Origin: a virus
Virus record (IMG/VR): IMGVR_UViG_3300021373_001376
Coordinates: 1-34,913 of that record
Strand: one strand, 5' to 3'
DNA length: 34,913 nt
Positions 1-34,913 of the stretch are shown here, piece by piece. The position numbers and the translations under genes were made by a program. The stretch's first letter is position 1; the number at the start of each line of letters is the position of its first letter. Below the pieces are notes generated by a model, which saw nothing but the letters and a program-made list of their open reading frames with translations, had not been told where the DNA came from and made no database searches.

Positions 1-172
1 TTGGCGGCTCGTAGAACCCACGATTGACGCCAGGATTAGCCAGGAGGCCCGTGATACAGCGGAGAATAGCGGCCTCAGTCTTACCAGCTCCGAACCCAGC
101 GACAAACGCAGGGAATCGGGCCTCGGTCATCATGTACTTGTACTGAGGGGCTGTCGGCTCAATCGATGCCAT
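1..172 (-). CDS. terL: Terminase large subunit, N-terminal part (runs off the left edge)
   Basis: This is the start of the packaging ATPase/nuclease. Reading from ATG at 172-170 gives MASIEPTAPQYKYMM, then a Walker A loop (AGFGAGKT, residues 25-32 of the joined protein). The same frame continues into the fragment at the right edge, so the full protein is about 411 residues. The start overlaps the terS stop by 14 bp, which suggests translational coupling. The last codons at the extreme edge (bases 1-4) differ from the right copy, giving EPP rather than EPT, which looks like an end error. Confidence 0.9.
   Translation of the reverse strand, partial: MASIEPTAPQYKYMMTEARFPAFVAGFGAGKTEAAILRCITGLLANPGVNRGFYEPP
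5..130. repeat. Left copy of 126-bp terminal direct repeat
   Basis: Bases 5-130 are identical to 34788-34913 (offset 34783). Bases 2-3 also match but 1 and 4 do not. The repeat lies inside the terminase large subunit coding sequence, and the gene is only intact when the two copies are superimposed. The simplest reading is an assembly overlap of a circular or circularly permuted genome. A true terminal repeat inside a packaging gene is possible but less likely. Confidence 0.95.
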
Positions 173-515
173 CAGGCTTTACGATGTTCACTGTGATGGG
201 CGGCTTCTGCGTCTGATCCTCGGCTGTTTCTCTCCACCCAGCCCGACACTTGAGGTAAAAGAGAATCGACGTTGTATCGCCATTGAGGGCCTTCTCGTAC
301 AGCTTGTTCGTTACTTCAGTGATTCCGACAGCCTGGCCCTTTTTTATAGCCTCCGCAAACTCGTCAAATTCATGCTCTTTTTTATTGAGAGTGCTGTAGT
401 TGATGCCCAGGGATTCAGCGATCTGCTTTTTGGTGCAGCCTTGCGATGCGTATTTATACGCTTTCTCACACACCTCTGGCGTGATCTCGAATGGCGGCTT
501 GCCGACCTTACCCAT
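159..515 (-). CDS. terS: Terminase small subunit
   Basis: This is the DNA-recognition subunit of the packaging motor, 118 residues from ATG at 515 (MGKVGKPPFEITPEV). An N-terminal helix-turn-helix is visible in QGCTKKQIAESLGINYSTL, followed by the NKLYEKALNGDTTSILFYLK region typical of small phage terminases that ends in a GWRE motif. The reading frame is open to 560, but the start at 515 is preferred: it overlaps the upstream stop in the tight ATGGGTAA pattern used throughout this genome and has GGAG upstream. It lies directly before terL, with a 14-bp overlap, which confirms the role by context. Confidence 0.88.
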   Translation of the reverse strand: MGKVGKPPFEITPEVCEKAYKYASQGCTKKQIAESLGINYSTLNKKEHEFDEFAEAIKKGQAVGITEVTNKLYEKALNGDTTSILFYLKCRAGWRETAEDQTQKPPITVNIVKPDGID

Positions 516-729
516 TGTCTGGATGCTCCAGGTTAAGGGACCAATATTCGCCCCGTGCATTGCCCGACCGAATGACGCCGTCGTAAATCTCCCCTGGCTC
601 CATTGGGTATGTCTCGACGGTCCCGTCAGAGAACGCTACCAAATACAGGCCAGGTTCGTGCGGCATCTCACCAGGAGCGACTGGGCTCCACAGGAGTCGA
701 ACGATCTGTTCCATGCGCTTATTGTACAT
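508..729 (-). CDS. Small hypothetical protein, first gene of the packaging/late operon
   Basis: The 73-residue protein (MYNKRMEQIVRLLW...) has no family I recognise. It is mildly acidic, with segments resembling a small beta-rich domain (PGLYLVAFSDGTVETY). It ends with an 8-bp overlap onto the terS start, which supports it as real and co-translated. The ATG at 729 sits directly at the end of the T-tract of a strong terminator and has no Shine-Dalgarno sequence. ATG at 714 (MEQIVRLL) is an alternative, also without a clear ribosome site. Translation may depend on read-through transcripts or be inefficient. Confidence 0.65.
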   Translation of the reverse strand: MYNKRMEQIVRLLWSPVAPGEMPHEPGLYLVAFSDGTVETYPMEPGEIYDGVIRSGNARGEYWSLNLEHPDNG

Positions 730-768
730 AAAAAAAGACCCCAGGGCCTGGAGTGGAACCCTGGGGCC
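730..768 (-). terminator. Strong intrinsic terminator ending the early region
   Basis: On the minus strand a 10-bp stem (737-746 pairing with 759-768, one G:U pair) with a 12-nt loop is followed by TC and a run of seven T (730-736). It lies between the last early gene (stop at 811) and the first gene of the terS/terL operon. A second GC hairpin (774-780 with 796-802, 15-nt loop) lies just upstream. Confidence 0.85.
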
Positions 769-773
769 AACAT

Positions 774-802
774 GGGCGGGAGCAAGGAAACAAAACCCGC
801 CC
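774..802 (-). other. GC hairpin upstream of the terminator
   Basis: An inverted repeat GGGCGGG / CCCGCCC (774-780 and 796-802) has a 15-nt A/G-rich loop. It has no T-run of its own. It may protect the 3' end of the early transcript or act as a tandem element with the terminator immediately downstream. The role is inferred only from position. Confidence 0.5.
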
Positions 803-810
803 GTCCCTGG

Positions 811-942
811 TCATTCGGAGACCTCTTCCTCCTCCGCGCATTTCCAGCAAACACTATCGTCGAATCGATCATCCTCGACGACAGACTCCTCTCGCCAATA
901 TCTCTGATGGCAAATAGGGCAATCAAACGGGTATTCCATCAT
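811..942 (-). CDS. 43-residue CxxC/CxxC mini-protein
   Basis: Reading from ATG at 942 gives MMEYPFDCPICHQRYW..., later VCWKCAEEEE, then TGA at 811-813. The two pairs CPIC and CWKC are spaced as in a small zinc ribbon or rubredoxin-like knuckle, and the tail is strongly acidic. The start overlaps the upstream stop as ATGA, and AAGGTAAG lies at ribosome-site distance. No specific function can be assigned. It may be a zinc-binding host-interaction protein. Confidence 0.7.
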   Translation of the reverse strand: MMEYPFDCPICHQRYWREESVVEDDRFDDSVCWKCAEEEEVSE

Positions 943-1139
943 GATCTTACCTTTGTCATGTTGTCGAGTGGGTGTTGATATCTAACGATCTCGATAGGAG
1001 GCTCGTCGTTCTCTGAGAGCTTGACCACGCTGAAGTCGTACAAGATAGCAGCGTCCTCCTTCCATCGCTTAGACATCATGTACGCGGCCTGGAGAGCGAT
1101 CTCCCACTCCTCCTCGAGCCACTGAATATCGCCTTCCAT
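939..1139 (-). CDS. Small hypothetical early protein
   Basis: This is a 66-residue protein beginning MEGDIQWLEEEWEIALQAAYMMS, with an acidic, probably helical N-terminal half and a short beta-like C-terminal half. I recognise no family. It sits in the early operon between the PD-(D/E)XK-like gene (3 bp upstream) and the CxxC mini-protein (ATGA overlap). The stop/start overlap and consistent spacing are the main evidence that it is expressed. Confidence 0.65.
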   Translation of the reverse strand: MEGDIQWLEEEWEIALQAAYMMSKRWKEDAAILYDFSVVKLSENDEPPIEIVRYQHPLDNMTKVRS

Positions 1140-1142
1140 AAA

Positions 1143-1574
1143 CTACCCCCATTTGATATCAAGCTCGCTGTATTTATACATTGGCTCTATATCGTCACCT
1201 AACGGCTTTCGCCCTAATGGCGTACCTCCCGCTATCCGCAGTTTTGGACTAGAGAGAACTTGCTCGCCATCGGAGATCTCGACCATCCCGAATCGCTCGT
1301 TGTGATGAAAGAACAGAAAGAACGGCTTGCCCGTAAACAGGGCCAGCTGACACCCTTCGATCATCTTAGGCACGTTGACGCCTAAATAGGGCGACTTAGT
1401 TTTGTAGACCTTCACCTCAGCCCAAGCCACGACCTTGTCATCTCGGTGAAAGGCCGCGTCGATGCGATACTTTGCCCCGTTGCCTAGCTTTGTCCACTTG
1501 GCGCTGTACTTTGCCCCGAAGTGATCCAGGACCATCGCCTCATTAATAAGATCTTGCTTGGTCTCACGAAGCAT
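1143..1574 (-). CDS. PD-(D/E)XK nuclease-like protein
   Basis: The protein has 143 residues from ATG at 1574. That start is preferred to ATG at 1586 because GAGG lies 6 bases before it and the overlap with the upstream stop is 11 bp. The segment RIDAAFHRDDKVVAWAEVKV matches the nuclease core pattern: an aspartate at the end of one strand, then an E-x-K on the next, here EVK. A conserved-looking K/Y-rich stretch and QLALFTGKPFFLFFHH complete an alpha-beta fold. Such small phage proteins may process recombination or replication intermediates or act on host DNA. The catalytic assignment is a motif reading, and no substrate can be named. Confidence 0.6.
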   Translation of the reverse strand: MLRETKQDLINEAMVLDHFGAKYSAKWTKLGNGAKYRIDAAFHRDDKVVAWAEVKVYKTKSPYLGVNVPKMIEGCQLALFTGKPFFLFFHHNERFGMVEISDGEQVLSSPKLRIAGGTPLGRKPLGDDIEPMYKYSELDIKWG

Positions 1575-1749
1575 CGCAGACCTCATCGGCGATATGCTTG
1601 TAATCAGGCCAGTGACCAGCCAGGACTTGCTCGCAGTAAAACTGCTGATCCGCGATCTCGTCGTCCATATCCATCTTGCCCATCATCCCAATCAAAATCA
1701 GGACGATAAACAGCGCACCTCCTACGAATAAACGCTCAGTTGTTGTCAT
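1564..1749 (-). CDS. Small single-pass membrane protein
   Basis: The 61-residue protein has one N-terminal transmembrane segment (LFVGGALFIVLILIGMM, about residues 7-23) followed by an acidic soluble tail with two cysteines (YCEQVLAGHWPDY... and EVCDAS). The Y-C-E...WPDY pattern recurs in small uncharacterised phage membrane proteins. It starts at ATG 1749, one base into the previous stop (TAATG), with a G-rich ribosome site. Insertion in the inner membrane is likely; the function is unknown. Confidence 0.65.
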   Translation of the reverse strand: MTTTERLFVGGALFIVLILIGMMGKMDMDDEIADQQFYCEQVLAGHWPDYKHIADEVCDAS

Positions 1750-1952
1750 TATTTACCCCCTATCAGCTGACGCAGTTGACGGAACCCATCACGGTCCTCG
1801 AGCAAGTGCTCCATGGTGGAGTATTGCTTCTCCAGGATATAACGGGACTTGAGCACCTCGATCACCAGGGCGCGGATTTCTGTTTGGGTCAGCACGAGAT
1901 CGGGCTTCTCCAGGAACGCCTCCAGGACGATGTTGGAAGGTGCGCGACTCAT
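1749..1952 (-). CDS. Small helical hypothetical protein
   Basis: This is a 67-residue protein (MSRAPSNIVLEAFLEKPD...) predicted by eye to be nearly all helical and highly charged, without cysteines or a membrane segment. No family is recognised. It overlaps the upstream gene by ATGA and the downstream start by one base, so it belongs to the early operon. Confidence 0.6.
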   Translation of the reverse strand: MSRAPSNIVLEAFLEKPDLVLTQTEIRALVIEVLKSRYILEKQYSTMEHLLEDRDGFRQLRQLIGGK

Positions 1953-2185
1953 TGCCGCGCCTCCTTGGCGATGAACTGTTTGACAGTCCCGCCGAACTTC
2001 GACGCCCGCTCGTTAAAGTCAGCGACGTCTGTGAGGAACAGCTCCTCGGGTAGGATGCCAGCCTCCTGGGCCACATCGATGACGCGGAGCCACTCCTCGT
2101 CGGTGCAGTTGACCAGGGCGGAGCGACAGATACGATCCATCACGTCCTTCTTGCTGGTGTCGATTTTGGTAACGCGGTTATTCAT
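1949..2185 (-). CDS. Small hypothetical early protein
   Basis: The 78-residue protein begins MNNRVTKIDTSKKDVMDRIC and contains the helical, acidic segment EEWLRVIDVAQEAGILPEELF. No catalytic motif or known family is visible. It is followed by an ATGA overlap with the next small gene and lies 26 bp after the first gene of the promoter-proximal early segment. Its N-terminal basic patch and C-terminal FIAKEARQ tail do not point to a specific role. Confidence 0.6.
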   Translation of the reverse strand: MNNRVTKIDTSKKDVMDRICRSALVNCTDEEWLRVIDVAQEAGILPEELFLTDVADFNERASKFGGTVKQFIAKEARQ

Positions 2186-2211
2186 AACTTACCCTCCAGG
2201 TAAAAGGCCGC

Positions 2212-2601
2212 TTATGCGGCCAGGTCTTGCTTAATTTGCTCGTCAATTACCATGTAATGAAAAGCGAGTTGCGCGGTCAGTGTGACGTAATCATCGAGAT
2301 CACGAGGCTGTACTGGTTGAGATGCGATTTCGATTTCAGCATCTTCAAGCAAGCGCTCTGCCTTGCGCTTGTCTGTTGCGTCTATAAAGTCGCTAACGCT
2401 TGCGGCTTTAATTGCAGCGATAAACTTGTAAGCAGATGCGCCATTGACCATTTTGTGGTCACAGATATCTCGTGTTTGACGAAGGTTCAAGCTATCGGCG
2501 TTCCAGGTGTTCCACAGGCCGTCGCTTTTCATCTGGTTGATCTCTTTAATAAACATCTGCGCGATGTATTGAGCTTCAGATTTAATTGCTGCGTAGTTCA
2601 T
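2212..2601 (-). CDS. Hypothetical protein, first gene after the second early promoter
   Basis: A 129-residue protein beginning MNYAAIKSEAQYIAQMFIKEINQ. It is mostly helical and charged, with no motif I recognise. AAGGAAG lies 6 bases before the ATG, one of the clearer ribosome sites here. The gene is preceded by about 107 bp of non-coding DNA holding a sigma70-like promoter. First position after a dedicated promoter suggests it is needed in quantity early, but its job is unknown. Confidence 0.7.
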   Translation of the reverse strand: MNYAAIKSEAQYIAQMFIKEINQMKSDGLWNTWNADSLNLRQTRDICDHKMVNGASAYKFIAAIKAASVSDFIDATDKRKAERLLEDAEIEIASQPVQPRDLDDYVTLTAQLAFHYMVIDEQIKQDLAA

Positions 2602-2648
2602 GTCTTGCTTCCTTTTGGTTGATGGCGGTGTCCCCCGCCGACAAGAGA

Positions 2649-2690
2649 ATCATCTCAAAACCACAGGTAAGCGTCAACTAAATTGATGAC
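2649..2690 (-). promoter_or_regulatory. Sigma70-like promoter with an upstream GTCATC element
   Basis: On the minus strand TTGACG (2672-2677) is separated by 17 bases from GATGAT (2649-2654), which is immediately preceded by TGA and so fits an extended -10. Upstream, GTCATC (2685-2690) lies six bases before GTTGACGC. The same GTCATC/six-base/GTTGACGC arrangement occurs at the promoter near 8.85 kb. The site lies in one of the few non-coding gaps and points at the gene starting at 2601. Confidence 0.65.
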
Positions 2691-2708
2691 TCTCTTTCAC
2701 TTTTGTCA

Positions 2709-3095
2709 CTAATTATATGAAATCCATCGATGATTTTCTGGGTCAGCTTCCCAGGCTCGGTATTGCTCCCTGTAGAACTTGGCGATCTCCAGCCGCAGCT
2801 CTCGATTGGTCTTCATGATGGCGTTGGCTTTATCCCGCAGAATCTCCAGGTGCCCGGGCCCATACACATCCTCTAGGAAATCCATGAACCGTGCGGGCGA
2901 TTCGCCCATCTCGCGGTGATGATAGCGGCACATCGTGATCGCGTTATCGAGCGACCATCTCACGGCCTTATTTCGTCGACCATACACATGGCAGCAGTCA
3001 AGGCCCTCTGTCTTGCCACAGACCATGCAGTGCTGATCCCTGGCTCTCACACATTTGCTAAACCAATTATCGGCGGCGTCTCTCTTGATCGACAT
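2709..3095 (-). CDS. HNH-type zinc nuclease, NinG/Rap-like
   Basis: The 128-residue protein contains CMVCGKTEGLDCCHVYGRR followed by the segment NAITMCRYHHREMG, an HNH-like layout with CxxC and C/H zinc ligands and a CH histidine at the expected place. The C-terminal half is helical and charged. Lambda NinG (Rap) proteins have a related CxxC...GH...C arrangement and help resolve recombination intermediates. The presence of a NinB-like gene 1.5 kb upstream supports that reading. It starts at ATG 3095 with a strong GGGAGGAG site and overlaps the upstream mini-gene by 29 bp. A generic HNH endonuclease is the main alternative. Confidence 0.65.
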   Translation of the reverse strand: MSIKRDAADNWFSKCVRARDQHCMVCGKTEGLDCCHVYGRRNKAVRWSLDNAITMCRYHHREMGESPARFMDFLEDVYGPGHLEILRDKANAIMKTNRELRLEIAKFYREQYRAWEADPENHRWISYN

Positions 3096-3243
3096 AATTC
3101 TCCTCCCGAAACCATCGCTCTCTGAGTATTGCTTTCACTGCGTTCGAACAATCACAGGCCCAGCCGTCCAGGAATCCCTGACTCCAAACGGGGACCATGA
3201 TCTTGTGGCACTCAGTGCATCGAACCTTTGGGGGCTGCTCCAT
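3067..3243 (-). CDS. 58-residue cysteine-containing mini-protein
   Basis: ATG at 3243 begins MEQPPKVRCTECHKIMVPVW, continuing to WACDCS and a basic tail ending in four arginines before TAA at 3067-3069. CTEC and CDC could together bind one zinc ion. GAGGTGATAGAAG precedes the ATG. It overlaps its upstream neighbour by 32 bp and its downstream neighbour by 29 bp, and its presence removes an apparent gap in the operon. Function unknown; a small zinc-ribbon nucleic-acid binder is a guess. Confidence 0.6.
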   Translation of the reverse strand: MEQPPKVRCTECHKIMVPVWSQGFLDGWACDCSNAVKAILRERWFREENYVDQERRRR

Positions 3244-3460
3244 CTTCTATCACCTCAAAATTAGGCTCCGTGTTTAGCACCACGAGCCACTCCATTCCGA
3301 ACTCTGTTGCGTTTTGCTTTACCCTCACGCCATGTGGAAACGCCTGGCATATAACCAAGCAAGTATCCACAGGCGACTCTGGATGGGGTATCACACCATA
3401 AATGGTCGAAGCCAACAAAAACATGATCGAGTCATCATCCAGGTGCGCCGCCAGAATCAC
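3212..3460 (-). CDS. Small hypothetical early protein (GTG start)
   Basis: An 82-residue protein starts at GTG 3460, overlapping the metallophosphoesterase stop as GTGA. It begins with VILAAHLDDDSIMFLLAS and contains PHPESPVDTCLVICQAFPHGV. The alternating hydrophobic pattern suggests a small alpha-beta domain; no family is recognised. There is no ATG until residue 13, and the tight overlap is the reason for accepting GTG. Confidence 0.55.
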   Translation of the reverse strand: MILAAHLDDDSIMFLLASTIYGVIPHPESPVDTCLVICQAFPHGVRVKQNATEFGMEWLVVLNTEPNFEVIEDGAAPKGSMH

Positions 3461-4614
3461 AGACGCGGCCTCACAGTGACGCGATGGACTTCCCCATCAT
3501 TTGCATCGTATGTAATGACCTTTGCGCCCCTAGCGCTGGTGTAGCCGTGAGAAACGGCATAGTGGTCCCTGGCGCTGAGTGTAGGATGTTGCTCGATCGT
3601 GCAGCCTGAATCCTCCAGCACCCGCTCATGATGCAGATGGCCTGTGTGCAAGTATGCAAAATCGCTTTGCCCCCAGAGCGGCCTGATACGTGGCTCTGAA
3701 CAGAACAGCTTTTGGAGTTGGGCCATTTTCATCCTGTGCCCATGGTGCCAGCCGATCAATGTCCGCCCGTGCAGGTACGCATAAAACGGCCAGTCATTAT
3801 CGATAACCTCGACTCTGGGCTCTTGGCTCCATCGATGCTTTAGGTACTTCCGTATCCATACGCTGGAACTGATGTCGTGATTGCCTTCAGCCTGGACGAT
3901 AACGACCTCCCCGAAGTGCTCGAGCATCATTTTAACGGCCTCATCCATGACCTGGATCGTAATATCGACCAGCTTGGCGTATCGATCATCCGTACCGACC
4001 AGAACGTGCTTGCTCTGTGGTGTGACGGGCAGGATGCCGTCCCAGTGCAGCCAGTCACCGAGCTGCGCCAGGATACCCGTTTTGCTGTTTGGGCTGGCCT
4101 GGAGCATATCGTGGATAGCGTTGAGAAATGTATCCCTGGCGATCTTTGCGTCCCAGTTGCTGCCCTCTGACTCCTGGCTGGCCTTCATACCCAGGTGATA
4201 GTCGGTAATCGTCAAAACAGTGCAAAGGCTGTCGTCGCTCTCCTCTGGCGTTGGTGTTGGCTCGAATGGGACGACGTTGTCACACGCTTGCTCGATGCGC
4301 TCGATCATCATCTCGATACGTCGATCGGCGTCTTGCTTGCTCTTCACCCACTGCCCCGTAGGGCGTCCCTCGTCGTTATAGTACGTGGACACACCTGACA
4401 CCTGGAAGCCATCGGGCACTTGATGCACCATATCGTGATCAGGAGAATAGCCCTGTTTTGCGGCTCTATCCTGGACGATCTTGATCGTGCCCTTGACCGT
4501 CTCCCTAGTGATGCCCAGTTCTCGCCCGACCTCGGTTTTGTTTAGGCCAGACTCATAAAGCCTGATGATCTCTTTTTGCCTGTCCGTGTTGCAGTACCTG
4601 AATAAGTCACTCAT
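3457..4614 (-). CDS. HTH-metallophosphoesterase
   Basis: The 385-residue protein starts at ATG 4614 (ATGA overlap with the NinB-like gene). An earlier in-frame start at 4692 lies inside that gene and is rejected. Residues about 8-50 form a helix-turn-helix (SGLNKTEVGRELGITRETVK). The rest is a calcineurin-like phosphoesterase with metal motifs in order: TDYHLGM (D-x-H), QLGDWLHWDG (GD), EGNHD (GNHD), GWHHGH and TGHLHHE (GHxH). All usual metal ligands are present. The family covers phosphodiesterases and nucleases, and position among replication and recombination genes suggests a nucleic-acid substrate. The direct partner is unknown. Confidence 0.8.
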   Translation of the reverse strand: MSDLFRYCNTDRQKEIIRLYESGLNKTEVGRELGITRETVKGTIKIVQDRAAKQGYSPDHDMVHQVPDGFQVSGVSTYYNDEGRPTGQWVKSKQDADRRIEMMIERIEQACDNVVPFEPTPTPEESDDSLCTVLTITDYHLGMKASQESEGSNWDAKIARDTFLNAIHDMLQASPNSKTGILAQLGDWLHWDGILPVTPQSKHVLVGTDDRYAKLVDITIQVMDEAVKMMLEHFGEVVIVQAEGNHDISSSVWIRKYLKHRWSQEPRVEVIDNDWPFYAYLHGRTLIGWHHGHRMKMAQLQKLFCSEPRIRPLWGQSDFAYLHTGHLHHERVLEDSGCTIEQHPTLSARDHYAVSHGYTSARGAKVITYDANDGEVHRVTVRPRL

Positions 4615-5048
4615 TGATCCCCCCTGAGTTTCATGTATTCGGAATCGGCTGGGATCTCGAGCGTCTTGCCATGATCCGCAGCCCATGCCCAAACCTGATC
4701 CAGGAAGGCCATCATTTCGCCTGGATCGAGCCCTCTGCTTTTCCTGAGCTGCCCAGGAATCACAGTGTTATGGATTACTCGATCCTCAACACCGAGGAAT
4801 CGGTGCTTCATGAGGTCTTTCATTTCCTCCTCGCTGATCTCGTAACCCTTGGCGGTAAAGTGCTCCGCCAGCTCACGTAACCAGACGTGGAATAGTGCGT
4901 TTTGACTTAGAGAACGCTTATTTCGGTATACCTTTGGCTCCCAGGTAACTGGGTAATTGAAGTCCCACTCCTTCTCGAGCCATCGCTGAAAGAAGGCGAC
5001 ACGCTCTTGGATCTGCCGCCTTTCTTTGATCAACCAGAATTGGCTCAC
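4611..5048 (-). CDS. ninB: NinB-like recombination protein
   Basis: The 145-residue protein starts at GTG 5048, overlapping the helicase stop as GTGA. Length and layout fit lambda NinB (Orf), a single-strand-binding mediator that loads annealing proteins. RSLSQNALFHVWLRELA matches the RSLxQN...W block, and the C-terminal MMAFLDQVWAWAADHGKTL matches the conserved helix ending in HG. The Sak3-type annealing protein in the same operon gives it a plausible partner. The long insert MKHRFLGVEDRVIHNTV makes this more divergent than enterobacterial versions. An upstream in-frame ATG at 5120 would overlap the helicase heavily and is less likely. Confidence 0.65.
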   Translation of the reverse strand: MSQFWLIKERRQIQERVAFFQRWLEKEWDFNYPVTWEPKVYRNKRSLSQNALFHVWLRELAEHFTAKGYEISEEEMKDLMKHRFLGVEDRVIHNTVIPGQLRKSRGLDPGEMMAFLDQVWAWAADHGKTLEIPADSEYMKLRGDQ

Positions 5049-5989
5049 GATCGCGGGAGCTCGATGTGCATCGACCGATGACTCTCGGCCTTTTTGAAGG
5101 TCAGGCCTTTGCCCTCCCATAGATTTATGTGGCCCTCGTATGGACCGTTCCGCTGTTTAGCGACGATCAGCTTGAGGTCAGGCTCGGCCATGATCAGTTG
5201 CTCCTTTTCTGTGAGCTTTTCGCCCATCACCTGGAACTGCTTTACCTTTTGTCGCCTTTTATTATGCCAAATTATGAACAGCAAGTGTGCCTGGTCGACA
5301 ATAGTACCGCCGCCTCGCACATCGAACCGCGTTGGAATGTACTCGTCCCCGCCTGATTGTGGTTTTCTCACATGGTGCACCAGACATATATGGACGTCCT
5401 TCGCCTCAGCTATGCCCAAGAGCTGATTCATGAACAGACGCTCCCGTTCAATGTCGTCAGTGACGCCACAGAATTGCAGGTTGTCGACCAGGACGACCTT
5501 AACGCCTCGATCAGCCATCGCGATAATGCAGCCCAGCACCTCGAGCGGCTCGACACCACCGAGTGCTCGATACCAGTACACACGCTCACCGACCCAGTCA
5601 TAAAACTCCTGGGCGAATTTCATGGGCGGCTCATCGGCTGCGGCGGCTTGTTTGCACATCATGTAAGCCGTATCTGACAACTTCATCTCAAACGATGCTA
5701 GGCCGACCTTTACGTGTTGTGCCAGGTGCGTCAGTACAAACGACGCGACCGTGCTTTTCTTATGTCCATTGATACCGCACCAAACGCTGACCTCGCCAGT
5801 GCGTAGCCTGACCTTGTCGTGCGTATCGATCCAGGGAAACGGATACCCGTGTGTGACTGGGTCCGTTTGTACCCGATCAAAAAATGCCTTCTCGAAATGC
5901 TCAATCCTGACGACGTCAGCCGCCTCACTCAAAGCAAAAACCTCCTGGAGATCCTTATCGGTAAAATCTCGCTTCTCGATTATTCTCAT
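5045..5989 (-). CDS. DnaB-like replicative helicase (RecA-fold domain)
   Basis: The 314-residue protein holds mainly the C-terminal ATPase domain of DnaB/T7 gp4-type helicases. The phosphate-binding loop reads CGINGHKKSTV (about residues 71-80), and the Walker B strand is KVVLVDNLQF. HICLVHHVRKP and RFDVRGGGTIVDQAHLL fit the later helicase motifs (H4 and the DNA-contacting loop). The N-terminal domain of bacterial DnaB is missing, as in many small phage helicases. The loop has lysine where glycine is usual (GHKKS against GHGKS). It overlaps the initiator gene (ATGA) and the NinB-like gene, forming an initiator-helicase pair like lambda O and P/DnaB. Confidence 0.85.
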   Translation of the reverse strand: MRIIEKRDFTDKDLQEVFALSEAADVVRIEHFEKAFFDRVQTDPVTHGYPFPWIDTHDKVRLRTGEVSVWCGINGHKKSTVASFVLTHLAQHVKVGLASFEMKLSDTAYMMCKQAAAADEPPMKFAQEFYDWVGERVYWYRALGGVEPLEVLGCIIAMADRGVKVVLVDNLQFCGVTDDIERERLFMNQLLGIAEAKDVHICLVHHVRKPQSGGDEYIPTRFDVRGGGTIVDQAHLLFIIWHNKRRQKVKQFQVMGEKLTEKEQLIMAEPDLKLIVAKQRNGPYEGHINLWEGKGLTFKKAESHRSMHIELPRS

Positions 5990-6582
5990 ATCTCTAGTTC
6001 CCTTATCCCTTCATGCGTTTCGAATTCATCCTCCCAGCGCCGTCCATGCAGCCAGGTTGTGGCGTGGGGAATGTATCGTTGTTCAGTTGACCATGGATAG
6101 GACGTCAGCGCCTCCTTCGCAGCGGCCCTATCTTTTTGGTTAAGCCTGTCGAATGCGACCCTAGCTTTTGCCTTGTTAGTCTTGCGCGGATAGCCCGACC
6201 AGAACTCCTCAAACTCCTTATGGTTATTAATTGATGATTCATTGGTGGTTAGAGAGGTAATTTTACTCCTATCAATAGGTGTCATTTTACCCCTATCCAT
6301 AGGTGTCATTTTACTCCTATCAATAGGTGTAATATTGACCCTATAGATGGTCGATTGTGAATAGCGCCTGTGCCTGGTGATCAGCTCCAGCTCTTCGAGC
6401 ACCTTCAACGTCGATATCAAGGTTTTACGACTAGCGCACGACCGTCGACAGATATCGTCATATGAGGGATAGCAGAAACCGTCCTCGTCAGCTCTATCGG
6501 CTAGGGCGATGAGAATGGCCTTCTGCGTTGCTGTGATGTCTGTCACCACATTGAGCGCCCAGTTGATGGCCGCAATACTCAA
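5986..6582 (-). CDS. Replication initiator, lambda O-like
   Basis: The 198-residue protein starts at TTG 6582, overlapping the upstream stop as TTGA; no better start exists. Residues about 15-85 form a winged helix-turn-helix like those of phage O-type and replisome-organiser proteins (TQKAILIALADRADEDGFCYPSYDDIC...). An 8-residue repeat follows (MTPIDRSK, MTPMDRGK, MTPIDRSK), encoded by the iteron array. The C-terminal part (EFEEFWSGYPRKTNKAKAR...) matches the conserved tail of phage helicase-loader or replication proteins. The helicase gene lies immediately downstream. It presumably binds the iterons in its own gene and recruits the helicase. Confidence 0.8.
   Translation of the reverse strand: MSIAAINWALNVVTDITATQKAILIALADRADEDGFCYPSYDDICRRSCASRKTLISTLKVLEELELITRHRRYSQSTIYRVNITPIDRSKMTPMDRGKMTPIDRSKITSLTTNESSINNHKEFEEFWSGYPRKTNKAKARVAFDRLNQKDRAAAKEALTSYPWSTEQRYIPHATTWLHGRRWEDEFETHEGIRELEI
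6253..6348. repeat. Four 24-bp iterons, probable replication origin
   Basis: Four tandem units with exact 24-bp spacing start at 6253, 6277, 6301 and 6325. Units two and three share AGGTGTCATTTTAC then CTCC/CCCC TAT. At the unit junctions the arms CCTAT and ATAGG face each other across two bases, so each binding site would be a dyad. The outer units are degenerate. AT-rich DNA (about 6218-6265) adjoins the array on the low-coordinate side. The array lies in frame within the initiator gene, the same plan as the lambda origin inside gene O. Confidence 0.75.
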
Positions 6583-6989
6583 GTGATGGCCTCGAGCATC
6601 TCGTCGACAAAGCCGTTGCGTTTTCCGCCCCGCAGCAATGCCTGGCGATAACGCTCCTTGTCCTCACGCGATACCCGAGAGCCCTGCTCGACATGAGCCT
6701 CGTAAATTTCGACCACGTAGTCGTCCAGCTCGTCGCGCTTGGGGCGCTTAAACGCTGGGTAATGTTGATCAGTTGGTGGGAATAGGTCCGCCACATCGAC
6801 GCTCACAGCGCCGCAGACCTCATGAACAGAACATCCAGCGTAACAATGCACCAGGATGCGTCCGTCCTGGCCTTCTGTGATGCGTAGTGATGGTGACTTG
6901 TCGTCATGCGCTGGACACTGCGCCATATAGCTACCCCGCCCGCTTTTGCGGTAAGATGGTAAGCGATCTAGGAAATCCCTTAGATCCAT
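6579..6989 (-). CDS. Stand-alone primase zinc-ribbon protein
   Basis: The 136-residue protein starts at ATG 6989 after a near-perfect AGGAGGTAA site. Residues about 20-70 form a CHC2/T7 gp4-type zinc domain: CPAHDDKSPSLRI, then VHCYAGCSVHEVC, and ends with VDVADLFP. The C-terminal 60 residues are charged and helical. No TOPRIM or polymerase domain follows, and none is seen elsewhere in the genome. It may act as a template-recognition subunit with host primase or with the DnaB-like helicase, or be a diverged regulator. It overlaps the initiator gene (TTGA). Confidence 0.75.
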   Translation of the reverse strand: MDLRDFLDRLPSYRKSGRGSYMAQCPAHDDKSPSLRITEGQDGRILVHCYAGCSVHEVCGAVSVDVADLFPPTDQHYPAFKRPKRDELDDYVVEIYEAHVEQGSRVSREDKERYRQALLRGGKRNGFVDEMLEAIT

Positions 6990-7026
6990 GCGTGTTACCT
7001 CCTGGCGATACCCTCGCCGTCCCCCT

Positions 7027-7051
7027 GGGGCCCCGATCGGGCCCCGTTTTT
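7027..7051 (+). terminator. Perfect GC hairpin plus T-run, oriented against the genes
   Basis: GGGGCCC (7027-7033), a 5-base loop and GGGCCCC (7039-7045) are followed on the plus strand by G and five T. As an intrinsic terminator it would stop plus-strand (antisense) transcription. On the coding strand the hairpin follows the XRE stop codon and is flanked by A rather than T, so it would not terminate the operon. It could instead be an mRNA processing or stability element between the regulator and the primase-like gene. Confidence 0.6.
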
Positions 7052-7269
7052 CATCTGCTGGCTTTCTCGAATTCTTCTATAGAGACCCCCAGCGCCTCAC
7101 AAATACGGACAGCCGTCACAAAACGCATCGACTCCCCGCATCTCCATTTATGCACCGCTTGCCTAGAGACGCCCAGGAATCGAGCAATATCTGAACTGCT
7201 GATCCCTCGGTCGTCTTGTAGTGTCCGCAGTGCCCGACCTGTATCAAAGATCGGCTTGGTGCTGTTCAA
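7051..7269 (-). CDS. XRE/Cro-type DNA-binding regulator
   Basis: The 72-residue protein starts at TTG 7269 (TTGA overlap with the SSB-like stop); no ATG precedes the domain. DIARFLGVSRQAVHKWRCGE is a clear helix-turn-helix with the recognition helix SRQAVHKW, and VRICEALGVSIEEFE is the usual closing part of the fold. It has no oligomerisation or peptidase domain, so it is Cro-like in size. The likely targets are the early promoters, where repeated GTCATC elements are seen. As it is encoded mid-operon it could provide negative feedback. Confidence 0.8.
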   Translation of the reverse strand: MNSTKPIFDTGRALRTLQDDRGISSSDIARFLGVSRQAVHKWRCGESMRFVTAVRICEALGVSIEEFEKASR

Positions 7270-7565
7270 AACGGCATATCCTCATCGAGTGATGACTCAC
7301 CTGGAAGTGGCTCGCCTGGTTCTTGCGATGGTGGCGCCTCTTTGTTTTCAGGCACGAGAACAAAAACATAACCCTCTGGCGGCGTGATTTCCAGCCCCAG
7401 GTATTTCCCCCCGTTCTTGTTTGTGTTGATCCAGCCGCCCAGCTCGGCGACCTCGCCACAGACGTTGAGAGACCCGCGATAATCGGGTTGGTTGTCTTTC
7501 TCCTTGTACTGGTTGCGATGTAAATTGCCCTTATTGACGGGCGGTCTGTATGGTTGGTCGTTCAT
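7266..7565 (-). CDS. SSB-like protein with acidic C-terminal tail
   Basis: The 99-residue protein has an OB-like core (QPDYRGSLNVCGEVAELGGW then NTNKNGGKYLGLEI) resembling short DUF736-type phage proteins, and it ends in SSLDEDMPF. That ending resembles the DDDIPF tip of bacterial single-strand-binding proteins, which docks SSB partners. A strong AAGGGGAG site precedes ATG 7565. It lies directly after the annealing protein gene. A single-strand-binding role in replication and annealing is likely, but the core is short for a full OB fold. Confidence 0.65.
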   Translation of the reverse strand: MNDQPYRPPVNKGNLHRNQYKEKDNQPDYRGSLNVCGEVAELGGWINTNKNGGKYLGLEITPPEGYVFVLVPENKEAPPSQEPGEPLPGESSLDEDMPF

Positions 7566-7566
7566 C

Positions 7567-8265
7567 TTACTGTCTCCCCTTGAGTTGATTGGCCTTTGCC
7601 TTTTCCTGGGCGGTCAGCCTATTACGAATAATCGACTGCTCGTACTCTGAGCACTCGTCCCACACTTGTGTGAGCTTGAGGCCGTCATCGTCATCGATAG
7701 CGGCTTTGATGTGTGCGACCTGGGTCTCGAATAGATCCTCGGCCTCCTTGAGTAGATTGCGCCAAAGTGTTTTAAACGCAGTTTTTTCGCCCTCTGGGGC
7801 GCTGTTGAATGCCTCGTTTTGCTCCTCCTCGCTGAGGCTGTTGATGACTTCGTGAAACTTGACGCAATCCCCTACCGCTTTGACTACCTCGTCATATGGG
7901 TCTGAGGGCGGCAGATCTTCTCCCTGGTAAACGTAAAGGCCAATGCCGTGCATACTGATCGCCTTGGCAAAACAGCGCTGCATGGACGTATTGAGCTGGA
8001 ATACGTTGGGGTTCGCGATCGGCTTGTTCTGATGGTTCAGAACAGGCAGGTGCATCTTATGCGACAAGCCATCGATCGTGACAGTACAGGACACCATTAC
8101 CTCGCCGCTAGGATAGACGACAGGCTCATGATGCTCATATGTCGCGTCAGGGCACTCCTTTTTAAGAAGCTCCCAGGCTGACGCCCAGCTGATATACGAC
8201 AGCTTTCCCTTCTTCTCGATGAACTCGGTGCAGTCGATTTTTCTCAAGTAGTTAAATTTACTCAT
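7567..8265 (-). CDS. Single-strand annealing protein, Sak3/DUF1071 family
   Basis: The 232-residue protein carries the DUF1071 core at residues about 15-125: KLSYISWASAWELLK, YEHHEPVVYPSG, MHLPVLNHQNKPI and the conserved NTSMQRCFAKAISMHGIGLY. Members of this Rad52-like group (Sak3) anneal complementary strands in phage recombination. The C-terminal 100 residues are acidic and helical and may contact the SSB-like protein next door. It overlaps the upstream gene by 8 bp. No partner exonuclease of the lambda type is evident nearby. Confidence 0.85.
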   Translation of the reverse strand: MSKFNYLRKIDCTEFIEKKGKLSYISWASAWELLKKECPDATYEHHEPVVYPSGEVMVSCTVTIDGLSHKMHLPVLNHQNKPIANPNVFQLNTSMQRCFAKAISMHGIGLYVYQGEDLPPSDPYDEVVKAVGDCVKFHEVINSLSEEEQNEAFNSAPEGEKTAFKTLWRNLLKEAEDLFETQVAHIKAAIDDDDGLKLTQVWDECSEYEQSIIRNRLTAQEKAKANQLKGRQ

Positions 8266-8518
8266 CAGTCAGATGCTCCTCTTCAATGTATGAGGCCGAC
8301 TCGAGATAGTGGTAGCAATTCCAATAGCCTGAGCTATATGCCGCCGTCTCGCCCTTGTAGGCGCCACGCTCACAGTCAGCGAATCCCTCCAGCCACTCAC
8401 GGGTCGACGCCTGGACAAAATCCAGGAGCGCCTTGCGCTTGTAGTCGTTGTGCTGGGATGCGTTAGTGAGGATGCTGAGAGCCAGCTCCTCCTGGATAGC
8501 CTTCATCGGTTCGATCAT
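8258..8518 (-). CDS. Small hypothetical early protein
   Basis: An 86-residue acidic protein starts at ATG 8518 (ATGA overlap) and contains REWLEGFADCERGAYKGETA. The pattern of a helix followed by a short aromatic stretch (SSGYWNCYHYLES) is not one I can assign. As the second gene of the early transcript it may be a host-takeover or recombination accessory factor, but nothing in the sequence shows this. Confidence 0.65.
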   Translation of the reverse strand: MIEPMKAIQEELALSILTNASQHNDYKRKALLDFVQASTREWLEGFADCERGAYKGETAAYSSGYWNCYHYLESASYIEEEHLTDE

Positions 8519-8808
8519 GCGGCGCCCTCCTGATACAGCTTGACCAGGTGCTCCTCGACCGCGTCCTCGTTCAGGACGTGATGACAGCCGAATTTACAGT
8601 GGTGCAGATTGACGTGATAAAGCGTCTGGGTAAATACAGCTCCCTCGGCTTCGTGATATTCGAGCGATTCCTCCACTCGATGGTGGATTTCCAGATCGCC
8701 GAAATCAACCTCCAGGGCGACCGTGTTGTCATCGATCCATTCAATGACATCAGCCCCTTCGATTGTCTCGAGATCCTCTCCATGCGGATAATTGATAACG
8801 ATATACAT
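8515..8808 (-). CDS. First early protein, hypothetical, histidine-rich
   Basis: The 97-residue acidic protein begins MYIVINYPHGEDLETIEGAD and contains HVNLHHCKFGCHHVLNEDAV, a His/Cys cluster (HH, C, C, HH) that could bind zinc. A very strong AGGAGGGG site lies just before ATG 8808, and the early promoter is about 30-60 bp upstream. It is therefore probably among the earliest and most abundant products. No family is recognised. Confidence 0.7.
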   Translation of the reverse strand: MYIVINYPHGEDLETIEGADVIEWIDDNTVALEVDFGDLEIHHRVEESLEYHEAEGAVFTQTLYHVNLHHCKFGCHHVLNEDAVEEHLVKLYQEGAA

Positions 8809-8838
8809 ATGTGCCCCTCCTTAATTGGACAGACACAG

Positions 8839-8879
8839 CGTATACGTATTGGATGACAGGCGTCAACCGCCTCGATGAC
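8839..8879 (-). promoter_or_regulatory. Main early promoter with repeated GTCATC elements
   Basis: On the minus strand TTGACG (8861-8866) lies 16 bases before TATACG (8839-8844). GTCATC occurs upstream (8874-8879, six bases before GTTGACGC) and again in the spacer (8852-8857), 22 bp apart, about two helical turns. CGTATACG is a palindrome over the -10. The layout fits a sigma70 promoter with operators, which the XRE protein could bind. It lies in the gap between the endolysin and the first early gene. Confidence 0.7.
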
Positions 8880-8884
8880 TTTTT

Positions 8885-9235
8885 TTAATACGTCCACATG
8901 ACTGGAGTATCAGTTTTTCTGATGTCCAGGTGTATAAAGCCCTTGGCCACACCGATAGCTGGGAACCCGAGCTTGAGCGCCTCGTGAACAATATTCATCC
9001 GCTGAAAACCATTACTGACAGCGATATCAGCGGCGATCCCCTGGGAGTGTGTACCCGGGCCATTTGGCTTGTCTCTTTCGGCGCTATGGGTTGGAGCCCT
9101 GTAACCGCTAGTGATAACGAAAGGAAAGCCACATCGCTCTCTCAGCTCGTCCAGGGCATGGATCAGCTCTGGCTTGATCTCGTTGCGCCCCGTTTCTGAA
9201 CACGCGAACTCGGACTCGTCGAAATATTTATACAT
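8885..9235 (-). CDS. Endolysin, M15 peptidase (D-Ala-D-Ala/L-Ala-D-Glu type)
   Basis: The protein of about 116 residues cleaves peptide cross-links of peptidoglycan. The zinc-site pattern of Peptidase_M15_3 is complete: SGYR, then GTHSQGIAADI (histidine and aspartate ligands) and FIHLDIR (the third ligand). There is no cell-wall binding domain and no signal peptide, so release depends on the holin encoded immediately upstream. The start may be ATG 9235 or GTG 9238; both overlap the holin stop. It is the last gene before the early promoter. Confidence 0.9.
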   Translation of the reverse strand: MYKYFDESEFACSETGRNEIKPELIHALDELRERCGFPFVITSGYRAPTHSAERDKPNGPGTHSQGIAADIAVSNGFQRMNIVHEALKLGFPAIGVAKGFIHLDIRKTDTPVMWTY

Positions 9236-9636
9236 CACCGCTCTCTCGATACGCCTTTGGTCTTTTCGTAGCTTCTCATCGCTCCGAGACCAAGCATTCC
9301 CATCAGTACGGGCATCATGGTCTCGAGGTTAATCAGTGGGATCGTGACGTCAATAGCCAGCAGCGCCAAAACAAAATTGGTAAACGGTATCACCATGAAA
9401 TTACCAGTCATGCCCAGGACACAACACCAGCCGACCGCTGGGCGCCAGCCTGACACAAAAAGCGACTTGTGTGCGGCCTCGACCTTATTTACCTCGAGCT
9501 GTGCCTTCGCCAGCTCCTGGGCGTGGCGCTCTGCCATGGTGCTGATCTCGTGCGCGAGCTTCGCCTTCTGGTCCTTGTCCTCGATAAACTTATCGAGAAG
9601 GCCAGCCACAGGCCCCACCAGGGATTCAATCAGCAT
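9235..9636 (-). CDS. Holin, 3TM (GTA-type) family
   Basis: The 133-residue protein has an N-terminal amphipathic, charged segment, then SGWRPAVGWCCVLGMTGNFMV and further hydrophobic stretches up to MPVLMGMLGLGAMRSYEK, ending in a charged tail. The WRP...GW motif and Y-E-K end are the hallmarks of the 3TM holin family. It presumably forms the inner-membrane holes that let the M15 endolysin reach the wall. It starts at ATG 9636, overlapping the previous stop (TAATG). Confidence 0.85.
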   Translation of the reverse strand: MLIESLVGPVAGLLDKFIEDKDQKAKLAHEISTMAERHAQELAKAQLEVNKVEAAHKSLFVSGWRPAVGWCCVLGMTGNFMVIPFTNFVLALLAIDVTIPLINLETMMPVLMGMLGLGAMRSYEKTKGVSRER

Positions 9637-9824
9637 TATTTAAGGTAGTCCGCTAAAACCACAGCGCCAAAAATAAAAGGATACAAAGCGAACACAGCAG
9701 TGCGGTTCGTGGCGATGTCTTTATGAGCAGCGTCGATCTTTTCATCGAGTCGGCGAAGCCGCTCTTCACATAGCTTTTCATGGTGTGCCAGCTTTTCGAG
9801 AGCTTTTTCTGCAAGGTCCATCAT
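9636..9824 (-). CDS. XhlA-like lysis accessory protein
   Basis: The 62-residue protein has an N-terminal heptad-rich charged helix (LEKLAHHEKLCEERLRRLDEKI...) and a C-terminal hydrophobic segment (ALYPFIFGAVVLADYL). This coiled-coil plus tail-anchor layout is that of hemolysin XhlA-type proteins found beside holins. It may help the holin or act as an antiholin. Two adjacent ATG codons (9824 and 9821) follow a GGGGTGGG site; either could start translation. Confidence 0.65.
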   Translation of the reverse strand: MMDLAEKALEKLAHHEKLCEERLRRLDEKIDAAHKDIATNRTAVFALYPFIFGAVVLADYLK

Positions 9825-9859
9825 CCCACCCCGTAATCGTTACCGTATTTTATCACAGG

Positions 9860-10315
9860 TCATGACAGGATGAGGCCGATGAGGAATATCATCAATCCAA
9901 ACATCACCACCAGGGCGATGCCTTCCAAGATCTGCTTTCGCATCTCCATCTGTCGATATACAGCGTCCTGGCGCTCCTTTGCGACTTTTTTCTTAAGTGC
10001 CCTAAACTCTTCTAAGCCCTGGGCTCCATAAGCCAGGTTAATGATGTGGAGTATCTCTTTTTGCTGGGCGATCATCTTTTGCTTCAGTGCGAAAAGTTGC
10101 AGAGCCTCACTTTCCACTGATTTAGCAAATACAATCTTTTTAAATGGGTTGGGGTTTTTGGCCTTGTTTTCGGCGTACAGGACATCAGACGCGGCACCGT
10201 ACCACTGACCGATCTGACCCATCACATCATGTGCCTCACGACCCGCCTGTACTAGCGCGACGACCGTCGCATAACATTTTGTCGCCGTTGCCGCCGCTGT
10301 AATCGGATCAATCAC
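9860..10315 (-). CDS. Membrane-anchored helical phage protein
   Basis: About 151 residues from GTG 10315 (VIDPITAAATATKCYATV). A helical region with VMGQIGQWYGAASDVLYAE and a long charged coiled coil (FRALKKKVAKERQDAVYRQ...) is followed by a C-terminal transmembrane helix (ALVVMFGLMIFLIGLIL). Proteins with this layout recur near the lysis genes of tailed phages, but I cannot give a proven role. The GTG start is chosen because it overlaps the upstream stop by one base (TAGTG) and follows GTGGGGG. The open frame extends to 10351. Confidence 0.65.
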   Translation of the reverse strand: MIDPITAAATATKCYATVVALVQAGREAHDVMGQIGQWYGAASDVLYAENKAKNPNPFKKIVFAKSVESEALQLFALKQKMIAQQKEILHIINLAYGAQGLEEFRALKKKVAKERQDAVYRQMEMRKQILEGIALVVMFGLMIFLIGLILS

Positions 10316-10497
10316 TACGAACCCCCACGCAATCGAATGACCGATGGGCATCTATAGATTGCAGAGGCTACATAGTAGACGTGTTTCTTGTCGGTGCCTT
10401 GTTGCCTGTAGACGCACATCGTATGTGGTACGACTCGATATCCCACATATCTGACTGTACTACTCTCGAGAATGAGAAAGAGGACGATGGTATGCAT
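10315..10497 (-). CDS. Small hydrophobic or exported hypothetical protein
   Basis: The 60-residue protein has a short hydrophobic N-terminus (IVLFLILESS) and a basic C-terminal part with two cysteines (HTMCVY and AIYRCPS), consistent with a small disulphide-bonded exported protein. Its hydrophobic core is short for a standard signal peptide. AAGGGGGCGC precedes ATG 10497. It sits at the head of the lysis group, so a lysis or envelope role is possible but not shown. Confidence 0.55.
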   Translation of the reverse strand: MHTIVLFLILESSTVRYVGYRVVPHTMCVYRQQGTDKKHVYYVASAIYRCPSVIRLRGGS

Positions 10498-10528
10498 GCG
10501 CCCCCTTGAGGCATTTTACCATGCGGAT

Positions 10529-10738
10529 TTAGTGTTCGACGAGTTCTCCGTCTACTGGCTCGGCTTCTGGCTCTTCTGATTCGGGCTGTGCTTGTTGTGT
10601 TTTGGCCTGGATAAGGGCGATCTGCGCCTCCAGGTCCGCGATTCTGAGCGCCTGCTGTGCATTCTGACGCGCCAGCGACTCCATGCGCTGCGCCAGGACA
10701 AACTGCTCTTCAGTGACTTGGTTCTGTTGTTGCTCCAT
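10529..10738 (-). CDS. Small coiled-coil protein with acidic tail
   Basis: About 69 residues from ATG 10738 (MEQQQNQVTEEQF...). A glutamine-rich coiled coil (LARQNAQQALRIADLEAQIALI) is followed by an acidic tail (ESEEPEAEPVDGELVEH). GGGGATACAA precedes this ATG. A TTG at 10798, overlapping the upstream stop as TTGA, would add 20 residues and fits the local overlap style, so the start is uncertain. The location suggests a tail or virion accessory protein. No family is recognised. Confidence 0.6.
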   Translation of the reverse strand: MEQQQNQVTEEQFVLAQRMESLARQNAQQALRIADLEAQIALIQAKTQQAQPESEEPEAEPVDGELVEH

Positions 10739-10794
10739 TTGTATCCCCGTTGGTTTTTGTGGTGTGGTCAATGTAGTGTCAACCAGAAGGATTT

Positions 10795-11028
10795 TCAAGG
10801 GTTCACAGGTATTCTGCCGATAACTGATCCGTCAGCGATGTCCTCGTCGATGCGATCCTCCATCAAATGCACGAGAGCGATGGTGGCCTCCATGTCATTG
10901 ACGCCGTTTGTCTTGATCATCGGCACTCTAAACGGCACAGGATCAGCCTGGGTAATCGCCTCAGACTCCACGAATCCCTCTAGGTGCGTGGCGTCGTCGG
11001 CTGGCGTGTCATATACAAGTGTTCTCAT
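10795..11028 (-). CDS. Small hypothetical protein, tail region
   Basis: A 77-residue protein starts at ATG 11028 (ATGA overlap with the gene upstream); it begins MRTLVYDTPADDATHLEGFV. It is acidic with a predicted helical C-terminal half (EATIALVHLMEDRIDEDIAD). It is one of several small genes between the giant tail protein and the lysis group. No recognisable domain. It may be a virion or fibre accessory protein. Confidence 0.6.
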   Translation of the reverse strand: MRTLVYDTPADDATHLEGFVESEAITQADPVPFRVPMIKTNGVNDMEATIALVHLMEDRIDEDIADGSVIGRIPVNP

Positions 11029-11612
11029 GGCACAAACGTCACGTCGATATTGCCTGAACCGTCCCACTCAGTAGAGATATTACTTATCTCTGTCGTGTCT
11101 AAGCCGTTGGCTAAGCTCCACGTCCATCTTCGTCGGAATCCGCCAGCAAGCGTTGTAGTCGATGCCTCTGCCGATGTAAGCGTTGTTAGCGTCCCGTTGG
11201 CGGTGAATGAGATGTTAGTAAACTCACTAGCTCCAATAGCATTAGAGGTGCTGTAACTTAACTCAAACTCAAAAAACATACCCGACGACGCATTAGTACG
11301 CGCAAGGCGCGTAATGCCCAAGGCAGATAGCGTTGCGCCATTAACATTGGTCGGTGACACTGAGCCAGTGGGCGCACTGCTTTCAAAGCCGCGTGTCGTG
11401 GAAAACTGCTGTGACAAGGTGCCCTGAGTTACAGTAATCGTCTGCGTAGAGCTTGCGCCATAATACTCGCTAAAAGACACGGCGGTATTCGATGCCTTAT
11501 TAATTAAAGCTCGAATGTCGGTATCGTTCATGCTGGCTTGTGTGCCAGAGGTGCCTCCCGCTTCAACGTGTATGTCGTTAAGCGAGATAGCACCCGATGT
11601 CTGTAACGGCAT
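11025..11612 (-). CDS. Putative virion/tail surface protein
   Basis: The 195-residue protein is rich in Ser, Thr and Ala. It opens with SGAISLNDIHVEAGGTSGT and SMNDTDIRALINKA...SFSEYYGA, a motif I associate with small virion proteins downstream of tail-tip genes. The remainder looks beta-sandwich-like, with few charged residues. It lies directly after the fibre genes. An attachment or decoration role on the tail is likely; the exact function is not known. Confidence 0.6.
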   Translation of the reverse strand: MPLQTSGAISLNDIHVEAGGTSGTQASMNDTDIRALINKASNTAVSFSEYYGASSTQTITVTQGTLSQQFSTTRGFESSAPTGSVSPTNVNGATLSALGITRLARTNASSGMFFEFELSYSTSNAIGASEFTNISFTANGTLTTLTSAEASTTTLAGGFRRRWTWSLANGLDTTEISNISTEWDGSGNIDVTFVP

Positions 11613-11881
11613 TAGTCAGTCCAGATAGCGCCGCAGATGTCCTGCACAAGCTGATCTTCACCAGTAACGTCTGTCGCTGTTGATGCCTGGTTACCATCCT
11701 CGTCAGTCGTCACGGTGTAACGCTGTAGATGCTTTACGACTGTGCTAGTAACAGGGAGAGCGTCATCTGTTGAGTCATCAAATGTATGCTCATATACAAC
11801 CATCAACCTTGGATCGCCCTCTGTGGTGTCGGCAGGGTATGTCTCAATGCGCCCAACTGCGCGTGTGTTAGTTATCGCCAT
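11612..11881 (-). CDS. Small hypothetical protein after the tail fibre
   Basis: The protein has about 89 residues from ATG 11881 (MAITNTRAVGRIETYP), overlapping the giant tail gene by 14 bp. TTG at 11887 is less likely. It is acidic with a beta-rich pattern (LMVVYEHTFDDS, LQRYTVTTDEDGN). No family is recognised. Overlap with the fibre gene suggests a fibre-assembly or tail-tip partner, but this is inference. Confidence 0.6.
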   Translation of the reverse strand: MAITNTRAVGRIETYPADTTEGDPRLMVVYEHTFDDSTDDALPVTSTVVKHLQRYTVTTDEDGNQASTATDVTGEDQLVQDICGAIWTD

Positions 11882-14800
11882 TTTCAAGCTCCTCTATTCG
11901 CTTGGTTAGTGATTCAATCGTCTCTTGCTGAGAGCGTACTGATTCTATCAGTAACGAAATAATCTTGGTGTGTTCTACTGTCTTGTACTCGTTGTTAAAC
12001 GGTGCGGGACTAATAGCATCAGGGATGACTTGCTCGACCTCTTGTGCGATGACACCCGTCTCGTGCTTGCACTTAGGTATAAAGCCGTGCGTTTTTTCGA
12101 TACCGTCGATCCAGTCGAACTCTACGCCGCGCAGTTTCATCAGCTTTTCGAGCGGCCTTTCAATCGGCTTTATGTTGGTTTTGAGGCGCTCATCTGAGGC
12201 GTAAGCAGTGATATTGCCTTTCGCCAAAAAATTACCTGAGTCAGCCGTAATCTGAGCCAAAGCTAGATTTGATCCGTTCTCCCATAAAAAGCCTATTTGA
12301 GCGCTACTGTTAGCAACGCGGAATCTAATGCCGTGAGATGTTCTGCCGTCTAGCCCCGCTGGTGCATTGCCACCTGATAAAGATTTTCCAGACCCCGCAG
12401 TGGACATATAGATGCCCCAGTTGGTATCTGAACTATTCCACATATAAATGCCACGGGTACTGCCTCCATCAACTGAGTCCTGTATTTCTAATTTTGCGCC
12501 ACCCGTGTTGACGAGGTTTGAAAACGAAGCGTTGCGACTACTATCAATAACGCCCAAGCTACCTACAGCTAGACCGCCTGCTAGGTACAGCTTATTGTCT
12601 AATTTATTGAAATAAGCCATCTCGTAGAAACCAGAGCCTGTTAACTTTGGCCCCTTATAGAAAGACAGCTTCCCTGTGCTTGTGCCTCTGTCAGATATGC
12701 CCCAACGGATGTTGTTATCGTTGCCTGCGTATCCAGAGCCATAGCCAAAAAATATTTCTGAAACGGTGTTTTCGCCTGTTGAATTAAGGTGCAACTCACC
12801 GCGACCCGAAGATCTAATCCCATTGCCTAGCACGTTGTTATTTGCAAAGACGTTACGGTTAGCGTCAATAATCGTGGTAGAGCCTCGCTTTAACGAGCCT
12901 TGACCAATGACGACATCACCATACGAGTAAATGCTTCCAGACGATTGGGCAATGGAGCCGCCGACATAGAGCTTGTATGAAGAATTTGACGGTGTGCCTA
13001 TGCCGACATAGCCAGTTTTGTTAATTTGTAATTGAGTAGTGCCAGCGTTTTTAATAAAGAAATTACTTTCGCCCGTAGAGGCGTTAAAGACTCGATCAAG
13101 AATAAAATCGTGGTCGGCGTTCGCGTCACTATCCTGAGTCGCAATAATTTTATTCGCGCCATCTGTAACGATAAGCTGAATGTTTTCGTTGGCGTTGCGA
13201 CCAAACTTAATGCTATTTGATGAGTTATAAAATGTATGCCCTTCGCCTGTTGCAGTAATAACGCCGCTGGAAATGGTGCCTAGCGTTGCATTGCGCGAAA
13301 TGTCGATTGCGGCTACGCCGCGAATCTCTAATCCGTTGTAAAGGTTACCGCCTATCTCTGACCAACTGCCAAGAGTTCCACTTTCACAGGTGCGAACCCA
13401 CATGGTGCCTCGGGAAAGCTGAGAAGAAGTGCCAGCGCCAGCGCCATTACCGTAGCGCGGGTAAGCCATTTCCAGCCAGTAATCACCAGAGCTAACTCCA
13501 TGTCCATAAGCATCACCAAGCGCAACGCGGTTGCGATACCACTGAGTGCTGATTGCCGCAGGTGCGTCCACTTGACCCTGTATGAAATTCCAGCCCCAGT
13601 AATCTACGTCAGCATCAAAACCAGCCGTGTTATAACGCGAGTGAGCTAACCACTGTCCGAAGTTGCCATTTAGCGACTGACCGTATTCCGCCTCACCTTG
13701 TGAGACTGTGACGTTTTGTAACTGGCGGCTGGAGTCGATGACGGTCTGCGGTATGGTGCCGACCTTTAGCTCGTCTTGAATAGTGGTGCTTTCGAACAAT
13801 ATGATTGAGCTTGGCTGTACCTGTATTTTTTCATCGCCTGATACAGCGAAGTGGATGCGGTTGGCCGAGCCGTACATCCCCGTGTCGTCGTCGTTTTTAA
13901 ACGTAAACGCTGGCGCAGACTCACTGCCATAGCTCGCTCTAAACTGACTGCCGCTAATCGTGCTAGTTGCGGAAATGCTTGTAGGGGTGAACGCGCCTGA
14001 CAGACTCAAAGACGTTGCACTGATATTGGTGGCTGTGATTGCGCCCGACGTAATACTGCCAAGAGTCGCGTTACCTGCACTGTTGATACGAGTCGTGCCG
14101 TTAATAATGAAATCGCCATCCTCGATTTCTAAATCGCCATCACGAGTTAAAACCAGCTTGGATACCAATCCTCTATCGGCGTTAGCAGTGCCAGAGGTGA
14201 AAAAGTGCAGATCACCTGCTCTAAAGTTAGTGTCAGCCGCGCTAGGAAGTTTGGCCGCAATCGCCGCACCCGCCGACTGATAACCGCCTGACGTACTCAA
14301 CCCGCCAAATGTAATTGCTGGCGACCATACGTTATTTGCTGTTGAGCTGTTTGCAAGTGCCAGGCCCACGCGAGCAGGTTGCCCAGTGGTTGTATCGGTA
14401 TCGCAAAAAACTAAGCCATGCTTGTCATGGTATAGCTCCGTCCCACCTGTTGCTGAATACCAGTTAAGTATTCGCCCTGTTGCGCCGCTAGGAGAGTAAA
14501 AGCGATTGCGTAGCAGAACGTCGACCTCTGCCTCTGTTGTGCCGCTTGCCACATTCAGATGACTAAATTGTGCGTTGCGAGCGCTGTCTATTATCGTTGT
14601 GCCGCCGACTAAAATGTCTGTGCTGTTTTGAAAGTCAACTTCTCTTGTTGAGCCGTCTACAAAAATAAGTCCTACGTTTTTGCCGTTACCTACACGGAAA
14701 TCGCGGAATCGGCTAGTGCCATTCTGATAGCCACGATAGTTAATCCAAAGATCCGCTGAGTCTGTGTCCCAGTTATATCCAGCGTTGAGGCTATTGGTGT

Positions 14801-17800
14801 TAGTCCGCGACATATAAGGCGAAAAACCGTTATCACCTGCAAGCAACACATGACCGTCGCCCGTAATTGTAAATCGCTCGTTTGATGTTGCTTTGCTTCC
14901 CGCTGTACTGGTGTGGAAGCGTATTGCGGCGGCGGAATCGTTGTAGGTCGTGTGAAGGTGTACGTCACCGACGCTGTTGTCATACCAAATCTCAAAACCT
15001 TCACCAGCGATACCAGCTTGCCCGTTCATCTGTAATACAGGATCGGCGGAGGAGCTAGTAGTTACGAACTTTAAAGTGGGATCGGTTGCATTATTGCTTA
15101 TGAGAAGATCGGACTCAGTAACAGTGACGCCTGATTTGCCGTAAGCACTGCCGCCATCAAGCTCAATGCCTGTTTCCCACTCTAGTCTAAGCTGCTGATA
15201 ATCAGGCGAAGACCACGCGCCAGAAGTACGATATATGCCATAGGTATTTGTTATGTGCCAGAAAATACCCTCATCAACCGATGCGGTGTGGTTGACTGAT
15301 CCTCCTGACTTCACTGTTCCGAAGCCCATCTTTGAGCTATCAGTTAATCGGAAATTGCCGAAAGAGCTGGTGCCACTGCTAGTGATAGCGCCCGAGGAAA
15401 TTGTTCCCTCAAATACAGCATTGGAAACGCCATAGCCTGCATTTCTACCAAAGCGAATTAATCCTGCCGCATTGTTTGCCGACTCATAAACAAAAATACT
15501 GCCTAGCGCGTCTCCTGCGTCATGAACCATAAACTCCCAATCTTCAGAGGTGTTCGCTAGGATTCCTGACTGCATAGAGCCAGACCAGCCGCTGGTATAG
15601 CGATAGCTTCTCGACGTGCTACCTATTTCTAAAGCACCGCGCAACATTCCACTAGCGTATGACGAGCCGTCAGTAGATATTGAAACTACGCCACCCGATG
15701 TAGTTTCAAGATAAGTAGAGTCGATTGTGCCGACCGTTATGTTGTCATTCGTCTCTAAGTAGCCAACGGTACTATGATCGCCCCAGCCGTAGGCCGTATT
15801 CCAGTTACCAGAGTTGCCGCCCGATGCGTTGATCTGACCTTGTACAACCAAAGCAGCGGAGCCTGATACGTTTTGCACGTATGCCATAAGACTGCCGCCA
15901 GCGGTAAAGCCAATCTGATTCGTACCGTACTTGTACATACCAGTGCTGGATTCGCCATCAAACGAATATGCCGCTTTCGATACTGTGCCGTCTGACGCAT
16001 AAAATCGACGTGTAGATGCTATGACCGTTGTACCGCCTACTTCATAACCGCCGATTTGAACGTCCAAACCACCAGTGTTTATTTCTAAAACTACGCCATC
16101 TGTATTTCCGCTAGGCGCGAAACGTAAAACTTTTAATGTCGAATTTGCGAAGATAGAGGGAAAGCCCGAACTGTACGCTCCACCCCATTGAACATTGTAG
16201 CCACTACTTAGGGTGAGACTTCCGTTAGTTACGCCTATTTCGCCTGTTGATCCTATTGTGCCGATATTGACTAGGTTACGTGTCGATCCCTGTATTACCT
16301 GAGTCGTGCCGACGTAATAGCCAAGCGTTGTTGAGCCATTGCCCGCTGTAATTGATCCTGCGGTAATAAACTGACCACTACTATTAATAGCGCCATTAAC
16401 ATCTAGCGTTGCAGTTGGTGTAGTAGTGTTGATTCCAACTCGAGTTTGATTAGAGCCTTCGGCTCGCCACGTCATAACGTGATCCCACGTCTGACCGTCA
16501 TCAGCTAGGTATAGATCAAGACGCGAACGCGCATCTGTACCTGAATTTTCCCATCGTCCTAAATCCCAACGTGCGGCTGAGTTATATGCTTCACCTGATA
16601 TGCCTCCCGTTACCCATGCTTGGTTTCTTTGCATAACAGGCGTATTTCCGCCATTGGTATCTTTAGAAATGACAGCCATACGGAAATCAGTAAGTTGATT
16701 ACTTCCGTCATGATTTCCACTGCTAAAGCCGCCAATAATAGCCGTTGGTGCTGTACCCCACGAAGTCGCACTTGCGTCATCATCTCCGTCTACAATAATT
16801 CCATCAAAAGTAGAGGTGCCGCTACTCGTAATAGCGCCGCTACTTATTGTCCCGACAGTTATGTTGTCATTTGTCTCTAGGTAGCCAGCGGCACTATGAT
16901 CGCCCCAGCCGTAAGCAGTCTGCCAGTTAGCAATGCGTGTTGAACTGACGTAATTTGTTGTTTGATTGCTAGGGTAAAAATTATTACGTGAGTAAATTTC
17001 GCCCGTATCGCCGCGCACTTGGAATAACGCTTCTTCAGAGGAGTTCTCGAACAAAAAGCCAATATTTCCTGTGCTGTCATGCACTCTAAAACGTACAGCG
17101 TAAGACGTTCGACCATCTAAACCTGACGCCGCACTGCTCCCCGCAAGCGACCTACTGCCACCTGCTTGACCCATGTAGATACCCCAGTTGGTATCTCCTG
17201 AGTCCCACATCATTATGCCGCGTCCAGTGCCGCCATCTTGCTGATTTTGTATTTCTATAAGAGAGCCGCCAGTGGCTTTAAACAACCCTGTAAATGTGTC
17301 CCCTGTGGTGACCGCGTAGTTTTGCGTTGAGTGATCGCCCCAACCGTATGCAGTGTTGGCATTGGTTGAGCTACCGCCAGTCCATGTCACAACCCCATTT
17401 ATTTCTGTGCGTCCGTCAACGTACATTGTCGGCGATATTGGGTTGCTCGTGCCCGTCTTTATGTAAGCCTTAACAGCGCCGCTAGATAGGAAGTCGATAC
17501 GACCTGCCGCAGTACGACTGATGCCTGTGCCTGAATCGCCATCGAACGAATACGCGGCTTTTACCGTCGTACCGTTGGAAGCATAGAAGCGACGTGTAGA
17601 TGCTATGACCGTTGTACCACTGACCTGATAGCCAAACGGAGTGTTAACGCCACTCGCGTTAAAGCCACCTAATACAACATTGCTCGCATTTTTTAGATCA
17701 ACTGAATTAGTGCCTGCTTGAAAGTAGTGGTTATTCCCGCTGAATTTCAAGGTGCCGCTTGTAGTAATAGCACCCGTGCTAATCGCATTTGTAGTTGTCG

Positions 17801-20800
17801 CGCCGCGCCCCGTTACCGTCGCAAGGGTGTCAGCCTCAGCCGTAAGATATCCCTCCGTACTGTGATCGCCCCAGCCGTAAGCTGTGTTCCAGTTGGTAAT
17901 GTTTGTTGATGTAAAGTCGCCAGCATCCCATATACGGTTGCCATCAATCTCAACGTCGCCTGCTGTATCTAGATCAATACTGAGTTTTTTCTGACCCGCA
18001 CCAATAAAGTTAATTTCGTTTGGATTGCCTGACCACTGGATGCCCCATTGATCTGCGGCTGAACTTGCTGATGGATTATAAGTTTCAGAAATGCCCCAGA
18101 TGTCATGGGTGCCAGTTGTGTCGGCAGTAGTGCGAGCAAAAAAGCCTTCTGCAAGTATTGGCTTTGTTGTTGATCCTGTCGGGAAGGTAACTCGACCTGT
18201 TAGTGTGCCGCCAGCGAGAGGCAAGTGACCGACTTGGCTGTAGGTGTAAGCGGTGTTGGCATTGGTAGAGCTACCGCCTGACCATGTGACGCTACCGCTA
18301 AATGTTGCGTTTCCTGACGCATTGATTGTAAGCCTATCGCTATTATTGTCGTGATCGTAAATGCGGAACATCTTTGTACTTGAGCCTGTACTGCCCAGTA
18401 TTCGCCATGTTCCAGCACCGCCACCCGTTGATGTCAGCCAAATATCGGCCTCAGTACCCTGAGCGAGTAACTGTTTACTGCCACCGCCGCCTTCTACTGT
18501 ATCGCTTGATCTCAGGTAATGATTAAAAACAAAATGATCGTTTGTCTCATCCCACGTAATAGACGCATCTGCCGCAGTGCCGCGATCGACAATAAGGCCA
18601 GCGCCGTCAGATAGTGACTGCGTGTTTCCACTGTTGACGGTTATCGTCTTGTCAGTCACATCTAGGTCGGTGACGTTGTATTGGTCGATGCTTCCTTGCA
18701 GGATTAGCTGGCCTGTGATCGTCAGGTCGCCGTCGAATGTGTCGTTGGTGTTTGACCGAAGGAATGCCGTGGAGTCTAAGTTGTCCAGGGTGTCAGCGTT
18801 ACCGCCTGTCGATGTGACGCCTGTAACGCCCTCATTTGCTTCCAGGGTGAACGGTACAGTCTGACCAGTGAAGGCCGTGCCGACGCTAGTGACACGAACG
18901 CGGAACTGTAGGTCCGTATCATCGGGTATATCGTTACCGCTGCCTGACGTGAACGTCTTGGTGACATCACCAGTTAAAAAGTAAACAAGATACGTGTAAC
19001 CGTAATAACTCGACAGGTCATATTCGCCAAATTGGAGCGTGTGCGTTTTGGTCGCAGACGTTAAATCGGTAAACGTGCCATCGGCTGACACCTCGAAATT
19101 AAGTGTCGCCTGTGCTTGGGCTGTCGTGTAATTGGTCGTGGCATAGAAAAAGTGATCAACGATGAATTCAACGTCTACATCAGCAGTGCCGTGGTCAAAC
19201 TTATCTGACGATGTACCGAGCGTTACCGTCCCGCCTGACGTTGTGAAGCTGCCTGTATCTTCTTTGAAGTCGCCATTCGATCCCCCGACAGATGTTGCCA
19301 GGGAGCCGAATATCGAGTCCAAAGCATCCTGGGAGAGCATCTCCCTGGTGATTGATCCAGGCGCTAGGCTCTTGGCCTCCAATGGCCCTAATACGACCAG
19401 GGAGTCATTCACCGTAATAGTTTCAGCCGTCACATTGCCACGGAACAGTGCATCCGCAGCCTCAAACGTGCCATCGGTTGTCAGCTTCCAGCCTGCTACG
19501 CCCTGGCTGTAATCGGTTGACTGCAAAGTGTCGGCAATCTTAGTGATGGTGACAGCGTTATCAGCGATCTCTGTGGTATCCACTGCGCCGTCAGCAATAT
19601 CGCCAGAGTCAGCCTGGACGCTCGAGCCTGAGTTGCCGCTGGTGCCTGTATAGCTCCCCTTATTGCCTGAGAAGTCCACAGGGCGCAGGAAAAAGTATTT
19701 TGTGACTACGCCGTCAGTGCCAGACGGCTGCTGATAGACATACTCCTCGCCCGCTACCTTGGCCGTTGGTAATGCGTTGGTCGCTGGTGTCGTGTTGGTG
19801 CTTGTGACGTGGACCTCTGTGAACGCATAGTCCAGGTCTGTGGGGTTGGTCCACTCGACAATGATTGATCGAACGCCGCCTGTAATTGCACCCAAGGTGA
19901 TCGCCCCTGGAGGCGTTGTATCGCCCTGGAGCGTTCGGGTTGTGGTTATGAAGTCGCTGCGGACACCTAGCGTATTAAGCGAGCGAACGCGGAACGTATA
20001 CTCAGAACCGACGTCCAGGCCAAACAGCTCGACAGATGACTCTGATGTCCTGGCGAAATTCGTATAATCGGACGCGCTGGTGAGCTTCCATTGAACCTCA
20101 TAGTCGCTAACGAACGCATCATCGGCCTCTGTCCAGGAGAATGAGACAGATGGCTGGACGGTGCCATCTGGCCCCAAGGATGACTGTTCAGTGGTAGCTG
20201 GTACGGTAGGCGCCTCAATACCAAACGGATCGGGCAGCGTGGTGTCCTGGTTGTCGTTTTCTTCTGAGCCAGTCACCCAGCTGTATATGTCGTTATATTC
20301 GATCAGCGACAGGTCGACCTCACCATTATCCTTGATGCGCGTAGAGACCACACGCATGAGCTGACGAGCCGCTCCCGTCCACCCTAGGCTCGGCTGCTCT
20401 AATCGCACAACGTCGCCCACAGCGATATCCATGGCCTCTGACGTGGCTGTCAGCGTTACCGATCGGGTATTTCTCCTGGATGCCTCGCAGACGATCCTGG
20501 CCATCTCTCTGGCCTGGTACAAATTTGTAATCGTATTGAGGTTGATCTCGCGTATCAGCTCCTCGCCGTTGTCCTCAGCCAGGAAAGTCACGAAATCACT
20601 GTTCGAGTCAGTCGATTTCTCTGGATATGTGACCGAGTCCATCTGCCAGTTAGCGGCTGGATTGGGGAACTTGGCGATCACTCTGTTAAATCGCTTGCCC
20701 TTGCCCGCGTCAGTGACGGTTATATCTGACAGAATATTGTCGGGCGTCAGATCGAATGAGCTGGTCTCAGACTTATCAACGCTCAGCCCATACTCGCCAT

Positions 20801-21593
20801 CGGTATACGGTAGAAGGCCGCGCATACCCTGGAGCATCTCTTTGACGTTATCAAACACAGTCTTGCCAGCGTCCAGGCGAGCGTTGCACTCAATCCAGGT
20901 GATAGCCGCTCCGCCAGTATATGGCGTCTCTGTGCCGTCGTATTCGTTAGCAGCCGCGATAAATTTGGTGTCATCGATGGCGCTAGTAGGGAGACCCTTA
21001 CCGTATCGACTATTCGTTAGGTAGTCGCGCAAACACAGAGCTGGGTTAGTGCTGTAACCCGTGGTCGATGTACGTGGGTCGTATACCCTGCGGCCTCTAA
21101 TGACACACTGAATCTCTGGGATGCCGCCGAATACGTCCTGGTCGTACTTAATACGGATCGCCAGGTACGCGACACCTCGCAGCCTGTGGTTGGTTCCCCA
21201 GGAGTCGTCAGCGCCAGATAACAGGCTGGAGTATCCCTGGTTATCGCCGCCTAGCTTCTTGTCGACAGAGATTAAGCCGCTATAGTCTGAATGGGTGTGC
21301 AGCTTGTCGTTGACGTATATCTGATCGATAGCTTCGATGTTGCCCTCAGATAAGACGATCGCCATGTACAGGTATTCGTTTTTCTTGCCGCCACCAGTCG
21401 AAACAAACACGCGAACGCCGCCGACCTTGCGCTTGCCGTAAACGACAGGGATCGGATCGATGTTGCTCTGCTTGTTTACAAGGGCGCCCTGGGCCTGGTC
21501 GTCAAAGTCGTCAAAGTCGACGCCAATTAAGAAGCCGACGATATCGCCCAGGAGGCCAGTAATTCCCTTAATGATGCTAGAAAAGAATCCCAT
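11868..21593 (-). CDS. J: Giant tail-tip/central fibre protein (J-like hub, shaft, S74 chaperone)
   Basis: At 3241 residues this is the host-recognition protein and over a quarter of the genome. Residues 1 to about 450 match lambda J/HK97 tail-tip hubs (VDFDDFDDQAQGALVNKQ, PIPVVYGKRKVGGVRVF, and the Phage-tail_3 segment TLTATSEAMDIAVGDVVRLE). Two fibronectin III-like domains follow (about 460-555 and 562-650), then a J-type region (GWKLTTDGTFEAADALFRGN...) to about 770. From about 970 to 3130 is a long Ser/Gly/Thr-rich shaft of recurring blocks, including YGWGDHS (four times), VIASTRRFYAS, IDSSRNA-like and TISSGAITSSGTS-like units. Residues about 3130-3241 are an S74 intramolecular chaperone (SDERLKTNIKPIE, TGVIAQEVEQVIPDA) with a final coiled coil. 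The chaperone normally trimerises fibres and cleaves itself off. Confidence 0.92.
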   Translation of the reverse strand: MGFFSSIIKGITGLLGDIVGFLIGVDFDDFDDQAQGALVNKQSNIDPIPVVYGKRKVGGVRVFVSTGGGKKNEYLYMAIVLSEGNIEAIDQIYVNDKLHTHSDYSGLISVDKKLGGDNQGYSSLLSGADDSWGTNHRLRGVAYLAIRIKYDQDVFGGIPEIQCVIRGRRVYDPRTSTTGYSTNPALCLRDYLTNSRYGKGLPTSAIDDTKFIAAANEYDGTETPYTGGAAITWIECNARLDAGKTVFDNVKEMLQGMRGLLPYTDGEYGLSVDKSETSSFDLTPDNILSDITVTDAGKGKRFNRVIAKFPNPAANWQMDSVTYPEKSTDSNSDFVTFLAEDNGEELIREINLNTITNLYQAREMARIVCEASRRNTRSVTLTATSEAMDIAVGDVVRLEQPSLGWTGAARQLMRVVSTRIKDNGEVDLSLIEYNDIYSWVTGSEENDNQDTTLPDPFGIEAPTVPATTEQSSLGPDGTVQPSVSFSWTEADDAFVSDYEVQWKLTSASDYTNFARTSESSVELFGLDVGSEYTFRVRSLNTLGVRSDFITTTRTLQGDTTPPGAITLGAITGGVRSIIVEWTNPTDLDYAFTEVHVTSTNTTPATNALPTAKVAGEEYVYQQPSGTDGVVTKYFFLRPVDFSGNKGSYTGTSGNSGSSVQADSGDIADGAVDTTEIADNAVTITKIADTLQSTDYSQGVAGWKLTTDGTFEAADALFRGNVTAETITVNDSLVVLGPLEAKSLAPGSITREMLSQDALDSIFGSLATSVGGSNGDFKEDTGSFTTSGGTVTLGTSSDKFDHGTADVDVEFIVDHFFYATTNYTTAQAQATLNFEVSADGTFTDLTSATKTHTLQFGEYDLSSYYGYTYLVYFLTGDVTKTFTSGSGNDIPDDTDLQFRVRVTSVGTAFTGQTVPFTLEANEGVTGVTSTGGNADTLDNLDSTAFLRSNTNDTFDGDLTITGQLILQGSIDQYNVTDLDVTDKTITVNSGNTQSLSDGAGLIVDRGTAADASITWDETNDHFVFNHYLRSSDTVEGGGGSKQLLAQGTEADIWLTSTGGGAGTWRILGSTGSSTKMFRIYDHDNNSDRLTINASGNATFSGSVTWSGGSSTNANTAYTYSQVGHLPLAGGTLTGRVTFPTGSTTKPILAEGFFARTTADTTGTHDIWGISETYNPSASSAADQWGIQWSGNPNEINFIGAGQKKLSIDLDTAGDVEIDGNRIWDAGDFTSTNITNWNTAYGWGDHSTEGYLTAEADTLATVTGRGATTTNAISTGAITTSGTLKFSGNNHYFQAGTNSVDLKNASNVVLGGFNASGVNTPFGYQVSGTTVIASTRRFYASNGTTVKAAYSFDGDSGTGISRTAAGRIDFLSSGAVKAYIKTGTSNPISPTMYVDGRTEINGVVTWTGGSSTNANTAYGWGDHSTQNYAVTTGDTFTGLFKATGGSLIEIQNQQDGGTGRGIMMWDSGDTNWGIYMGQAGGSRSLAGSSAASGLDGRTSYAVRFRVHDSTGNIGFLFENSSEEALFQVRGDTGEIYSRNNFYPSNQTTNYVSSTRIANWQTAYGWGDHSAAGYLETNDNITVGTISSGAITSSGTSTFDGIIVDGDDDASATSWGTAPTAIIGGFSSGNHDGSNQLTDFRMAVISKDTNGGNTPVMQRNQAWVTGGISGEAYNSAARWDLGRWENSGTDARSRLDLYLADDGQTWDHVMTWRAEGSNQTRVGINTTTPTATLDVNGAINSSGQFITAGSITAGNGSTTLGYYVGTTQVIQGSTRNLVNIGTIGSTGEIGVTNGSLTLSSGYNVQWGGAYSSGFPSIFANSTLKVLRFAPSGNTDGVVLEINTGGLDVQIGGYEVGGTTVIASTRRFYASDGTVSKAAYSFDGESSTGMYKYGTNQIGFTAGGSLMAYVQNVSGSAALVVQGQINASGGNSGNWNTAYGWGDHSTVGYLETNDNITVGTIDSTYLETTSGGVVSISTDGSSYASGMLRGALEIGSTSRSYRYTSGWSGSMQSGILANTSEDWEFMVHDAGDALGSIFVYESANNAAGLIRFGRNAGYGVSNAVFEGTISSGAITSSGTSSFGNFRLTDSSKMGFGTVKSGGSVNHTASVDEGIFWHITNTYGIYRTSGAWSSPDYQQLRLEWETGIELDGGSAYGKSGVTVTESDLLISNNATDPTLKFVTTSSSADPVLQMNGQAGIAGEGFEIWYDNSVGDVHLHTTYNDSAAAIRFHTSTAGSKATSNERFTITGDGHVLLAGDNGFSPYMSRTNTNSLNAGYNWDTDSADLWINYRGYQNGTSRFRDFRVGNGKNVGLIFVDGSTREVDFQNSTDILVGGTTIIDSARNAQFSHLNVASGTTEAEVDVLLRNRFYSPSGATGRILNWYSATGGTELYHDKHGLVFCDTDTTTGQPARVGLALANSSTANNVWSPAITFGGLSTSGGYQSAGAAIAAKLPSAADTNFRAGDLHFFTSGTANADRGLVSKLVLTRDGDLEIEDGDFIINGTTRINSAGNATLGSITSGAITATNISATSLSLSGAFTPTSISATSTISGSQFRASYGSESAPAFTFKNDDDTGMYGSANRIHFAVSGDEKIQVQPSSIILFESTTIQDELKVGTIPQTVIDSSRQLQNVTVSQGEAEYGQSLNGNFGQWLAHSRYNTAGFDADVDYWGWNFIQGQVDAPAAISTQWYRNRVALGDAYGHGVSSGDYWLEMAYPRYGNGAGAGTSSQLSRGTMWVRTCESGTLGSWSEIGGNLYNGLEIRGVAAIDISRNATLGTISSGVITATGEGHTFYNSSNSIKFGRNANENIQLIVTDGANKIIATQDSDANADHDFILDRVFNASTGESNFFIKNAGTTQLQINKTGYVGIGTPSNSSYKLYVGGSIAQSSGSIYSYGDVVIGQGSLKRGSTTIIDANRNVFANNNVLGNGIRSSGRGELHLNSTGENTVSEIFFGYGSGYAGNDNNIRWGISDRGTSTGKLSFYKGPKLTGSGFYEMAYFNKLDNKLYLAGGLAVGSLGVIDSSRNASFSNLVNTGGAKLEIQDSVDGGSTRGIYMWNSSDTNWGIYMSTAGSGKSLSGGNAPAGLDGRTSHGIRFRVANSSAQIGFLWENGSNLALAQITADSGNFLAKGNITAYASDERLKTNIKPIERPLEKLMKLRGVEFDWIDGIEKTHGFIPKCKHETGVIAQEVEQVIPDAISPAPFNNEYKTVEHTKIISLLIESVRSQQETIESLTKRIEELENGDN
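15724..15807. repeat. 84-bp imperfect direct repeat, copy A (shaft)
   Basis: This segment aligns without gaps to 16846-16929 with about ten mismatches. It encodes TNDNITVGTI-type and YGWGDHS-type shaft blocks. Both copies are in the same reading frame of the giant tail gene. It probably reflects internal duplication by recombination within the shaft. Confidence 0.85.
16846..16929. repeat. 84-bp imperfect direct repeat, copy B (shaft)
   Basis: Second copy of the repeat at 15724-15807, in frame in the shaft. Further shorter copies of the YGWGDHS coding motif lie at about 17330-17360 and 17862-17892, and an identical 29-bp stretch encoding IASTRR occurs at 16006-16034 and 17590-17618. Confidence 0.85.
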
Positions 21594-22147
21594 TATTTAC
21601 GGCCCCACTTTAAGTCGCGTACTGTGTTTGCGGCATATTCGAACCCGACATCGCCAGGGAAATACTGCTGCTGAGAGTTGTTGTTGGTCAGGCGCCCTGA
21701 TTTCTTATCGAAGTCAGCCCAATGGCTGGCGGCCTCGACGATTACCTCAGAGGAATCACGTCGCTCAGTCACCTCGAATCGAGTCAATCGACCATCGAAT
21801 GCTACAAAGGGCGAGCCAACGATCGCGCCAGCGGCGCTGATAGCGGCCTTCTGGATTAAAATCTGCCTGTTAACGTAGTCATTGCTTAGAAACAGCGATA
21901 TATACGTCTGCTCCACGCCAGAAAGCGACAGGGACATGGTATTGACTCGAAGCTCCCTGGACTCCTTGGGCTCTCCGATATTAAGAACGTGATCACTGAC
22001 TGAATATGTATTTGAGCCATCGACCACATCATGCGCGTAATCAGTCAGGCGAATGCCCGAACCGACGTCGATGAATACCAGGTTACATAATCGGAAGCTG
22101 TCCTTTGCCAGCTCTGTTTTTAGCGTGGAATTTAGGCCGCGTGGCAT
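21593..22147 (-). CDS. Distal tail/baseplate protein, DUF2163-like (lambda L position)
   Basis: The 184-residue protein contains IRLTDYAHDVVDGSNTYS and VNTMSLSLSGVEQTYISLFL, features of the DUF2163-type tail proteins encoded just before the J-like tip. The first half resembles the beta domain of lambda minor tail protein L. It lacks the cysteine cluster of lambda L. It starts immediately after the gene at 22147 and ends at the start of the giant tail gene, fitting assembly of the tail tip. Confidence 0.7.
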   Translation of the reverse strand: MPRGLNSTLKTELAKDSFRLCNLVFIDVGSGIRLTDYAHDVVDGSNTYSVSDHVLNIGEPKESRELRVNTMSLSLSGVEQTYISLFLSNDYVNRQILIQKAAISAAGAIVGSPFVAFDGRLTRFEVTERRDSSEVIVEAASHWADFDKKSGRLTNNNSQQQYFPGDVGFEYAANTVRDLKWGRK

Positions 22148-22722
22148 CAGAGCACCTCAATGAAATCAATCTCAAAGTTGTACCTATCATAACCCGAGAG
22201 CGCCCATTGCTGGACGTCATTTTCGAGACGTACGGTAAATGGTACGTTGTTATATGTGATCGCGTCATTGTCAGGTATCGCCGAAATCAGTCCTGGCTGA
22301 ATACTCAGGCTGCCTGTCGCTGTCGTGAGGTCAGCTGTAATCATATACACCTTGTCGTGACTGGCGAACTTAATGAAGTCACCCGCCTTGAGTGTGCCTG
22401 ATCCGCCGTCCACGCTGATGGTCGTGTCGCCGATGCTATGCGCTCCGAGTGATTGAGTCGTGCCTGTCCTGGTTCCGCTTGTGTCACTGACTACTGGAGG
22501 CACAATCGTGAAATCCTCGACGCCACCCTCTTGCGCCATAACAAAAGCAAAGACAGGAGCGAACTGCGCCCGCGTAAGGTCGTTATAACGGCCCGTGAGC
22601 GCCCATCGCTGTGAGCCTAGTGATCTTACCTGGGTGCGTCCGTTTCTCGCCTCAGAGCGAACTACGGAGTGCCTGGAGGTGACGGCCACCCGTGAGAATT
22701 CTGGATCTGTTGGGTAACTCAT
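22147..22722 (-). CDS. Distal tail protein (lambda M-like position)
   Basis: The 191-residue protein begins MSYPTDPEFSRVAVTSRHSV and contains RWALTGRYNDLTRAQFAPVF and VEDFTIVPPVV, the pattern of a distal tail beta-barrel. Its place between tape measure and the L-like gene matches lambda M. The C-terminal half (DVQQWALSGYDRYNFEIDFIEVL) supports a structural role. The family is assigned by layout, not by a diagnostic motif. Confidence 0.65.
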   Translation of the reverse strand: MSYPTDPEFSRVAVTSRHSVVRSEARNGRTQVRSLGSQRWALTGRYNDLTRAQFAPVFAFVMAQEGGVEDFTIVPPVVSDTSGTRTGTTQSLGAHSIGDTTISVDGGSGTLKAGDFIKFASHDKVYMITADLTTATGSLSIQPGLISAIPDNDAITYNNVPFTVRLENDVQQWALSGYDRYNFEIDFIEVL

Positions 22723-24749
22723 GCCAGTGATGCCCTCCCTTGGTCATTCAGGGCCTCATTGATGACGCTGATGATCAGACCTCGGCGCTGTACGAGTAAT
22801 TCATCGAATCCCTGGGTGTCGTTTGCTTGTATGTTGAATGAGACGTTCGCCGTCTTGTTGACCGTCTGCTGTGATTCGTTTCGGATAGCCTCGTTGGGCG
22901 TAATCGATCCGCCATTGCTTCCCATGGTCAGGATCTCTGGCCCACGCTCTCCGACCATATAAGACTCTCCAGGGCGTACCTGGCCGCCTAGAGCGCGTCC
23001 TGCGAGCGATTGTGTCGCGTACTGTGCCCCAGTGGCCAGGATAGCCGCCGCCGCAGCAGCGCCCAATGCGGGCCCGATAAAGGGTATCCCAGCGAGTGAT
23101 TTGTATGCGGACATCGCGGCGCTGTATGCGTCCGACATGATTTTCTTGGCGTTCTCGCGCTTCTCCGCGTTTGCCAGGTTGACGCCGATACGCAGTGCCG
23201 CCTTCGACTTCTTGTCCTTGTGATCGAATAGGAGATTCTCCATATTGATCAGGGCGTCAGTCAGCTCGAGTGATCCCTGCCCTCGATCAGCCGCTTCCTT
23301 CTCTGCGATTTCAGCACGACGTGCAGCCCCGTATTCCGCGATCTCAGTGACTGCAGCCTGGTATTCTTCCTCTGCGAGCTTTCCAGCCTCGAGCCTTTCC
23401 TTGAGAATGGCAAGTTGATCAGCCTCCTTCCTCTGTAATGCTTCTAGCTCAGTATCGTTCAGCGCCATGATCTGCTCAAGTACCTTGGCCGCTTCCGCCG
23501 CCTTCTTGCTCTCGTCCTTTGCCTCGGCCTTGGCTTTCTCTTCGATCGCCGCTGTAGCCGCCTCTGCAGCCTCGGCCTCGTCATATAGAGCGCCAGCTCG
23601 TTGAGCCAGGGCGGCAATCTTTTCAGGAGCCAGTCCCTCAGCCTCAGCCTGTCTTACTACTGAGAGAATAGCGAGAGCACGGCCTGTGAGGCCCGCTGTG
23701 GCGGCCTCTTCCTCCATGGCTGCAATCATGCCCTGGGCGGAGTTTGCGTACTCTGAGCTTGATTCTGACGCCTCCTGGATGGCGCCTGGTATGTCAGCCA
23801 GGGCCTCTGATAGGAATTCGGCTTGTTCCTCGGCGGTTTTCATTGTCATCGCCGCCTGAAGTACAGGCAGAGCCATCTGAGCGAACTTGTCAGTGACGCC
23901 GTCGACCTGCAATAGCTCATTGATCATTGACGTGACAGACTCAGCGGCGCCCTCATTACCAGCCGCCATTGAGTCGATTGCGATGCGGAGATCATTGGCT
24001 TGCTTTGTGGATATGCCCATTTCCTCGGCATATGCTTTTAGGCGGTTTTCGTTACCTCTCGCCATCTGTCCCGCTGTGAGGTGTGTGACACTTAACTCAT
24101 CCAGGCTGTCGATCATTAACTGTTGAGCGGCTGTCGCATTTTGCATGGCCTCGACATACTTCACTCGAAGCTCGATCTCCGCCAGGTTGCGACTGGTTTT
24201 TGCAAGTCTCAGGAATGAGTCACTGAGCTTCATCGCGCCAGTGGCCGCATCCTCGGACATGATTTTGCCAATATCTGTGAGGGAGTCCTCGAGATCGTCG
24301 GCTGATTTCTCAGCGCCCATAAGTGCGGGAATCAATACACTGGCGACCGCTGCACCAATACCGACCACTGCACCAAGTAAGGGCGCACCAAGAACGAAAC
24401 CCAAGTCAGCCGCCTGGACACCAATCGCTCTCATCGGGTTCTGACCAGCGGCAATCTGACCAGCCAGCTGTTCGAACTGAACGCCAGCCATGCCAGCCTT
24501 GCGGCCCATGTCTCCGATACGGTTGCCGCTATCGTTTGCGGCTTCTGGTAATCCTGGGGGGATGGCTCCGCCTACTGCTTCGGGGAGCTGTTGCAGTGGA
24601 GGAATGGCGCCTTTCGCCGCCTCCTCGATGTCCTCGATCGCTTCCTCGACAGCAGCGGCTGATTGGCCGAACTTATCCAGGTCTGCCTTGCCTTTTTTGA
24701 CACCTGTCGTGTCGACTTTTAGCGTTAGTGATCCGACTTCAGTGGCCAT
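22719..24749 (-). CDS. Tail tape measure protein
   Basis: The 676-residue protein is helical, Ala/Glu-rich and coiled-coil through the middle, and sets tail length. It begins TEVGSLTLKVDTTGVKKGKA, has a hydrophobic segment around residues 117-145 (FVLGAPLLGAVVGIGAAVAS) and a second about 555-577 (GPALGAAAAAAILATGA). The C-terminus (GGQVRPGESYMVGERGPEIL) is the conserved lambda H-type ending. By the usual ratio of residues to length the tail would be of the order of 100 nm, so this is a siphovirus. It overlaps the T-frame of the chaperone gene by 25 bp. Confidence 0.93.
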   Translation of the reverse strand: MATEVGSLTLKVDTTGVKKGKADLDKFGQSAAAVEEAIEDIEEAAKGAIPPLQQLPEAVGGAIPPGLPEAANDSGNRIGDMGRKAGMAGVQFEQLAGQIAAGQNPMRAIGVQAADLGFVLGAPLLGAVVGIGAAVASVLIPALMGAEKSADDLEDSLTDIGKIMSEDAATGAMKLSDSFLRLAKTSRNLAEIELRVKYVEAMQNATAAQQLMIDSLDELSVTHLTAGQMARGNENRLKAYAEEMGISTKQANDLRIAIDSMAAGNEGAAESVTSMINELLQVDGVTDKFAQMALPVLQAAMTMKTAEEQAEFLSEALADIPGAIQEASESSSEYANSAQGMIAAMEEEAATAGLTGRALAILSVVRQAEAEGLAPEKIAALAQRAGALYDEAEAAEAATAAIEEKAKAEAKDESKKAAEAAKVLEQIMALNDTELEALQRKEADQLAILKERLEAGKLAEEEYQAAVTEIAEYGAARRAEIAEKEAADRGQGSLELTDALINMENLLFDHKDKKSKAALRIGVNLANAEKRENAKKIMSDAYSAAMSAYKSLAGIPFIGPALGAAAAAAILATGAQYATQSLAGRALGGQVRPGESYMVGERGPEILTMGSNGGSITPNEAIRNESQQTVNKTANVSFNIQANDTQGFDELLVQRRGLIISVINEALNDQGRASLA

Positions 24750-25066
24750 ACTGGCGGCGCTCCTCGATATTTACTCAGCGTTATGATCGCGCTGACTTCC
24801 CAGGGGTCCAATTTTACACCCGTGAGCTGTTCATATGCTGCTATTTCCGCATATGAGTGAGTCGGCATCGACGTGTACGCCTTCCAAGCGTCGTCATGAT
24901 CCGCGCTTAGTTTCGGTGCTGATAGGAGATCTGGCGGCGTGACGCCCGTCGTTTTCTCGACCTGCTTCAGCGTTTCAAATCGGCTGATGTCAGAGCCATC
25001 AGGGATGCTATGTATCCACATACACCACCGACCAAACGCCACGAACTCGTCGGTCAGCCGCTTATA
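24725..25066 (-). CDS. Tail assembly chaperone T-frame (GT extension)
   Basis: This frame lacks a good independent ribosome site; a GTG at 25042 is the only plausible separate start. It is open upstream in the -1 frame to the slippery site at 25066-25072, giving a join ...GENF then YKRLTDEFVAFGRW. The product is the C-terminal extension of the GT fusion, which binds the tape measure during tail assembly. It contains KLDPWEVSAIITLSKYRG. It is followed immediately by the tape measure, as in lambda. Confidence 0.75.
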   Translation of the reverse strand, partial: YKRLTDEFVAFGRWCMWIHSIPDGSDISRFETLKQVEKTTGVTPPDLLSAPKLSADHDDAWKAYTSMPTHSYAEIAAYEQLTGVKLDPWEVSAIITLSKYRGAPPVWPLKSDH

Positions 25067-25437
25067 AAATTTTCGCCATTACCCAGGAACTCGAGAAGCT
25101 GTGTGACTACGCCAGGGGCGTCCTGGTATAGATCGCGGGCGTTCTTCTTGTTGAACTCATACTCCTCGCCATCCTTAACAATACCGCGCCAATCCAGGGT
25201 GACAGATACCAGAGCATCGACATCCATCTTGTCGAAATCAAGGCTGTCTTCTTTGCCCTGGCTTTTCGCCTTCAGTATCTGAGACGTCTGCGACTTCTTG
25301 GCGGAACGCCACTCGCGGGAGTCGGCGCCCATGATCGTGATAAACACGTCTGTGGCCTCTCCGTTGAGTGGGTTCTTGATATTGCACTCAGCACCCTGGG
25401 CGTGAACCCGGGCTGTGGCTAATTGTGCAAAGTCCAT
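25054..25437 (-). CDS. Tail assembly chaperone G-frame
   Basis: The 127-residue protein begins MDFAQLATARVHAQGAECNI and contains AFTI-like beta segments and DALVSVTLDWRGIVKDGEEY, a layout of phage tail assembly chaperones (G type). It stops at 25054. Its gene overlaps the T-frame and precedes the tape measure, which is diagnostic. Ribosomes that slip at A AAT TTT near its end would make the longer GT form. It starts next to the tail tube stop. Confidence 0.8.
   Translation of the reverse strand: MDFAQLATARVHAQGAECNIKNPLNGEATDVFITIMGADSREWRSAKKSQTSQILKAKSQGKEDSLDFDKMDVDALVSVTLDWRGIVKDGEEYEFNKKNARDLYQDAPGVVTQLLEFLGNGENFISG
25066..25072 (-). other. -1 ribosomal frameshift site
   Basis: In the G frame the codons GAA AAT TTT ATA hold the canonical heptamer A AAT TTT (X XXY YYZ). 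After a -1 slip the codons AAA TTT keep pairing, and the frame continues TAT AAG CGG into the T extension. The G stop lies about 10 bases downstream. This is the arrangement used for the G/GT switch in lambda-like tails. Confidence 0.8.
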
Positions 25438-26354
25438 TAGGCGTCAGTGCGAGTGATTTTGATCTGTGAGTCGTCTGTGCTGTCGTACAGAGCCACAAAG
25501 TCCATCGCAATAGTCACCGCACCCTCGCCCGATACGTCAGGCTGGCCGCTGTTGTACTTCACATTCGAGAAATCGAACTCGTAGCTGTTGCCGTCCAGAT
25601 CGGTCAGCGTCAGCGTGATGCTCGATGATGTCTCATTTAAGAACTTCTCATATAGAGTCTTGCTGGCAAAGTACGTGGTGAGCGTACCAGTCACTCGTGA
25701 TCGACCGATTGATGGGCGATTGGTGGTCTGGCTGCCTACCGAGAACAATGGCTCGATGCCGTTCTCCAGGGTGAACTCGACAGATGTGACGGTTGCGATT
25801 GACGTACCGCCTTCACTGATCGAGCCTGTGAAGGAATCGAATGGCACCATGCCAGCGTCAGCTCCGAACGTGGAGCCAGTGATCGCTGATGTGGCCAATG
25901 CCAGATCCTTACCCACGACGCCGAACGTGCACCCGACCATCGCGTTCGGAGATACCGACAGCGCCATTGAGTTGATCTCGCAACCCTTGTACGTGTGGAA
26001 CTCAGGTGTGGCCAGGTCGCCAAACTTACGCTGAATCGAGAACGATCGGCGAGTTGTACCTGCCTTGAGGACGTCTGTCGCCCAGGTGCCGCATAAGGCC
26101 GCCTCGATCAGATCGTCGAATGATTCATACTCCAGCTCACAGCTGATCTCACCGCCCACGGTTTTGTTACCGTGACGGAAATCCTCGACCATGCGATCGC
26201 CTCTCAGCTTCTCGCTCTCGACCGCGTCCTTAGACACGTTGAGTGTGGTCCCTGTGTGTGGAAGTGGGGAAAATGCGGGAGTCGACGGCGTGGTGCCATA
26301 CGTGGTCTCCGCAATATAGTGTAGGCTGTGCTGTGCACCGTTAGCGAATGTCAT
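25437..26354 (-). CDS. Major tail tube protein
   Basis: The 305-residue protein forms the tail tube rings. It opens MTFANGAQHSLHYIAETTYGTTPSTPAFSPLPHTGTTL (conserved in phage tail tube proteins) and alternates beta strands with loops, with LKAGTTRRSFSIQRKFGD and NGIEPLFSVGSQTTNRP regions. The C-terminal part (GSQTTNRPSIG onward) resembles an added beta domain. It is followed by the chaperone G gene and preceded by the tail terminator gene, as expected for siphoviruses. Confidence 0.88.
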   Translation of the reverse strand: MTFANGAQHSLHYIAETTYGTTPSTPAFSPLPHTGTTLNVSKDAVESEKLRGDRMVEDFRHGNKTVGGEISCELEYESFDDLIEAALCGTWATDVLKAGTTRRSFSIQRKFGDLATPEFHTYKGCEINSMALSVSPNAMVGCTFGVVGKDLALATSAITGSTFGADAGMVPFDSFTGSISEGGTSIATVTSVEFTLENGIEPLFSVGSQTTNRPSIGRSRVTGTLTTYFASKTLYEKFLNETSSSITLTLTDLDGNSYEFDFSNVKYNSGQPDVSGEGAVTIAMDFVALYDSTDDSQIKITRTDA

Positions 26355-26755
26355 GTTCTGGCCTCAGTATATGTCTGGAAGTCAATCGAGACGGGTATGA
26401 AATACCACTCCTCGTCCAAAATAGCGGGCCCCATCGATACTGATCGGACTCGCAAGCTCTGGCTATTATACGTCAAAACAGTACCTCGCTTGAACGTATC
26501 TGCCACTGTGTCTACCTCTGACGGTCTCCCTGAGCCCCGAGGTGCTACGACGTCGACCTGGTAGATACCATTGGTCTCATCCTTGCCAGAGCCGCCCAGG
26601 GATGCCTGGAGCGTGTCAGCTGGTAGGAATGCTGCTCGCAAGTAGGTTGTCCCAGCTTGCGGTGTGTATGGAATATTCGGGAACGCGATAGGCGTACCTG
26701 TAATCGTAGCCAGTTGAGTATCGAGCGCCGCCTGGATGTCGTTAAATACCGTCAT
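26351..26755 (-). CDS. Tail terminator (lambda U-like, DUF4128)
   Basis: The 134-residue protein (MTVFNDIQAALDTQLATI...) contains AFPNIPYTPQAGTTYLRAAFLP and KDETNGIYQVDVVAPRGSG, typical of DUF4128 tail terminators. These cap the tail tube and join the head. It sits directly upstream of the tube protein gene and overlaps it by 4 bp. Confidence 0.8.
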   Translation of the reverse strand: MTVFNDIQAALDTQLATITGTPIAFPNIPYTPQAGTTYLRAAFLPADTLQASLGGSGKDETNGIYQVDVVAPRGSGRPSEVDTVADTFKRGTVLTYNSQSLRVRSVSMGPAILDEEWYFIPVSIDFQTYTEART

Positions 26756-27120
26756 TTTTTGGCCGCCACTTCAATAAAGTGTGAATACTCTGAAAGAGTA
26801 ACGCCCACGGTGCCATTCGGCGCTTGCTGAGACCAGCCGTACTCGATGCGCTCGGCATATGGGACGTTATTGGTCATATAAAACGTGTTGCCCGCGACCA
26901 TCTTATTCGCTGTGTTTACCAGGGATAGCTCATTTGATCCGCCTGGATCTTTGCCAGTTGCTGGCGCGTCGATGCTGAATTGCCAGTTGTTTCGATATCG
27001 GCCTGTCTTTACTGGCGATCGCTTAATGATTTTGGAGCCCATGCCAATGAGCGTTCCTCGCACTACCTTCTCGGGCAGCTCGGCAAAGTCCTTGATCGCA
27101 CCTGTGAATGTCTTGCTCAT
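26752..27120 (-). CDS. HK97 gp10-like neck protein
   Basis: The 122-residue protein has an N-terminal helix (IKDFAELPEKVVRGTLIGMGS) and the marker IIKRSPVKTGRYRNNW, a conserved feature of the gp10/minor tail Z-like family (SPVKTGxxR). The C-terminus carries NNVPYAERIEYGWSQQAPNG, another conserved block. It functions in head-tail joining or tail completion. It overlaps both neighbours by 4 bp. Confidence 0.8.
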   Translation of the reverse strand: MSKTFTGAIKDFAELPEKVVRGTLIGMGSKIIKRSPVKTGRYRNNWQFSIDAPATGKDPGGSNELSLVNTANKMVAGNTFYMTNNVPYAERIEYGWSQQAPNGTVGVTLSEYSHFIEVAAKK

Positions 27121-27467
27121 TTTCGGATCTGCAGCTCGCTGACCAGGGCCGTATCTCCTGGCTGATTGGTGCTGATCGAAATTACGCGATAAACGTCTGA
27201 ACCGATCGCGACTGTGTCTCCGACCTCATAAGTATGGGCCTCAGAGACGAGCCTCCTGTCTCCAGCCAATACAGTTTGATCGCCAATGTCAGCATCGCGA
27301 TAGTCAAACAAAACGCCATTTTTGGTGAACGTGGATGTGGTATCCGTCGTCGTTCCTGTCCCTGGGTCATACGATCCTTTTGACGTCCGCGTGAACGTCA
27401 GCTCCTGGCCGAACTTTGTAAGCAAGTTGGTAGCCGTAGTGGCTAATGGAGCGTAATTAAAACTCAT
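27117..27467 (-). CDS. Head-tail stopper/closure protein
   Basis: A 116-residue protein, mostly beta, with FGQELTFTRTSKGSYDPGTG and VFLDYRD-like NGVLFDYRDADIGDQTVLAGD. Size, composition and position between the adaptor and the gp10-like protein fit a head closure (stopper) protein. I assign it mainly by order and fold pattern, since no diagnostic motif is present. Confidence 0.7.
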   Translation of the reverse strand: MSFNYAPLATTATNLLTKFGQELTFTRTSKGSYDPGTGTTTDTTSTFTKNGVLFDYRDADIGDQTVLAGDRRLVSEAHTYEVGDTVAIGSDVYRVISISTNQPGDTALVSELQIRK

Positions 27468-27952
27468 GATCGTGACACGAAGTTGACACCATGCACGAGC
27501 TTTCGCACCGCAAAGTTAAATGCGGGAGTGCGCTTTCTCATCATGGCTGTGTTGCTGTATACGACCTTGATGTCGCCGATCTGCTCAGACTCGGTCTGGC
27601 GCTCCTGGGCATTTAAAGGGAGATCACCGTCCAGCTCGATCTTGGTCAGCTCATACATCGCATTCTTGACCTCTTTTGGGATCTCGTCGGCGTCGACGTC
27701 ATAGCTGTCGATCCATACGCGATCACGCGGCCATTGCAGAGCTTGCGTTTCGGTGTGCTTCAATCCCTTGAAATGAAGCGACTCAAAATAGTCCATTGCG
27801 CGGAGTATGGCGTGGCTGATCTTGGCGTCACTGTGGCTATGTGCAATGCCGCGATCTGTCGCCCAGGTATCCCAGGCAGTGACAGTGATATACGAGTTCG
27901 CATTCGCAACAAGCGAACCGTCTTCAATGATCAAAGTAACTTCTGCCGTCAT
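27464..27952 (-). CDS. Head-tail adaptor (DnaT-like domain family)
   Basis: The 162-residue protein begins MTAEVTLIIEDGSLVANANSY and contains ISHAILRAMDYFESLHFKGL, TQALQWPRDRVWIDSY and IPKEVKNAMYELTKIELDGD. These are the hallmark blocks of the phage adaptor family often mislabelled as a DnaT-like single-strand-binding protein. It joins portal and stopper. It is the first gene after the coat-protein terminator and has GAGGAG before the ATG. Confidence 0.82.
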   Translation of the reverse strand: MTAEVTLIIEDGSLVANANSYITVTAWDTWATDRGIAHSHSDAKISHAILRAMDYFESLHFKGLKHTETQALQWPRDRVWIDSYDVDADEIPKEVKNAMYELTKIELDGDLPLNAQERQTESEQIGDIKVVYSNTAMMRKRTPAFNFAVRKLVHGVNFVSRS

Positions 27953-27964
27953 AGTCTCCTCGCA

Positions 27965-27991
27965 ATAAAAGAAATGGGGCCCGAAGGCCCC
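27965..27991 (-). terminator. Terminator after the major capsid gene
   Basis: On the minus strand GGGGCC (27986-27991), the tetraloop TTCG (27982-27985), and GGCCCC (27976-27981) are followed by ATTTCTTTTATT (27965-27974 region). The UUCG loop makes a very stable hairpin. It lies between the coat gene stop and the adaptor gene, so it likely reduces transcription of the tail genes relative to coat. Confidence 0.8.
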
Positions 27992-27997
27992 TGGGTA

Positions 27998-28915
27998 TTA
28001 GCCCAACAAGTGACCGATGAAGTCTGGCTTCCAGGCTTTTACGCCCCAAGAAGCTGCTACCTCGATCATTGACTTGCGATATCCGCGATATGAGCGAACC
28101 TCAAATACGAGGCCGCTATGTGGGTCTTGAACCACAATCGCGTCGTCAGCCGCATCGCCACCGTTTGGAACTGCTGGAGCGCGCATTGCAAGCTCCATAG
28201 CAGCGCGGTGCATAGCGATATTGAACGTGCTGCCGCCTGATGCGTAAACGTTAGCTGACTCACGCATGGCCATGCCTTGGAGGTCAAGCAATACGCCTTG
28301 GCGTAGCAAATCAGTGCCACCCGCAGTGTTAGCTGTCTGAAGGTTTGCCAGGTTGCGAAGGTTAGCACCAGCCGCTGTATCGATGATCAGAGAAACCTGA
28401 CCGTCGTTTGTTGGCATACCATTGTCGACGAGCTCCTTGCGGATGTCTGCGATCAGGTCGAAATTAGACGCGAATGGCGTAGTGCCACCAGTGCCCACTG
28501 TGCCCGCAGGGGTTGCAGTACCAGCTGCTTCGCCTAAGTCAGCTTCGATCTCGTTGCAGAGCGTTCGCATAGCTTGCTTGATCTGATCACCGTAAACAGT
28601 CTCGAAGCCGATACCATTGTTCAAGTGACGTATATCCTCACCTGTGTATGGGATCTGAACTGCGCGAGCGTTTGTGATGCTCAGTGTCTTGTTGTCGACA
28701 GTCTGATCGGTGCCCTCGGGAATAGTCATCGCCTCGGTTACATCGACAGCTGTCGCGGCGCGAGTGAATGAAGCACGAACGACGTCGCCCTTTGCTGCTC
28801 GCTCTGAGCCGTTTGCGTTGATGGTTGACGCGGGGATGAAGCCGACGAGCTCCCTGCCCACGACATCGGCAGCTTTATAAATGTCCGCTGCTAGGTCTGT
28901 AAGTACGTTAGCCAT
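27998..28915 (-). CDS. Major capsid protein, P22 coat family
   Basis: The 305-residue protein begins MANVLTDLAADIYKAADVVGR, with DVVRASFTRAATAVDVTEAM and AVQIPYTGEDIRHLNNG, features of the P22 gene 5-type coat proteins of marine phages. GYRKSMIEVAASWGVKAWKPD at the C-terminus is also family-typical. It forms the HK97-fold shell. The gene follows the scaffold gene and is closed by a terminator. The strong AGGAGG-type site upstream fits high expression. Confidence 0.88.
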   Translation of the reverse strand: MANVLTDLAADIYKAADVVGRELVGFIPASTINANGSERAAKGDVVRASFTRAATAVDVTEAMTIPEGTDQTVDNKTLSITNARAVQIPYTGEDIRHLNNGIGFETVYGDQIKQAMRTLCNEIEADLGEAAGTATPAGTVGTGGTTPFASNFDLIADIRKELVDNGMPTNDGQVSLIIDTAAGANLRNLANLQTANTAGGTDLLRQGVLLDLQGMAMRESANVYASGGSTFNIAMHRAAMELAMRAPAVPNGGDAADDAIVVQDPHSGLVFEVRSYRGYRKSMIEVAASWGVKAWKPDFIGHLLG

Positions 28916-28926
28916 TGTCGGCCTCC

Positions 28927-29574
28927 TTAATCATCGAAAAGTTGACCGCCCGATGCAAAGAACTCAGCCCGCTGCTGGTGATTCATTGCATCGAATTCGG
29001 CCCTGCTTACTTCTGTTGATCGTTCCTGGGCCCTGCCTTCCGAACGTGCGGCGCCGCCGCCAGCTGCCTGACTCCCATCAACCAGGAACGGTAATCGCTC
29101 CTTGATGCTGTTTGTCAGATCACTGAGTGTGGACACAGTCAGCTGACCGTTGTCGTCCGTCACTCGGATTTCCCCATCAACAAACGCAAGCCTCTGGCCT
29201 ATTTGTTGCTGTAAGAGCGCGGCTTTCGCTACGTCCTTGGTTAATCCACTTGCAAGTTTACCAGATTCCGCGTCAATGCGCGCCTGTATACGCTCCTGCT
29301 GCATTTTCTCCATTTCCTGGCGGTATCTGTCGGCCTCCGTTTTTTGTGCCTCAAACAGCTGTTTATAGTCGTTCTCGGCCTTGGCCTTTTCCTCGGCTTG
29401 TTGCCTGGCTACTTCTTGCGCCTCCTCGGCCTCACGTTGCTTGGCCTTTTTCTCAGCCAGGAGCTGGTCATTCTTGCTCTTGAGACCAGCGACCTGTTGC
29501 TCGACCATGCTTTGCAGTTGCGCCTCGATTGCCGCCTTCTGCTCTTCGCTTAGCTCGATACCTTCGATTTCCAT
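28927..29574 (-). CDS. Scaffolding protein
   Basis: The 215-residue protein is dominated by a long charged coiled coil (SEEQKAAIEAQLQSM..., AKQREAEEAQEVARQQAEEKA), followed by a variable linker and the C-terminal EFDAMNHQQRAEFFASGGQLFDD. That layout, with a coat gene immediately downstream, is that of internal scaffold proteins which direct capsid assembly and leave or are degraded. GAGGTGAAAAT precedes ATG 29574. Confidence 0.82.
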   Translation of the reverse strand: MEIEGIELSEEQKAAIEAQLQSMVEQQVAGLKSKNDQLLAEKKAKQREAEEAQEVARQQAEEKAKAENDYKQLFEAQKTEADRYRQEMEKMQQERIQARIDAESGKLASGLTKDVAKAALLQQQIGQRLAFVDGEIRVTDDNGQLTVSTLSDLTNSIKERLPFLVDGSQAAGGGAARSEGRAQERSTEVSRAEFDAMNHQQRAEFFASGGQLFDD

Positions 29575-29610
29575 ATTTTCACCTCTGGTGGTTGGTGCGG
29601 CTCTGCCGCG

Positions 29611-29772
29611 TTACTTTGATTTTTCCAGGAGGAATAACGCCTCCTCGAGATCTGCCTGTTGCTCTTCAGGCAAAAACGCCATTAAACGCCTAACCTCAGC
29701 GATATCAGCCTTGGTCACATTGCGCTTGTTCGTGATTTTAGTGATCGCCATCCAGGCGTCATCTCTATCCAT
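29611..29772 (-). CDS. Small 53-residue protein between MuF-zincin and scaffold
   Basis: Reading from ATG 29772 gives MDRDDAWMAITKITNKRNVT, through EVRRLMAFLPEEQQADLEEA to TAA at 29611-29613. It is entirely helical by appearance, with an acidic C-terminal half. The ATG overlaps the upstream stop by 8 bp and follows GGAGGGAG. No family is recognised. Its place just after a fused toxin-like peptidase makes it a possible partner or inhibitor, but that is speculation. Confidence 0.65.
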   Translation of the reverse strand: MDRDDAWMAITKITNKRNVTKADIAEVRRLMAFLPEEQQADLEEALFLLEKSK

Positions 29773-31618
29773 ATGCTCCCTCCAGGAGTTTCTCTATCAA
29801 ATCGATGAAAAGCTGGTCAGCCTTATCCCGTCGACCTAAGAAATACAGAGAAAAGTTTTCCGCGAACCACTCCTCGTAATCCGTATCGCCATACTCTGAC
29901 GCTGATTTCCGTTTCTTACCCGAATATTTACCGTTACGGAATAGCTTTTCCACAGGCGGAAGCACTCGACGGCCATACTGAACATCCATTTTGGCGCCGT
30001 ACATCTGGTGTATGTGGTGGCCCAGCTCGTGAAATATGGTCGATCTGAACTGGTCAAAATCGTTGTCTTGGTAATCCTTTACCGACCAGGGCCGACCTCG
30101 AAACCAATACGTGCCGCCTTCGTTTGTCCAGGTACTCAGCTTCGATTGATCTCTGTTTCGACGCTCTCCCTTAGTCAATCCCTTTACACGCGCACCCATT
30201 GTAATCGGGTTGATTGCCATGATCGCGTCACCCATGCTTGCGTTAGCACGACCCCCAGTTTTGACGAACCCCTGGAGCCTGGGCACATTGAAAGCATCAC
30301 AAAGCCGATCCATGTCATCGAGACACGCCTCGAGTGCGACCAGGGTGTCCTCATCGAATAAACCGAGCTGCTCAAACTTGGCGCCCTGAGTGCGGCCCCT
30401 AAACCTGGAATAAGCCCAATGCCTTTCATCTTGTGCATTGTTTTTTGCCCACGCCTCTAGTCGTGCTTTTGCTCTGATGGCGCTGACTAGTTGGATCTCT
30501 TCCATTCTTCTGGGATTAATATCGCCAATCGGCTTGGCTGGCGTCGTGAATGCGAAATCATCAGGGTCGGAGCTTGCCGTGGCTTGCTGCTGAATTATTG
30601 GCGCAAATTGCTTATCCACTCCACGCAGCTGATCGAGTGTAATCGGGCGGCCTTGCTCATCAATAAACTTATCCAGAGTGATATTGCCCTCCCTAAATAG
30701 CTTGGCCCTAGCTGGCCCGAGAACCTTGTCCTGGAAGCTCGCTGGCTGCCGTTTCAGCCAATCCGAATACGTGGTCGATGCCTTGACCTGCTCCACTCCA
30801 TCGGGCCCTACTGACGGCCTGGTGCCTCCCTCTGGGCCAATATCATATTCAGGATTTACGACCATCGTGATCGTTGATCGACAGTTGAAGTGAGCTGGCG
30901 GCTTCGGATCTTTGTCAAAGTCTCGATATATCGTCCCATCTCGCGCCATACATACCAGGCTGGTACGCGAATCAAGCGTTGATACCCACTCATAGCCCTC
31001 AATAACATCGTCATTTTCTTGCATTGAGAGCTTTCGCGTCTGATTCGATACGTGATTCGTAGCTGTCCTGGCGACTGTTGCGGCGCCTCGCCCGAGCGTT
31101 GGCTCTAGGTCCAGGATCTTTTTGGTCAGCTCTTTGTTGGTGTATCCAAATACAGCGGCCTCCCTGATCTGCAGCTCGACTTGATTCAAGGTGTGCCTAT
31201 CGAAATCCTGAAGCATACGAATCATTGAGTAACCTGGAGAGCCAGGGATGTCGATCAAGCTGGTATTCATCGCTGTATATATTTGCCCAGCCGTAGGAAT
31301 TGCTGCTGTGACTCCTACCTGGCCAATTACGCCAGCATTAAATTCAGCCTCGTACTGACCGAAATCCAGGAGCGCCTCGAGTAACTCGTCCCTATACGAG
31401 CCTTGCTCGGCCAGCATATACAGATAAAGATCGCCGCCCTGCTGCATAATGCGTTGACGTGCGAAGGGTGTCAGACCTGGCTGATCTAGCCGCTCGATGA
31501 CGCTCATAAGAAGGTCAGAGATAAAATCGGATGCGCGATTTTCACGCCCACGCGCATATCTCAGAACGAATATCTGATGCCTGGTTAGTGCATTGAGGAT
31601 CTCATCGTTTGCCGACAC
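29765..31618 (-). CDS. MuF-type minor head protein fused to a zincin metallopeptidase
   Basis: The 617-residue protein starts at GTG 31618. Residues about 100-255 are a Phage Mu F/SPP1 gp7-type minor head region, ending in TLDSRTSLVCMARDGTIYRD and PPAHFNCRSTI (the PPxHxxCR core). After a linker, a C-terminal domain carries HELGHH (zinc motif HExxH at residues 530-534) and, about 54 residues later, EEWFAENF, the downstream glutamate of gluzincin-type peptidases. The layout matches MuF polymorphic effectors, where a toxin domain rides in the capsid and is injected. Alternatively it matures the head. The portal gene is upstream and the scaffold gene downstream. Confidence 0.82.
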   Translation of the reverse strand: MSANDEILNALTRHQIFVLRYARGRENRASDFISDLLMSVIERLDQPGLTPFARQRIMQQGGDLYLYMLAEQGSYRDELLEALLDFGQYEAEFNAGVIGQVGVTAAIPTAGQIYTAMNTSLIDIPGSPGYSMIRMLQDFDRHTLNQVELQIREAAVFGYTNKELTKKILDLEPTLGRGAATVARTATNHVSNQTRKLSMQENDDVIEGYEWVSTLDSRTSLVCMARDGTIYRDFDKDPKPPAHFNCRSTITMVVNPEYDIGPEGGTRPSVGPDGVEQVKASTTYSDWLKRQPASFQDKVLGPARAKLFREGNITLDKFIDEQGRPITLDQLRGVDKQFAPIIQQQATASSDPDDFAFTTPAKPIGDINPRRMEEIQLVSAIRAKARLEAWAKNNAQDERHWAYSRFRGRTQGAKFEQLGLFDEDTLVALEACLDDMDRLCDAFNVPRLQGFVKTGGRANASMGDAIMAINPITMGARVKGLTKGERRNRDQSKLSTWTNEGGTYWFRGRPWSVKDYQDNDFDQFRSTIFHELGHHIHQMYGAKMDVQYGRRVLPPVEKLFRNGKYSGKKRKSASEYGDTDYEEWFAENFSLYFLGRRDKADQLFIDLIEKLLEGAYG

Positions 31619-31709
31619 GCGGCTTGGCCTTCGCCTTCTTCTTGGCAGCAGCCGCCTTCTTCTTGCCTTCTGCTGTATAGGGGTACTTCTTACCCTTTAC
31701 CATTGGCAT
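31602..31709 (-). CDS. 35-residue lysine-rich mini-protein
   Basis: ATG at 31709 gives MPMVKGKKYPYTAEGKKKAA followed by a lysine/alanine-rich tail to TGA at 31602-31604. CGAGGTGAG precedes the ATG. Short basic proteins with the KGKKYPYT-like opening occur near portal and MuF genes of many phages. It may neutralise packaged DNA or act as an assembly factor. It overlaps the MuF gene by 17 bp. Confidence 0.7.
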   Translation of the reverse strand: MPMVKGKKYPYTAEGKKKAAAAKKKAKAKPRVGKR

Positions 31710-31950
31710 AACTCACCTCGCTGGTTAGCTCATAGACATCAACAATGGCGCATCGCTCTCGCTTTCTGCCGTACTTTACGTGAACGGCGGCGCCTACCTT
31801 TAAGCGTCTGACCATGATGTCCGTGACATCCTCCTGAACCTGGCAGTCTGGTATGACGACATACCGCTGGTCTGACTTATTTATGAGAATCTTGCTCTCA
31901 GCGAATACAGTCTGGCTCAGTAGAGCCGTCAATATCAGTATATATCGCAT
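31690..31950 (-). CDS. Small exported protein with two cysteines
   Basis: From ATG 31950 (GGAG 6 bases upstream; the ATG at 31956 lies on the ribosome site) the product has 86 residues. MRYILILTALLSQTVFAES is a standard signal peptide with a probable cut after VFA. The mature part has two cysteines (PDCQVQEDV and RERCAIVDV) that could form a disulphide. An exported protein is unusual within a head gene cluster. It might act at the envelope, as in superinfection exclusion. Function unknown. Confidence 0.65.
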   Translation of the reverse strand: MRYILILTALLSQTVFAESKILINKSDQRYVVIPDCQVQEDVTDIMVRRLKVGAAVHVKYGRKRERCAIVDVYELTSEVSYANGKG

Positions 31951-32006
31951 TTGCATCTCCTAACGTCATCACGACGTGCTATGGCCTCACGGCCTGGGTT
32001 TATTTC

Positions 32007-32288
32007 CTACCACTTCTCCCTATTGGCCCAATAAGCCGCCGACATCTTACCCTTGGCTATGTTCTTGGCGTGTCGAGCCTTGAATGATTTACGCCTAGCA
32101 GCTGATGCCTTGCTTTCGCCCTGGCGTGCTGGCGATCCCGAGACGCCCTGCTGGCCAAATCGGATCAGTTTTACTTTGTCGCCTTCTTTAGCTAGGACAA
32201 CGTGGGATTTCTTGGGGTGCTTTGGTGTGCGCTTTGGCTTGTTATAGCCTGATAGGCCATGCCGCTCGAGTCGTGGATCTTTAGCCAT
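32007..32288 (-). CDS. Small basic conserved phage protein
   Basis: The 93-residue, highly basic protein carries GLSGYNKPKRTPKHPKKSHV, VKLIRFGQQGVSGSPARQGE and RRKSFKARHAKNIAKGKMSA, blocks found together in a conserved small phage protein of unknown function. The charge suggests nucleic-acid binding, perhaps in packaging or in the virion. It lies between portal and the exported protein. Confidence 0.75.
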   Translation of the reverse strand: MAKDPRLERHGLSGYNKPKRTPKHPKKSHVVLAKEGDKVKLIRFGQQGVSGSPARQGESKASAARRKSFKARHAKNIAKGKMSAAYWANREKW

Positions 32289-32291
32289 GGC

Positions 32292-33686
32292 TTAGACAGG
32301 CGGTAAATCGCCCAGCTCCTCCTTGACGTCTTCCAGGGATCGAGTGCCGTCGATGATGCCAGCGGCCTTGAGGCGATTGAATATGTCCTGGTCGCTGATG
32401 ATCTGCCTATCCATGAGCGTGACCATCGACATAATGAGCTGAGGATCGACAGACTTGTCATAGAACTCGCGATTGATCTCGATAACCACCTCGTCAGGCG
32501 TTCCCATGAACTCAGCGCACCATCGGACACATTGCTGCAGTGCGGCAGATAGGTTGCCCACGATGTCGCCCAGGACGCTGTTCTCCGATGCGAATCGTAT
32601 CCTGGCGCCCTCTGCTGTCTCATTGCTGCCTCGATCGGTAATGATACGTGCACCGATTGCGACCATGGCCTGCTCTTTCGCTCGCATCGCTTCCATCACT
32701 AGCTGATTGGCTTGCGGCTGTAGCAGAGTGGCGCCGCCTGTCTCCCCCAGGATATGGCCAGCACGAGATCCCAGCTTGATGCCTTCGGGATTGGCCTCGA
32801 AGAACTCATCGGCGTTGAGGCTGTGCGTGATGAACAGCGTGGGCTGTCCTGTGATGAAGCAGCTCTCCTCGTAGTCGGCTGAGTTGCGATAGTGTGCAAT
32901 ATTGACGTCAGCGATGTCCGATAGAGGAGCATCGTCGATGGTCGAGTCGTTGTTCTTGCTACCCACGAATATGCCAGGGATGACGTCCCAGGTGCTGCCG
33001 TCTGACCGCCTTGGATAGATCTCATCGGTATACGGCATCTCGTCGCGATAGACCTGCTGTGTATATCCATCCTCTCGCAACCTGAGTACGCGGTATTGCA
33101 CATCCATATCATGACCGAACTCGTCATTGCTCGATCGATAATCCTCAGCCAGGACGACCATAGTCAGCACCTTGCGGCCTGCCATCGTATCGGTGCACCA
33201 GTTGATCACCTGCTCTGCGGTGTACGGAATAACGGACGCTTTAAGGTCCAAACGAGCAATATCCTCGAGAGAGAGATCACCATCAGCCTGCGGGTAGTCG
33301 ACCAGAAGGAACGCCCTGCCGCACTCGAGTAGGTTCGACAGCTCATCCTTAGCCAGCTGCTCCAATCCCAGGCCGTCACCACTCGCATCATTGATGAGGT
33401 ATTCCAGGCCCGTAGGTACTTCGATCTTGGGCTCTTTACGGAATGCAGCGCCGACCAGGGCGTTTTTGGTGCGTCCTGTGAAGTTGGTAAACAGGGCTCG
33501 CTTGAGGTATTGGCGATATCGGACTGTCTGAGCCCCTAAAGCGTCGTCATTGCTCTCCGCGTCTGGTACTGGCAGATACGTATGCCGCTTATCTTTTACA
33601 GCGACAGAGCCTCTCACAGCGTCTCGCGTCTTGGTCCACGACGGCTTATACAGCTCATAATTGGGGTGTTTATTACTGACGGACAT
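32292..33686 (-). CDS. Portal protein (DUF4055 type)
   Basis: The 464-residue protein starts at ATG 33686 (AGGTGA 7 bases upstream; GTG at 33695 is rejected). Typical portal blocks include NKHPNYELYKPSWTKTRDAV, YLPVPDAESN, RTKNALVGAAFRKEPKIE, ECGRAFLLVDYP and QPTLFITHSL. The C-terminal half has long helices (EAMRAKEQAMVAIGARIITD...). It forms the DNA gate at the packaging vertex. It follows terL and precedes the MuF gene. Confidence 0.87.
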   Translation of the reverse strand: MSVSNKHPNYELYKPSWTKTRDAVRGSVAVKDKRHTYLPVPDAESNDDALGAQTVRYRQYLKRALFTNFTGRTKNALVGAAFRKEPKIEVPTGLEYLINDASGDGLGLEQLAKDELSNLLECGRAFLLVDYPQADGDLSLEDIARLDLKASVIPYTAEQVINWCTDTMAGRKVLTMVVLAEDYRSSNDEFGHDMDVQYRVLRLREDGYTQQVYRDEMPYTDEIYPRRSDGSTWDVIPGIFVGSKNNDSTIDDAPLSDIADVNIAHYRNSADYEESCFITGQPTLFITHSLNADEFFEANPEGIKLGSRAGHILGETGGATLLQPQANQLVMEAMRAKEQAMVAIGARIITDRGSNETAEGARIRFASENSVLGDIVGNLSAALQQCVRWCAEFMGTPDEVVIEINREFYDKSVDPQLIMSMVTLMDRQIISDQDIFNRLKAAGIIDGTRSLEDVKEELGDLPPV

Positions 33687-33719
33687 GGGCGTCACCTGGT
33701 AATGAGTATCGTGATTTTA

Positions 33720-34913
33720 TCATAGGGTGAACCTGATAGGCACATGGGCCACTGGCTTGACGATCGGCATCTCATACGCGATCGGATACGTCGTCGCGTC
33801 ATTCTGGTGATCTCGGCCATTCGACTTGTCTGGCTCGCCGTTCTTGTACACCTGCTGCTCCAGGCATTCAGCTGTCACTGGACACTTGGCGGCGTTGATC
33901 TTCACTCGGCCTGACTCCAGGGCGGCGTTCATTGCCAGGATGCGATCCTTCACCATGGGATTGCGCTTATTCCCGCGAACCCAGAACCCAGCCTGTTCAA
34001 GTAGCGCGATGTCTGACTTGCTCGCGTCCACTGTCTTGCGGCTCTTGCCGCTTGCGTCAGGATAGATATACACCTGGTGATCGCCATATCGACTCTGGAT
34101 AATCCTGATCATCTCTGGCGTGTCGTACATATTCACCAGCTCATCGACGCCATGCCAGGTACGGCCACCGTCGCGCTGTACATATACCGTCGCCGCCTGC
34201 TTGGTGACGTTAAAGTCACAGCCAATGAACAGCGGCTCGCCCTCTCTGATCTCCTCGTCACTCGCACAAGCGTGTCGGTTATAGCTTGTATATACCGTTC
34301 CTGACGTGAGATTGACAAACCGACCCTCCAGATATGCCTGGAGTAAATGCTCAGGGTAGGCGTTCTGGAGTGAATCAATATAACCATCAGGCAAATGTGG
34401 ATTGCTCCTCGTAGGCGCTTGGATGATTTCATACCCTGGTCTCGCCTCCTTTCGCCATTGCTCATATACGAACTTGAATCCCTCGGGCGTTGTCGTGACG
34501 CCGATCGTGTTGAATCCCTGCTTCTTCTGGCGATTCCTTGCCATGACCTGGCGCCATACGTGTGCAGCGTCGTCTCGCTTGAGCGTATCCAGCTCATCGA
34601 TGTCAGCGTCGGCGTGTTCGTACCCGACGATCCTGTTGGGATTCTCCATCGATCTGAACATCACAGTGCCATACCCTTCGACGTCAATCTGGTTGAGCGG
34701 CGTCTTCTGTAGGCGATACGGTATCTCTAGCTCTGTGAGTATCTGCTCGAACCTCGGCCAAGCGATCATTCGGATCAGGTCATATGTCGGCTCGTAGAAC
34801 CCACGATTGACGCCAGGATTAGCCAGGAGGCCCGTGATACAGCGGAGAATAGCGGCCTCAGTCTTACCAGCTCCGAACCCAGCGACAAACGCAGGGAATC
34901 GGGCCTCGGTCAT
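33720..34913 (-). CDS. terL: Terminase large subunit, main part (5' end at the left edge)
   Basis: This fragment of 397 residues is completed by 14 residues encoded at bases 131-172, giving 411 in all. Walker A is GFGAGKT; Walker B is ADADIDELD (about residues 115-123 of the full protein). The nuclease domain has three acidic positions: CDFNVTKQ (about 247), YIYPDASGK (about 300) and DHQNDATTYPIAYE (about 386). ATP-driven packaging and headful or site-specific cutting are its functions. The length is at the short end for the family. It precedes the portal gene. Confidence 0.92.
   Translation of the reverse strand: MTEARFPAFVAGFGAGKTEAAILRCITGLLANPGVNRGFYEPTYDLIRMIAWPRFEQILTELEIPYRLQKTPLNQIDVEGYGTVMFRSMENPNRIVGYEHADADIDELDTLKRDDAAHVWRQVMARNRQKKQGFNTIGVTTTPEGFKFVYEQWRKEARPGYEIIQAPTRSNPHLPDGYIDSLQNAYPEHLLQAYLEGRFVNLTSGTVYTSYNRHACASDEEIREGEPLFIGCDFNVTKQAATVYVQRDGGRTWHGVDELVNMYDTPEMIRIIQSRYGDHQVYIYPDASGKSRKTVDASKSDIALLEQAGFWVRGNKRNPMVKDRILAMNAALESGRVKINAAKCPVTAECLEQQVYKNGEPDKSNGRDHQNDATTYPIAYEMPIVKPVAHVPIRFTL
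34788..34913. repeat. Right copy of 126-bp terminal direct repeat
   Basis: Identical to 5-130. Superimposing the two copies gives a circle of about 34,783 bp and an intact terminase gene. Confidence 0.95.

Follow-up and report, generated by a model that had tools for sequence, protein, structure and literature searches.

Introduction

The chain of T5 pb3 ends after its hub region, and the central fibre of T5 is a separate protein. In phage lambda, a trimer of gpJ seals the tail and itself extends the central fibre (PMC11101478). A single gpJ chain of 1132 residues (8iyk) carries hub domains, a fibronectin III (FNIII) domain, a tail-tip segment and the fibre, which has a compact receptor-binding tip and no S74 domain. 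Opening of the lambda tail involves a decrease in the FNIII-to-tip distance from 29.7 to 13.2 nm (PMC11101478). S74/ICA domains trimerise fibres and then cut themselves off; endosialidases and MYRF use a Ser–Lys pair for this catalysis (PMC3742443). In nearly all annotated cultured-phage matches sampled, S74 ends distal or lateral fibres, which agrees with the statement in a preliminary description of the present locus that S74 usually terminates separate side-fibre or tailspike proteins.

The DNA analysed here (the window) is an IMG/VR contig of 34913 bases, recorded as 'linear'. The preliminary description placed a tail hub, a repetitive shaft of about 2100 residues and an S74 chaperone in one protein of 3241 residues, and this arrangement was borne out by a single open frame with Pfam domains at both ends. 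The protein is best explained, with a probability of roughly 0.8, as a lambda-gpJ-type trimeric hub that carries, in place of its central fibre, a long T4/cyanophage-style S74 fibre that is self-folded and self-trimmed.

Genomic context of the hub–fibre gene

The gene is one uninterrupted frame of 3241 codons from its ATG (Table 1), lies on the minus strand, a detail absent from the preliminary description, and occupies 9726 of the 34913 bases. The earlier figure of 28% of a 35-kb genome thus stands as a share of the window (27.9%); the status of the contig as a whole genome is unproven. The terminase small subunit (159–560) and large subunit (33720–34913) lie at opposite contig ends, which suggests a near-complete permuted genome cut between the terminase subunits. 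The order of genes is tape measure, distal tail, gpL-like protein and hub, and the hub thereby occupies the position expected for the lambda-gpJ/T5-pb3 type.

No second fibre gene was recognised among the annotated ORFs of the window, and the giant protein is therefore probably the only receptor-binding fibre of the phage. Some of the short downstream genes that carry no assignment could encode extra tip proteins.

Two further features of the window were recorded. Three copies of the 24-bp repeat ATTTTACTCCTATCAATAGGTGTC lie at 6260–6330, inside an O-like replication initiation gene (5986–6582), and look like the iterons of a lambda-style origin within its initiator gene. Separately, the distal tail protein matches positions 219–304 of the major-head-protein family phrog_283, and the best phrog_283 match of the head protein (27998–28915) spans only family positions 1–218. 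The two proteins may share a decoration domain that was transferred from head to tail.

Table 1. Features of the hub–fibre gene and its upstream neighbours, in window coordinates.
Feature	Residues	Position	Strand	Basis or remark
Hub-fibre-S74 gene, whole	1–3241	11868..21593	-	3241 aa, 343.5 kDa
J/pb3-type hub domains	1–440	20274..21593	-	Profile matches to pb3 and gpJ; PHROG central tail fiber J
Phage-tail_3	272–405	20379..20780	-	Pfam, E 2.4e-09
fn3 (fibronectin III)	482–543	19965..20150	-	Pfam, E 8.2e-07
Phage_Tail_Tip segment	673–726	19416..19577	-	Pfam; relative L009 loses similarity near here
Domain between hub and fibre	739–912	18858..19379	-	Conserved in L095, L096 and L155 (alignment)
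Start of fibre-type sequence	913–1021	18531..18857	-	41% identity to L036 fibre
Diverged-repeat fibre shaft and tip	1022–3132	12198..18530	-	Self-matches
Copy of tip-proximal module	1441–1519	17037..17273	-	61% identical to 3030–3108
Tip module just before S74	3030–3108	12270..12506	-	Self-match; copy up the shaft
Peptidase_S74/ICA chaperone	3133–3241	11871..12197	-	Pfam; predicted cleavage before S3133, 12.5 kDa
Tail protein phrog_2048		21593..22147	-	PHROGs match; adjoins hub, gpL position
Distal tail protein phrog_1302		22147..22722	-	PHROGs match
Tape measure protein	676 aa	22719..24749	-	PHROGs match

Hub domains and the hub–fibre junction

Residues 1 to about 740 form a hub region of the J/T5-pb3 type. 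The N-terminus matched the PHROGs family central tail fiber J (E 2.7e-76), and a profile built from 10 related hubs found T5 pb3 (7zhj) as its best PDB match (E 1.8e-54) and also lambda gpJ (E 1.3e-27).

The domain that follows the hub was modelled with AF2 at a mean pLDDT of 43, too poor to give the fold of residues 739–912. Directly after this domain lies the motif ADTLDNLDSTAFLRSNTNDTFDGDLTITG. The segment that contains it, residues 913–1021, resembles residues 49–162 of a separate 1143-residue fibre on L036, a 156-kb marine contig, and the first 48 residues of that fibre resemble a fibre adaptor. As the match begins just after the N-terminal adaptor, the simplest reading of these sequences is that a fibre minus its adaptor was joined to a hub.

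Alternatively, cleavage of the finished chain might separate hub from shaft, and the virion would then contain two proteins, hub and fibre, as with T5 pb3 and pb4. Separation works in many relatives, in which hub and S74 fibre have a gene each; however, Pfam revealed no protease site or domain at the junction, the sole recognised processing domain is C-terminal, and the same junction domain is retained in three other fused chains. A cut at this point is considered quite improbable.

Fibre shaft

The repetitive character claimed for the shaft was confirmed by 28 off-diagonal self-matches in the fibre, against 0–3 in ten shuffled sequences. The repeats have diverged and lie scattered, not in tandem at the DNA level; correspondingly, Tandem Repeats Finder reported no DNA repeat array in the giant gene. 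The length of about 2100 residues given previously compares with ~2200 residues counted from residue 913, or ~2390 from residue 741. The copy of the tip-proximal module that lies far up the shaft may serve as an additional binding knob, or it may be left over from a former end of the fibre.

The T4 long fibre is ~144 nm in length and is built from chains of 140, 23 and 109 kDa (PMC3004832). At the same mass per length, the shaft (residues 741–3132, 251 kDa) would measure ~133 nm. Tail length corresponds to ~0.15 nm per tape measure residue, and from its 676-residue tape measure the phage's own tail would be ~100 nm long.

The S74 chaperone

Pfam placed Peptidase_S74 at residues 3133–3193, with a score of 58.2 bits that exceeds the curated cut-off of 22. 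The last 164 residues matched the human MYRF ICA domain and S16-type gp37, both as sequence matches, and the two ends of the chain are thus each homologous to solved proteins. An AF2 model of the tip had a mean pLDDT of 36.6, too poor for fold reading or fold search. The Ser–Lys dyad is intact, with S3133 and K3138 five residues apart. Both residues are also kept in all six chains that combine hub and S74 (SDERLK, SDERLK, SDIRLK, SDESLK, SDARLK and SDKSLK).

These residues bear on whether S74 folds the fibre without self-cleavage and remains at the tip. In favour of such a non-cleaving domain, the support for cleavage extends to the Ser–Lys dyad and not to an oxyanion arginine or trimer geometry, and L155 and L211 have S for R inside the SDxxLK motif. 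Retention of Ser and Lys in six chains, though their S74 identities fall to 36%, argues for cleavage, and a permanently attached S74 domain is regarded as unlikely.

Fused and split loci in other viruses

The preliminary description had proposed a search for other phages with hub and S74 on one chain. Fetched viral contigs were surveyed with a hub profile and an S74 profile. The 76 complete hub frames obtained include duplicates. Hub and S74 occurred on one chain in four distinct survey frames: those of the window (3241 residues), L095 (3459), L096 (3533) and L155 (2602). A shaft-based search added the chains of L209 (2553 residues) and L211 (3274). Besides the window protein there are accordingly five more distinct complete chains, of 2553–3533 residues and on other viral contigs, making six independent examples. 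A further contig, L210, has the same hub and shaft matches as L211 but is truncated.

The search bears directly on the possibility that a hub gene and a fibre gene were wrongly joined during sequence assembly, an error that the preliminary description had raised as a join inside the shaft. The contig is metagenomic, the gene is rich in repeats, and two close relatives end within the shaft. Against this, the frame is open throughout its 3241 codons; a 4440-base match to L007, 99.6% identical in DNA, starts upstream of the gene, reaches about residue 1244 and so crosses the hub–fibre junction; L210 and L211, each from a different metagenome, carry the same hub and shaft matches; and there are the five other complete chains. 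A chimeric origin for this particular gene is very remote, and as an account of the architecture an assembly join is ruled out by the five chains together with the L007 match.

Most related hubs are of 0.8–1.7 thousand residues and lack S74; in the first survey, complete hub frames without S74 reached at most 1730 residues. S74 lay on a separate gene of the hub locus in seven loci (L003, L105, L125, L126, L135, L139 and L151). In L215, the hub is matched in part by a 1053-residue frame that ends at 3347; a frame of at least 2530 residues, with shaft sequence common to the window protein, starts 24 bases on at 3371. On its sequence, L215 shows the unjoined state of hub and fibre.

Three other sources were searched. 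No chain with both hub and S74 was seen in the best 60 matches of a 3000-residue query among annotated phages, and no hub was found in unannotated marine S74 records. S74 was present in 47 of 754 Gamma- and Alphaproteobacteria-class genomes, with no recognised hub on the S74 chains fetched. One of these 754 genomes has an S74 match (G483:C34:140793-140945) in a frame whose reported open length is 25,189 aa; its product may be a giant adhesin that uses S74.

Exchange of hubs and fibre tips

Pairwise comparison of the fused chains gave discordant identities at the two ends. The window and L095 share 42% identity in the hub and 98% in the S74 end; L095 and L155 share 85% and 39%, L155 and L211 share 28% and 81%, and L209 and L211 share 41% and 39%, respectively. 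At the DNA level, L095 has almost no hub match to the window, patches of 82–91% identity in the shaft, and 89.5% identity over the last 561 bases.

Other relatives resemble the window in the hub. L008 has 96% DNA identity to the window, which stops at about residue 1019. For L009, 79% DNA identity runs from the tape measure gene as far as about residue 656, with no match thereafter. The L009 gene (10001–15193) has a hub 82% identical to that of the window and encodes a 1730-residue chain with coil-like repeats at its tail; no S74 was found in its 32-kb contig. Judged from these alignments, hub and fibre tip are inherited separately and swapped between phages, a point absent from the preliminary description.

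In a hub tree, in which some branches are long, S74-bearing rows fell in three separate places. A single origin of the hub–S74 fusion was set aside on account of these three placements, among which losses and gains are indistinguishable.

Proposed mechanism

It is proposed that recombination inside the gene would have swapped a short central fibre for a long, S74-ended one. The hub that closes the siphovirus tail would consist of three copies of the protein, whose chains would run on as one central fibre. Hub assembly and fibre assembly are both threefold, and three chains can thus be common to hub and fibre. The C-terminal ICA domain would gather the chains and, starting at the tip, fold the β-rich shaft upward; a cut of its own before S3133 would then release the last 109 residues and leave the rest fixed to the hub. 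A single central fibre, trimerisation and loss of about 110 C-terminal residues, all put forward in the preliminary description, are plausible on this view. The remaining fibre, ~130 nm long, would be the only receptor-binding device. Lambda-like opening is hard to picture through a shaft more than 100 nm long, and this was counted against the model.

More tentatively, the fused chains may represent a class of recombining siphovirus J proteins in which a hub is combined with S74 'megafibres' that can be interchanged, that equal an entire T4 long tail fibre in length and that exceed the phage's own tail. If such a class exists, a receptor signal from more than 100 nm away would travel along the shaft, or binding would be uncoupled from tail opening, unlike in lambda. 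The protein is in either case a test case for whether a tail-opening signal can pass along a very long central fibre, and the split, fused and swapped loci form a natural series for the study of phage host change.

Comparison with known systems

T4-type gp37 and the S74 long fibres of cyanophages share the S74 end, shaft motifs and fibre start sequence with the window protein, but they are side fibres on their own adaptor and are not continuous with the hub. Among cultured phages, the Pelagibacter phages HTVC202P, HTVC112P, HTVC026P and HTVC111P have the closest hubs. HTVC112P has a hub related to that of the window and an adjoining S74 fibre; these are, however, encoded by two neighbouring genes, gp47 and gp48, as a 1102-residue hub and a 756-residue S74 fibre.

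Hubs are varied by translational fusion, according to a 2026 structural paper (PMC13243795). There, gp25 of Alishewanella phage LSH1 carries, fused to its hub, an adhesin of the myovirus long-fibre kind; the adhesin is S16-like and polyglycine, and S74 is not mentioned in the passages that describe it (PMC13243795).

The pneumococcal protein PblB (phage K13 gp07, 2107 residues) is encoded soon after the tape measure gene, and is a long chain with a C-terminal S74. Its N-terminus is predicted to be a prophage endopeptidase tail domain (PMC4508584). PblB differs in its Gram-positive host, Tal-like N-terminus, coiled-coil shaft and shorter length. As PblB was not matched significantly by the hub profile (best E 0.056), it is, on sequence comparison, an analogous chain of tail protein and S74, built on the same principle in another lineage of hubs.

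No description of a J-type hub with S74 was found in the literature searched, which lay outside subscription journals. The window protein and its relatives place two standard fibre designs on one chain in several hub lineages, one being the extension of a J-type hub and the other an S74 fibre that trims itself; the tips move between phages without the hub. Given the precedent of PblB and the known variation of hubs by fusion, the combination of a J-type hub with S74 is unusual and informative, and is not categorically new.
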